DNA from: Liolophura sinensis
Lineage: Eukaryota; Mollusca; Polyplacophora; Chitonida; Chitonidae
DNA: 64,000 nucleotides
Assembly (NCBI RefSeq): GCF_032854445.1
Contig: NC_088295.1
Location: 41,777,385 to 41,841,384 of the forward strand
Direction: 5' to 3'
The translations under genes were made by a program, and so were the position numbers. Positions 1 through 64,000 of the stretch are shown here, one piece after another. The notes beneath the pieces were generated by a model that worked only from the letters and a program-made list of their open reading frames with translations, ran no database searches and was not told the DNA's origin. The number at the start of each line of letters is the position of its first letter. Within the stretch, counting starts at the first letter, position 1.

Positions 1-925
1 CAGTGGAACATCGTTTATACCAGAAAACGAGACATGTAAGCGGGACAATTAAACATATCATACACTTTAAACGTACAGTAAACACACATTTCGCGAAAAT
101 GTACTATCTGTTTCATGTTTCTACGAGGTCTCGACTTTTTAAACCAAAGCCTATTCATATTTCGTGTGGTATTAACTTGATCTCATTTATAACACGTTTA
201 GCATTCTATTTTCTACACACCTCCCTTCATTTTACCGCTCTCTCGATGCTTAATACGTGACTTGGAGTAGAAGGTGGGAGGGGATTTCTTAGAGAAAAAA
301 ACCCCATGGCATCCGGAGTACCGCCCAGTTAAATAGTCCAGCGATCGCCACACGTTCAATTCAAAAATCTGAAGTCAAAATGGATAACCCAGACTCCCTT
401 TACTTGATAACCAAGTTTGATTGTATGATTATTAGAGCCTTTCTTTGTTCTCAGCTAACATGGAATATAAATGTGCTCTGTTTCGGCTAAAGTGGCACAT
501 TTTGCTTCATTCTAACTAAACATTTTTTGGTGAAGTGTGCGTAATTTCTTTTTAGTGTTGGCATCAAAAGTATCATTTTAATAAGATTATACTGTACTTA
601 TGATAGCGCATTTTTACACACAAAACTTTTGGTGAAATACAGCAAGTACAAATATTCTTCAACATGCTTGCACGGTATTACTATTTGCTTTAAATGAAAC
701 AGACTATAGGCAAACGCCCTTTACGGATTCTTCCAGGTAGAGATATATTCATCTTGCAACCGTTAACAGATCGATGAAGAAAATGTGAATCTAAAAAGAA
801 ATATAAGAATATTCCGCAATATTCCGTTAACTTTCGCAACGTTAACTGATGGGTCTATTATTTATTCTTCCATATCAACCTTTCTTACTGAATGAAATTA
901 TTAATTTCATTTGATTGGAAATTTA

Positions 926-1092
926 CGCATGAATATTTCACTTATACGACGGCCGTCAGCGTTATATATAATGGAGGGAAACCGGGCAGAGCCCGGAGGG
1001 AAAACAACGACCATCCGCAGCTTGCTTTCAGACTTTCGCACGTACAACCGGAAAGGAAGCAAGCATGTATCAGTTGGACTTGAACTCAGACA
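926..1092 (-). mobile_element. Common SINE, partial, minus orientation
   Basis: On the minus strand this matches the body of the SINE that recurs throughout the window: a cytosine-rich 'TTTCCCTCC' stretch, 'CGTCGTATAAGTGAAATATTC' and the 'GGATGGTCGT' motif are recognisable. The tRNA-like head and the A-rich tail are missing or too diverged to see. Confidence 0.7.
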
Positions 1093-2103
1093 GAAAGTCA
1101 GAATCAATGTATTCTGTTATTACAACATAATCCTGCGTCATGGTCAAGGCAATATCCTATTAGTCTCACAAAATCTTTATGTTGATTTAATAGAATATCT
1201 GTGGTGTATTAAACGGAATAATCTGCTGCAATAACAGAATACATTCTGGTATCACTCAGGGGGTACGTAGCCAACTGAGTCAGAGTTTATTAAATTCAAG
1301 GGTATACATGTATGGAGATTTTGAAAAGACAGCATATAAAAGATATATATTGCAGTATAGTATAAAGGATAGTATACATCTATTATATACTCCTCTATAA
1401 ACAACTCATTCAGAATAACGAATACATACACAGGCTTTCATATCTTGAGGCAACATACAACTACTTGTATATACACTATAGCTGCATATGTACACGTGGT
1501 ACTAGGTCAGTGGCCAGCTATTCAGTGTTTTAATTGTGACGTATCTTTCTCCTGATTTTGTTACACGTATGCATGTACCACTTTAGGTGAACACAGTTTA
1601 GTTTGTGAATATATAGCCGTCAGCATCGTGTCCGGGTGACTGGTACATGTGACGTCTAATGTTCCGTTTACATGCATGTATGCTAGGTCTATACTCACAT
1701 ACGCACATGTTTGAATGGCACGCTGAAATTAGCATACCATGTAATAGTGCGATAATTTGCTTTTATTAGGTGACCCTGATGTATTGAATCTATATATAAC
1801 CCTCACAAGCCAGTAGATGTTACATATGAACGATCTTATTGTGGGTATAGATCCTGCATTTGTGGTTTTGCATGGCGCAAATACATCTTTCTCGAGATTT
1901 CATTGTCAGGCTACATCAGGAATGGTTCAAATAGTAAATATCATTACGATAAATTCAAGTCCACTATATAACTTAAATTTACGTCGAATATACACTCTTC
2001 CAGTTTGAGGAAGGAATTAAGTGTTGGCTGTCGTTCAAATGTCATTATATAACAACATCTGTATTCGCAGAAGTTTGAATTTGTGCTTTTGTTTAAATGT
2101 GAC

Positions 2104-2152
2104 ATTTATTTAATATATCTGATTGTTGTTTAACGCCATACTCAAGAATGTT
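2104..2152 (-). mobile_element. SINE 3' end fragment, minus orientation
   Basis: A short piece reads on the minus strand as the SINE 3' end: 'CATTCTTGAGTATGGCGTTA' followed by an ATAAAT-rich tail. It is a remnant only. Confidence 0.5.
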
Positions 2153-2855
2153 ACAGCCACACGATGACAGTTGTTTTTTATTATTGGGGGAAACCAAGAT
2201 ATGACATACATGTATGTATATAGAGGCTCCTGTATATACAATAAGAGGAATTATACACCTGCGTACGAATATGTCGGCTGTATCATAGTAGGGTACATCT
2301 CGCCTTCTCAATAACATGTACGAAATACACAACGATATGTGTTATTTAATCATAAGGCATTTTAATATTTGCAGAATGAACATATGAACGTGTATATGCT
2401 TAGAAATCAGAATTTTTGAAATCTAATAGAAAATGAAAACATTGAAGAAAAGGTATGCCCTATCTTGATAAAACCATCGTTTACCTTTCGTGACAAGTGA
2501 GGGAAAGTGGGATAGAACGACAATCTTAGTCTATGTCTGTACGACATCAGACAAGGGCTTGCATAGCTTGTATTTTCCTATGACTATCATCATGATATAT
2601 ACAAATGTGGTAAAGTCTTCTAGTCATATATAAATCCTTGCTCAACTCATTATGCCTATATTCGCGGTGTGACTTGCAAATAATGCATGCAAATATGTTA
2701 CACTGAGCTCTGCTGCGTGTAGACCTGCATGCACTATGTTCCTCCCTACCTTTCTTCATTTACATAACCTGCCGAAGATATGTTTCAGTTTTGTTGTACG
2801 TCCTTACTGTCTGTATCCAAGGAACATATTTTGATTTGATCAGAAGATATTAATT

Positions 2856-2992
2856 TTATTTATTTATTTGATTGCTGTTTTACGCCGTACTCAAGAATAT
2901 TTTACTTATACGACGGAGGCCAGCATTATAATGGGAAGAAACCGAGCATAGCCATGAGGAAACCTACGACCATCCGCAAGTTGCTGAAAGAC
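2856..2992 (-). mobile_element. Common SINE, 5'-truncated, minus orientation
   Basis: The 3' half of the common SINE, with its AATAAA-repeat tail at the left end. The body extends only to the 'GGTCTTTCAGCAACTTGCGG' equivalent, which is close to where several other copies in the window also break off. Confidence 0.75.
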
Positions 2993-4522
2993 CATCCCAA
3001 TTAGATCATGAGATATTAGTATTATAAACATATTCATATAGCTACACGGAATGCTGTCCATATGTTTATGGCAGCTATGTGAAATTTACATGTCGCCGTT
3101 GGAGTGCGGCAAGGTGCGTTTGTTTACATTTTTTTAGGCAACTTTTTTTTTATCACAGCATGCATGCCTGGCAGTGTGCGGAGTGTATCAGATAAGGTAT
3201 GCAACTGACATTCTAGCACTAACAGTTTCTATTTCTGAAACAGCATCAATGACACAATTCACCCAGGCTAAATATAGAAACCATAAGGCATGCACCCAAG
3301 ATTTGGAAGATTAGGCCATTGTCTGAGCTTCTGTCCGAATGCAAGTTGCTAAGAAAATATCATGCTCCGTTTAATCCACTCCAGCTTAGTAAGGACAGAA
3401 ATTTAAAAAAAACAAACAAACAAAAAAACATATGCTTCAAATCTGTGAAGTGGATATGTATACACGTATATATCAGTACATTTCAATGAGATCTGCATGT
3501 AGATGCATGCATGCTCTGTTTTGCATGACTACTTGTTCGACATCGTGTTCTTGACGATTAATAACATGAACCAATTAAAACCTTAATAAATTATGAAGTA
3601 CACTGTAGAACTAAAATAACGCACCACTATTAATTGGTACAATGTGGAAATGGTTGGAAGACAACGTTAACTAAAAGGTGAAGACTCTGGAACACTACCA
3701 TTGTTTTAGAGTAGAAAATGATATAATAACCGATAAAGAAGACAAATATTGATTAGACTGATTAGAATCGAAAAAAATGGATATAATGTGGTGTGATTTT
3801 ACAGTGTACATATACATCAATTCTTAACAAACATTATACAGTATATATGTACTATCAAAAGTCTGTTAGTCAATAGACTATCTGTATCATAAAGGTAATG
3901 ATATACTTGCGTGCATCGTCCTTTTACACAGTGTATATAGTCATTATGCCATGGACACCTGGAATATTGTATTGGAACAAATGTACGATATACAATATAC
4001 GTATATTGATCTCCTTACTGTATACCATACATGTTAACTTCACATAAAACATGCATGTATAACAAGCTAAGTCAGAGACTTTATGACATGCGTGACTCAA
4101 ATCAGATGGTAAATTTACAACTTTTTTTTCATAGATTTGCTATGTATAACTGAGCTATAACTGTAACGTGAAGGTTAACATAATTATAGGCAGACATTTT
4201 TTGGCCTAAATGTAGATATAAATATAGGCCTTTAGGCTCTGACAAATCAATCGGCGGTATAACTGTACTGTATACAAACACCATAATGACTTGATTCATT
4301 CAAGATTCCGTAGCCTATATATGTACCAGATACATGGATATTCAGTCATGAGGAACGATTTATAATCCTCTCATGACATACCGGTATGCATGTAGGCAAT
4401 CCAAACAAGACCTACGGTATATATAAATAGGCCCAATTAAGGATTCAAAAATCCTTGATAAAATGATGAGTTTTGTTTGCTTTTGAGAAGTTTTTGATTT
4501 GTTTGTTTGGTGTTTATCACGC

Positions 4523-4735
4523 CATTTTATTTATTTTATTTTTTTTTTACAGCTATAACAGTGGTCAGGTTTGTGGATGTCTACACCGACTAATGTAGGA
4601 CAAAACCTCGAGCGAGGTGAGGATTCGAACACGCGACCTCGTGCACTATTAAAGGCCTGATTTTCGCGGAAACAGGCCATCAAATATATCAGGCTGAGCC
4701 AGCGATCGAGTTCCTGCACCCTCGCCCAGAACCCA
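4523..4735 (-). mobile_element. Second tRNA-derived SINE family, minus orientation
   Basis: Minus strand: an A-box-like TGGCTCAGCCT at 4701-4691 and an exact B-box GTTCGAATCC at 4630-4621 lie about 70 bp apart. This is the RNA polymerase III internal promoter spacing of a tRNA head. The sequence then ends in an A/T tail near 4523-4550. The body differs from the common SINE, so this is a separate family. It is too diverged, and lacks a tRNA fold, to be a functional tRNA gene. Confidence 0.6.
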
Positions 4736-5204
4736 CAGTACTTACACGACCGCTCCTATATACAAACTTGCCTCATTGCATGAGGTCTTTTCGTAGACCT
4801 GTGTAGAAATATATTTTTTTCAGCCATACGTAAACCGTTGTCCATGCAACGTTGTAGGCCTACCGGTAGCTGTAAACTCAACTTTAATTTATGAAGACAC
4901 CCGTTAATACGTTACCGAATGCAGGTTAAGCATGCTCCCTGTTGAGTGAAAATTGGCTAGCAAAAGCAATCTTTTGACATTATAGTCTGATTAAATGCTG
5001 GAGTTCGAGAGGTTGGGGGGAGGGGCGGATGTCTCTTTCGACACGGGCGACTGAGCTTGACTTCACAACGTAGGCATAATGTGGAGCATACAAGAATCCA
5101 CGTGGAGCTCCTGTTGGAGTGGCGCACAATGAATGTCACACCGTATAACAATGTTTGGTACCAGCTGTTGCCAAAAAGTTACATGTAACGCACAACAAGC
5201 TACC

Positions 5205-5213
5205 TATAAAAGG
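5205..5213 (+). promoter_or_regulatory. TATA-box-like TATAAAAGG
   Basis: A consensus TATA box about 300 bp upstream of the PDI start codon. It could set a distal transcription start. The weaker TTTAAA at 5394-5399 is closer to the expected start. No RNA data decide between them. Confidence 0.35.
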
Positions 5214-5333
5214 GGTCAAGAAGATTCGGGACATAATTACTTTTTCTTAGTTAAGAATAGTCGTTTGTGTGTGTGTTTTGGTGAGAGTTAACGTCACACA
5301 AGCTACTCCGTGCTACACGGTTAGCAGACGGAA

Positions 5334-5345
5334 ATTGGCCACGTG
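5334..5345 (+). promoter_or_regulatory. ATTGG-CCACGTG element (ERSE-II-like / E-box)
   Basis: ATTGG is followed directly by CCACG. ERSE-II in ER chaperone promoters is ATTGG-N-CCACG, so the one-base spacer is missing. The same bases contain the palindromic E-box CACGTG. Lying 160 bp upstream of a PDI start codon, it is a plausible ATF6/XBP1-type site. Confidence 0.4.
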
Positions 5346-5359
5346 ACCAGAAATTTTAT

Positions 5360-5378
5360 CCAATAACTAAACAACACG
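5360..5378 (+). promoter_or_regulatory. ERSE-like CCAAT-N9-ACACG
   Basis: The ER stress response element is CCAAT-N9-CCACG. Here CCAAT, nine bases, then ACACG gives exact spacing and one mismatch. It lies 130 bp upstream of the PDI ATG and 15 bp upstream of TTTAAA (5394-5399), a likely TATA variant. UPR control of PDI genes is established in other animals; its use here is inferred. Confidence 0.45.
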
Positions 5379-5507
5379 AGTAGCAGCCCCGGATTTAAAC
5401 GCATGCGTACTTGAAGCTGTCTCTTTGCCACGTTGAGAACCGGTCACAGAGATTGGTGTGAATATCTCTCGCCAGAAGTTTTCTATCTTTCTCCTGCAAA
5501 AGTCATC

Positions 5508-5652
5508 ATGAAGTTGCAGTGGGCCTTCTTATTTGTTTGTGTATCCTTCGCACTTTCCGAAGACATCGAAGTTGAAGAAGATGTGCTGGTGCTGACAACG
5601 AAAAACTTCGACAAAGCCTTGGAAGACAACCAGTACATTTTGGTAGAATTCT
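5508..5652 (+). CDS. P4HB: PDI coding exon 1
   Basis: Starts at ATG with a hydrophobic signal sequence ([17 protein letters not shown]), then an acidic mature N-terminus and the first beta strand of the a domain (ILVEF). It ends T|GTAAGT in phase 1, splitting the Tyr codon just before APWCGHC. The a' domain is split at the same place by intron 8, a trace of the ancient a/a' duplication. Confidence 0.95.
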
Positions 5653-8600
5653 GTAAGTATTGGCAACTTGACAGCAAAAATTCCATTGATGCGATCGTGC
5701 TTTGTGATCAAATAGTGTAGGCGTTTTCGTGATCAGATGTTACGCAATAATTTAGAGTATGCTGTGTGAGAAACCGTCCATTATAGCTGAAAACTAGTCC
5801 CATAAGCTGATCATAATGAAAAAAAATAACATGCTTACATCCTAAGGCTCTATTTACATTGCGATACAATTAATTAGCTCTCAAAAATAGGTACCATACT
5901 CTTCTGATGAATTTATAAACTAACATCCGCGTAATGTGCTTAAGTAAAACTCCAGGGACAGCACCGTTATTCACATCATTGTATTCCAGCTGGTATGAGC
6001 CATGTGGTCAGTTAATGAGTTATCCAAAATAAGATGTGATGTCATAGTCTAGAATTATGTATCCTAGTTAACTTCTTGATAGAACCAATAAGTCTTATGC
6101 TTAATGGTTGTACCACTAGACGTTTGCATATGGCCCACTGCACTCCAGTGAAAAGAATCTGAGATCATCTCCTATCTCATCTCAGTCTGTGATAACAGTT
6201 GTTTTGAAGTTACTCCAATAAACTTTAACACATGCACGTGTGGAATTTGACAACAACATATGTGTATATGAATTTTAATGCCAGCTGTTAGTGATGGGTA
6301 GTTGGAAGCAGGAATTTGTATACTTGCTGAAACATACTGGTTACTTATCCATCTTTGGTTTGTTATAATTTCACTATTTCCATCCAGGTACACACATTAG
6401 TTGATAGCTGGGGTCCTGATAAAGAAGTGCCTAAGTTTGGAATTGTACATTATTTGTCTTTCTGCTGCAGTTGGCAATACATTTTTGTTAAAATTGTATA
6501 AATCATGGAATGATAATTATTTAAACTACCACGATGAAAATTCTCATTTTGATTATCTGATTATAGAACTTGCACTATTTCAATATTTTGTTTGAGTGGA
6601 ATTCATTCACAAAACACTTGTCTGTTGCTGTGCATTGTGTCCAAACCATACAAACATGCATGTTACTAGGTAGTGATCACTGCGTAAGTGTGATCTGATT
6701 TTACTGACGTTGAAGTCAAAAGGTTAACTGATCAGGTCTTTCATGGTTCGAATTCATAATTTATGCATTTAAAGTGCACCTTTTGTGTATGTAAGATACC
6801 TTCAGACATATTCTTCAACTTAAAATATGTTCAGCAAAGGGAAGAACTTGGCCAGTTCAAGTCAACTGTAAATTCACCCTGCAGCTATGGCATGTATAGA
6901 TCATTCTGCCAGTGACATGCTTGAGTGAACATACATCAGGACAGAGTTTAGACTGAGACATGCATGGGCGATAATTTATTCCTTTGAGGGAAATATTGTC
7001 TACCTTTGAACTTTACCATTTCACCCTTTATGATGCAGCTATTTGCAGCAAGTCTGTTATTTTACAATATTTTTTGTCTTGTTCCCATCATTGAACTACC
7101 CATCATTGGTATTTACGGTGACTTAATGTTATGTGTAGATGTTGTACATAATCTGATTATATTCAACTTTAATGTACAATTCAGCGACAGAACCCACACA
7201 AGGCCAATGTGACATTTATTTTGACATTTTCATACAGCTATTAAACTACAGGTTTGTCATGCTAGCAGTGTCAGTGTTAGTCACTGTTGCCAGAAATATG
7301 TAGCTTTATTTTTTCAGACTTGGTACCTCAGACTAATAAACCAGTAGGCATTATAGACCATGTCACAACTTAGTCCATTATCACAACTAGATAAGCCTTA
7401 GACTGGATAAGCTGGTGGTGAAAGTGTGTGTAGCCTCAAGCCATGTGTTACCAGCCCTTTTCGTGATTTATGAATTCATTAGGTACTGTAGCTGTTCTGT
7501 TGCACCAATGAGAGGCTGTCAATGTCTGCATGTTTTAATGAGTGACAGCTGTGTCATGCCTGCCAGAGATGTGTCCTTCAGGATTACTGTCCACATGTTC
7601 ATAGCCACATCAGCATTACCACATGGGCACATCCTCTACATCTATAACAACTGTAGACCCATCCCACCTTTTGCTCAGCAGACTGAACATAATTACCAAG
7701 ACATAAAATCTGTGTTGAAAGCAGCCAATAGTTTCTACAAACTTTTTTTCTTCTTTTTTTTTTTTTTTCTCTTCTGTTTTTTTTTTTTGTTTTTTTTTTT
7801 TGGTATTGCACTTCGAACCATGGAGATAGGGTCCAAAGACCTTCACTGAACACATGGAACTATTTAGTGTACAAAATCTTCAGTTAGTAAACCATTAGGT
7901 ACAATACTAACATGCACCAGATCTGAGACACTCTTGCTCTGGAAAGATGTATTAATACTGTTGCATCACAGCTGTTCAGTGACTTTAATGGAATGTCATT
8001 TTAATTAAGTAAAGGAAGTTTCTCACAAGATGTGATTCATAAGACTTCTCCAGAAAACGATACAAGTAGATGGTAAATATGATGGGATTTAGAATATATT
8101 CCATCTTTAGTGTTGAGCTGTTTTAAAGCTCAACACTAAACACTCTACCGGTATTATAAAAGATTAATGAATTTAAGGATTAAATAAATGGTAGGGGAAA
8201 AAAGGAAAGTTTGCATCAGAACTTTGTCTTTTTAAGAAGAAATGTACTCTGAAAAAATAGACAGCTGCCTGGCAAAATTTCATGAAGTGTACTAGCAGCT
8301 GGCTAACTACTCAATTTTCTACATAACTAAATGAATCCTCTGCTATGCAAGTGTCCTGAAATGAATATTTGCGTACAAAATGTACATGTGCAGTTGTCAC
8401 CTCTATTTTTCAGATGCCCCATGGTGTGGACACTGCAAGGCTCTGGCCCCAGAGTACGCTAAAGCTGCCACCCAACTGAAGGAAGAAGGCAGCGACATTA
8501 AGCTGGCCAAGGTTGACGCTACAGTTGAAAGCAGTTTGGCTGAGAAGTTTGAAGTTCGGGGATTTCCAACCATCAAATTTTTCCGTAGTGGAAAACCCAT

Positions 8601-11600
8601 TGATTATTCAGGTATGTTATGTTTATGGTGCAGAATCTTATCAATGTGTGAGTGAAGCCTTGCTGGTACTGTAATTCTTCAATCGTTTCGCATGTTTGCA
8701 AGATTTTTATTCAAGCATATTCTAACAACATTACTCCGTGTAGGCTGATAATATTATACTTTTGTGAAGCCTTGACACCAACCCAGCCAATGTCGTTTTG
8801 TCTCCAAAATCAAAGTAAAAATTTGCATAAATTGCACTGAAAGTTGCTCTTGCATATGTGAAAAGGTTGAAGAAATAAGGGTAATACTGTAATTGGAAAA
8901 TACTACCACATCACAACATATTAACAGTTATTCAATTTTTGAATAAATTGTTTACAAAAAGAGCATATTCTTTTTGTGCAACTAGTAGTTACTATTTAAA
9001 CAAGTTTTAGTGATTTTTAAGGCCTAGTTTCCATGTATTAAAAGCTACATATTGATCACAAACCAAATGTTGATCATGTAATTTGCATTACAGCTGGGAG
9101 AACTGCTGCAGATTTTGTGACCTGGTTGAACAAGAAAACTGGCCCACCAGCCACCACCCACGACAACGTAGACTCTGCCAAGAAGCAGATTGAGAAAGAA
9201 GAGGTCTATGTCATTGGATTTTTCAAGGTATGTGCATGTTACATTTCTTACCTGGCACGTTTTGATTTCCAATCAGAGACATTCCTTTGTGTGAATATAT
9301 GTCCTGAGGAATTAAGATATATATAAATAATATTCTTAATATCGTCTTGTGGTGTGACCAGGCATCAGGCTGATTTTTCTCCAGAACTAGAGGATGTGAA
9401 ATCAGATTCTGCCTGAAACAGTCACTTACGATTTGACCAATCAGAATACCAATAACAAGCACAGCCAGCTGTCTGTTTTAATTGACTGATGTAGTATTTT
9501 AGCCTGCAGTACATCAGATTATTTTGATTGATTTGGGAATCGTTCAGTTGCCTATTTGAGTGGCAAAAAAGATGCCTGTCAATAGGTTAATCATGAAATA
9601 CAGGTGAATGTTTACCTGAAAATTAGGTTAAATTACCTGTCCATTTAAAATCATGGTATTACTCTCTGTTGCACAGGATGTTGAATCTACTGCTGCCAAA
9701 GCTTACCTGGAAGCTGCTGCCGATATTGATGATCTTAACTTCGGTATCACATCCGATAACAAAGTTTTTGCTGAGTACAACATGGATAAGGATGGTGTTG
9801 TCCTCTTCAAGAAGGTTTGTCAAGATTTCTCTGTTGTTTTTTTAGAAGTTTTCAACAGTTCTATCCCTTCTCATTTTCATATGTTACCGAAGTATGAAAC
9901 TTCACGATTTAAGTTGATTCTTTGTTTACCAAAGACTCTTTATAGTTAGTAGTCTCCTCAGCATAAAATGTATATGGCAAATATGGCAAAAGCTTATATC
10001 AGCTTGAGCTGTCTTGACATGATTTTTAGTTTATTTGTTCATCATGCTATTTAATTTTCTATGAAGCCTTGGTTATTGACATACACCTATTCATTTTTCT
10101 TTCTTCTTCTTCTCTCTTTTTTTTTTAGTTTGATGAAGGCCGAAATAACTTTGAAGGAGAGATCACTGCTGCTGCTGTGAAGACTTTTGTCCAGTCTAAC
10201 CAGCTTCCATTGGTGGTAGAATTCACACAAGAGGTAAGCTGATTGTATTTTAAGATTTTTTACTTGTCTCTGTTAGATATATAGTTTAAGAAGTTCAAGT
10301 TGATGGTATTCCAGTAAAACAAAAGCAAAAACCGGCATGCTTAAGGGAGATTCCGAGAGTTACTTTAGTACACGTGGCCAAAGGCATCTTGTAGAAGACA
10401 AACAAATTTTCTTTGGCATTTCTGCCTATACTACAACATTACAGGCTTTAGGGACACCCTATGATTAAGCTGGGTTCTGGTTTTTTATGGAGTGGGGTGT
10501 GGTTATGGAAATTTTGAAAAGTGCTTTAACCTATACATAAATCCTGAGTGTTACAAATGGTTCACATAAAGTCCATAAAATGTACTTATTTTGTCACTTG
10601 GATTTGTTTGTCCAGCAGGAGAGAAATCTAGTTCATGCACACTGAAAACAGCTATCTTGCTTACTTAGACTGGCCTTGTACAAACACACATTAGTGATAT
10701 GAAAAAGAAAAACACATTTTCCCCTGTCAATATTTGCAAATGAATGTGTAGTTAAAATATAGTTGCAGGTTTTAACTAGTGGATTCTGATTTACAGAGTG
10801 CTCAGAAGATCTTTGGAGGGGACATGAAGACCCACATGTTGATGTTCATCAGCAAGAAATCCAGTAGTTTTGATGATAGCATTTCTGCTCTCAAAGAGGC
10901 TGCCACTGACTTCAAGGGAAAAGTGAGTGATGTTGCACATATTTGTTCAGGGGGGAATCCTTCATACACATTTTCAAGCATGTGAAGAAATTTACTAAGC
11001 AGGTAATGAAATGTAAATGATCGACGGATGCAACCAAGTTGTGCAGCTGCTCAATTCAGTTCAAGATACAAAGATCAGCATAATGTTAGGGTGAATATAA
11101 AAGAAGACAATGTGTTCTTTAACCTTCTATATTTAAGAGCATTCACTAAACAGTTGGAAATAGCAGTAAAAAGAATTGCCATGATGAATGTGAATTGTGA
11201 ACTTCAATTGGTGGTGAGTTTGTGCATGTTGCGCGAATATCGTCCATGAAAAGGACTCATGATAGAAATTTTTCTTGTTGTCAGATTCTGTTTATCTACA
11301 TCAACATTGATGATGATGACAATCAGAGAATCCTGGAGTTCTTCGGTCTGAAGCCTGATGAGTGCCCAGCTATCCGCCTCATCTACCTTGGAGATGACAT
11401 GACCAAGTACAAGCCAGAAAGCAACAATCTTGATGCTGCTTCAGTCAAATCATTTGCTCAGGATTACATTGATGGCAAGCTGAAGGTAATTGCAGCAGGC
11501 TGAAATCTCAATTTAACTGGATATAAAGAACCTAACAGGCAGAGAATTTTCTATGTAACATCAGATAATTTAGATTTCTAGAACTTTGAAACAGGAAAGA

Positions 11601-14063
11601 TTTTAGAGAGTAGGGCTTTATTTAATTTCTTTCAGTAGAATCGTCTCCCCTGATCTGCGACCTATGTTATTCAGATAGTGGCAAGTCTAAAAGACTAATT
11701 GTACATGTCTGACGGATTTCTGTCTGATGAATTTCTGGTGCACAAAGTGAGACATCATTGACGGTGTATTTCTGACTTTGTATGTATATCAGTAATTTTG
11801 ATAGTATACCGTCAGTGACTTTATATTTTACAGCCCCACCTTATGTCCGAGGATGTTCCTGCAGATTGGGATGCCAAACCTGTCAAAGTTCTCACAGGCA
11901 AAAACTTTGCTGAGGTTGCCAAAGATAAGAGCAAAAACGTTTTCGTAGAATTTTGTAAGTATGATCTGAAGTTTTACATGCATTGAAAAAAAAACAGTTT
12001 TTCAAAGAAAGCCCTTGCCAAATTATTGAACGTCATCAGCAATTTCTTAATGTAAAAAATAACTCAAGGACAGTATGTTTTATGGATTTTTTTTGTCAAC
12101 ATGCATTTTGAATCTTTATAAATTGTTTCTTTAAATTCTTTTGTCCCAATTATCATGAAATATTGTTAAAATGTTTCTGCTGCCCGAAAAACATAACCTG
12201 TATCTAAAAACACAAGTTTGCCCCATTGAGGGACCTGTTCTGTGAAGTTTGGTCTCCAAGCAACCTGGGAATGATCATGAGTTTCGCAGAGCACGACTTC
12301 CTCTCACCACAATGCCAGAAAAAGAAAATTTTTCTTGAGTATGGCATAAAACAAGTATCTTACAAAGATACTACAAAAACCTTACAAAAGTTCTCACTTT
12401 GGGCTCATTGAAATGCCTGCCTTCACCTGAACATGTTTCATTTCAAGAAACAAACAAGCAGTTTTAGCAGATCTGTCGTTGATAGCTGATTTTTTCAAGG
12501 TTAGTAAAAGGTTTTGTGTTCTTAACCCTTAGATGCCCCATGGTGTGGACACTGTAAACAGCTGGCCCCTATCTGGGATGAACTCGCTGAGAAGGTTGAG
12601 GGTGGAGATACTGTCATTGCCAAGATGGATTCCACAGCAAACGAACTAGAAGATATAAAAATTCAGAGCTTCCCAACTCTTAAATATTTCCCTAAAGATA
12701 GTGACGAGGTAAGTTCAACCTTCAGTTATGTCCAGTTGTTCCAGCTATGCAGCAGTAATCTACAAAGGCTTGAAAACCGACATTCTCATTAAAAGCAAGA
12801 AAGAAAAAGCCATGCATGCAAGTGCTGTTGTTCATCCAACATGTTTTGCTTGCTTTTGTGATGTTACTTGCCTTTATTTCAAGCAGAACAGAACATTCTC
12901 TATTACTCATTTAAATTTAAGAAAAATCAAAGACAGTAGTGAAAAATTGACCGCATCTGAGTACAAAATTGATTTTTGACCCAGATGTAATAATTGCTCA
13001 ATAATTATTTTCCAGAGGAAAAGGCCAGATGAGAATGTGAACATCTTCATAAAACCACTAATTTGTTTCTCTCCCAACAGGTTATAGATTATAATGGTGC
13101 TAGGACACTAGAAGCCTTACAAAAATTTGTTGAGAGTGGCGGAAAAGATGGAGCTGGTCCAGCTGATGTAAGTCATTTAACTGCTTTAGCCATGTGCCAG
13201 TATTCTGCATAAAGTGTGATGCTTTAACCACCAACCATTCTTCATTATGAATAATTATTTGTTAGTTATTGGTATTGGCTTAGTAGTGGTTCAAAGTAAA
13301 AGTTGGTAAAGAATTTGTCCCCATGGTTAAAGACTAAATCGGGGGCCTCCGTGGCTCAGTAGGTTAGCGCGCTAGCATAGCGTTATGACCCAGGAGTCTC
13401 TCACCAATGTGGCCGCTGTGAGTTCAAGTTCAGCTCATGCTGGCTTCCCCTCCGGCCGTACGTGGGAAGGTCTTCTAGCAACCTGCGGATGGTCGTGGGT
13501 TTTTTCCGGGCTCTGCTCGTTTTCCTCCCACCATAATGCTGGCCACCGTCGTATAAGTGAAATATTCTTGAGTACGGCATAAAACACCAATCAAATAAAA
13601 AAATAAATAAAGACTAAATCTTTTCCCCTAATAATTTTTAAGTCAACTGAACTCAGCTGGACAATTATAGATTCCTAAGCCAAATCCCAGTAGGATATAC
13701 ATTCCAATTATATAATAGCTGCCAGCACGGCGCAATGACTCAGGAGCCTTGCACGAATGCAGTCGCTGTGAGCTTGAAATCCAGCTCATGTAGGCTTCCT
13801 CTCCTGATTGGGAAGGTCTTGCAGCAACCTGTGGATGATCGTGGGTTTACCCCGGGCTCTGCCCAGTTTCCTCCCAGCATAATGCTGGAGGCCATCATAT
13901 AAGTGAAATATTCTTGAGTACGGCGGAAAACACCAATCGAGTAGATAAATAAAACATGTGAGCTAATATGAGGTACCGCACTTTTCAGGATGAGGAGGAT
14001 GAAGATGAAGATGAGGATGCTGAGGATGAGGAGGAGGAGGATCAACCAAAGGATGAATTGTAG
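5508..14063 (+). CDS. P4HB: Protein disulfide isomerase (PDI), complete gene, 11 coding exons
   Basis: Encodes a 501-residue ER-lumenal thiol oxidoreductase that forms, reduces and rearranges disulfides in secretory proteins. In animals it is also the beta subunit of prolyl 4-hydroxylase. Coding exons are 5508-5652, 8414-8611, 9094-9227, 9677-9814, 10129-10233, 10797-10922, 11285-11485, 11834-11954, 12533-12708, 13081-13167 and 13989-14063. All have GT-AG junctions with matching phases. The layout is signal peptide (about 17 residues), a domain with APWCGHC (Cys53/Cys56), b and b' domains, a' domain with APWCGHC (Cys394/Cys397), acidic tail and KDEL (498-501). The cis-proline segments GFPT and SFPT are present. 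Length and active-site positions match animal PDIA1/P4HB (508 aa in human, from memory). The ATG at 5508 starts the signal peptide; the reading frame stays open upstream of it but shows no ATG of its own. Confidence 0.96.
7738..7802 (+). repeat. Poly-T / pyrimidine tract in PDI intron 1
   Basis: A low-complexity run of T with occasional C or G, roughly 60 bp. It produces lysine-rich or phenylalanine-rich ORFs on the two strands that are not genes. Confidence 0.8.
8106..8140. repeat. Perfect 14-bp inverted repeat with 7-base loop
   Basis: TTTAGTGTTGAGCT (8106-8119) is followed by a 7-base loop and its exact reverse complement (8127-8140). It lies in PDI intron 1, about 270 bp before exon 2. 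The arms are too short for a typical microRNA precursor. It may be a relic of a foldback or MITE-like element. Confidence 0.7.
8414..8611 (+). CDS. P4HB: PDI coding exon 2 (first CGHC active site)
   Basis: Follows TTTTTCAG and opens with the second and third bases of Tyr, then [14 protein letters not shown]. It continues through the a domain to the cis-proline motif GFPTIKFF and ends G|GTATGT in phase 1. Confidence 0.96.
8664..8880 (+). repeat. Dispersed repeat family R1, copy 1 (PDI intron 2)
   Basis: Shares an ordered set of blocks with 58680-58890: 'GCATGTTTGCAAG', 'TTATACTTTTGTGAAGCC' (one T longer in the second copy) and 'ATAAATTGCACTGAAAGTTG', with similar spacing. It has no coding potential that I can see. 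The ends are not defined, and the family is unnamed. Confidence 0.6.
9094..9227 (+). CDS. P4HB: PDI coding exon 3
   Basis: Completes the a domain ([19 protein letters not shown]) and begins the b domain. It ends in VYVIGFFK, the first b strand, with AAG|GTATGT in phase 0. Confidence 0.95.
9677..9814 (+). CDS. P4HB: PDI coding exon 4
   Basis: b-domain segment, 46 codons, phase 0 at both ends. It is the redox-inactive thioredoxin fold, with [14 protein letters not shown] typical of animal PDI. It ends AAG|GTTTGT. Confidence 0.95.
10129..10233 (+). CDS. P4HB: PDI coding exon 5
   Basis: 35 codons after a long pyrimidine tract and [18 protein letters not shown] ends the b domain and [10 protein letters not shown] opens b'. 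Phase 0 at both ends. Confidence 0.95.
10797..10922 (+). CDS. P4HB: PDI coding exon 6
   Basis: b'-domain segment, 42 codons, with [17 protein letters not shown]; b' carries the main peptide-binding site in this family. It ends AAA|GTGAGT, phase 0. Confidence 0.95.
11285..11485 (+). CDS. P4HB: PDI coding exon 7
   Basis: 67 codons finishing b', including [20 protein letters not shown] and the x-linker, ending YIDGKLK with AAG|GTAATT, phase 0. Confidence 0.95.
11834..11954 (+). CDS. P4HB: PDI coding exon 8
   Basis: [20 protein letters not shown] opens the a' domain and VFVEF leads into the second active site. It ends T|GTAAGT in phase 1, mirroring exon 1. Confidence 0.95.
12247..12353 (+). mobile_element. 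Diverged SINE fragment in PDI intron 8
   Basis: Recognisable only in parts: AGCAACCTGGGAATGATCAT near the left end and TTCTTGAGTATGGCATAAAA at the right. Both match ordered blocks of the common SINE in plus orientation. This is an old copy. Confidence 0.45.
12533..12708 (+). CDS. P4HB: PDI coding exon 9 (second CGHC active site)
   Basis: a' domain with [20 protein letters not shown], then AKMDSTANE and the cis-proline motif SFPTLKYFP. It ends GAG|GTAAGT, phase 0. Confidence 0.96.
13081..13167 (+). CDS. P4HB: PDI coding exon 10
   Basis: 29 codons ([20 protein letters not shown]) closing the a' domain. It ends GAT|GTAAGT, phase 0. Confidence 0.95.
13341..13608 (+). mobile_element. Full-length tRNA-derived SINE with target-site duplication
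   Basis: Best-preserved copy of the common family. The head has an A-box-like TGGCTCAGTAGGTTAGCG (13352-13369) and a B-box-like AGTTCAAGTTC (13421-13431). A long conserved body (GTGGGAAGGTC, CTCCCACCATAATGCTGG, TATAAGTGAAATATTCTTGA) follows, then an AAATAAATAA tail. It is flanked by AAAGACTAAATC (13329-13340 and 13609-13620), which fits a target-site duplication from LINE-driven insertion. The conserved body recalls the MetaSINE superfamily, from memory and unchecked. It lies in PDI intron 10. Confidence 0.85.
13721..13957 (+). mobile_element. Common SINE, second copy in PDI intron 10
   Basis: Same orientation and family as the copy 110 bp to the left, but older: part of the head is lost and the body has many substitutions. 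It ends in a degenerate AATAAA tail about 30 bp upstream of the exon 11 acceptor. Confidence 0.8.
13989..14063 (+). CDS. P4HB: PDI coding exon 11 (acidic tail and KDEL)
   Basis: 24 codons plus TAG. An almost unbroken run of Asp and Glu is followed by QPKDEL, the ER-retrieval signal. Acidic c-extensions of this kind are typical of PDI and bind calcium. Confidence 0.96.
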   Translation, partial: DEEDEDEDEDAEDEEEEDQPKDEL

Positions 14064-14655
14064 GCACTTGGCCTGTTTCTATCTTCATACAGCCCTTTTC
14101 TGTAGAATTACAATGTACATTAACTTTCTTACTCTCATGACATCATATCTGTTACTATTCTACAGCCAACTATAAATTTGTATCAGTTCTTTCTGTATTT
14201 TTTTTTTCTTGTGTTCAAATTGAACATTGCTCAGTGTTTCGCTTAAAAGAGCACTCAGGTTCTAACTTGTCATTGCCCATTGGGAGTGCTACTGTGCTTA
14301 AACTAAACATGGCTTGCACATACGGAGGCTTGTGACAGTTGGCTCAATCTTGAATAGGGGAGGTTTTCATTATATGTTTTGTGAATACTCAAGATTGATT
14401 TCTGTTACCCTGAATACTTTTAATTTTTTCCTCTCAATACACCCTCTCAGTTATTATTATTATTACTTTTTTTTTCTTTTTGTTGTAATTTCTTTTTCCT
14501 ATTGGTCATCATTTAGCATGTTGTTGTTGTATATACTTGTTAGAATCAGCCAAGTGAATATTTGTTATTTAAAGAACCTTTACCCCCTTCATTTGACATA
14601 ATAAGTAATCTGTTGTCACTTTGTATGTCAGGCAAATAAAGTCGACGTTCTCTAG
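14064..14655 (+). other. P4HB: PDI 3' UTR (inferred)
   Basis: AT-rich non-coding sequence from the stop codon to just past AATAAA at 14635-14640. A GU-rich stretch (TTTTTGTGGGG) follows within about 40 bp, as expected downstream of a cleavage site. Another AATAAA at 15243-15248 could serve a longer form. Confidence 0.55.
14635..14640 (+). terminator. P4HB: Poly(A) signal AATAAA of PDI
   Basis: Canonical hexamer about 570 bases after the stop codon, followed by a GU-rich element. It is the best candidate for the main 3' end of the gene. Confidence 0.55.
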
Positions 14656-16277
14656 TCGCACCCAGTGGCCTCTTTTTGTGGGGCTTGCGTGAAAGTGAGA
14701 AACATTCCGGGTGTGAATGATGTTTTCTGCTGTCATGTGTTGGGAAAAAAAAAAACCCTAAGTCTTCAAATTGTTGCTGATCTGACATTAGCATCATGTA
14801 TTGTCGGTTGTGAAAGATCGATAATTTTTTTTTTTTTTTTTATATGGTATTAGCGTTTTTATTTGGGGTATCAACACCCACCATTTTAAATGTCATTTTG
14901 CAGAGGCATTACTCGCATCAATCATTGTTTTTCCAACTGGATTGTGCACGATTATCTAACATATTATCAGGTTCTATTTCTACTAGGGTCAGTGCATATT
15001 GCTTGAATTTTAGACCTAAAATATGAATCTACATAACCTGTAGCAGTTCACTGTCAATATGTGATTTTAAAGGTTTGGAAATGTAACCGAGAAAAGTTAC
15101 ATGCCATTAGCTATAAAGACTTGTATCTAGAAGATACATCGATTAATTTTAAGATATGTATTTGAGAAGAAACAAAAGTGATTTGTGTCCTAAGGCAACT
15201 TGGGAAACATTGATTTTGTAAAACACAACTGAAAATGAGAAAAATAAAATTGTACAAAAAAAAAAAAAACTCAAAAAGTTATGTTTTTGTTTGGTCTGCT
15301 TGAATACATTTCAGAACAAAATATTCAGAAGTATTTTATTTCACCAATACAGCTATTGCCGACATGACTATCACCTGAATCGTGAATCCCAGCACCAGTG
15401 AAATGGGACTCTCAGGTTGGTATACTGATGTCATGGTATAATGAGACGGGTTGAATCCGTGGTCTGTTCCACAAGATACTGGCTTGTCTTATCAAAGCTC
15501 AACATCTGCCTGCAATGAGGGGCAGTAATGTTTACTGGTGAATTATATTTATTAATTTGATGCCATATCTGAGGAGTTTGCTCACCAGTACATAGTGGCT
15601 GTCATATCCAGAAAGTCCATGTTGAATTATTGGAAAAGGAATGGTAAGGTAAATCTCAAGTGTTGTTCCGTTATTAATGTTAGAGTAAATGTTACTTTGT
15701 GTTTTGATCGGAAATTTGTGCTCCGGTATAGCCTACTAAATTTAAGTAACAGTATTATCATTATCAGGGATTACATTTTCTGGGTATAACGCAGATTTTA
15801 GCACTGTAAAACTCAGGCTTTTAAAACTGCAGTCTTTTGGGTCAGTCTCCATATTACCACTAGCACTGCCGTCTAGACCATTTGACCAACGGGCCTTTAC
15901 ATCAGAAGCCTTAGGCCTTGCCCACCTTGATATTAACCCAGGTCTCTTGACATGATACTTGACTGAGGGTCTGTATTGAACAGTATCTAAACCAGTTGTA
16001 TGGGAAGAGACAAATGGGCCTGAATGGAACCCATTTCCTGGCTATGATTGACCTAAAATTTTTCCAGCTGAGTTTTGCCAATACTGCCGCCAGTGAAACA
16101 TAAGCAGCAACAAAATAAACAACCCCTGCTACATGTACGTGAATGAAACCTGCTTTGATCTGGTACACTTGTGTTTTGACTGATTTTTGCTGGTTTATAG
16201 TTAAGAATGTTGGTCGTATAGTAAAATGTAACCTAATATACCCTGGCACATTTGTATCATGATAGCTAACTCTGCAG

Positions 16278-16420
16278 TTGTACCTGCGAAGGTCTATCAG
16301 CAAACTGCCAATGATTGTTGATTTTTCCCCGGCTCTGCCCACTTTCCTCCCACCATAATGCTGGTCGCAGTCGTATAAGTGAAATATTTTTTAGTACGGC
16401 GTAAAGCAGCAATCAAAATA
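16278..16420 (+). mobile_element. Common SINE, 5'-truncated, plus orientation
   Basis: Starts near the 'GAAGGTCTATCAGCAA' block and runs through CTCCCACCATAATGCTGG and TATAAGTGAAATATT to the CAATCAAAA end. The tRNA head is missing. Confidence 0.75.
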
Positions 16421-16429
16421 CCCTGCTGG

Positions 16430-16525
16430 TCTACGTGGGAAAGTCTGTCAGCAATAATGCTGGACAACATCATAAAAGTGAAATAGCGAGTATTGCAAAA
16501 AACACAATTCAAATAAATACATAAT
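16430..16525 (+). mobile_element. Common SINE, internally deleted fragment
   Basis: Directly follows the preceding copy. TACGTGGGAAAGTCTGTCAG is joined straight to AATAATGCTGGACAACATCA, so about 70 bp of the body is missing. It ends with CAAATAAATACAT. Confidence 0.6.
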
Positions 16526-16615
16526 TTCCATACAAATCTTAACTGCAGGCTTCAAGCAAAAAGAAAACGTAACAAACCAAAAATCATTCAACAAACGAAA
16601 TTGATGTAATCTGAA

Positions 16616-16621
16616 TTTATT
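16616..16621 (-). terminator. C12orf4: Candidate poly(A) signal of the C12orf4 homologue
   Basis: AATAAA on the minus strand with a U- and GU-rich stretch over the next 60 bases in the direction of transcription. It would give a 3' UTR of about 2.6 kb containing three SINEs. Several nearer AATAAA hexamers exist, mostly in SINE tails, so the true end is uncertain. Confidence 0.4.
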
Positions 16622-16952
16622 TTATCATTGTGAGTACAAACGTTAATAACTTATTCAACAACAAAGACAACGAACAATGCATGAACATGTATCTTCCACA
16701 AGCATGTTATCAAGACACTGAATGCAGATGCAACAATTTGACTTCATGATTAGGTAACGAAAGTAAATGTTACTCATAATGTGCAAACATTTAAAAAGTA
16801 GTTAAATAGAACTTTTGCTTTCACAAGTGATTTTGGAACAAACCACAAATACTCCACACTTTGGTCAGCAGAATGCTTCAATAAACATATACAACACCAT
16901 TCAATTCATTAAGTTAAACCCTGTACTAGAAGACACATTTCCACTGGTACGT

Positions 16953-17145
16953 ATTTATTTATTTATTTGATTGGTGTTTTACGCCGTACTCAAGAATATT
17001 TCACTTATACGACGGCAGCCAGCATTATGGTGGGAGGAAACTGGGCAGAGCCCGGGGGAGACCCACGACCATCTGCAGGTTGCTGGCAGACCTTCCCACG
17101 TACGGCCAGAGAGGAAGCCAGCATGAGCTTGGACTCCATTTGTAC
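16953..17145 (-). mobile_element. Common SINE, minus orientation
   Basis: Well-preserved body with an AATAAA-repeat tail at 16953-16970. The head is only partly present. It lies in the presumed C12orf4 3' UTR, in sense with that gene, so its tail could act as a poly(A) signal. Confidence 0.8.
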
Positions 17146-17622
17146 AGCTGTAGTCCAGTTTTTGGGAGGAGAGAACCGGAGTAAACCACAGCCAATTACC
17201 CCTATCTGGCAAACCTCCTGACTTCAAGAGACTGGAGAAGACTTCACAGATAAGCCACGCATAATGTTTACATATACCATTAATTAAGAACATACACATT
17301 AACCCTACTTCACCCTACTTGTAGTACAAATGGCACCAGAGAAACAATTCACAGTCATACCTGGGACTAATACAACAGATCATATAGTCCCAGCTAATAC
17401 ATAAGACACATTATCACAGAAAAAAACATCTATGTAATTCAGGTTAAGTTACCATAATTTTTTATTCCACCTAAATACATTTTTTTTTCACACTGGCATG
17501 TACTGCCATATCTTCACAGGAATTTTGATGTGACTATTTTGATAACCAGCCATGGGAAAGGCGAAGCTTGTGAAGTACATATAATGTTGTTGCGAGAACA
17601 GTAATACACATACATGTAATTC

Positions 17623-17886
17623 TTATTTATTTATTTAACTGGTGTTTTATGCTGTACTCAAGAATACTTCATCTATACAACACTGGTCAGCATTATGGTT
17701 GGAGGAAACTGCGCAGAGCCCGGGGGAAGCCCACAACCATCAGTGAGTAGCTGGCAGACCTTCCCACGTACGGCCGGAAAGGAAGCCTGCATATGCTGGA
17801 CTTGAACTCATAGCGACCACATTGGTGAGAGGCTCCTGGGTCATTACACTGTGCTAGCAGGTTAACCACCTAAGCCACGGAGGCCC
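17623..17886 (-). mobile_element. Full-length common SINE, minus orientation
   Basis: Includes the tRNA-like head at the right end (GGCCTCCGTGGCTTAGGTGG on the minus strand), B-box-like GAGTTCAAGTCC, the complete body and an AAATAAATAA tail. It lies in the presumed 3' UTR of the C12orf4 homologue. Confidence 0.85.
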
Positions 17887-17931
17887 CTGTAAGTTTTAAA
17901 ACAAAGTCCTAATTCTTTGTGAGTTAATTAT

Positions 17932-18073
17932 TTATTTATTTATTTGATTGGTGTTTTACGCCGTACTCAAGAATATTTCACTTATACGACAGCGGCCAGC
18001 ATTTTGGTGAGTGGAAACCGGGCAGAGCCAGGGGGAAACGCACGACCATCCGCAGGTTGCTGGCAGACCTTCC
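17932..18073 (-). mobile_element. 5'-truncated SINE with target-site duplication
   Basis: Only the 3' half is present, yet it is flanked by GAGTTAATTAT (17921-17931 and 18074-18084). The truncation therefore happened at insertion, not by later deletion. Confidence 0.75.
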
Positions 18074-19176
18074 GAGTTAATTATGATACCATAATATGGT
18101 TCATATTGTATTAGGATCCCTGGACAACACTCCCAACTTTGGAATGGATTTTAAATGTTTACTGTATAGGTGAAGAGTGTGGTTCATATTGGGTTTTACT
18201 GTGAAATCATTTTTACAGTAAAAATGAACAACTCACATCAGCTTGGTACTGTCTTTAGCAGAAGTACCATAGTTGTCTCCCTTAACTGGAACACAGTGTT
18301 TTCTCCTGTTGTTTTCCAGATTTCTTATAGCCTAGTAGTACCTTAGGAAAGTAGTGATAGGCCAATAGTTTCTCATCTAAAACGTGTTACAATGAAATGA
18401 AGGTATCAACCATGTTTTCATCCAGAATTTGGGTTGAATTAAAATGTCTAACTCCAGAGGAATCTGTTCCTCCATGCATAGTTGACTAGCATATATTGTG
18501 AGTGAACTAAGTAAACATTACTGTATGGCATGGTGGGATGTGCACAGAAGCTTGCAAAAAAATAAAATCAGTGACAAGGTCAAGTATGCAGTACTTGTGG
18601 AATTTAACGTCTTCCAAGGCAAAGCTGCAATGTATCGTACTGGAATCTTGGAAAATGTGTTTGTCTTTAATAGTTAGTTTACACAGTCAGGTATAGCTAA
18701 CAAACAAAATTCTCTCTGAAAACATCAGCCATTGTTTCAGTTCACCACAATAATGCTGATGTAGTCAACAAGCAGAATTCTGGAAAATCACCATGTGGTA
18801 TTCAACAAAAATGGAATTTTACCACTTATGGCTTCAGATAAATAGGTTCATGTGGGTAAGGTGACATATTCTCAGGAATTCGTCGTCCTTGTATCTCTCA
18901 TGAAAATCCACATCTTCCCTTTTAATACCATACTTGAAGAGTTACAAAGGGGGGAGGGGGGCAACCCAATCTAGATCTTGACTACCTCTCAGCAGTTCAG
19001 TGTTAAATCTAAACTGTTTTCTGTCACCCTCATCTCAACTGGTCTTTCCATTCAATTCAGTTGTAAATGGCATGACAAAATATGCCAAAGTGCATGAATG
19101 CATGACTGTTTCTGTATCGTGTAGTCTGCTGTGCAGTTTTGGCGTGAGCATAACTTTAGAGGCTGCATGGATTCAT

Positions 19177-19266
19177 CTAAGAGGACTTGACTACGACGGG
19201 GTTAGACAGTCTGAATATCTGAGGCAGCATGGTGCTGATGGTGCCAAACATCTCCTCTGATAAACC
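19177..19266 (-). CDS. C12orf4: C12orf4 coding exon 12 (C-terminus)
   Basis: [20 protein letters not shown] then SNPVVVKSS and TAG. It follows TTGACAG and aligns with the human C-terminal SEEMFYQLSNMLPQIFR. The acceptor is preceded almost at once by a SINE tail. Confidence 0.9.
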   Translation of the reverse strand, partial: GLSEEMFGTISTMLPQIFRLSNPVVVKSS

Positions 19267-22200
19267 CTGTCAACAGACAATGGTATTTATTTATTTATTT
19301 ATCTGAGTATTGTTTAATGCCATCCCAGTACTCAACAATTTTACGCTTACACGTTGGTGGTCAGATTTATGGGTGGAGAAAACTAACAAACAATGTGTCT
19401 CATTGTATACGTCATGTAAATGAGACAGGACGATGACGACAATTATACCCTCAAGGTATATTTATATAACCAATTTATGAACAAATTTGCATTCTGTTTC
19501 ATAAACGACTTAGCTTTGGACAAAAACTAGAACTCTTCAATGAGAAAAGGTATAAAACATACACACACTGATGTAGAGGCAACAACATAAGCACAGATGA
19601 AAGGCAGTTATTCAAAGTTTTGCAGTGATGTCACTGCTGCCATGAGGCAATCATCAACATGACTTTTGGTCACCTGACTAAGAGTACTGGAGGTGAAAAC
19701 AAAGCAAATTTAATCAAAATGTATCTAGCCTTCAAATATGATAGTTTTAATGCCCTGTAGGACTTTAGACTTAAAGAATTGGCAAAAAACAGCATTCCAC
19801 CCATATCACATCCTGCACCTTGCAAGGAACCCCTGTGCTCCAAACTATGAACATATGCACAAATACTTCCCTGGTACATTTTCTGTAGCAGGTTACTTAC
19901 TGAAAAGTGGATAATGTTTTGCCTCACGCCTATTGCAGTTTCTGTGGGCCATGCTTGCAGCTTTTGCATGGCCACCAGCTGACTTGAGCCACCTCCATAG
20001 TAGGTGCAAAATTTACAATCTATAGAGGGCATAGATTTGTTTTGAGAAAGACTAAGTCGTAAATATTATGACTTAGGACAGGCCTAAGCCTAAAACCATT
20101 GTAAGTAACCCTCAAAAGACAGACCTATGACCAATGTACATGACTGTACAGTTACCTGAGGCACTAAGAACTGTATCGTCCTGCTCTCCTGCCCTCCCCA
20201 TGTAGCCATCTCCATCATGAAACCCTTCATGCATTTGAACACCAGCTCTGCCCTCTTTAGGCACCAAGGAATGGTCATTTCCTGACAATTAAACAAAATA
20301 ATCATTGCCATCTTCATGTATGTGCTAGCATCTCTCCATTATGCAAATAGGGCAATGACCCACAGAATGATATCAAAACATCTCAGTTTCAGAAGGCCTT
20401 CCAACACTTCTCTTTCTTTATGTTTAAGAGGAAAATTAATTCCTGGGGCATCACTTGGACTGCAAGATTTTTCAAAGCTCATGGTATCATAAATCGTCAT
20501 TATGACATTTTAAGCAAAAAAGTTTCCCAATTTAAGCAAAACCCAATCACTAGAGAGCATGTTGTAGGTCATAACTGCACATCTGGATGTTTCAAATTGA
20601 GTGTGGTCACATGAGTGTTGCTTTTCACATATGATATAGTGAAGACCGTGAATGGCCAATGATAAACAAAGCCCATCACTATGACACCCTGTGCTCAGGT
20701 TGCAGATCACTGTCAAGGGCTTATTTCTTTATCCCATGCCAAATATAGTTACCTGTGGATGGTCGTGGATTTCCCACAGGCTTTGCCCAGTTTCCTCCCA
20801 CCATAATGCCGGCTGCCTTCGTATAAGTGAAATATTTTTGAATACAGCATAAAACACCAATCAAATAAATAAATATTGTAACAGATTAGCAGATTACTGG
20901 AGTGCTGTCCCTTACCTCAGACATCTCGTGTGTGAGGAGGAGAGGGATGGTAAGGGTGTGAATGTCGTATCTGAAGCAGGCCTTCAGAATATTGCGAAGA
21001 GAAAGGATGACTGGGTGACGAGAAGAGATGTCTGAGGACCTCACGCTGTCGTCTGTCACCAGATGGAATATCACAGACACCTCTGACAAGTTGGAATGGC
21101 GTGTTATGTAGAAATCTCCTGTGTACAGTCGACTACTTTTATCCTGCAATGTAAATTTGCTCTCGTACAGATAATTACATTCAGCTGAAATTGATAAACT
21201 ATCACACAACATATAGTTTAAATGTTCACGTACATTAGATATGAATAGTTTAATGTCACCTTAGCAATATTTCAGCTTTTCATGGTGAAAAAAAACATGG
21301 GGTTTTATGTCAGTGTAATAAAGAGATAAGGAATTATTTTGTTGAAAACTTCAATTCTAAAATTTAATTTGTTAAATTGTCATACTGGGACTGTTTGTAT
21401 TCTAAAACATCATAAATGCCCTGGTTATGATTACAATGTTAGCAGCTACTGTAAAATGGTTGAATCTAACCACACATATAACTCTGTACATTACCCTGAC
21501 CATCACTAGAACTACTCACACTGCTCTGTATACGGACTTGACCCATCACTAGAACTACTGGCACTGCTCTGTACACTGACTTGACCATCACTTGAACTAC
21601 TGTCTGCTCTGTACACCGACCTGACCATCAGTAGAACTACTGACACTACTCTGTACATGGATCTGACCATCACTAGAACTACTCACACTGCTCTGTACAC
21701 GGACTTGACCCATCACTAGAACTACTGGCACTGCTCTGTACACTGACTTGACCATCACTTGAACTACTGTCTGCTCTGTACACCGACCTGACCATCAGTA
21801 GAACTACTGACACTACTCTGTACATGGATCTGACCATCACTAGAACTACTCACACTGCTCTGTACACGGACTTGACCATCACTAGAATTACTGGCACTGC
21901 TCTGTAGATGTATCTGACCATCACTAGAACTACTGACACTACTCTGTACACTGATCTGACCATCACTTGAACTACTGACACTGCTCTGTACACTGACTTG
22001 ACCATCACTTGAACTACTGACACTGCTCTGTACACCGACCTGACCATCAGTAGAACTACTGACACTACTCCGTACACTGATCTGACCATCACTAGAACTA
22101 CTGACACTGCTCTGTACAGGGATCTGACCGTCACTAGAACTACTGACACTGCTCTGTACAGGGATCTGACCGTCAATAGAACTACTGACACTGCTCTGTA

Positions 22201-25200
22201 CAGGGATCTGACCATCACTTGAACTACTGACACTGCTCTGTACATGGACCCGGCCAACACTAGCACTACTGACACTGCTGTGTGCATAGACCTGACCATC
22301 ACTAGAACTACTGACACTGCTTTGTACATGGATCTGACCATCACTTGAACTACTGACACTGGTCTATACATGGACTGGACCATCACTAGAACTACTGACA
22401 CTGCTCTGTACACTGATCTGACCATCACTTGAACTACTGACACTGCTCTGTACATGGATCTGACCATCACTTGAACTACTGACACTGTTCTGTACATGGA
22501 CCTGACCATCACTTGAACTACTGACACTGGACATGGATCTGACCATCACTTGAACTATTGGACACTGCTCTGTACACGGACTGGACCACCACTAGAACTA
22601 ATGACACTGCTCTGTACACTGATCTGACCATCACTAGAACTACTGACACTGCTCTGTACATGGATCTGACCATCACTAGAACTAATGACACTACTCTGTA
22701 CAGGGATCTGACCATCACTTGAACTACTGACACTGCTCTGTACACGGACTTGACCATCACTAGAACTACTGACACTACTCTGTACACTGATCCCTACCAA
22801 TCACTAGAACTACAGACACTGCTCTGTAACATGGATCTGACCATCACTAGAACTAATGACACTACTCTGTACAGGGATCTGACCATCACTTGAACTACTG
22901 ACACTGCTCTGTACACGGACTGGACCACCACTAGAACTACTGACACTACTCCGTACACTGATCTGACCACCACTAGAACTACTGGACACTACTCTGTACA
23001 TGGATCTGACCATCATTGGAACTACTGACACTGCTCTGTACATGGATCTGACCATCACTAGAACTACTGATACTGCTCTGTACACTGATCTGACCATCAG
23101 TAGAACTACTGACATTGCTCTGTACATGGACCTGACCATCACTAGAACTACTGACACTGCTCTGTACATGGATCTGACCATCACTAGAACTACTGTCTGC
23201 TCTATACACAGACCTGACCATCACTAAAACTACTGCCACTGCTCTGTACAGGGATCTGACCATCTCTTGAACTACTGCCACTGCTCTGTACAATGACTTG
23301 ACCATCACTTGAACTACTGTCTGCTCTGTACACTGACCTGACCATCACTAGAACTACTGCCACTGATCTGTACACTGACCTGACCGTCACTAGAACTACT
23401 GCCGCTGCTCTGCACACTGATCTTGTCCCCTTCCTCTGATAGTCGCTGCTGTTGTCTCCAGTCATTCGCTCGTATCACCTGCTGCTCTACATTCTGCAGC
23501 TGTTTCTCCAGGTCAGGGAAGTGGAAATCTGATGACTGTTCACACACGCGGTTAAATGCTGCAACACAGAAAGATGGCCATCAAAATTCACTTGTTTATT
23601 CGTTTATTTTTTTTTATTGTTACTCTATACTCAAGATGGTGGCAGTCAGTTTTACAAGCCCATTACAATTCCATGACAAAATATCACAATATTTTCTGAT
23701 GATCTCATGACACAACAACATCAGTAATCTGAGGATCAAATTATTAGATTAGAAATTTCCCATGAACAACAGTAGGCAGTTTTACCAATTTTACTTAATT
23801 GGTGACAACCACTGACAGGTGCAAATTAAGATGTTGAAATTTCACTTGAAAGGTGATGGTTATAAAAACTATGTCATTTGTGTAGCAAATATAAGTAGAC
23901 GGTATTTATTCTGGCCTTGGTGACAGGTGAGTTACCTCTCTTGAGTCCTGTGTAGGTGTTGAGCCTGTTATCCACCAGGAGGACAAGACCACACAGAGAG
24001 TTAGAGTACAGGGACATGGCTGTCTGTAGTCTTTGTGGCTGGGGCACCATCACACCGCTGACAGGGAAATAACCAAGAAATAATCTAGTGACCAAGGTAT
24101 CCAATCCTGCTATAACTGTATTGATCAGCTATATGTAGATGCTGCAATCGCTATATGTTACACAATACGTACTTGCAGGTATCCCCATCTCTCCTGACTT
24201 TTGTAATTATGAGGAATATTAAGAAACAAGCCCACTTATACTGGGTAGTTGAGACTCGTTAGCAGGGTAACACTCAAACACAAGTCAAAACGCCCAAAAT
24301 CTGTAAAATGTGGCCAATAAAAAAATGAAAAAATAAAGCTATGCTCTTTATTACATTAATCAAATCTTGACAATAGTGGTAAGAAATGATGTAACAAATG
24401 TGAACAGATTTACATGTGGTCAGCTTTGGAGATACTGTCTCTTGCTCAAAACTACTCAAATTAAGAACATGCACAAATATGGAGATAACTTCTAGATGCC
24501 AAAATAAATGCCAAATGGAGAAAAATTTACCAACCCAATAGTAACTGCTTGGTGTCTACAAAGATCTAGTACATCCATACACAGTAGACGGAGATTGTGA
24601 GTTGTCTTCATTTGAGCTCCTGTTTAACAAGACATATTGATTGCTTTTAATAATTTTGTTATGACAAAGCATGACAATACAATATTTGACAATCTTCTCA
24701 AAACTGTTGTCTGTGGACTACTGACCAAGATGTTGGTAAAACTCTCCTCCAGTATAAGATGTTTGCCCCTGCCTGTGATGAACGGTTGAAGAGGTTGTCA
24801 ACTACACTCACCTAGATGAACGGTAAACTCTCCACCAGTCTAAGATGTCTGCCCCTGTCTGTGATGAACGGTTAGTGAGATTGTGGACTACACTCACCTA
24901 GATGAATGGTAAACTCTCTATCAGTCTAAGACACCTGTCCCTGCATGTGATGAACTGTTAGTGAGGTTGTGGACTACACTGAATGGTAAAACTCTCCTTA
25001 GTCTGTAAGACATCTGCTTCTGTCTGTGATGAACTGTTAGTGAGATTGTGGACTACACTCACCTCGATGAATGGTAAAACTCTCCTCCGGTCTCTAAAAT
25101 GTCTGCCCCTGTCTATGATGAATTGTTGGTGAGGTTGTCGACTACACTCAACTAGATGAATGGTACAACTCTCCTCCAGTCTGTATGACATCTGCCCCTG

Positions 25201-28200
25201 TCTGCGATGAATTGTTAGTGAGGTTGTGTACTACACTCCCTGGATGAATGGTAAAACTCTCCTCCAGTCTCTAAAATGCCTGCCCCTGTCTGTGATGAAA
25301 TGTCTGCCCCTGTCTGTGATGAAATGTTAGTGAGGTTGTGATCTACATTGAGTGGTAAAATTGTCCTTAGTCTGTAAGACGTCTGCTTCCGTCTGTGATG
25401 AACTGCTAGCGAGATTGTGGACTACACTCAACTAGATGAATAGTACAACTCTCCTCCAGTCTGTATGACATCTGCCCCTGTCTGTGATGAACTGTTAGTG
25501 AGGTTGTGGACTACACTCACCTAGATGAATAGTAAAACTCTCCTCCGGTCTCTAAAATGTCTGCCCCTGTCTGTGATGAATTGTTGGTGAGGTTGTCGAC
25601 TACACTCAACTAGATGAATGGTACAACTCTCCTCCAGTCTGTATGACATCTGCCCCTGCCTGTGATGAATTGTTAGTGAGGTTGTGTACTACACTCACCT
25701 GGATGAATGGTAAAACTCTCCTCCAGTCTCTAAAATATCTGCCCCTGTCTGTGATGAAATGTTTGTGAGGGTTGTGGACTACATTGAATGGTAAAACTCT
25801 CCTTAGTCTGTAAGACGTCTGCTTCCGTCTGTGATGAACTGCTAGCGAGGTTGTGGACTACGCTCACCTAGATGAATGGTAAAACTCTCCTCCAGTCTGT
25901 AAGATGTCTGCTCCTGTCTGTGATGAACTGTTAGCAAGATTGTGTACTACACTCACCTAGATGAATGGTAAAACTTTCCTCCAGTCTATAAGATGTCTGC
26001 CCCTGTCTCTCATCAGCCTCTGCTTCTGGCATACTGTTGGTTAGGGTACGAACTCGTTGACTGAAAATATACATCAGGAATATACAAAACATAACGTTTA
26101 GTGCAGTTGTTATGCAGAGCAGATTTAGGTAAAGGAAATCTACTCAACATTCACTTCACTGAATAACCTTCTGGAATGATAGCAAACAAGATATCCTCAT
26201 TTCATAAAGATGCATGATTAGTTCTTGAGATATTTCCGTAACGGATGGACATACAATGTACATGACCTTGTACGTGTTTAACAACACCTAAGGCTTGTTA
26301 TGAAACGAAAGAAAAAGGCAACCCAGAATATGAAATTTTCATGTTCCATGTTGATTCACTTAGATTCCACAAGCAAAGTTTGTGTCAATATTCCTTAATA
26401 CTGACAATTATGATGTTTTTGTCTGATTTATTTCACAAACAAAATCCACGTCAATATTCCTTAATACTGACAATTACCATGTTCTAGATTGATTCATTTC
26501 ACAAACAAAATCCATGTCAATATTCCTTTTTTATTGAATCGTCTATTAAAGTGAACATAAAGTCAGCCATTAAAGCTGAATTAATTAATAAAGTAGTATT
26601 CCAGAAATGTTCTAAAATTATTTTTAAAAATTCTACACCGCTTATCAACAAACTAAATTGCAAACAATCACCAGTGCCTAGCCACTCATTTGGTGACACC
26701 ATTTTGCCATAATATATAAATATCAAGAGTAACATCACAAAACCTAGGAGCTCTCCCATACCATCTGTATTAAACAATGTGACAATGAGAAAATACAAAC
26801 AAAAAACACCTGATATCCAACCAAAGAGTATCAGCTCTGTTCCGTGTTCATTGGGACTACGTTTCTTTTAGTTTCGCGCTCAGTCAGATTGATGTTCATT
26901 GACAGCTGCATCATGATTTAGCGGTCCTGCTCATCCTCGTCATCTAGCGGGCTATACCTACTTCAGGGAATTTACCGAACATAACAGGACCTTGATAACA
27001 GACCCTTTCATTCAGATTTTGGGAACACATTTTCGTAATAAATCAGATTTTGCTAAGGAAAAATAATGCAAAGTGACAATATTTTTCTTCAAGCAATGAC
27101 TCTCTCGAGGCAGTTTTCTTGCCAGCTCGCCCCGAGAAGTTACTGCTGCCTCCTGCCCAACATGTACACATTGTGACATGGGCAACCTTTTGCTCATATG
27201 TGTGGTTCAATATGCATCAATTTAATTCCCAAACTAACCGCAAAATGCAACTTATTACATCAATATTTTTTGATCCACTATAAGAAACCTCACTGACAAT
27301 CGAGAGCTGATAGGTTTTTTGCCGTGACAGGGAATTATCATGTGACGCTTTCAGCCCTAGTGATTGACCCAGTTCATGAAGGCTTCTACAATATACATGT
27401 ATGGCTAGTCGGAGTGAATTGTCCGTCAGTGCCATTTCCCCAATGCTGAACTTCATCTCCTCAGCTTTCAAAACTTTATAGAACTTTTTACATATTTCTC
27501 TGTGATAACTGTGTCCTATATCATTTTTTCTATGTACATATAGTGGTAGGCTTTATGTCCATTTTATGTTGACAAGTCTGGATAGCAGACAAAGGAACTC
27601 ACACATATCCTGGTGCTGTTGTGTTGGCCTGGGTGTCCTCATGCACCTTCATCACCCACTCTCTGTATTCACGCTTCTGTAACTCCTGCAGATTGCTTAG
27701 CTCACTGGCCCACTTACTGCTGATCAGCTGTAGTGAAATAAAGCAAAGACAGACATTTATTTGATATGTTTATCAGATTGGTGTATGATGCTGTAATATT
27801 TTCTAAAATGTGTGTGCCAAAAATCAATCATCGATCTCCGCTAGGTAAGTGACAAAACTCCTCACTTAAGCCACAGCTAAAGCAGCAAGAACCGAAAAAG
27901 AACACACAATTTCAGGCATGGACCTGATATAGAGCGGACAGATGTGAAATTCACGTTTAAAGGTAATATCACTTGAAGAGTGTTTCACCAATATAATGTG
28001 ACTTGGTGTTCAGCAGTGAATAAAAAAAGGTGAACTAGATTTTGTGAGAGTGGTGTTAGTAAACTCATCCATCACACCATCAAACATACACACAAACCAA
28101 CTGCAGAAATAGGTCAAACAGATAGAGTATCCCACATATTGGTAGATAGCAGGGCAATCTAGACAGGCATGAACCCCCAGAGTAATCCCCCTTGACAAGC

Positions 28201-31200
28201 AATCATCTGTGGACCGCTCATACAGAAGATTAGGGGCTTTAGTCTGTCCAGTGTCCAGACATCCTACTGAATTATTACAGCAATTAGACCCCAGTAACAT
28301 GCTTGTCAGGACGTCCTGGGCCTTGAGAAATATACATGTAGCTAATAAACAGGCATAAAGATTTATGACTGTTAGAATCATGTTGGAGATTGCTTGTTTC
28401 AGTATTGAAAAGAAAACAAGAAAAATATGATCAATAAAAATATAATCAACAAAAATATAATCAAAGGAAGAGGCGTGAAAATAGACCTTAACAGACACGT
28501 ACAATTTCTTCTGATGCCCTTGGTAACTCTATAAATCAACTTTTCACCAGGAATTCTTCCGTGGCCATTTCATATGCTCTGACAGAGCACTCGGAAACAC
28601 AATGTCACATCACTCAAACCCCATGTATGCATATGTAAAAGTCAATACAGGTCTCGGGTTACAGAAATAATTCACAACAGATTGGTTAAATAACATGACG
28701 GGGCTTTTAATTGTTTCAATGTGCTTTATTTTGCTCACTTTGAACTGTAATATCTTGGTTGTGCATCATCAAAATATAAAGTCATCCTTTTTAAACTTCC
28801 TTACTTTATTTATACATTTTGTCAAGTCTTGTTTTATCTTTTAATTAAACACTGTCGGCAGTCAACAATGCATCAGACATTATGCTGGCATGAATAACTG
28901 GCTAACACCCTTCCATCTAAAACAGCTGGAATTTTTGCTGGACAGCCTCTCCGGTGTTCAGGTCGTAAGTACATCCTGAATGCAAACAATTAATTCCAAT
29001 GGCATGGTCATATCTTTTATCTTCTCACCTCAATTCAACTCAAAACAGTCACAACCTGAACATGATGCTATGCACATGACAATGGTGAAACAAAAAAAAA
29101 AATAAGGAAATGAAACTAGGGATGGCCTTGATATTAACAGGTCTACAGTAACACTAATACTATGTAGCTCATAGTAGTAAGGCCAGTGATATTCACTGAC
29201 ACTGATTCCAAATGACTGAAATACAGGAAGGAAATTCTCTGAAAAGTCAGGCTGTTTTAAACTGAAGGTCCCGTGTCATCAATCATGAGGGCACAATGTT
29301 AGAAAGCGTTGACTGCACACTGTCTATATGTACATTAAACTGAATCATGAAAAACCTGTAACCTGACACTTTAGTCACCTAGGTAACAACCTGTACACTT
29401 GCATAAATAGCACAAATATCACCGTCAGAATGAACTTTCTATATGAGCAATATGAAACCAAACCACATGCTGCATGTATATACATGCCGTCACAGCCTGA
29501 CATTTCTCAAAAAGAAAATCATTAAAATATTGATAATTACACAAAACTTACTCCAAACAAAAGTCTTTCTCACATCAAAACAACAACTATCAGATCCAAA
29601 ACCTACTCAAATCATGTGACCAGATATGTAGGAGCATTTCTCTAGATGCAAATACATTACCAGTACATGCACATGTGGATCAACACAAGTATGTCATACA
29701 GAGGTATGTAACTCATGAGGTACAGCAGATAAAACACTGCAGAATTATCTGCCATGTGCCACAGTGTATATCTATTTTAATATTTATCAACCCAAAGTTT
29801 GTTTCACATTCATTACTTGCCCAAAGACTGGTATAAATTAATACTTCATATTAAATAACAATGTATTTCAGCATGCATTTGAACATATTATTGGATTTAA
29901 AAGCGAATCGCAAGAAAATTTAAAGCATTCAGAACACAATGGGGAATGTAATAAAACACATTTTAGAACTATTATTAAATATCAATAATTTGGTTTATAT
30001 TAATACACAACAAATTAATCATTTAACCTGCTAAGATGACATTTGATATCTAGAATGGATTCTGTCAGAAAATTGCTGGAGAGGAAGGAATTCAATGTGA
30101 CATCAGCTCAGTGATATATGTACATCATTAAAATGAACAATCCTTAAGAAAAAAAGTCCATTTAAACACTTATGTCAGGCAGAATGAATTTTATGTCTTC
30201 ATGACAAGAGTTTGTGATAAGAAAGGTTACTGCAGTATGTCACTTTTACAACGGAACATAAGAAAAGAAAAGGAAAAGAAATAGAGGCCGAGATTCACAT
30301 GAATATAACACGCGGGTCAGCTCCTGAAAAGTAGGTCGATTTGAGTTGCATTTTCTGAAACTTGTTACACTTTGTAATACATGGTAATTAAATTCATACA
30401 CATGCATCTTGCAACCTGTGACTACATGTACATTCATACGTAGATCAATGAAATTATACGCTGATGTCTATTTTCAACAATTTCTGATATTTACCTATCT
30501 CTCAGTTTAATCATTGAACTGAAAAATGCAGTTGGACCATTTTGGCGCTTTATGGAATGACATGGACATTAAATCCACTTTAAAATGTCTGCACACACCA
30601 ATTTCGGGTGTGCATTCAAGAGAATAGGACCTTCATTACTACTCCTATATGGGGTTAAATCTTACAGGAACTGATGAAAACAGACCTCAAAATTTAATTT
30701 AATTGAACTAATTCATACTAAGTACAAGTCAACTTACATGTAATTACTTTTACCACCCAAGTACATCATATTGCAATGTCTGTCAGTGAAGGGACATGTA
30801 ACGTACAGATACTCATATGTCAGAAAAAGTTTGTTTTTAAATTTACCCACCTATCTCTCGGAAAAAAACATACTACATCCTGATGGAGCCAACTACAGCC
30901 CAGCCTATGTTTAATACTGTACACTGTTTACTGAAATATATTAAAAGACTGGAGATTTAAAGTAGAGGTTATAAACCATAGACTTTGGACAGTAAACTAC
31001 AGTTCTTGTCTAATAGATGAAGATAATGAATAAAGACGTCATCATCATCACAAACATCCCGGATGTTCTTTTCATCAAAGTCTGTAAAATTTCAGATTAC
31101 CTGTTTCATACATATCGGTTTAGATATACATAATGTCATGAATGCATTTCAATAAAATGCAGTGTGGGGATGAAATTGAAATGCCTTCACTTTATAGTTC

Positions 31201-34200
31201 CAAAATTGCTATGACACAGGGCCCACTTTCTATGTTCTAAAATTTCAACTACACTTTACCTGATGAAAAAAAAAATGAGATATTTTTAGATAGAGTTCTG
31301 ATGACCACTACTTCATTTGTTCATTTTTTTTATTATTGAAGGAATGGTAATTGAGGAAAAATACACCAGCCATATTTCAGCAACACAGCCATGACAAGCA
31401 TGTATGTACTGGATGTGTAAATGAAGTGAGGGCTGTTACCTGTGTGTTGTCAAAGTGTCTCTGAGCCAGCTGGTTTATCTGATCATCTGTGTAGGTAGAG
31501 CCCACACTCTGAACAGCCTCTTCCATCTCAACACTCTGTCTGAAAACACAAATACGTCTACTGTTATACATATATACCTACATACACATGTTAAGAAATT
31601 CCTGTTTCCTCCCACAATAATATTGGTCGTATACATGATAGTGGTTGTATACATGTTGCTGGTTGTATACATGATGCTGATCGTATACATGATGGTGGTT
31701 GTATACATGATGGTGGTTGTATTTATGATGCTGGTCGTAGACATGATGCTGGTTGTATAGATGTACATGATGCTGGTCGTATACATGATGCTGTTGTATA
31801 CATGATGCTGGTTGTATATATGTTGCTGGTTGTATACATGATGATGGTTGTATATATGATGATGGTTGTATATATGATGGTAGTTGTATACATGATGCTT
31901 GTCGTACACATGATGCTGGTTGTATAGATGTACATGATGCTGGCCGTATACATGATGCTGGTCTTATACATGATGCTGGTTGTATACATGATGCTGGTTG
32001 TATACATGATGCTGCTTGTATATATGATGCTGGTTGTATACATGATGCTGGTTGTATACATGAAATGTTCTTGAGAACAACATAAAACTCTCATCAAATA
32101 AAATAAGTAAATCTGATGTCTTGGTACAAAATTCATTGGTGCACGGATTAAATGCTTCTTAAGGCCACAGAATTTACTTTTTTTTTTGTTTCACAGACAA
32201 AACAAATCTTTTTTCCCCCATATTCGGAAAGGGGAATTCAGGGGAAATGTGGACTTTCCTAGCAATTTTTCCTGTTTTAAATGTATTCATGTGATCAGAA
32301 AGTATTGAAAAACAGGAAAATCATAAAAATGCCAAACTTGGACAAAATAAAAAGGCAAATTTACATCACCTTTCCGCACCATCCACCACTCTCCACTCCA
32401 CCCCAAGAATGATTTTTGGATATTTTAATGTTGGTTCGCACAAAAAACACAACATTAGTGTTGTCGAAAATTTACACAAAACATTTGGCTTTATGTCTTA
32501 ATATGTAATTTAGGATGTTTCCTAATATACATGCATAAAACATGTAGACACATAGTGCTCTTGTAAGTTGTAATACAAACTACTGAGTGGTAAAGCAGAT
32601 CTGCATGGTGAAACAGACATATTAAGAAGAAGCCAACTGAAAGACATAAAGAGTAGGTCACAACCAGGTAACTTTAATCAGGTGAAAGTCCAAGCAAAGT
32701 GAAAGTCCAAGCAAAGGGAAATCCTGCTTTACTGCTGACAAATTATCAGCCTCTATGCTGCAGTGTACAGCAATAAGAAAAAGACGAATTAGGACAGATG
32801 ACTCTCATGCACTTGGTTACACTGGAGGTATAATTTAGGTCACGTAGCTCCCTGTACCAACTGGCCAACAATTAAGTTTGTTCTGATTATTCGGGGTATA
32901 ACAATCAATATGACGCCAGATTGTTTGAATCTTATCTACCAATTTGACTTCCTGCAATAGATTTATGACAATAAATTTATGTTGTACATCACTTGAGTCA
33001 GAAAAAATTTATATTTCCTGATGTATTTCCTTAATTTTTTTTTCTGCTTATTTGTCAGTTTGATTGGTTGTTTAAATGGAGTGTTGCTTCACAAGTTGAT
33101 GCATTAGTTTGCTGAAATGGACAAGATAAAGTCCCGCAGACATTAGAAAAAGCAATGGGTACATCTTCACAAAGTTTTGTAGGTTCTCTTTAGGCATCCT
33201 GTCAGCATCCAACAAGAATGCAGCATGTACTTCAAACACTGGAAAAATTAAATACTGATACAAGCATGAAATATTGATATATTCAAACTTTGAAAATCTG
33301 CTTCAGCTAAAAATTGTATAAAACGATATGCAGTTACTTGAATGATTTATTTAGAGCATACCTTTCATGAGTTTATAATTTATTTTTTGTATTTACTAAT
33401 TTGAATACTGATGTTTAAAATTGTATATTTAAGGACATTTTACTTAAATGATGGCCATGACAAAAACTGAGCAGGCAAGCCCTGAGAAAAACACAAACCT
33501 TTCCAAGGCTTTGAGGTCTGACAACTTTATGGACTTACTGAACGACCTGTAAACTCCATCATCTTTCCTTAATTACATGTTACAAAGCTGTCCAAAACTC
33601 TTTATAGCTGCTTCCCTTCACAAATGTAAAATTCTTCGGCTATTGTGCTCTTGCATCAGCAAAGATGCAGTGTGAAAAAAGTGCCAACCTTTTAAAGTTA
33701 CTAAAACATCTTAATAATAGCCAACTGAAGTTTTGGCTCAATTCTAGCGAAAGTATTTCTTTACACTACTCCCCATGTTACCCCCCGACGAAAAACAAAT
33801 CAAGAGTCCTTCATTACATTTACAAGGGGACTTTAAAAAAGAATGGTATTACTATCTGGAAACTTAAACCACTGTCCTCTTTCTGCAGACCTCTCAGCCT
33901 GAACAAGAAGCTTGAACTGAGAGAATAGCCTGTCAACTAAAAGGTGTTGATCATGGTTTCCATATGCACTGTTCATGTAACAATGCATCTACCAATAAAG
34001 CTTTAGAGAACAGCACAAAATACTTATAATCAAATACATAATGAAGATGCTAAGCTTACATGCAGATAATAAATGAGCTTGAACACTGCAATGCTATCCT
34101 CAAGCCTACAATGTCACATGTTCCCTGCACTCACAACACACACATGCATGTATATACATACCCTCATTCTTCTAATTTTAGGGACGCCTGGTCTGCTCTT

Positions 34201-37200
34201 TTTTAACCAATATACACAAAAATGTAGCAAGAATATTTATTCCCCTTTTTGTTCACATGGTTAGTCCATACAATGACCAACATATTTATGTCTTTAATTT
34301 TCCAAAAAAAAAAAAAAAAAAAAAAAATGGAAGAGAAATGTAATTCTTTGCTTTAAGGCAAAATTAATATCTGTCCTAGAAATGAGAAGGATGAGGGTAC
34401 ATGTATGAAGGCTTACAACGGCCATGGCCTGTGAATATGAAGTTACCTCCAAGGTTAGTAAACAAGCTATACTTATGAGACTTCTCCCATGGGCATATTG
34501 GAAATTTGTTAACAACTTTAAACAATTTTGTCGGGAAAAAAAGGCACACATTTTTTCGCACAAGCCATAGAGTTTGGTGACACACTTCCCCAGGCAAAAT
34601 TGACAAAAAAATACATGACAAATTCATAAAATCACTTCAGTCCGGAACCCACATGGTGTGCCTGGGAATTTGGCTGTTAACTGTACGCAAGGGGGCATCA
34701 AGGATATTATCAAATAACTGCGGTAATCATGTCGAAATTGCAAAATCCCTCAGGGGGGGCATGCACCTAAATGTTTGTTTTGTAAAAGCATAATCCATTT
34801 AAAGAGATGGAGAGAAAGATCATACATGAGTCTGTTTAAGGAGGTTCATTACTTGGTATAAATGCCAGATCACTTATAATGATGCATGTACATGGTTTAC
34901 AGGGAATATAAGGAAAGTTAAAAGGCCACAGTAGAAACACCATAAAACTGTATCTGAAGTTACCAATTTTTGCTACACATCTACGTTCAGGCCTGAATAA
35001 AATTCTTCTCAACTTTGCTCATGTAAATTTAGGCCTGTGCATGACAAATCGAATCTGACTTTAAACACCTGTTTTAAAAAATGGGGGGAGACATCAGTGG
35101 CAATTATCACGGTCCTTGAAGTCCCCCATTACAATGTAAACATTTAACTGTATTTAATTTAGCAGTAAACTTAGATATGGTAGCAAGGCTACCAAGGAGC
35201 CCACCTGTAGGAGACACATGATTAATTTATTTATTTGATTGGTGTTTTACGTCATGCTCAAGAATATTTCACTTTTACAATGGTGACCAGCTTTATGGTG
35301 GGAGAAAACCCACGACCATCCACAGGGTACTGGCTGACCTTCCCACGTATGGTAGGAGACACATGAATGCAAAATTGAACAGATATAAAAAAATACACAA
35401 AAACCTTGTGAAGTAATTTACGCTCCTAAGCATACATGCAGGACATCAACAATAGAACATCCCGCTCATGTCATTGTGCCTTACAGGTATGATAAATTTT
35501 AGCTTAACACACCCAGTATTTTTTGCGATGCCACCCCTCACATTTGCCTAAACGTGGATTCTATTATACACAGACACTGAATCATGAATTCTATAATTTA
35601 CAGCAATTACTTCAACACAAAAACCTGAGGTCAATAAATGACGTACTTTTTAAAATACCACCCCTAACATTTACCATAACATTGCTTTCATCGTCATTAG
35701 ACGCCTACGTTGATGCTTGGGGTAGGACATTTATCTATACAGGCAAACTAAACAGCTGATGTTTACATTACTTCATTATGTTTTCTACCTTTAAAGTTCT
35801 GCATCAGCCTTGGCAAAGAAAAGAGTGAAACAATACACACATCACTACTTAGATGGAATCAAGAAGAGAAAAGAATGAAAACAATACATAAATCACTACT
35901 CTGATGCTGTTGTACAGAGGGAATTGTGTTTAATGGACCTTGCAATATTTGCCTTCCGTTTCACTCATGGTTCAACAGACCCAATGTAGAACAGAGACAG
36001 TAAATGTTTTGACCTATGAGCATTATGACCACAAAATGTCAGTTGATGAACTATAAACCAAGAGTGACATCCGAGCTAGTTTCTGAATTATCTTTCCAAA
36101 GTTTCCATGAACAATGAACAAACTGCATTTTTATTCCCCTGGTAGCAAACCTCACAAATGTTCTTTGCAACTTCCGACATGTTTCCCTAAATATTAGGAA
36201 GCATCTGGCCCACGAGTTTTACACGTAAAGAAAACACTGCATGAATGAATGTTAATAAATTATACACTGCATTTACAAACCTAGAATGGTTGGAAAAATG
36301 ATCAATGAACAAAACTAAGATACAAAACTCAAGAGTCATAATGAATAAGCACACAACTCATACTGAAGAATGAAGATGGGTAACCATTATGTATATCTCT
36401 TACCAAAGTCAGAGAAACACTTTGTACCAATGACCGCAAAACTCCAGAGCCACCCCGAATAAGCACAAAAACAGAGAAATGTTAATTAGCAATTACACCA
36501 AAACTCCAGAGTCATACGGAATAAGAACAAAACTCATACAGAAGAATGAAGATGGGTAACTGTTATGTATCTCTTACCAAAGACAGAAAAATGCTATGTA
36601 CCAATGACAGCAAAACTCCAGAGCCACAACAAATAACCACACAACTCATACAGAAGAATGAAGATGGGTAACTGTTATGTATCTCTTACCAAAGACAGAA
36701 AAATGCTATGTACCAATGACAGCAAAACTCCAGAGCCACAACAAATAACCACACAACTCATACAGAAGAATGAAGATGGGTAACTGTTATGTATCTCTTA
36801 CCAAAGACAGAAAAATGCTATGTACCAATGACAGCAAAACTCCAGAGCCACAACAAAAAACCACACAACTCATACAGAAGAATGAAGATAGGTAACTGTT
36901 ATGTATCTCTTACCAAAAGACAGAAAAATGCTATGTACCAATGACAGCAAAATGCCAGAGCCACACTGAATAAGTACAAAACTAACACCACAAAATGAAG
37001 ATGGGTAACCGTCAAATGAATCAAGCAGTCTGATTCACGATTCAACGAATGTTTGATTTAAAAAAAAATATTTATTAACTGCTGTAAAGCCATCAAAAAC
37101 AAAATTGCCATGTGTTTCTGCATGTGTACACTGGCCTGGAGTGAATTTAAAGAGGAATGGATTAAACATCAGTTCTCTTTTAATATGAGTAAATCCTGGA

Positions 37201-40200
37201 CCAATGAACAGGCCTGCTCAGAGTTACTTCCCTTGTTACACGATGGCGACCATGATGTAATGCAAGAGTAGTTTCTGAGGCGTGAAACTACTGGAAGTGG
37301 GACCTATTAAAGCTTATAGTTGCTTATGTAGGTTATGTCAAGGCAAACAAATAGGTGCACAGAATGTAAAACATATCAACCTTTGAGTCATAGAAATGGC
37401 AAGAGATCTTAAATGAACTCAAATGTTAAATGTTTTTCAGCTACAGAGTTTGCCTACACTGTTGTATTTGTTTATGGCCAGGATTTGAAAATGACCTCTG
37501 AATGGATTAAAAAAAAACACATACACATATTGTTTATCTTAGGCTTTTCAAATAAGTTAAAATTAAAATCTGCCTTAATTAGAGCAGGTCTTCGAATAGC
37601 TTATACCGCTTTAATTCCACAACTTGCCATTATCCATTTTTTGAGGTCCCACCTAATCATAGATTACTCCTACAAATGCACCCTTTAAACCGGAGAGTGA
37701 CATTAAGGGAGGTAATTTGGTTAGGCCCTATTGTTTTCCGACAAAATGTCACCAATGAATGACCTGTGTTTTTATGATGCAAGACAAAATCTGTATTATT
37801 TTTAAAAGGTTAGTAAAAATGTTTTATATAATGTACACTGTACATACGTAGTATTGTTTTAACCTCTTCCAGACAATACAGTTTATTTTTCCAGCGGTAT
37901 TCTTTCTTGTGTATGAAACTTTGGTTTAAGGGGAAATCCTAATTTGAGAAATTTTGAAGCAAGCAATTTGAAGTTTACTCACCTTATATCAGCAAGATAT
38001 CCACATACATCCACACACATATATGCATGCATGTACCGTAAAGTGTCACACAGACAAGCTTTCATTCATCAAGAATTCATCCATGTAAAAACAGGCAAAA
38101 ACTGGTACAAATACAATCCTATACATAACCTTTGAATACTTCCATGTATAAAACTGAGCAACTCAGGATAAGTTTTGTTTAAACACGTTCCTTCAGACAT
38201 TGTCAGCAGTTTGGCAATGTAGAAATATGATGCCAAGAAGTGTGACTGTCATAATTTAGGCCGATACCTTTTTGTTTTGTGATCTGAAAATGTTATGTGA
38301 CAATTAAGTGCCAAAATTTTACTATGAAAAGATCCATGTAAATATACATTGTACAGCTGGGCAATTGACTGAGAGGCTATTGCTGAGAAGTGTCTACATA
38401 CATGTCCCTGCCCATATACTAGTATCCAGCCCAGCCATTTGGAATGAATGAGGTCTACCACAACATTGGCAGTATTTCAGCCATTTTGGAGCAGTAGCAA
38501 GGTGGAAACATACCACTGAAACCTATGTGTAAAGGTTAATCCTTGAAATTAGAAAACATCTATGTTGAGTTGGGCAATTGGGGGAAAGAGTACTGAGTAT
38601 ATGTCTACCTGTGCCTTAGTGCAAGTACATATTCACTTGAGTACATGTATTATTTGGCGTGTACATGTACACTCTTTTGAGACGTGTCTACATATGCGAC
38701 CTAAAGACATCCATGAACAATACACAAGATCTTTCTACCTGGTAGTAAGTGTTTAGTACGTGTCTATTGATCACAGGTAAGGCTGTCATGTTAGATTATC
38801 TTCGCTGATCCGAGCCTATTGAGCCAGACATCTCCAACTGGACAACTACTTCATTAGTCATGTGGCCACAACAGGTAAATATGACTGCAGATAATTACTT
38901 GTCCTACTTCAGCAAAACAGGTCCAGGTGCTCTTCTGGGGCAGGTATAATTAAAAAATACCCGCTTATGTAAAACTAAGCTGTCTACCAGGCGTTTGCCA
39001 CTCAGGTGAGCCAATACCTGTGATGAGGATTTAATAAGACTGAACTTTTACCACAGGTACAGTGGCACACACTTAACGAACCTAAAGAATGGTGAAGTCG
39101 GCGTAAACAGCCAGAAGCCGTCATGAGATGACAGGTAATCAATAAACGACTTGCTGTGTGGTCGCCTAAGTCCATCATACACACAAACCACATGCATCAG
39201 TCAAAGAAAACGAAAACCAAACACATTTCTACAGTATCAGAAACGCTGAATGCTAGCTTTACAGACTGCTGATGTATACGGCATAGAACACCAATCAAAT
39301 AAATAAATAAATACCACTACACCATGAACCATGTGTTTTAACACTTTCAGCAATCTTTCAGCTACATTAATATGGGGCATCATTTTTAGACATGTAAGTA
39401 ATGAGATTATTTGTTCAGGTATTGTGCACCTGCATGGCAAATTAATTGAAAACTTTTTCAAATAGGCCAGCCAGAATGAGCCAGGCAGATATACTCACGA
39501 AGGGAAGTTCTTTACAAACACGAATGACCTAGAATCATTGCATGACATTTTATTATGTCAGATTAACTTCACAAAGTATGTCATGTTTGTTTTTATGTTA
39601 CATATGCTGCCCACGTGTTGGATATCTTACTGTTACCATGACAACAATGTACAGCAACAGGAACAATATGAAAACAAACTTTAACCTGTAAAAAAGAAGT
39701 TTTCAATATTTTTGCGTGTTTCAAAGTATTCTCAGGGTAATATCCTGTGTACACTACAGTTTTTGTAAAGCCCTAAAAACCAACATATGTATTTATATAC
39801 ATGTATTATTTGGTGTTTTACACTATCCACTCCCAGTAATTATAGTTTGCCTCCAAAATCAAATTAAAAGGGTGCATACAGTTGCTCTTTCAGATGCTAA
39901 AGTGTTAAGGAATGGTTTAAACATGCATTTGATGACAAACACATACGCAGCTGGCTCGGTGCAAGGTCTTCATCATTTATTCGATTTATCTGATTGGTGT
40001 TTTACGCCGTACTTGAGAATATTTCACTCGTGCGATGGCGGCCATCCCCGGGAAAACTCACAACCATTCCCAGGTTGCTAGCAGATCTTCCCACTTATGA
40101 CCTGAGAGGTCTTCATCATATGTCCTAACTTAGGGTACGCACAAAGAAGCATTAAGACGAATTTCATTTGCATATTTTTGTATTTTTTTGAAGAGAGAAC

Positions 40201-43200
40201 ATTGTGCATGAATTTTATGTACAAAATGTACTTTTCCATCTTAAGCGGTATTATTTTCAATTGTGCAAAACCACAGGGACTTTTATCTGATTGACATGTA
40301 TTTCAATCAGTAACCAGCTCTCAGTGTGTCAAGCACAGTTGTATCTTCTCAAACAAGAATCATTATGGAACACAAATATTGCTAGCATCAGTTTGACGAA
40401 GTCTTATTAATCGCTTTGGGGGAATATATCTCTTCTGAATAAATAAAGTTTACATTCAGTACTTTTTGGTATTGCTTAATGTTTTCTCTCTCTTTCTCTT
40501 TTTTTTCTTCTTTTCTGTATTAATTTAATAGATTGATATTTTATGCCACACTCTAGAATATTTCACTTCTACAATGCGGCCAGCACTTTGGTGGGAGGTT
40601 TCTTCTTTTCTTTGGAAGATGTTCATCTCCCTTGATTGAACAAGTATATGCCACTGTAAAAACAAAGGGCAAATTTGTTGTAAGGATAGTAATGATATAG
40701 TGTGTTGACAGCTAGAACATTCTGTTGAGTACATCATATGAACTACACCTATGACTCACAGCTGGATATGTAATATTTGAGGTCACACTACACAAATTGC
40801 AAATGGAGCTGAAATTTCGCAATACAACATTCTGTTGTTGACAGAACAAATTTGGGTGTATCTCCACATCTCAGACTGTAATGAAGGTTAATTGCCTGAC
40901 CCAACAAACCTATGTGCAAAAAAATTCCTAGATGCACACAAAATACAAACGGGAACACTCTGACCTACCCACCCTGTGTACAAAATGCAATGGATTCCTG
41001 GGAAGTACTTTGGAAAGGCAGGAATTGGACTACACCATTTCTTGGCTGAGGGTGATGAGGTGAGGTGAAATGATGAGTGTATAGACAGGGGACTTCATGA
41101 GCTAATGGTGTGCCCCAATGCATAGGTGGGTGAGTCAGCCAGAGTGAGGCTGAATTACACACCACTTGGTGAACTCTGACGTCAATATGGCTGAACTATG
41201 GAGGCCTCAAAATCACCTGTACTTTAACATCCACACTTACAAAAGGTAATAATATATTTTACACACATTACGCCAGTGAATATTCTTTCTCTATTAGCGC
41301 CACTGTTGCTTTTTTCTCTCTAAAGATGAACATTTTTAAATACCTCTGACATTATCTTTAACATGCATCTAACAACTTAAATGTTACAACATGCAGTATG
41401 CTTAAACACGTATGTCATCTGATGGCTCAAATTTCTTGTCAGATATTCTACTTGAAAGAATGATTAAATTTAGAAGGTAGGTGTAATTCAAGAGACACTT
41501 AAAGTGTTTGCCAGAAAGACATGCCAACCTATCAATTTATCACCATACTTTTTTCATAACCAGAATGTCTCTGAACAACACAAGCACACTCTTGACAGTA
41601 TTTGTTACTTCATCTATAAACATGAATCAGGCAAGCAAAAAGTGTTCTCAGTCCATGAGGTGTGAGGACTTGAACTTAGTCAATTTACTTTAGTGCATGG
41701 CAGTTTTCAAGGAAAATTGTGATGATTAGCGAATATATGTTTACAAATTGATTGATACACAAAGTGCTTCATCTTAAACTCTGCTAAGCACATATGTTTG
41801 TATGATTCACGCATTTTTTTATACCCTCTAACTTACGGGATGCACCTTACACGATAAACACGTGTACACGCGGCCCACATACGTCTTTGTCAGTTTAAAA
41901 CCAATTTAATAAACCAAATTTCCCCAAACCTGATCAGGCGAAACACTTTTCCACTGCTGACTGCACAAAATAATTGTATGACGTGTTGTTGCCATGGTAA
42001 TATGCTTTCAGTCATCAATTATTCCTGACAATTCAACTGGAAATAAAAATCATGAGCCATGAACTTCTACCAGCGTACATTAGCTAGCTGTTTTCTCTAT
42101 GTCTTTAGATGTCCTCTTGACACAAGACAAACATTACCTTACCCATCCATGTGACACTGAGATGTATTCATCACTGTGTTGAAAATGTTCACTACACATG
42201 GTGATGTTTAAAGTACTACATGAAACTGTCAGGTATTTCACATAATACTGGCAGACCTTTCCATGTACAGGTGGAGAAGAAGCCAGCATGAACTGGACTT
42301 GAACTCACAGCGACCGCATTGGTAAGAGGCTCCTGGGACATTGTGCCGCACTGGCACACTAAATTACCTCAGCCACGGAGGCCCCATAATGCCTTGTAAT
42401 ACTCTCTTCTCACTCCCAATAATCAAATTACACACCACTTGTTGGAAGTAAACAAAGGTTCTATCTCATTGGCACAGCATATAGACTAGCTAATTTATAG
42501 ATAAAGAAAACTAGGAAATTTGCACTGGAAAATATTGGAGAATATTGGAAGATAAAGTTCAAAGTACATGTATTATTATTATATTTATTATTCATCATAT
42601 AAAGAAAACAAACCATGCTCTCTATTGGGAAGGTGTGACAAACAACACAAAAGATTCATAACCCCACAACGTTCATCCACTCCTCAGAACTTCTATCTAT
42701 GGTTTACACATCTTATTTTTATTATTTGCACATGTTATTTCTTGATTCTAACTCTATTTAATTTACATATCTTTTTCAGTTCTGTTGCAATGGCAACATG
42801 TATAAAAGTAAGGTCAGATGTTCATCCTTATCTTAAAAGAAACCATACTTTATGTGCCTTAAGGATGATTTTCAGTTTTCAGAGCTCTTACAAGCTTGGT
42901 AGTGTTTTATCTCTTAAAACAAATCAAGTAGGCATATATCAGCATTCACATTTTGATTTTTCTACCATTAGAAATCTGAATATTCAACAATACATTTGGA
43001 AACAAGTAACACGCCTACTAGTACATAGCTATAGCCAACTACAGATGTGCACAAGGAATTTCAGTTAATATGAAATGGAAACAATGGAGACAATGGAGTG
43101 ACATCCATTTCATGCTATTGGGACTTCGCAGCATGGAAATGTTAACCTGTAAGATTATTCATCTATCTGATTGCTGCTTAACGTCATACTCAAGAATTTT

Positions 43201-46200
43201 TCACCTATACATGTACAATGACCGACAATGTCATGGGTGGAGACTGTAAAATTTAACAAAGGCTCAATATGTTTAACATTCAAAAGTAAGAACGAGTGAA
43301 TGCATGAAAAAATGAGCAACCTTATGAACTTGGTTTCCCCTTGACATTCTTTTCATTAATTGCAAAAATTGAAACTTGTTTAATGCTGTGGTTTTTTCCA
43401 TACTCACACATACTCCCATTAAGAAACTGTCCCATGAAAGGCTAATGTCTAAATAGCACAAAGGGCCAGGACTCGCAATGCCCTATAAACTCAAAAACCA
43501 TTTCTGGCATCGCCAAACAAGTAAAGTTCATTTGACATTGTTTTACGGCTAATAGAGTAATCTGCTGAGATCGACTGGATCGCTGTAAATCCTTTCTAGT
43601 TCACCAGCCACGCTTGACCTTCCATACAAGAGACTTTTTGACCTATCATGCCAGATTCAAGCTGCCCACCACTAAATACAAATCAACACCTCTCCGTCCC
43701 AAAATGTTCCTCGTATATCATCCTTCATCAATATTAAGACGGTCAACGAGAACTACAAATGGGTTTTCCAGGACTCTAGAGGATATGTGATTGGCACTCC
43801 AGTCATGCCCCATCCCTTCCCTGGTGGCTAGTACTGTCCTTTGTTGTTAATCATTTAGCTTTATGCAGACAACACAGGTCTCATTATGTTTTCCTAGATC
43901 ATATAATATCATCGATAATCTCCTGGGAATGCAGACCAAATGTCCACATTGTCATTTCCTGGCGACTTTGCCGTCGCCTGTTGGCTGGGAGCTTTATCTC
44001 AAGTGAATTCATGTAACAGGAGATAACATCATTACCAGGAAATCGCTCTCATTTGCTTATCTGAACATGTTTTGCCATTTCTCACAGCTGATATCACATT
44101 CTACCTGACAATAATACCAGCTTCCTCTGCACAGTGCAATGGAATGATGGTTGAACATTTGGTTAAAATCAACAAAAGGAATTCTACAGGCCAAACATTA
44201 ATGTCAGCAAGTTCATGCTCAGGTATTTTAATTTCTATATTTGGGAGCCCACAGGTTTTCCAGAACTAAAGTGGCTTAATATTTGGTCCTGCACATGTAC
44301 ATGAAGTTCAGTCATTTGAGAAGGCAGCGTTCTGTATTCAAGCTGGACACGGCTTGGACACTGGTCACAGACTATGAGAAAACTTTGAAATGGACGTCTT
44401 GCCTAGAGTATCAATTGTCTTCTCGAATTCACTGAAAACTGCATGACGGCTTCTTTTTTACACGTTACCAACTGTTTTTTTTTTTTTACTATATATGCAC
44501 TGTTTTTTTATATATTCCTTTTGAGGACTGGTGTTTTAGGTTGTTTTGGAAATGGACATGATTTTATTTATCACTAGGGAATAACAATAGTGAATCTATG
44601 CGTAAAAAAAAGACATTCGTATACCAGCCGTCAATCAATAAAGATGTTCTGGGTCAATAATCGCAAGGCCAATTCTCAAAACAGCGTTTAACACAAACTA
44701 CCAAAGAACTAAGAAAGTATATACAGTACCTAAATTGGTTGGAATCATACAAAGAGAAGCGGTCAACAGTTTTCAGCGATGTAGGAAAGATGCAAGTTAT
44801 GTTCTAGGCAACTGAATGAAATCAGTATTCAAATCCTGTACCATGTTAGAATATAAGTTGCTGACAATAAAACATGTATCTCAGTTGCACTTTGATTGCA
44901 ACTGTTTATATATCTAAAGTGATGAATATACCGCCCCTAGCCACTGGTTCAACATAATTAGACACAATCATGGTGCAGAGACATTCCTACAAGCCACGAT
45001 ATACAGTACATCTAACCTGTCACCAAAGCAGATAATGAAAAGTATAAGCTGTACACATTTTTGGGGTAGTTTGGTGGAGTCATTCATATTTAGGTCATGA
45101 TAATATCAACCTGGGATTCACTCTCCAGCTGGTACATGTAATTACAATAAAATGTCCCAGAAGACACCACCCCACTGCCTTCCAATTTCAAGCCCTCTGG
45201 CAGTATTAGCTTGGGAGCATTGTGACAAACATAAACCCGTGTCTATTTAGCAATTAAACCAAACTCTGTTTCTTTTGTCATTCCAAAGGGACATTCAAAA
45301 GAGGGTAATTGTACCAAAGGGCAACAGAAATGGGTTAAAAAGAAAAAAATCCACAAACTAAGAAATGTTCATTGTGCTTGAACCAGTTTCTTGAACATAG
45401 CATCATGCAATGTACAAAAGCACTGAATATCACAGTTGTACAGTTTTGAAGTGATGTTACATGTTACCTGTAATAATATACAAAAGACATCATGAACATA
45501 TTTAACACCTTAGGTATAGCCTAGAAGAAACCACACAGTCTTCATTGCAGGGCTTTGTTTTGTCCTTCAAAATGAGGCTTCCAAAAAAGTCAAATGGGTT
45601 AAAATCCAAATGGGCTTTATCAAATGAAGCATTACCTTTGCTGTCATGTCTTCTCTGTTTTGCATCCAGAAAATGGTTTCAAGAGCTTACTCATCTATAC
45701 AGATATTTAAAACTTTTTGCTATTTGAAATCAATGTAATGCTATGACTTTATATTCTCAGTTGTCTTATGACTATTTTTTTCTTCCAGCATCAAGTAAGG
45801 ACTATATAAAAGCCTTTTTGGATTAACCTTGCCACCACAAACTCAGCAATAGTTGAGACACAACACTTCCTGACATAGAACCTTAAGAAATATACCTGAC
45901 TCAATGCCTGACAAATTATTTGAAGAAAACAAGTCCACTGGTTTGGAGGGAAAACTTTTTTTGTTGACTTCTTTTATGCTGGCATATTTTGTTAAATGAA
46001 TTTGCAACGTTAGTCAATCAATAAATTTCATTCTCAAATATCTTGGGATTTTGCAAATGCATGTACAAAAAATAGTTTCATTTATCTGAAGGACATGACC
46101 AGCAAGAAGTACACATAGATGAATCAGTAAGCCCTTGAAGTGAATTATTTAATCTGCTGTTATTTATACATGTACATAAATGTCATGTCATGTTATAAAT

Positions 46201-49200
46201 ACATTGTCACTTATGAGGTCCCTGAGTAATCACTATCATGACTTCACATAATATCTGTCTGTTGAAGGACTTTAAGGGTTACTATAAGCCGTCTAACACA
46301 GAGTGTTAGCACGTCTAGTGTAGATGGAATTGGGTACATTTCCACTCACAGGGTTCTCAGTCTACGGACACAGATTGGTTTCAATAAAAATGATTGGATA
46401 TGAGATTGGGCTGGAGTAGATGTGGATGTAAAGAGATATTGCGGGGACAGTAGCTGAATTCACCTCCTGTGTCTCAGTTCTGAACCTTAGCACAATTCCT
46501 CAGTTGTCAGGCCAGTAATTACCTGGCCGAGTGCCAGGGACAAGAGGTGACCAGTCCGTCCCCAGCATCGCTGACCACACACACTTAACTCCAACAACTG
46601 ACCAGCCAGTGGGTCTGAAGGGAGCTGGCAGGGGGAGACAACAGCAAACATTATTACAGCTATTTGTCTGGAACCGTGAGCAGACCAACAGTCAACTTTG
46701 TCCACAAATGGACCGTCTGCAGGGCTCAGCACCAGACACTGCCAAATATAGTTGATCGGTTTGTCCGGGTGCCAACGAGTAGCACCCTGGATTGACAGGA
46801 AGTCTGTGGCTTAGGCACGAGGGAAGTCTCAATTCAGGCCAGTCAATTGCCGTCAAGTATCTGTCCCCGGGTGTGATAGCTGACTAGTCTCTGGTCAGAG
46901 TTAATCTCTGGCTATACCCATCTTCCTCAATATCAAGGACATTGTTGTAGATCCACCGTAAAGAAATATCAGGAAGAGCTAACAGCAGGGCTCTGAATTC
47001 TAAATTATAGCTGTTCAAAGCACCTCAATGAAAATGTCAGTGTTTTTAACGATTGGCCCAGCCCCTGACCTCTCTATCTAAAGGTCATCGCTGATCACAT
47101 CGAGTAGCCTCTGGCACCATTATTGACTCTATGCTCAAAAATTAGGGCAATAAATTAACCCAGATTGTCTAGTGAAAGCCAGAGCATATTAGCTGAAAAT
47201 TATTGACGTAATCATCTCACACCATAAGGTCCATGGGTATGTGGAATGGAAGGGTGCTGACGTAACTCATTTCCGCTGGATGTCAGATCTATCTTCTGGG
47301 CACACAGTCAAGGGTGGCGATCAATAATTACACTGCAATACATGACTGAATGATTCTCGGAATAACTAAAGCTTAACAATGAATCTGCATTGCTCCAGAT
47401 AATGGTATTGCTAAAAAACTGCGGTAAAATGTAACAGCTATGACATTTCTTCAGGGAGTAAAGCTTAAAAACACTTAAAATGAACCATTTGATAGGCACA
47501 CCTAATGCATGTATGCATCTTAAATGCCAGTATGTCTTCTTCAATATCACAGAGATATACACGTACAAAACGAATATCAAAGCCACTTGGCACTTTCCCC
47601 TCAATAAATGTTGAAGCCCAAGTCTCAAATGCTCCTCAGAGCATCAGATACTAAATGTATATTTTTCTTTTCACATGAATCACGTTTTGTGATAGTAAAT
47701 GAGGTGAACTGAAATTTCAAAATTCATACAATCAATCAATACAATCAATAACGTAACACTTAATACACACACTTTGTCCTGAAGATTTTTTTTTGTCTTT
47801 AAATTTACACAGTATATGAGTTTAAGTGGCAGCTTTAGATGACTGTACACCTGATTCGAGCTACTAACAAAAGCCAAGACAACCAAAACCATTTTTTTAC
47901 CAAATTACTTCATTTATTTGATTCGTGTTTTACACATTACTTACGTTTTGCACGTATAAAATTTGGCCACAAAATAATTTTGAAAAAACCATGTCTTTGA
48001 AAACTGGAAGACTAGTTGATGCAATCATAAAACCTCTAACTCTAATGGTTTGACGTAAATATGGTCTTCTAAATCTGATACAATATTGGCTATCATAAAG
48101 TCAAGGTTTAATGACTTTTTAAAGAAAACAATAGATAAGAAAATCATATTATTTCAGAATTAAGAGGAAGGCAAAACATATTCAAATATTCAAAATGTAG
48201 ATCAAGATGTACTGAAACTTATGCACAAACTTAATACCTTACTTAGGGACTAACTCACAACATCTCACCTTACTTCATAACAACAAACCAAACACAAATG
48301 CCATCCTAGAATGTACCTTAAGCAAGAAAAAAACAAAGAAAAGCATCCTATTCAACATCTCAGCACATAAACAATAAAGGTAGGAATCCTCCTCATCAGT
48401 GTATTAACCTATACTGATGAGTGAGGAAAATCTGTACTGATGAGCGAGCAAAATCTGTACTGATGAATGGGCTAAATCTGTACTGATGAGTGAGAAAAAT
48501 CTGTACTGATGAATGGGCTAAATCTGTACTGATGAGTGAGAAAAATCTGTACTGATGAGTGAGCAAAATCTGTACTAATGAGCAAGCATAATCTGTACTG
48601 ATGAGTGGGCAAATTCTGTACTGATGAGTGAGAAAAATCTGTACTGATGAGTGAGCAAAATCTGTACTAATGAGCAAGCAAAATCTGTACTGATGAATGG
48701 GCTAAATCTGTACTGATGAGTGAGCAAAATCTGTACTGATGAAGGGCAAAATCTGTAGTGAAGAGTGTGCAAAATCTGTACTGATGAGTGAGAAAAATCT
48801 GTACTGATGAGTGGGCAAAACCTGTACTAATGAGCAAGCATAATCTGTACTGATGAGTGGGCAAATTCTGTACTGATGAGTGGGCAAAATCTGTACACTG
48901 ATGAGCGGGCAAAATCTGTACTGATGAGTGAGCAACATCTGTACTGATGAGTGAGAAAAATCTGTACTGATGAGTGGGCAAAATCTGTACTGATGAGCGA
49001 GCAAAATCTGTACTGATGAGTGGGCTAAATCTGTACTGATGAGTGAGAAAAATCTGTACTGATGAATGGGCTAAATCTGTACTGATGAGTGAGAAAAATC
49101 TGTACTGATGAATGGGCTAAATCTGTACTGATGAGTGAGAAAAATCTGTACTGATGAAGGGCAAAATCTGTAGTGAAGAGTGTGCAAAATCTGTACTGAT

Positions 49201-52200
49201 GAGTGAGAAAAATCTGTACTGATGAGTGGGCAAAACCTGTACTAATGAGCAAGCATAATCTGTACTGATGAGTGGGCAAATTCTGTACTGATGAGTGGGC
49301 AAAATCTGTACACTGATGAGCGGGCAAAATCTGTACTGATGAGTGAGCAACATCTGTACTGATGAGTGAGAAAAATCTGTACTGATGAGTGGGCAAAATC
49401 TGTACTGATGAGCGAGCAAAATCTGTACTGATGAGTGGGCTAAATCTGTACTGATGAGTGGGCAAAATCTGTACTGATGAGTGAGAAAAATCTGTACTGA
49501 TGAGTGGGTAAAATCTGTACTGATGATCGAGCAAAATCTGTACTGATGAGTGAGCAAAATCTGCACTGATGAGTAGGCAAAATCTGTACTGATGAGTGAG
49601 CAAAATCTGTGCTGATGAGCGAGCAAAATCTGCACTGATGAGTGGGCAAAATCTGTACTAATGAGCAAGCATAATCTGTACTGATGAGTGGGCAAATTCT
49701 GTACTGATGAGTGGGGAAAATGTACACTGATAAGCGGGCAAAATCTGTACTGATGAGTGAGCAACATCTGTACTGATGAGTGAGAAAAATCTGTACTGAT
49801 GAGTGGGCAAAATCTGTACTGATGAGTGAGCAACATCTGTACTGATGAGTGAGAAAAATCTGTACTGATGAGTGGGCAAAATCTGCACTGATGAGTGGGC
49901 AAATTCTGTACTGATGAGTGGGCAAATTCTGTACTGATGAGCGAGCAAAATCTGTACTGATGAGCGAGCAAAACCTGTAATGATGAGCCAGCAAACCTCT
50001 TTTGCGTTCAGATAACCTTTCTCAATGGTGTGAGTAAGAAAGGTGATCATTTCCCAAATGCAAGGACAGCTGTGCATTAACAGACACTTAACTGATCCAG
50101 GTAAATATCACCTGCTAATTACCTTAATTCTTTTTAAGCTTTTTTTGCCAATAAACTGCCTACCATCAAGAAAATATACTGATCACATTAATTTGACATT
50201 GAACATGAAAATGGAGTAGATCTCGATTGATCAGTCCAACTCCATTTTGTTGAGATTCCACTAGATTCCCCCCCACCCCCCACCCCCCCCACCAACCCGC
50301 CACAAGATCTGCCTACTCAGACACAGTGACCTACTGACCTATTTCTTCCCCTTATCCACCTGGTTTTCTTCACCAGGCGAGTGCCACAGTTTAAACTCTT
50401 GGGTACAGTAAAGTGTTATCCAAATTGGGGCTCCCTGAAGGTTTAGATGCAAACAGGTTTACCAGCTTTAACATGTTGGTGCAAATATAATACTTAAAAG
50501 TGTCAATTGACAACTTTAAGTGGCTCAGCTACACAGGATATCATAATCTTAAGTTACTAATTCAGCTCTGGAAGTTCATTTTTTTTATGTCACCACTGGT
50601 TTTAATTTTTTTGGATTTCAAATACTATTTTTCTCCTAAAATCAGGCTGATGTTTCATGTTTGTAAAAAATGTCAGGTTATTCTGTGTTTATAAATAGAC
50701 ATCCTTTATGTAGAATGACCTAAATATGGTTGCCATGAAAATGCGCATGCCATCATTCCTACGTTAAGCAATTAAAATATGACTCAGACTGTACCAGTAT
50801 CTAATTCCATGCAGGGTTTAAAATATAAGGTGCATACATGCACCTGAGCACCCAACTATTTAGTCATATGTACGTCTAGAAAATCTCCACTACACAAATA
50901 TATACATAAATATACAGTATGCCCCAAAACATTATATAGACATATAGACAAAAAATATTCATTTTCTAAATTATTTATTTAATGATTCCCAGCAGGCCAA
51001 TAACCAAACAAATGTAATGTTTATTCTCGTTAACAAAACTGATTTTTGAACCTTCCAAAATGTTCCGTGTATAAATATATGATAAGCCACATGTATACAT
51101 ATATTTTGAGTATTTGCATCTCAATATGTACATGTTTTTGGGACACACAGTACAGTCAGGTGCACCTGTGGGTGGAGCTGTCTTTCTTAAAATTCAACCC
51201 CTGTCGAGGTCATAGAAATCAGGTTAATAATGATAATGGGAAAATGGGATCCTGGCTGGATAAGCAGTCTCATGATACACTGAAATCCATGCACCACTGA
51301 CTGGTTCTTGGCAATCACATGTAGGTGAAGGGGTTTTCCCCTAAGCTCAACCTGGCTTCATCCATCCATAAACCAGATCGCTTTGACATAAAATTTTATT
51401 TTTTCCTTAATTTAGTTTAAATTTACTGATGATAAAAGGGAATTTCAAATAATACACATTACAGGCCGTAAGTGAGATAAAGTTCAAAGACACTGCCATT
51501 AGAAGAGACAACCTCTGATACTATCCTCATTGCCCTGTTTCTGCTTATATGGTTGGTACATATAAACAGGTCTGATTACAGACGCCCAGCCAACATTTCA
51601 AAACCTTTTAAGTATTCTGAAGTCTTCAACCACACAGAGATACAGACAGATCTGTGATTTGCTTATGATGGATATACATCTGACAGGGAATTCCATGGAC
51701 ACTCCATGTACCTTAACTGGGGTTTGACCTTAAAATGAGGTATACAGGACAGTTCTGCATCCCTGAAGGTTGGGTGGAGGGGTTAGTATCAGTCAGAACA
51801 ATGGGCAGGCAGAGGGACATAGTTGTATTATGGAAAACACAAATGAGACTGCTGCACGGTCAGTTTTCTAGTCATTTTTTCTTTAGCTGATAATTCTGAA
51901 ATCTGTTGCATGTGCTTGAAGGTTCAGGCTCAGGCAAAATGTATGCCTTCTGCGTCAAAAAGATAGCATTTCAAACATGTCGGTGGTGATTCAGAGGTAA
52001 ATGGTTGCCACCTGACAAAATCCAAAAGGAGACACTAGCAATCAAAAAGATGAAAGAAAAGATTTGTTTTTTTTTCCCCCTAAGAAACCAACATTGGAAA
52101 CAATAGAGAATTATTTCTATCTTGTTAATATTGGAAAAAAGTTTAAATTTAAATGTAGGAATTTTATCCTAACATATTCAAATCATAAAAGCCAATGGAT

Positions 52201-55200
52201 TACCATGGCTATCAAAAAATAATGAAAAGGTAGGTCTCATCCACTTTTACAATTTGATTGGCCCAGAATGGCACTTGTCTGCTAGAAAGGCAAGGTAATA
52301 ATAAACAAGAACCAAATATAAACCACTCCCACACATCCATTTGTTTAATCCAGTGGGTGCCACAATTTTATCGGAAATATACAGTACAATTCAACTGAAA
52401 ACCCAACAACTGAAGAAGTAACAAAAAATCGTGTCTTTTGAAGAGTGATCTATATCCCATTCTTGATGGTACACCTCCACTCATTGCCTGTTGGGAATTG
52501 GCCATCCAAAACCACTTAAGGTCAAAATTGCCCTACATTTTTCGGGAAATGATAGGATGGGAAGACCAAGAACTCTCAGAGCGAAGAAAAAAGCAATCCG
52601 ATGAAACATTCAGAGTTATTTTAAAACTAATTACATGTCAGAAAATTTCCCTGAAATGACTGTAATGCAAGTTATTACTCCCACATAAATTGATATTCCC
52701 TCTATGCAAGTATCGCAGTGCCCAAGTAAGAGAGTAATAAAGATACTGAACTGAACTGATCACTATGGTAACACTTTGTTTGATCAGTCTTTTGAAGAAT
52801 ACTTAGTTGAATACATGGTCAGAGACTACGTGATACATACTACAAGTCTACTTAGACTCGCATTATCCCATGTATGATGAACAGTCATGAAAGGGAAATT
52901 AACTAAACCAGTAATTATTTATGTTACTGCTGAACATGAATGTCAATTCTGTGGAAATCAAGTAATTAGTGAAACACCAGTCCAGTGAATGTGAGGACAA
53001 AAAGACGCATATTCCAATAGTTATCCAATACAGTATATCCAAATGTGCGACCAAAAACTGGTGGGTTATCACCAAGTGGTTAAAGCACCGTTCACATTAT
53101 TCAACATCTCCTGACCTTTGTTGGATACTCCAGTCAACTTTGTGTTGTCTGACATGTTCTGAAACACAGTTCAAGAGTAGCCAACATTGTTGCATTATGT
53201 TTGTGCATGCACCTTCTTCGTGCCACTTTTGTAGGGCCGTGATGGACCCGATCAACCAATAAAAGAACAGCTACAAATCATGTGACCTGGTTAAGTTCAC
53301 CATTTCTGTATACAAGCTTGTGGCCAAATATATAGCTTAAATTTGTTGGTTTTAAAGTTGTTGTCGACGTATAAACCAAAGCAAAAATTGCCGTCTAAAT
53401 CTTTTCGGTTTGACTTTTCTCATAATATTGGAAGAAAATAAATTTGAATTCCCAGTGTGCACCGTTGACGGCATTTGTTTCCACAATGTCATGAATGTAG
53501 AAGAGTTACCAACAGTGTGGGCGGGGCAGTGAAGAATGAAGACCTTACAGTCTAAAGTCAAACCAACACTTGCAACCAGTTAAGACAATATGCCAGAGAA
53601 AAATCACGGATACTATTCTTAAATCTTGGACTGATCATACTATAAGTCGCTGGGGATCTGGCCAAATCTTTATGAATCCAGGTCAGAAGATAAGTAGAGT
53701 ATTGATAATGATCTTAATGAATTGTAGCACATTTTTGTCAAGAATGCCTTTTCGATTTCTTGCAATAGTTTATCTCCAGCTTCCGATAAATTGAAGTTCA
53801 GCAAGAGATGATGGGTGAAATCAGGTATGACTGTCATGGATTTCAACTGGGGTAAATCAGATACGAATGACTAGGATATAACGATCAAGATGAATTGCAA
53901 AGGTCGTAGGTTGCTTTATAGGCAGTCATACATAAAGTTTGTTGGAAATGACAATCCAGGCCTCCATCAACAGGACATTGGTAGAGAGATTCCACTGTGG
54001 CTTTCTCCATCTATAAACCTTAATGTCATCAAATAAATGAAATATACTCTTCTACCTCAGTAAAGTGTTACACCACATTCAAATAAATAACCTGAAACTA
54101 AAACCTGAATAAGAGCTCAGGTGAACTCAATACATGCCCAATCTAATATATTCCTATTTATATAGTAGATACAAGGTAAGTATGGGCAATCAGGCTACAT
54201 GTACCATAGCAACCTGCTATAGCTACATAGCAGGCCTGCCATATCATCGCCTATCTATGTATCCACCAACTAAAAAGTGCTGAAGTCATGAATTTGGTAG
54301 TTTATAGAAATTAGTATGCACTAAGCGATTTAACACTGATTCTAATACACAATACACTAGGTCAGGCCATCATTAAAAATCTGTCTGTTGTGGGTGAAAA
54401 GCTATTGTTTTTAAGATTGGGTTGGTTAGTTCATTTTTTTTTTCTTTTTTGTCCCTTGACATAAATTACAGTAAATGGCCATGAGATTCTTTTCCTGATA
54501 CAGTTGGTTATTTTCACACAGTCCCCACTTGTTGGCAATATGACGAAAAAGGAGAACATTAAACCCCACCCTCACCAAATAGCATCATGGAGGTTTGGGT
54601 CGCCAATCCACAACATATGGGATCAATTAAGTCAGTGAAAGGGAGGCCTGAAGATTTCCCGACAAGTCACATTTATATTTTTAATATCCATGATTTAAAA
54701 TGAAGAAAGTATCAAGCAACAGTTGTAGCAAACCTGTAAATTCCAAGCTATCTCAAAGTATAATGCTGTCAAACTGGTATGCTAACGACTGCTTCTCTGG
54801 TTGTCTGAAATGTACCAGATACACTGCATCAGCCAATGCATGATACAGGAAACGGTCTTGTTCGCTCACAGGCCCATAAATAAATGTAACCAATTTGCAT
54901 ACAAAATGTATTTCAGCGATAAAGATCTGGTTGATAAGTATCTGCCATCAAGCTTTGTGAAAACAGAGGGGAACGTTTTCCAAACCTCTAGCACGTGTTG
55001 TTTCGTTACTATCGAAACTGTCCTCCCATTACAGAAGAGTTCTATTTCCCCACCATTTCAGTCTGGAAACCGTGAGCTATACACAGTAAACATACTCCTG
55101 GCAAGGTTTCTGAAACTAACATGCGTTCAAAACTCATTCTTGCATTGTTGTGACGCCAGATTGTGACACCTGACTGACATACCCGTACATGAGTAAAATT

Positions 55201-58200
55201 GCACTGAAAGTCTTTGATGTCTTTCAAACGGTCTATATTTGGTAGTTTCAATAAAAAAACTGCTACAAAAAAGAGAAAGAAGAGAATCCTATATGAGTTC
55301 CATTTTAAAACACATGTGGGCCACACATATACGTAGGTGTAATGTATGCTGAAACTGGTTGTCAGTAACATCCATTGTAAATGGCTTGTATCTTGACAAA
55401 ACTGTAGGGATATATTTTCTTCACAAGGAGAAATAAATTATGGCAGGGACTGACAGAATCAGATTTAGTGAATGCCTCCCGATGACAGGGAAAGTTATTT
55501 TAGCTACAGGGTGGCTAAAGCAAGTGTAAAACTGTTGCCTTTAAATTGCCTTTGACAACTTCTTGGTAATTTAAATGTGGGTCTGTACTAATGTCAAGGA
55601 TCTCCTGAGATAAATTTTTGTGTTACACTTATAGTTTTTAACACAAAGTGCTTGCAGTTAAATGTGTATTTGACATGCCACTCTGTTCCCTTAAAGGTAG
55701 ATGATAACAATCTCTAGATAGTTTTAAAACCTGTTTTCATAAAACAGCGACCATAAACTCAAGATGCATCAGTTAAACATTGTATTTGCATGTTTGATGA
55801 CCATTGTCAGCTTCCTCTTGCAACAATTTTTAAACAATGTTTTAGTGCAAAGCCACTACGATCCATTCCTACTCACACACATGTGCATAAATGTCATTAC
55901 AAGTAACTGACGGCTTACAGAATTCAACAATGACAAGATAGATGAACTTATTTTCATTTACCTGCTCCTTGGAATAATGAGTCGTCACAACTATGAAATC
56001 TTTCACCAAATGTAGACCAGAAGATAGGAGTTAATAATTTTATGCAATGCCACCTCTGACCTTCCCAGTGAAGTCTGTACATTTTCCTGGGTCTTGATGC
56101 CAAATCATTTCAGTAAAGCCAAAATATACCGGTCATGTACCGGTAGTTTGACACTCTTCACCCAAATTTCCACACAACAAATGCTATTCTTAGATCATTA
56201 GAGCCTACATTAGAGTATATGTTCTGATGCAAACAAGCTGAGCAAAAATGGGTTTTCTTACGAGAGCAGGCCTGTAATGCTTAGTCTAATTTTGTTAAGT
56301 GGGGGCCGTACAGAGGCTGAAGTTTAATGATGTTTCATTTAATCTACTGCAGGGGCCAAAAGAAAATACATTTCATAGAATCCCCGAAAAAAGTCTGAGT
56401 TGTCCCAATTTTAACGTGTCAATTGAGTTACCAGGCATATATAAAGACTGGGAGTCAATGGATCTGGATTCAAGCACCAGTTACATACAACTTCATTGAC
56501 ATTTTCATTTGATTTATAGAAAAGTATTTATTTAATTTTAAGGCATACTCAAGAATGTTTCACTTATGCAACAGCAACCACCATTATGGTGGGAAGAAAG
56601 CGGGCACAGCCATGACCATCCGCAGATTGCTGCCAGAGATTAATATACCCACATGTACACAGAATAACTATAGACATGGTAAAGGAAATTTAACAAATTC
56701 GCATCTCAAATTAATGTACAGTGTACACACGGTAAAATCAAAAAATTGAAAGACAGCATTATTACAGTGTTTACAAAATATTAGATACAAAAAAAGAAGG
56801 GTATTCAGTAACTTACAGAAAGTCTGTCAAATTATTTCAGCACTTCTGTAGCTCAAGTTACATAAATATGAAATGTAGGACTAATGAACTTTAACTACTA
56901 TGAGAGGATTTTCAACATCTGATAAACATGTTTAAAATGACCTGCAAATGCTGTGTGATGTATACGTTTTAGGTGGCTGATTATTGCCTTGAAATGCACA
57001 TTTATGATACTACTTTCTCGAAATAGATGATTTAGCATCTAGCATATATTCATTCAAAGCTAAATCATGATTTTGCTTTCCACTTGTTGATGGACGTCCT
57101 TGTAGTTTTAAATTTCTACATCTAACTGTGTGTGTGATTACTGGAGCAACATCAAAGGCTTGTCTCTAGTGGTAAACATTCCATCTTTAACACTGGCAAT
57201 ACCTAACAAACACCATACCATTCATTCATTTGTGCCACAGTCAGTCTTCACAATAAACACATTCAGCTGTACACAATTTAGCTGCCTTGGTACTGAAATC
57301 AATGAAATTTACACTAACGAAACTTTTTTTTAATGGTTTCTTAAACACAAAGACATTTTAATTAGTATAGCTGTTTCATGCAACGGGCGATAACATGATC
57401 ATTTAACGTTTTCTGCTGTCTAAAAACATATCATTCTCATATGTTACGCTGCATTGGGTGTAAACTTGCTTTATGGCCATGAGTTAAATACACCAGAAAT
57501 TAATAAAGCTTAGAATTGGTAGCAAGGCTACCAAACAGTTCGCCTGAATGAAACACATAAATGCAAAACTTCAGCTCCCATGAAGGAGCCTCCATGGCTT
57601 AGTTGGTTAGCGCACTAGCACAGTGCAATGACCCAGGAACCAATATGGTTGCTGTGAGTTCAAGTCCAGCTCATCCTGGCTTCCTCTCCGGCCGTAAGTG
57701 GGAAGGCCATCCAGCAACAGTGATGGTCAAGGGTTTCCACCAGGCTCTACCCGGTTTCCACTTGAAATATTCTTGAGTACGGTGTAAAACACCAATCAAA
57801 TAAATAAATAAATCAATGCAAGAACTGAAAACACACTCCTTGCATCATCGTGCTTTACATGCATGTAAAACTCCAGGTCATCAATACATACAAGATGTAT
57901 TTTTTTTTAAGACACCAACACCAACTATTTACCAGTGATTCTAATACACAATACACTGAGGTAGAAATTCAGTAATTTATGGTATTTAATATGCACACAC
58001 AATCAACGATGGAATATTCCCCACTGTGCTATTCTGCACATGTGTGCAAACCCTGAGCTCAATACATGCAGTGTTTTTTGAGAAGCCACCCATAACACTT
58101 TGTTTAACATTGACTTTCATACACAATACACTACCTGGAGTTCATTAATTTACGGTACTTAATATGCACACACAGAGTCAACAATAGAATATCTCTCCCT

Positions 58201-60528
58201 CTCTCGTCAATACCTGCAGTGCTATTTAAAATACAACGCCTAACACTTTGTTTAAGACTGTTTTCTCTATTACTGGATGCCAACGTCAACCCTCAGATTA
58301 TGACTATTTAATATAGGTTGGCTTAAAAAGTACACTGCTTGGAATCACTTGCATTAAGCAGGCAATGTTTCCCATTACCTTATCATGACAAACACTTCAC
58401 ACAAGTTACTACTACCTTTCTTCCAAATGTTGAAGATCTTTATCTCTCTGTTCTATGAGATCTTCCATGGATAAAGCGTATGTATGTTCAAGATTAAGGA
58501 GTGTCTCCAATGCTGGAGAGTGGATGAGGGTGTGGTAGACATCGCTGAACACTTGCTCATTTGTCACTTCTTCTGGCTCAGCAAAATCTTTGACTTCCTA
58601 TGAACAAAAACAGGGATCCAAAATGTGTTTGATGGTTTGATGCTAGAATGTACAAATGCTGCTAACAAACACTGAAAATTATGAGGAAGGTACAGTGACT
58701 CTTCAGCCATATTGCATGTTTGCAAGGTGTTATTCAAGGATATTCTGAAGGCATTATTCTGGGTTGACCGATAAAATTATACTTTTTGTGAAGCCCTCAA
58801 CCTGGCAGAAGCAGTTTTGTCCAAAAACTTGAATTAACAATGTTCATAAATTGCACTGAAAGTTGCTCTTTCATATGTGAAAATTTTGAGGCGTTAGGGT
58901 TTGTTCTAATGGAGGAGTGACAAGACAATGGGAGAGTGACAAGATTTCGTGAAGGACTTGTTGCATCGCAGTAAAACATCAAAGTCTCACTGAATCACAT
59001 AATCCAGTACATGAACGCACCACTTACACATGTTCAGTTGATCAACTGCTTTAGATAGTCTCTACAGGAAAACCTCTTTTTTATGGTGTTTAATGCTATA
59101 CTGAAGAATTTTTCACCTGTAAAATAGTAACCAGGCTCATGGAAAGAAGAAACTGAGTTTTGGCTATGAACATGATAAACCACAAGTCTAAAAGTAATAC
59201 CAATATGTAGAATCAAGCTTGAAACCTTGATAGTCAGTAACAGATTGGCTGCAGAGAGAACAACACTCTTGCTGCCCAAGTCATTCTACTAGGTTATCCA
59301 TGAAGACTCCTAGCCCTTGACCAATGAGATGAGGCACTGAAATCAGAGCTCTTGCTAGTTCAGATCTTCCAACAAGAGGTTTGTCAGAGAGCTGTCTAGG
59401 TGCATAGTACCTGGGACTATTATACAATAAAACAATAATCCCAGACAGTACTAACTCCTACAAGCTTGAGATTACAACAGTACAATACAATGATACTGTT
59501 GTATGACTTTTATAAGCCTAGATACAGGTTATTAAAACATAATCAATGGCCAAAAGTAGCCAAGAGCAAAATGGTTGTTGGAATATCACCTCTGAGAAAG
59601 TTTTGGTCCATTTCTCCACAAGTTGGTCCACATTCACTTCTCCAGTCTTCACTTTATTGATGACATCCATGGCATTTTTATCATGTAGTCTGCTGGTTTC
59701 TTTGGATACAAAGTCCGCTAAAGATTGCGTCAGCTCTGCACACAGAGAAAGACATAACAAGACTTTACAGAAGTTTTCCTAAAATTACCAAAGGAGAGTC
59801 ATATACAGTACATGACTTAAAATATTGCCCAAAAAAGTGCATGTAAATGCCATAAAATATTACTTTTAGTGCTTACACTGACTGACATTTTTCCAGTTGG
59901 GTATAATCTTATCTTCCAAGCAAACCTCAGAATACCTTTGTATGATCTGTAAAACTCTCTGTAAAAATCAAAATGTACAGCTGTGTCATGGGTGAATCTT
60001 TCTGTCATTTGGCATAGCGGACATGTACATAGAACAGTATATACTTTCTTGATCAAATTCAGTTACTAGTACTGCAAATTTCTTTATTTATATATTTTAC
60101 TGTGTGTTACAGTACACTCAAGAATTTTTCTCCCATACCATGCCAGTCAGTTATATGGGTGGAGGATTTTGGCAAGTTACAGACCAACTTTACACCAGGT
60201 GATGTACAGATTTGCACACCACATTGGTGGAAGGCAACTGGTCTGCACTGAACATTATATCACACAAAAATGCCACAAGCGTCACTGTTACCAAGGCCCC
60301 ATGAGCCGGGTTTTTGGTGTGAATTTAGTTCCTGGGCCTGATGACAAGAAGCTCAAATCAGCACTTACCATCCTCAACATAACAAGGCAGATTATGTGCT
60401 TTAATCAAACGTCCCACCAAGTCGCTAACAGGCTGACGTAGAGGTATCATCACTGGGATAGTTAGCTTGGAATCCAATCCTTTGGAACTGAACTTAAACA
60501 CAAAATCCTTCTCTGTTGAGACAGGCAT
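19177..60528 (-). CDS. C12orf4: C12orf4 homologue (DUF2362 family), complete gene, 12 coding exons
   Basis: Encodes a 548-residue protein matching vertebrate C12orf4 along its whole length as I remember it (human about 552 aa). Minus-strand coding exons in order: 60369-60528, 59590-59735, 58416-58597, 31440-31539, 27603-27727, 25957-26060, 24535-24619, 23936-24057, 23380-23558, 20916-21143, 20156-20281 and 19177-19266. Phases agree at every junction. Diagnostic segments are [48 protein letters not shown] and [20 protein letters not shown]. There is no signal peptide or membrane segment, and the middle part is helical and charged. The function is poorly known; human variants are linked to intellectual disability and the mouse protein to mast-cell degranulation (from memory). 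The exon 9 end is the least certain junction because it lies in a minisatellite. Confidence 0.93.
19284..19385 (-). mobile_element. SINE remnant abutting the exon 12 acceptor
   Basis: Diverged 3' portion of the common SINE. Its AATAAA-repeat tail (19286-19299) ends about 18 bases before the acceptor AG of the last C12orf4 exon, on the coding strand. Confidence 0.65.
20156..20281 (-). CDS. C12orf4: C12orf4 coding exon 11
   Basis: 42 codons, phase 0 at both ends: [42 protein letters not shown]. It is nearly identical to the human segment I recall, which makes it the strongest identifier of the gene. Junctions are TTGTCAG| and CAG|GTAACT. Confidence 0.95.
20751..20876 (+). mobile_element. Common SINE, 5'-truncated, in C12orf4 intron 10
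   Basis: Plus orientation, antisense to the gene. It starts at CCTGTGGATGGTCGTGG and ends CAATCAAATAAATAAAT, only about 40 bp from the exon 10 donor. Confidence 0.8.
20916..21143 (-). CDS. C12orf4: C12orf4 coding exon 10
   Basis: 76 codons, phase 0: [20 protein letters not shown] through [20 protein letters not shown] to THEMSE. It matches the human [13 protein letters not shown]...[20 protein letters not shown] region. Junctions are ATTGCAG| and GAG|GTAAGG. Confidence 0.95.
21482..23422 (-). repeat. 42-bp minisatellite spanning the exon 9 / intron 9 boundary
   Basis: About 46 tandem units of 42 bp, with some units of 40 or 43 bp. Read in the exon 9 frame, a unit encodes the 14-residue SSSSDGQ(I/V)xVQSSV. 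The first unit (23380-23421) is coding, and the exon appears to end at CAG|GTCAGT inside the array. The consensus lacks stops in more than one frame, which explains the long serine- or valine-rich ORFs here. A 167-bp higher-order unit repeats near the left end (starts at 21511, 21678, 21845). Confidence 0.9.
23380..23558 (-). CDS. C12orf4: C12orf4 coding exon 9 (3' end inside the minisatellite)
   Basis: Follows TGTTGCAG in phase 1. [20 protein letters not shown] leads to a variable linker ending [17 protein letters not shown]. The donor CAG|GTCAGT at 23380 keeps phase 0 with exon 10. An identical donor one unit later (23338) would add 14 residues and also stay in frame. Without splicing, a TAG is met after two further units. 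The human protein has a non-conserved hydrophilic linker at this place. Confidence 0.8.
23936..24057 (-). CDS. C12orf4: C12orf4 coding exon 8
   Basis: Phase 2 in, phase 1 out. [20 protein letters not shown] then [20 protein letters not shown], close to human [32 protein letters not shown]. Junctions are CTGTCAG| and AGAG|GTAACT. Confidence 0.94.
24535..24619 (-). CDS. C12orf4: C12orf4 coding exon 7
   Basis: [20 protein letters not shown] then RHQAVTIG; spacing to the next conserved block equals that in human. The donor that keeps the frame is TTGG|GTTGGT, which is weak. A better-looking GTAAAT lies 4 bases downstream but would shift the frame. Confidence 0.88.
24745..25956 (-). repeat. Tandem amplification of the exon 6 / intron 6 junction (about 90 bp, about 15 copies)
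   Basis: Each unit, read on the minus strand, contains a copy of the exon 6 end ([18 protein letters not shown]), the splice donor and roughly 40 bases of intron start. The real exon is the most upstream member. Decoy donors AG|GTGAGT survive at 24811, 24897, 25062, 25520, 25698 and 25867. Others are mutated (for example CTAG|TTGAGT near 25150, 25429 and 25606) or lack the junction altogether. Spacing between copies is mostly 79-91 bp, with one short partial copy near 25289. Confidence 0.88.
25957..26060 (-). CDS. C12orf4: C12orf4 coding exon 6
   Basis: Phase 2 in, phase 1 out. [20 protein letters not shown] then [15 protein letters not shown], matching human [15 protein letters not shown]. 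Acceptor TATTTTCAG|; donor CTAG|GTGAGT. The 3' half of this exon is the seed of the tandem array that follows in intron 6. Confidence 0.92.
27603..27727 (-). CDS. C12orf4: C12orf4 coding exon 5
   Basis: [20 protein letters not shown] then [20 protein letters not shown], aligned with human [29 protein letters not shown]. Phase 0 in, phase 2 out; junctions CACTACAG| and TATGT|GTGAGT. Confidence 0.92.
27728..31439 (-). other. C12orf4 intron 4
   Basis: 3.7 kb without SINEs or convincing exons. The 164-codon minus-strand ORF at 28010-28504 has no recognisable domain, splice context or codon pattern of a gene. I see nothing else of note. Confidence 0.5.
31440..31539 (-). CDS. C12orf4: C12orf4 coding exon 4
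   Basis: [20 protein letters not shown] then [13 protein letters not shown], aligned with human [32 protein letters not shown]. Phase 2 in, phase 0 out; junctions TTTTCAG| and CAG|GTAACA. Confidence 0.92.
31601..32112 (+). repeat. 18-bp minisatellite grown inside a SINE
   Basis: About 25 units of roughly 18 bp (GTTGTATACATGATGCTG), with some 15- and 24-bp variants. To the left is TTTCCTCCCACAATAATATT, the SINE body. To the right is GAAATGTTCTTGAGAACAAC followed by CATAAAACTC and a CAAATAAAAT tail, the SINE 3' end. The unit resembles the SINE's own ATGCTGG...GTCGTATAAGTGA segment, so the array looks like an internal expansion of it. ORFs reading IMYTTS repeats here are by-products. Confidence 0.8.
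34302..34327 (+). repeat. Poly-A tract
   Basis: An uninterrupted A run of about 26 bases in intron 3, with no adjacent retroposed sequence that I can recognise. Confidence 0.85.
35179..35735 (+). repeat. Dispersed repeat family R2, copy 1, split by a SINE
   Basis: Begins with the small palindrome GGTAGCAAGGCTACC and continues with an internally repetitive body with pieces such as CACCCCTAACATTTACC and CACCCCTCACATTTGCC. A second copy starts at 57518 with the same palindrome and similar later blocks. No coding capacity is seen. Confidence 0.55.
35222..35351 (-). mobile_element. SINE nested in repeat R2, with target-site duplication
   Basis: 5'-truncated common SINE, minus orientation, flanked by GTAGGAGACACATGA at 35207-35221 and 35352-35366. 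The insertion therefore postdates the R2 copy. Confidence 0.8.
36301..36990 (+). repeat. Tandem repeat with 112-bp period
   Basis: Successive copies of CCAATGACAGCAAAACTCCA start at 36601, 36713 and 36825, with a last diverged copy at 36938; more diverged copies precede them. About five to six copies in all. The central ones are nearly identical, which suggests recent duplication or gene conversion. No function is evident. Confidence 0.85.
38770..39200. promoter_or_regulatory. Candidate intronic cis-regulatory patch
   Basis: Repeat-free stretch with several E-box-like CAGGTA/CAGGTG/CACCTG motifs, ATTA cores (GATAATTA, TATAATTA) and GATTATCTTCG. It is more complex than its surroundings and has no ORF. 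This is pattern-based inference only; conservation would be needed to support it. Confidence 0.2.
39976..40112 (-). mobile_element. Common SINE, 5'-truncated, minus orientation
   Basis: Tail at the left (TTATTCGATTTATCTGATTG), then the 3' body block with the GTACTTGAGAATATTTCACT equivalent and a shortened middle. Confidence 0.75.
40520..40600 (-). mobile_element. SINE 3' fragment, minus orientation
   Basis: About 80 bp matching the SINE 3' end (GAATATTTCACTTCTACAAT) and the GGTGGGAGG block, then an abrupt end. Confidence 0.65.
42247..42387 (-). mobile_element. SINE 5' half (tRNA-like head), minus orientation
   Basis: Unlike most partial copies, this one keeps the head: on the minus strand GGCCTCCGTGGCTGAGG, then B-box-like GAGTTCAAGTCC, and it stops near the GTCTGCCAG block. 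The 3' half is missing. Confidence 0.7.
43155..43242 (-). mobile_element. SINE 3' fragment, minus orientation
   Basis: Diverged 3' end with CATACTCAAGAATTTTTCAC and a following GTCATGGGTGGAG block. Confidence 0.55.
43500..44300. promoter_or_regulatory. Candidate intronic cis-regulatory patch
   Basis: GC content is higher than the surrounding intron and repeats are absent. GATA-like (TTTATCTCAAGTG, GGAGATAACATC) and ATTA motifs are present. ORFs are short and unrecognised. The call rests on composition alone. Confidence 0.2.
45040..45340. promoter_or_regulatory. Candidate intronic cis-regulatory patch
   Basis: Repeat-free and non-coding, with homeodomain-type TAATTAC and GGTAATTG cores and several balanced-composition blocks. 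Speculative. Confidence 0.18.
46450..47310. promoter_or_regulatory. Candidate intronic cis-regulatory patch, GC-rich
   Basis: The most GC-rich part of intron 3, with repeated CCAGT/CTGGCC words, a TGACGTAA-type site (TTGACGTAATCATC near 47203-47216) and no repeat matches. Overlapping short ORFs on both strands show no domain. It could be an enhancer or an old exon remnant. Confidence 0.22.
48405..49995 (-). repeat. 23-bp minisatellite, about 68 units
   Basis: Unit ATCTGTACTGATGAGTGAGCAAA with common variants (GGGCAAA, GAGAAAA, GCAAGCATA). A block of about 415 bp is duplicated (compare 48741 onward with 49156 onward). Because 23 is not a multiple of 3 and the minus-strand unit lacks stops, all three minus frames stay open. 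They encode the same 23-residue cycle ([20 protein letters not shown] plus FCP), giving ORFs of up to 284 codons that are not genes. Confidence 0.92.
50268..50298 (+). repeat. Poly-C / CCCCCACC tract
   Basis: About 30 bases of C broken by single A residues, just beyond the 23-bp array. The complementary G-runs could form a G-quadruplex on the minus strand, which is the transcribed-sense strand of C12orf4. Confidence 0.7.
54105..54370 (+). repeat. Dispersed repeat family R2, partial copy
   Basis: Shares GATTCTAATACACAATACAC with the copy at 57.9 kb, and a preceding GAACTCAATACATGC block. It is diverged, so the limits are approximate. Confidence 0.4.
56524..56640 (-). mobile_element. Common SINE, 5'-truncated, minus orientation
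   Basis: Tail TATTTATTTAATTTTAAGGC at the left, then 3' body blocks up to the CCGCAGATTGCTGCCAGAG equivalent, close to the recurrent truncation point. Confidence 0.7.
57518..58305 (+). repeat. Dispersed repeat family R2, copy 2, also containing a SINE
   Basis: Starts GGTAGCAAGGCTACC like copy 1. After the SINE it has two internal subrepeats, each with a TACACAATACACT block, ATTTA(C/T)GGTA then TTAATATGCACACA, and TAACACTTTGTTTAA. Non-coding. Confidence 0.55.
57585..57813 (+). mobile_element. Near full-length common SINE
   Basis: tRNA-like head (CCATGGCTTAGTTGGTTAGC), B-box-like GAGTTCAAGTCC, and a body with a deletion joining GGTTTCCAC to TTGAAATATTCTTGAGTACG. It ends in an AATAAATAAAT tail. 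It is inserted in R2. Confidence 0.82.
58416..58597 (-). CDS. C12orf4: C12orf4 coding exon 3
   Basis: [20 protein letters not shown], then [20 protein letters not shown] and a charged helix to HLEER. It is very close to human [24 protein letters not shown]. Phase 0 in, phase 2 out; junctions TTCATAG| and AAAG|GTAGTA. Confidence 0.94.
58680..58890 (+). repeat. Dispersed repeat family R1, copy 2
   Basis: Same ordered blocks as 8664-8880, including GCATGTTTGCAAG, TTATACTTTTTGTGAAGCCC and ATAAATTGCACTGAAAGTTG. It lies in C12orf4 intron 2, close to exon 3. A shorter match may exist near 39840-39895. Confidence 0.6.
59082..59160 (-). mobile_element. Diverged SINE 3' fragment, minus orientation
   Basis: GGTGTTTAATGCTATACTGA then AGAATTTTTCACCTGTAAAA match the SINE 3' end with many changes. 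Confidence 0.45.
59590..59735 (-). CDS. C12orf4: C12orf4 coding exon 2
   Basis: [20 protein letters not shown], then [20 protein letters not shown] to EKWTKTFSE. It aligns with human [44 protein letters not shown]. Phase 1 in, phase 0 out; junctions GTGTGCAG| and GAG|GTGATA. Confidence 0.93.
60078..60170 (-). mobile_element. Diverged SINE 3' fragment, minus orientation
   Basis: TTTATTTATATATTTTACTG tail region followed by the ACACTCAAGAATTTTTCTCC and ATATGGGTGGAGG blocks. Confidence 0.45.
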
Positions 60529-60562
60529 GTTTCTGCTAGTGTTGAAGGTGAAAAGTTTTCAA
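60369..60562 (-). CDS. C12orf4: C12orf4 exon with start codon (coding exon 1)
   Basis: The coding part is 60369-60528: ATG opens [20 protein letters not shown] then [20 protein letters not shown] to CYVED, matching human REFVYKF...LRVPLRFPVQ...LHGRLMLLHSLPCFIEKD. It ends G|GTAAGT in phase 1. TTGTGTTTCAG| at 60563 suggests that 34 bases of 5' UTR belong to this exon and that at least one non-coding exon lies further upstream. Confidence 0.92.
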
Positions 60563-61153
60563 CTGAAACACAAAAAATAAGCATAGTAAGTCTCCATAAA
60601 TCTTCAGGAAAATGTACATTGGGGCCTCATCATAGATTTAGCCAGAATTTGAAATCAAGCCGTTTCATTCCCAATTTTCCCTATGCCTCAGCATGTTAAT
60701 TTTGACAGAATAGGACATTTCAATGACACTGAGACACCCCCCTGGCTAACCCTATGGGCCTGACTACCTCAAAAAGAAGATGCTCCTGAACCACCTGGGC
60801 TGAATTCTAACACGTGCTGGTTATTTTCCAAGGATGAGCATCTGTTTCTGCTGGACTAAGGACTATTCCATTCCCTCCCTCCCCCAACTAAACATGATAT
60901 CTATCACAGCTGAACATAAATACAAGATGTAAATTAACCACTTGTTGTTAAAGGCTTTACTCAGGAATTCCTTCCGTGACCAGGGTAAACCACCAACTTA
61001 TACCCTCTCATTGATGAGCTTGAAAAACATCTTACACACATGTATATGCTATTAATGCCAGCAGTAAATTCTCCCTCCACCCTGATTACAAAATTATGAT
61101 CCTTAAGTGTGCCAAATTAGCAGGAATCTCCACCGTTATGTGATGTCAAATCT

Positions 61154-61328
61154 AATTATTTATCTGTTTCATAGGCGTTTTACATCAAACTCAAGAAAAT
61201 TTCACTTATATGACTACGACCAGCATTATAGAGAAAAGTGGGCAGAACCTGAGAGAAAACTGGGCAGAGCCCAAGAGAAACCTACAACCACATGGCTTGC
61301 AAACCTTTCCACGCATCAACGGAAAGTA
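61154..61328 (-). mobile_element. Common SINE, partial, minus orientation
   Basis: 3' tail TTATTTATCTG, then body blocks in order to CCTTTCCACGCATCAACGGA. One internal block is duplicated (two GGGCAGA...GAGAAAC units). It lies upstream of C12orf4 coding exon 1, probably in a 5' UTR intron. Confidence 0.7.
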
Positions 61329-62601
61329 AGATGTCATTCCTAGGGCATAAAAAAAGTGTATTCTACAATTGTGAGATACTATTTTGGACTTTGAGCGAAA
61401 AAAGGCGTATAGGCTGAATTAAAGTGGTAGCGTCAATCTTTGTGGCTAATAGCAAACTAGGTTACATTGTAGATTTAAGATCTGTTTCATTTTTCCCATC
61501 TCAGCATTCAGAAATACAGATCAGTACCGTCCTACTTGCAAGCATGTGCTGTCCACAATATGTCCAAAATACAAAAACATGTTTCCTTTAACTTCAAAGT
61601 AATTCTGACTTCACATCACCTACATGTAGTTATTCGTCAATAATAATGGCAATAACCTTCCAGTTAACACAAATGCATATGTCGCAAAAAGAGCAAGCTA
61701 ACTCTACAAGCCACCATTTTTAATGTGAGATGGCTGCACTCGCGATCACCCTCAAATAGATAAACTCGTGGAATGTTTCTATTGAAACGAAGAAGATTAC
61801 ACCATTAAAAGAGTGACCGACAACTTGCTGCTTTGTTTTAATAATGAACAAAAAGATCTATGAGCAACTACTGTGAAAAAAAGAAGACAACCTTATTTTC
61901 TGAGTCACAGTTTGAAAATGGTGGTTGAGAAGTTGGCTGCTGTCTGAGTGAGTGTGTCAGCTATATTTTTGAACTACGATGTTATGTTTTTTACAGCCAA
62001 ATTGACATTTCAGGAGTCGCCCCAGTTCACCTAGATATGGACGACACTGAGTGGGGGCTCTCGAAAACTTACTAAAAGGCAAGATTTTACTGTACTTGCT
62101 ACACAACTCGCATACACAAGTCTGTCAGCCCAACAGCGCTGTTAGCAATCGCCCTATAACCCCACCTGTTAGTTGTGTTAGCTCACAAGAGTCCCTACTC
62201 TGTCTCGTCTAAACCTGTGTGAACTCCTGTGTGAACGAAATTCCTGAAATGCCTGCTTAGTATAACGCAAAAAGAGGTGATATGAATTCAGAACTATTAC
62301 AAGATCATTGGAAACCTGTTTTTGTTGCATAAAAGCTTTGACACTTTGAGGTCAGCACAGGGAACAGGACTGAGACTGAGATACCCAAAATTCTTATGTG
62401 GCTCTATGGTGGGGGAGAAACTCAGAATCAAGCAAAATGTATTACTTTAAAAGAGCTAAGCTTATAGTGTAACGCAATCAATGATCACAGTGTTATTAAA
62501 ATCAATTATAAGTACAGAGGTTACTTTAGCCATACACTAAAAGACCCATGTCCTGCATTTTACCAGTATCTCCTATGTACATGCATTTAACACTTCTATG
62601 G

Positions 62602-62872
62602 ATTTATTTATTTCACTGATGTTTTATAGCGTACCGGTACTCAAGAATATTTCACTTATATGACAGAGGCCAGCAATATGGTGGGAGGAAACCTGGCAGA
62701 TCCCAGTGGGAACCCACGACCATCATCAGGCTGCTGACAGACCTTCCCACATATGGCAGGAGAGGAAGCCAGCATGAGTTGGGCTTGAACTCCCAGCGAC
62801 CGCATTGGTGAGCGGCTCCTGGGTCATTACGCTGCACTAGGGCGCTAACCAATTGAGTCATGGAGGTCCCCC
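62602..62872 (-). mobile_element. Full-length common SINE, minus orientation
   Basis: Complete from the AAATAAAT tail (left) to the tRNA-like head GGACCTCCATGACTCAATTG (right), with B-box-like GAGTTCAAGCCC. It is one of the best copies in the window. Confidence 0.85.
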
Positions 62873-63261
62873 ACATTTCTATTGAAGCTGTATGTATAAA
62901 CTAAGGAAATCACCACTTCTAGTGACAGAAGAATGTTAAAACTATCTCTTATTTATCACCACATGTTATCCACTCCGGATATATAAATTATGAGCTTCTT
63001 AAATAAATGACAAACATGGCTCGGTATATTATGTTAATTTCAACATTTGGATGGGGGCGTGGTCTGACAGCTCCCCACATGGTTCACCACAGCCTCCTTC
63101 GCGACATCATACAAGAAAAGAATCAAATGTTTTTAACAGCTATGTCTTTTTCAGGGCCTGAATCACGACACGAATCAATGAGAAAGATGAAATGATTTCA
63201 TTACCAAAGATATAAAGCCCAAGATTAATCAATATTAACAGAAAACATGCTTATTTCAGTG

Positions 63262-63346
63262 TGAAGTCCGTAACGTTCACCCGGTCGGACGCCATTTTCA
63301 ATCCAGGTGAATTGTGGGAATCGCCAGACGAACTGGGTCATTAGAG
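63262..63346. promoter_or_regulatory. Promoter-like patch with YY1-type site
   Basis: CpG-bearing sequence in an AT-rich region, with CGCCATTTT at 63290-63298 (YY1 consensus on the other strand) and GTGGGAA nearby. It lies directly before the possible (+) first exon at 63347 and 2.7 kb upstream of the first known C12orf4 exon. It could serve either gene or both. Confidence 0.35.
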
Positions 63347-63389
63347 ATGGAGGAAAATCGGTCACCGGCGGAGGAAAATAAGCTGCCTG
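63347..63389 (+). CDS. Possible first coding exon of an unidentified (+) gene, partial
   Basis: ATG opens MEENRSPAEENKLP and the exon ends G|GTAAGA, a good donor, in phase 1. Only 14 codons are visible and I do not recognise the protein. In vertebrates C12orf4 lies head-to-head with RAD51AP1 (from memory), but this N-terminus does not resemble the one I recall for that protein. The rest of the gene would lie beyond the window. Confidence 0.3.
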
Positions 63390-64000
63390 GTAAGATGTTT
63401 GTGGATTTTCTTAGTCATCCATATTCAACACAGCCGTTAAACAGTGTTAGCTAAGCAAGTATTTACCACTTAATTTTGGACTGGTGTTGTGTGTTGAAGG
63501 AAAACGTTTAATTTCCACAACGGGACTTCGAACTGGGGAATCTAGAGCAGGATTGATGCTTTGTTCAGAAACTAGGTCACCATACTTCAGCAGGCGCGTC
63601 AGACGAGAATTTTCTAGCAGCCTTCGTCAGGTTTTACGTCAACAGCGTCTGTCATGCTGGAAAAAAGAATAGCATTCCTTGGCCGATATCCCAGCAGTCG
63701 AATGGATATAGGCAAAATGTTAGTGATATTCTTTGAACAGTTTTATTATCGCTGGGGTCACGCACTCGTGTACAGACTATCATGCGTGGAAAAAAATAGG
63801 TCACTGTATTGGGCCATCAAACGTGGAACATGCACAGACCTCCCCCTGCGTGCTTGTGCCCTTTTGGGTTTGGGTAAAAAGGAACCGCTTTATTAGGGCA
63901 ATAGCTCTGAAAGAAGACAGTACATTTAAAATAAAAAAGCAGTCCAGAGCTTAAGTTCTACGTAGATTCTATAATGGAATAATTTTGCAGGCTTGCCACA

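What the first reader, a model, noticed from the sequence alone, without database searches (positions are those of the whole stretch)
21482..23558. Coding minisatellite crossing exon 9 / intron 9, with a donor inside the repeat unit
The exon 9 frame runs into a 42-bp array, and the best phase-0 donor (CAG|GTCAGT at 23380) is part of the repeat unit itself. An identical donor sits exactly one unit downstream (23338), so the protein could carry one or two copies of a 14-residue Ser-rich linker without a frame change. Beyond that, a 40-bp unit brings a TAG. The repeat units thus act as exon, donor and intron at once, and array changes could directly alter the protein linker.
Basis: partly seen in the sequence, partly recalled or inferred. 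Interest (0 to 1): 0.8.

Follow-up and report, generated by a model that had tools for sequence, protein, structure and literature searches.

The report
Minisatellite copying a gene's splice junction
In a chiton gene (FERRY3) two introns are built almost entirely from tandem copies of the exon end and splice site that precede them, a kind of repeat known from amphioxus and apparently common in this mollusc too, so the protein is probably normal and the repeats are mostly intron filler.

Summary
On the minus strand, the exon at 23558-23380 of a FERRY3/C12orf4 homologue (Pfam Fy-3) runs into a 42-bp array (21496-23423, 46 copies by TRF). Its best-supported donor, CAG|GTCAGT at 23380, lies in the array. 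An identical donor is one unit on (23338), in frame; the next unit (40 bp) brings a TAG.

Profile scores favour the first donor: 174.4 bits with one unit, 169.3 with two, 168.4 with none, 145.8 if the exon stopped at 23479.

The arrays fill 84% and 93% of their introns.

Such boundary-copying minisatellites are known as "mirages" in amphioxus. In this chiton genome (Liolophura sinensis, by assembly statistics) they are common: 11 of 234 sampled donors, 5 of 234 acceptors. Outside the 42-bp array, 50 of 59 downstream donor copies still look strong, and using 53 of the 59 would break the frame. I infer that splicing normally takes the first donor and the rest is intron. A minor two-unit isoform is possible but untested: no transcripts were available.

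The parts
23380..23558 (-).
   Evidence: Pfam Fy-3 profile 303-357, over the cut-off; phase 0 join to next exon gives an uninterrupted frame
21496..23423 (-). 42-bp minisatellite, 46 copies by TRF, crossing exon end, donor and intron
   Evidence: TRF; unit list; one place reported in the genome
23379..23382 (-). Preferred donor CAG|GTCAGT, last exon base 23380, inside array
23337..23340 (-). Identical donor one unit on, last exon base 23338, in frame and open
21144..23379 (-). Intron, 2236 bp, of which 1884 bp (84%) is array
   Evidence: for ends and length; array ends
20916..21143 (-). Next exon, phase 0, Fy-3 profile 356-432
25957..26060 (-). Upstream exon whose tail and donor seed the second array
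   Evidence: Alone a weak Fy-3 match, profile 211-239, 14.5 bits, under the cut-off; joined to its neighbours part of one 407-bit stretch; donor TAG|GTGAGT; start read from the AG
24712..26008 (-). Second array, 86-89-bp unit; units copy exon tail plus donor plus intron start
   Evidence: TRF; 11 junction copies
24620..25956 (-). Intron, 1337 bp, of which 1245 bp (93%) lies within the span of the second array
   Evidence: array ends
24535..24619 (-). Exon after second array, Fy-3 profile about 238-262
   Evidence: 24.5 bits alone, just under the cut-off of 25.8; phases and frame
23936..24057 (-). Exon between the two array-bearing introns, Fy-3 profile 267-302

Best explanation
This is a boundary-copying minisatellite of the 'mirage' kind. 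A short stretch holding the end of a coding exon, its 5' splice site and the start of the intron was tandemly duplicated, and the copies then multiplied into the intron by ordinary minisatellite turnover. The spliceosome normally uses the exon-proximal donor (23380), so unit 1 is coding, units 2 onward are intron, and the protein carries one 14-residue Ser-rich unit. The same happened, with an unrelated unit, at the donor at 25957 in the same gene, and at roughly one donor in twenty among conserved exons sampled from this chiton genome. Shown: anatomy, phases, second array, survey counts. Inferred: the duplication mechanism and first-donor use.
For: Arrays span exon tail and donor at 23380 and 25957. 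Phase-consistent exons join into one open frame, and the joined piece of six exons scores 407 bits to Fy-3. The one-unit linker scores best: 174.4 bits against 169.3, 168.4 and 145.8. Survey: 11 of 234 donors and 5 of 234 acceptors have strong junction-spanning copies in the adjacent intron. Outside the 42-bp array, 50 of 59 downstream donor copies score about 7 or more on a donor matrix written from memory, and using 53 of the 59 would shift the frame or meet a stop. This is what one expects if the first donor is normally chosen. Amphioxus mirages are reported not to disturb regular splicing (PMC3087553 and PMC3902484, passages).
Against: No transcript was available, so donor use is not shown. 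The gap between one and two units (5.1 bits) partly reflects the insertion cost of any profile and is modest. The second donor of the 42-bp array is identical and in frame, so sequence alone cannot exclude its use. The donor itself is middling (8.5 of a maximum 12.7 on the recalled matrix). In the second array two later donors score higher than the first (12.1 and 11.2 against 10.5), which the first-donor reading must overrule.
Confidence: 0.82

Rival explanations
1. Both donors (23380 and 23338) are used, so the gene makes two proteins differing by 14 Ser-rich residues, and changes of the array change the linker in individuals.
For: Identical nine-base donors 42 bp apart, phase 0, no stop between. 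The two-unit version still matches the family (169.3 bits).
Against: The one-unit version fits the family better. In-frame open donor copies also occur where use seems implausible: six in a row in a TCP-1 gene.
Confidence: 0.15
2. The exon ends upstream at CAG|GTGATA (23479) and the array is wholly intronic.
For: A phase-0 donor of fair score (7.1) is there.
Against: Family profile matches continue to position 345 past this point and the score falls from 174.4 to 145.8 bits if cut there.
Confidence: 0.03
3. About its origin, compatible with the best explanation of its splicing: a neutral intronic minisatellite that happens to extend a little into a tolerant linker; the splice junction has no special role in its birth.
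For: Intron interiors in this genome hold tandem copies at similar or higher rates: 33 of 285 positions after donors (in 9 of 62 exons) and 16 of 292 before acceptors (in 6 of 64 exons), first sample only. TRF arrays of period 10 or more cover 8.7% of the sampled 222,883 bases, exons included. The donor excess is not significant for junction copies (11 against 5 of 234, Fisher p 0.20), and a test that does not rely on the predicted junction gave 11 against 10 of 234 (p 1.0), or 11 against 6 if at least 5 coding bases must be reached.
Against: Array starts near donors lie in the exon in 12 of 35 cases, against 4 of 34 array ends near acceptors (Fisher p 0.044). This was a later test on the same sample, is borderline, and arrays near two exons may be counted on both sides.
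Confidence: 0.45

Closest known systems
Amphioxus 'mirages' (Adh, globin, troponin C, PGBD5 genes)
   Same: Minisatellite-like tandem copies of an exon-intron boundary, splice signals inside many units, unit lengths of 10-160 bp in globin and Adh3 (PMC3087553, PMC3902484, passages)
   Different: Here a mollusc; more copies (46 by TRF) than the 3 and 6 reported for the two haplotypes of BflGb6; unit 1 and the next donor are in frame. Splicing and instability were tested in amphioxus, not here
Internal tandem repeats at exon-intron boundaries of human genes in segmental duplications
   Same: Minisatellites at exon-intron boundaries that can alter splicing and coding length (PMC2812944, passages including part of the abstract)
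   Different: Those are in recently duplicated primate genes with transcript support; here a gene family reported at one place in the genome, without transcripts
Intron gain by tandem duplication of AG/GT segments
   Same: Tandem copies bearing splice signals (described in PMC3087553, passages; PMC4974935, listing only)
   Different: Here existing introns appear to have grown; no new intron is shown

Membership tests
Mirage (boundary-copying minisatellite) | Tandem repeat unit spans an exon-intron boundary of a real gene | tested here: met
   Both arrays span exon tail and donor; exon identity by Pfam
Mirage (boundary-copying minisatellite) | Copies lie in the adjacent intron and many carry splice signals | tested here: met
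   42-bp array: 38 junction copies over the alignment threshold, CAG|GT in 8 of 38, one scoring as high as the first donor; second array: 11 copies, 6 strong donors
Mirage (boundary-copying minisatellite) | Does not disturb regular splicing | not testable with these tools
   No transcripts held
Mirage (boundary-copying minisatellite) | Length instability between alleles or somatic cells | not testable with these tools
   One assembly only
FERRY3/C12orf4 (Pfam PF10154 Fy-3) | Profile match over curated cut-off, exons in order on one strand | tested here: met
   9 matches in order on the minus strand, 7 of 9 over the cut-off, none reported elsewhere (the tool warns that a missing match does not show absence); one of the nine has four stops inside and may span an intron; joined 280-residue piece 407 bits, cut-off 25.8

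The most novel reading that the evidence does not exclude
In chitons, minisatellites born across 5' splice sites are a widespread way in which introns grow and exon ends evolve. Because the spliceosome takes the first donor, copies spanning a donor are nearly free while copies spanning an acceptor are costly, giving a donor-side bias. Where the unit is a multiple of three and the exon's last unit belongs to the array, as in FERRY3, unequal exchange or donor choice changes the protein in whole-unit steps.
Probability: 0.2. Interest if true: 0.6.

Novelty: new member of a known kind. Interest (0 to 1): 0.38.

Why it matters
In the held literature boundary-copying minisatellites are described in amphioxus, with a related class in human duplicated genes. 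My searches showed no molluscan case, though most subscription papers are not held and some listed papers were not opened. Finding them at about 5% of sampled donors in a chiton suggests that they may recur across animals as a route of intron growth. It gives a natural test of which of many near-identical donors the spliceosome picks. It also suggests a hazard for gene prediction, which may call array units as exons (an amphioxus case of this is told in PMC3902484, passages).

Tried and rejected
No solved structure matched the exon pair by sequence at E up to 1. I first thought donor copies were much favoured over acceptor copies (3 strong donors and no acceptor among 70 exons). Enlarging the sample to 234 exons weakened this to 11 against 5 (p 0.20), and the test that ignores the predicted junction gave 11 against 10. 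I lowered the probability of the novel case from 0.25 to 0.2 when I added this last count. I considered that decoy donors in the array are purged by selection. In the 42-bp array 26 of 38 copies read CAG|AT (18) or CAA|GT (8), but the exonic left edge of unit 1 already reads AAG|ATCAGT, so copies of that edge can explain the first class; elsewhere 50 of 59 donor copies are strong. Long open frames inside the array (199 and 231 aa) are expected of a repeat whose unit is mostly a multiple of three and are not evidence of coding. The donor matrix and acceptor score used were written from memory and serve for ranking only.

Survey bookkeeping: 71 of 74 listed matches were taken (three from long single-exon matches left out) and 70 were fetched. 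From I transcribed 189 of 254 rows by hand, leaving out mainly long matches, rows with several stops or long open frames, and low-ranked rows; a filter (open frame at most 200 aa, match at most 300 bases) left 169. 140 of 143 regions were fetched, giving 164 exons. So 234 exons in all. The filter may bias against arrays with long open frames. Junctions were chosen by score near the profile match end, not from transcripts. About 325 bases on each side were compared, so long units are missed. In the sixth L043 copy the donor ran off the fetched stretch and counted as not strong.

Listed papers that I did not open include PMC4974935 and PMC3862624.

Full report
What the window is. The window lies in an assembly of 609,464,459 bases in 632 contigs. 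A published chiton assembly has 632 scaffolds, longest 96,433,062, N50 37,343,639 (PMC11068029, passages). Of the 11 contigs that I could compare with its table, nine have identical lengths and two differ by a few thousand bases (C6 and C10). The total also differs slightly (609,495,693 in the paper). Its authors later corrected the species to Liolophura sinensis (PMC12441733, whole text). The identification rests on these numbers. The gene on the minus strand is a homologue of FERRY3, formerly C12orf4 (Pfam PF10154 Fy-3). Nine matches lie in profile order on one strand, seven of them over the curated cut-off, and none is reported elsewhere in the genome. The name and its place in the FERRY Rab5 effector complex are from PMC11928052 (passages).

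The observation. TRF places the 42-bp array at 21496-23423 (46 copies, 86% matches), and a search reported it at one place in the genome. In 20 shuffled versions of 21000-24000 TRF found nothing. The exon reads through unit 1 ([14 protein letters not shown]), and CAG|GTCAGT follows at 23380. Unit 2 ([14 protein letters not shown]) ends in the same nine bases at 23338. Unit 3 has 40 bases and gives SVQSRQ and a stop.

Which donor. Joining the exon to the next one (acceptor before 21143, phase 0) and scoring the protein against Fy-3 gave 174.4 bits with one unit, 169.3 with two, 168.4 with none and 145.8 if the exon stopped at CAG|GTGATA, 23479. The profile keeps matching after 23479, up to position 345, before the next exon resumes at about 356-359. 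This argues that the exon runs into the array, and it modestly favours the first donor. It cannot exclude use of the second.

A second array. The finding does not mention that 24712-26008 is an 86-89-bp array built the same way. Its unit copies the tail of the exon ending at 25957, the donor TAG|GTGAGT and the start of the intron. The exon phases fit: the last base of that exon plus GA of the exon at 24619 give a glycine codon, and five exons join into one open frame. Eleven junction copies follow, six with strong donors, two of them stronger than the first (12.1 and 11.2 against 10.5). None of the 11 can be used without meeting a stop. The arrays make up 84% (1884 of 2236 bases) and 93% (1245 of 1337, by array span) of their introns (ends).

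How common. I took exons of TCP-1 chaperonins, tRNA synthetases, myosins, adaptins and kinesins from the same genome (rows left out are told under Tried and rejected). For 234 of them I asked whether a 45-base stretch across the predicted junction has a copy in the adjacent 310 bases of intron. Strong copies (z at least 10 against shuffles) were found at 11 of 234 donors and 5 of 234 acceptors (Fisher p 0.20). A version that does not rely on the predicted junction gave 11 against 10 of 234, or 11 against 6 when at least five coding bases had to be reached. Intron interiors are at least as rich: 33 of 285 tested positions after donors and 16 of 292 before acceptors, measured in the first set only and clustered in 9 of 62 and 6 of 64 exons. 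With arrays called by TRF (period 20 or more), 12 of 35 arrays near a donor begin in the exon, and 4 of 34 near an acceptor end in the exon (p 0.044). A donor bias is therefore at most suggested. At 11 of 234, two such donors in a gene of ten donors have a chance of 0.08, so this gene is not exceptional.

How it probably works. Across the 13 donor arrays (two here, 11 in the survey) I found 97 downstream junction copies over an alignment threshold. In the 42-bp array only 1 of 38 copies is a donor as good as the first. In the other 12 arrays 50 of 59 copies score about 7 or more, yet use of 53 of the 59 would shift the frame or meet a stop. The remaining six are all in one TCP-1 gene, where a 66-bp unit repeats GGGATEMALAQ, imperfectly and in frame, six times; adding 22 to 132 residues inside that fold seems implausible. 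The simplest inference is that the first donor is normally used and the rest is intron. This agrees with reports that amphioxus mirages do not disturb splicing (PMC3087553, PMC3902484, passages). The mechanism of birth (tandem duplication across the junction, then minisatellite turnover) is inferred; the distal end of the array shows a repeated block of about 167 bases (units 33-36 and 37-40), as expected of such turnover.

What is known. The amphioxus globin paper describes tandem duplications of exon-intron boundaries, called mirages, with unit lengths of 10-160 bp, different copy numbers in two haplotypes, splice signals in many units, and a model for intron gain; it says that both 5' and 3' boundaries can be copied. 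The PGBD5 paper adds a further case and mentions troponin C and Adh. In human duplicated genes, repeats at exon-intron boundaries can change splicing (PMC2812944, passages). The original Adh work is cited there; I have not read it. My searches showed no molluscan report of this kind. Among molluscan hits, an abalone gene has a polymorphic minisatellite in an intron, with no splice-site overlap mentioned in the passages seen (PMC6905558), and a gastropod hemocyanin paper treats intron gain without repeats in the passages seen (PMC7931591). Earthworm metallothionein introns hold minisatellite-like repeats (PMC12783039, passages). The library lacks most subscription journals. This is therefore a new member of a known kind, in a new phylum as far as I could see.

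Noticed in passing
   Followed up: partly
24530-24545: The exon ending near 24535 must, by phase, use a weak donor GG|GTTGGT although TTG|GTAAAT lies four bases on.
   Followed up: no
48412-49995: A 23-bp array of 69 copies (TRF), open over long stretches in several frames on the minus strand.
   Followed up: no
36466-37009: A 112-bp tandem array of 4.8 copies with 92% matches.
   Followed up: no
5415-14055: Plus-strand open frames resembling exons of a protein disulphide isomerase (APWCGHCK motifs), named from recall of the motif only.
   Followed up: no
21520-21880: Distal end of the 42-bp array has a higher-order repeat of about 167 bp (units 33-36 and 37-40).
   Followed up: partly
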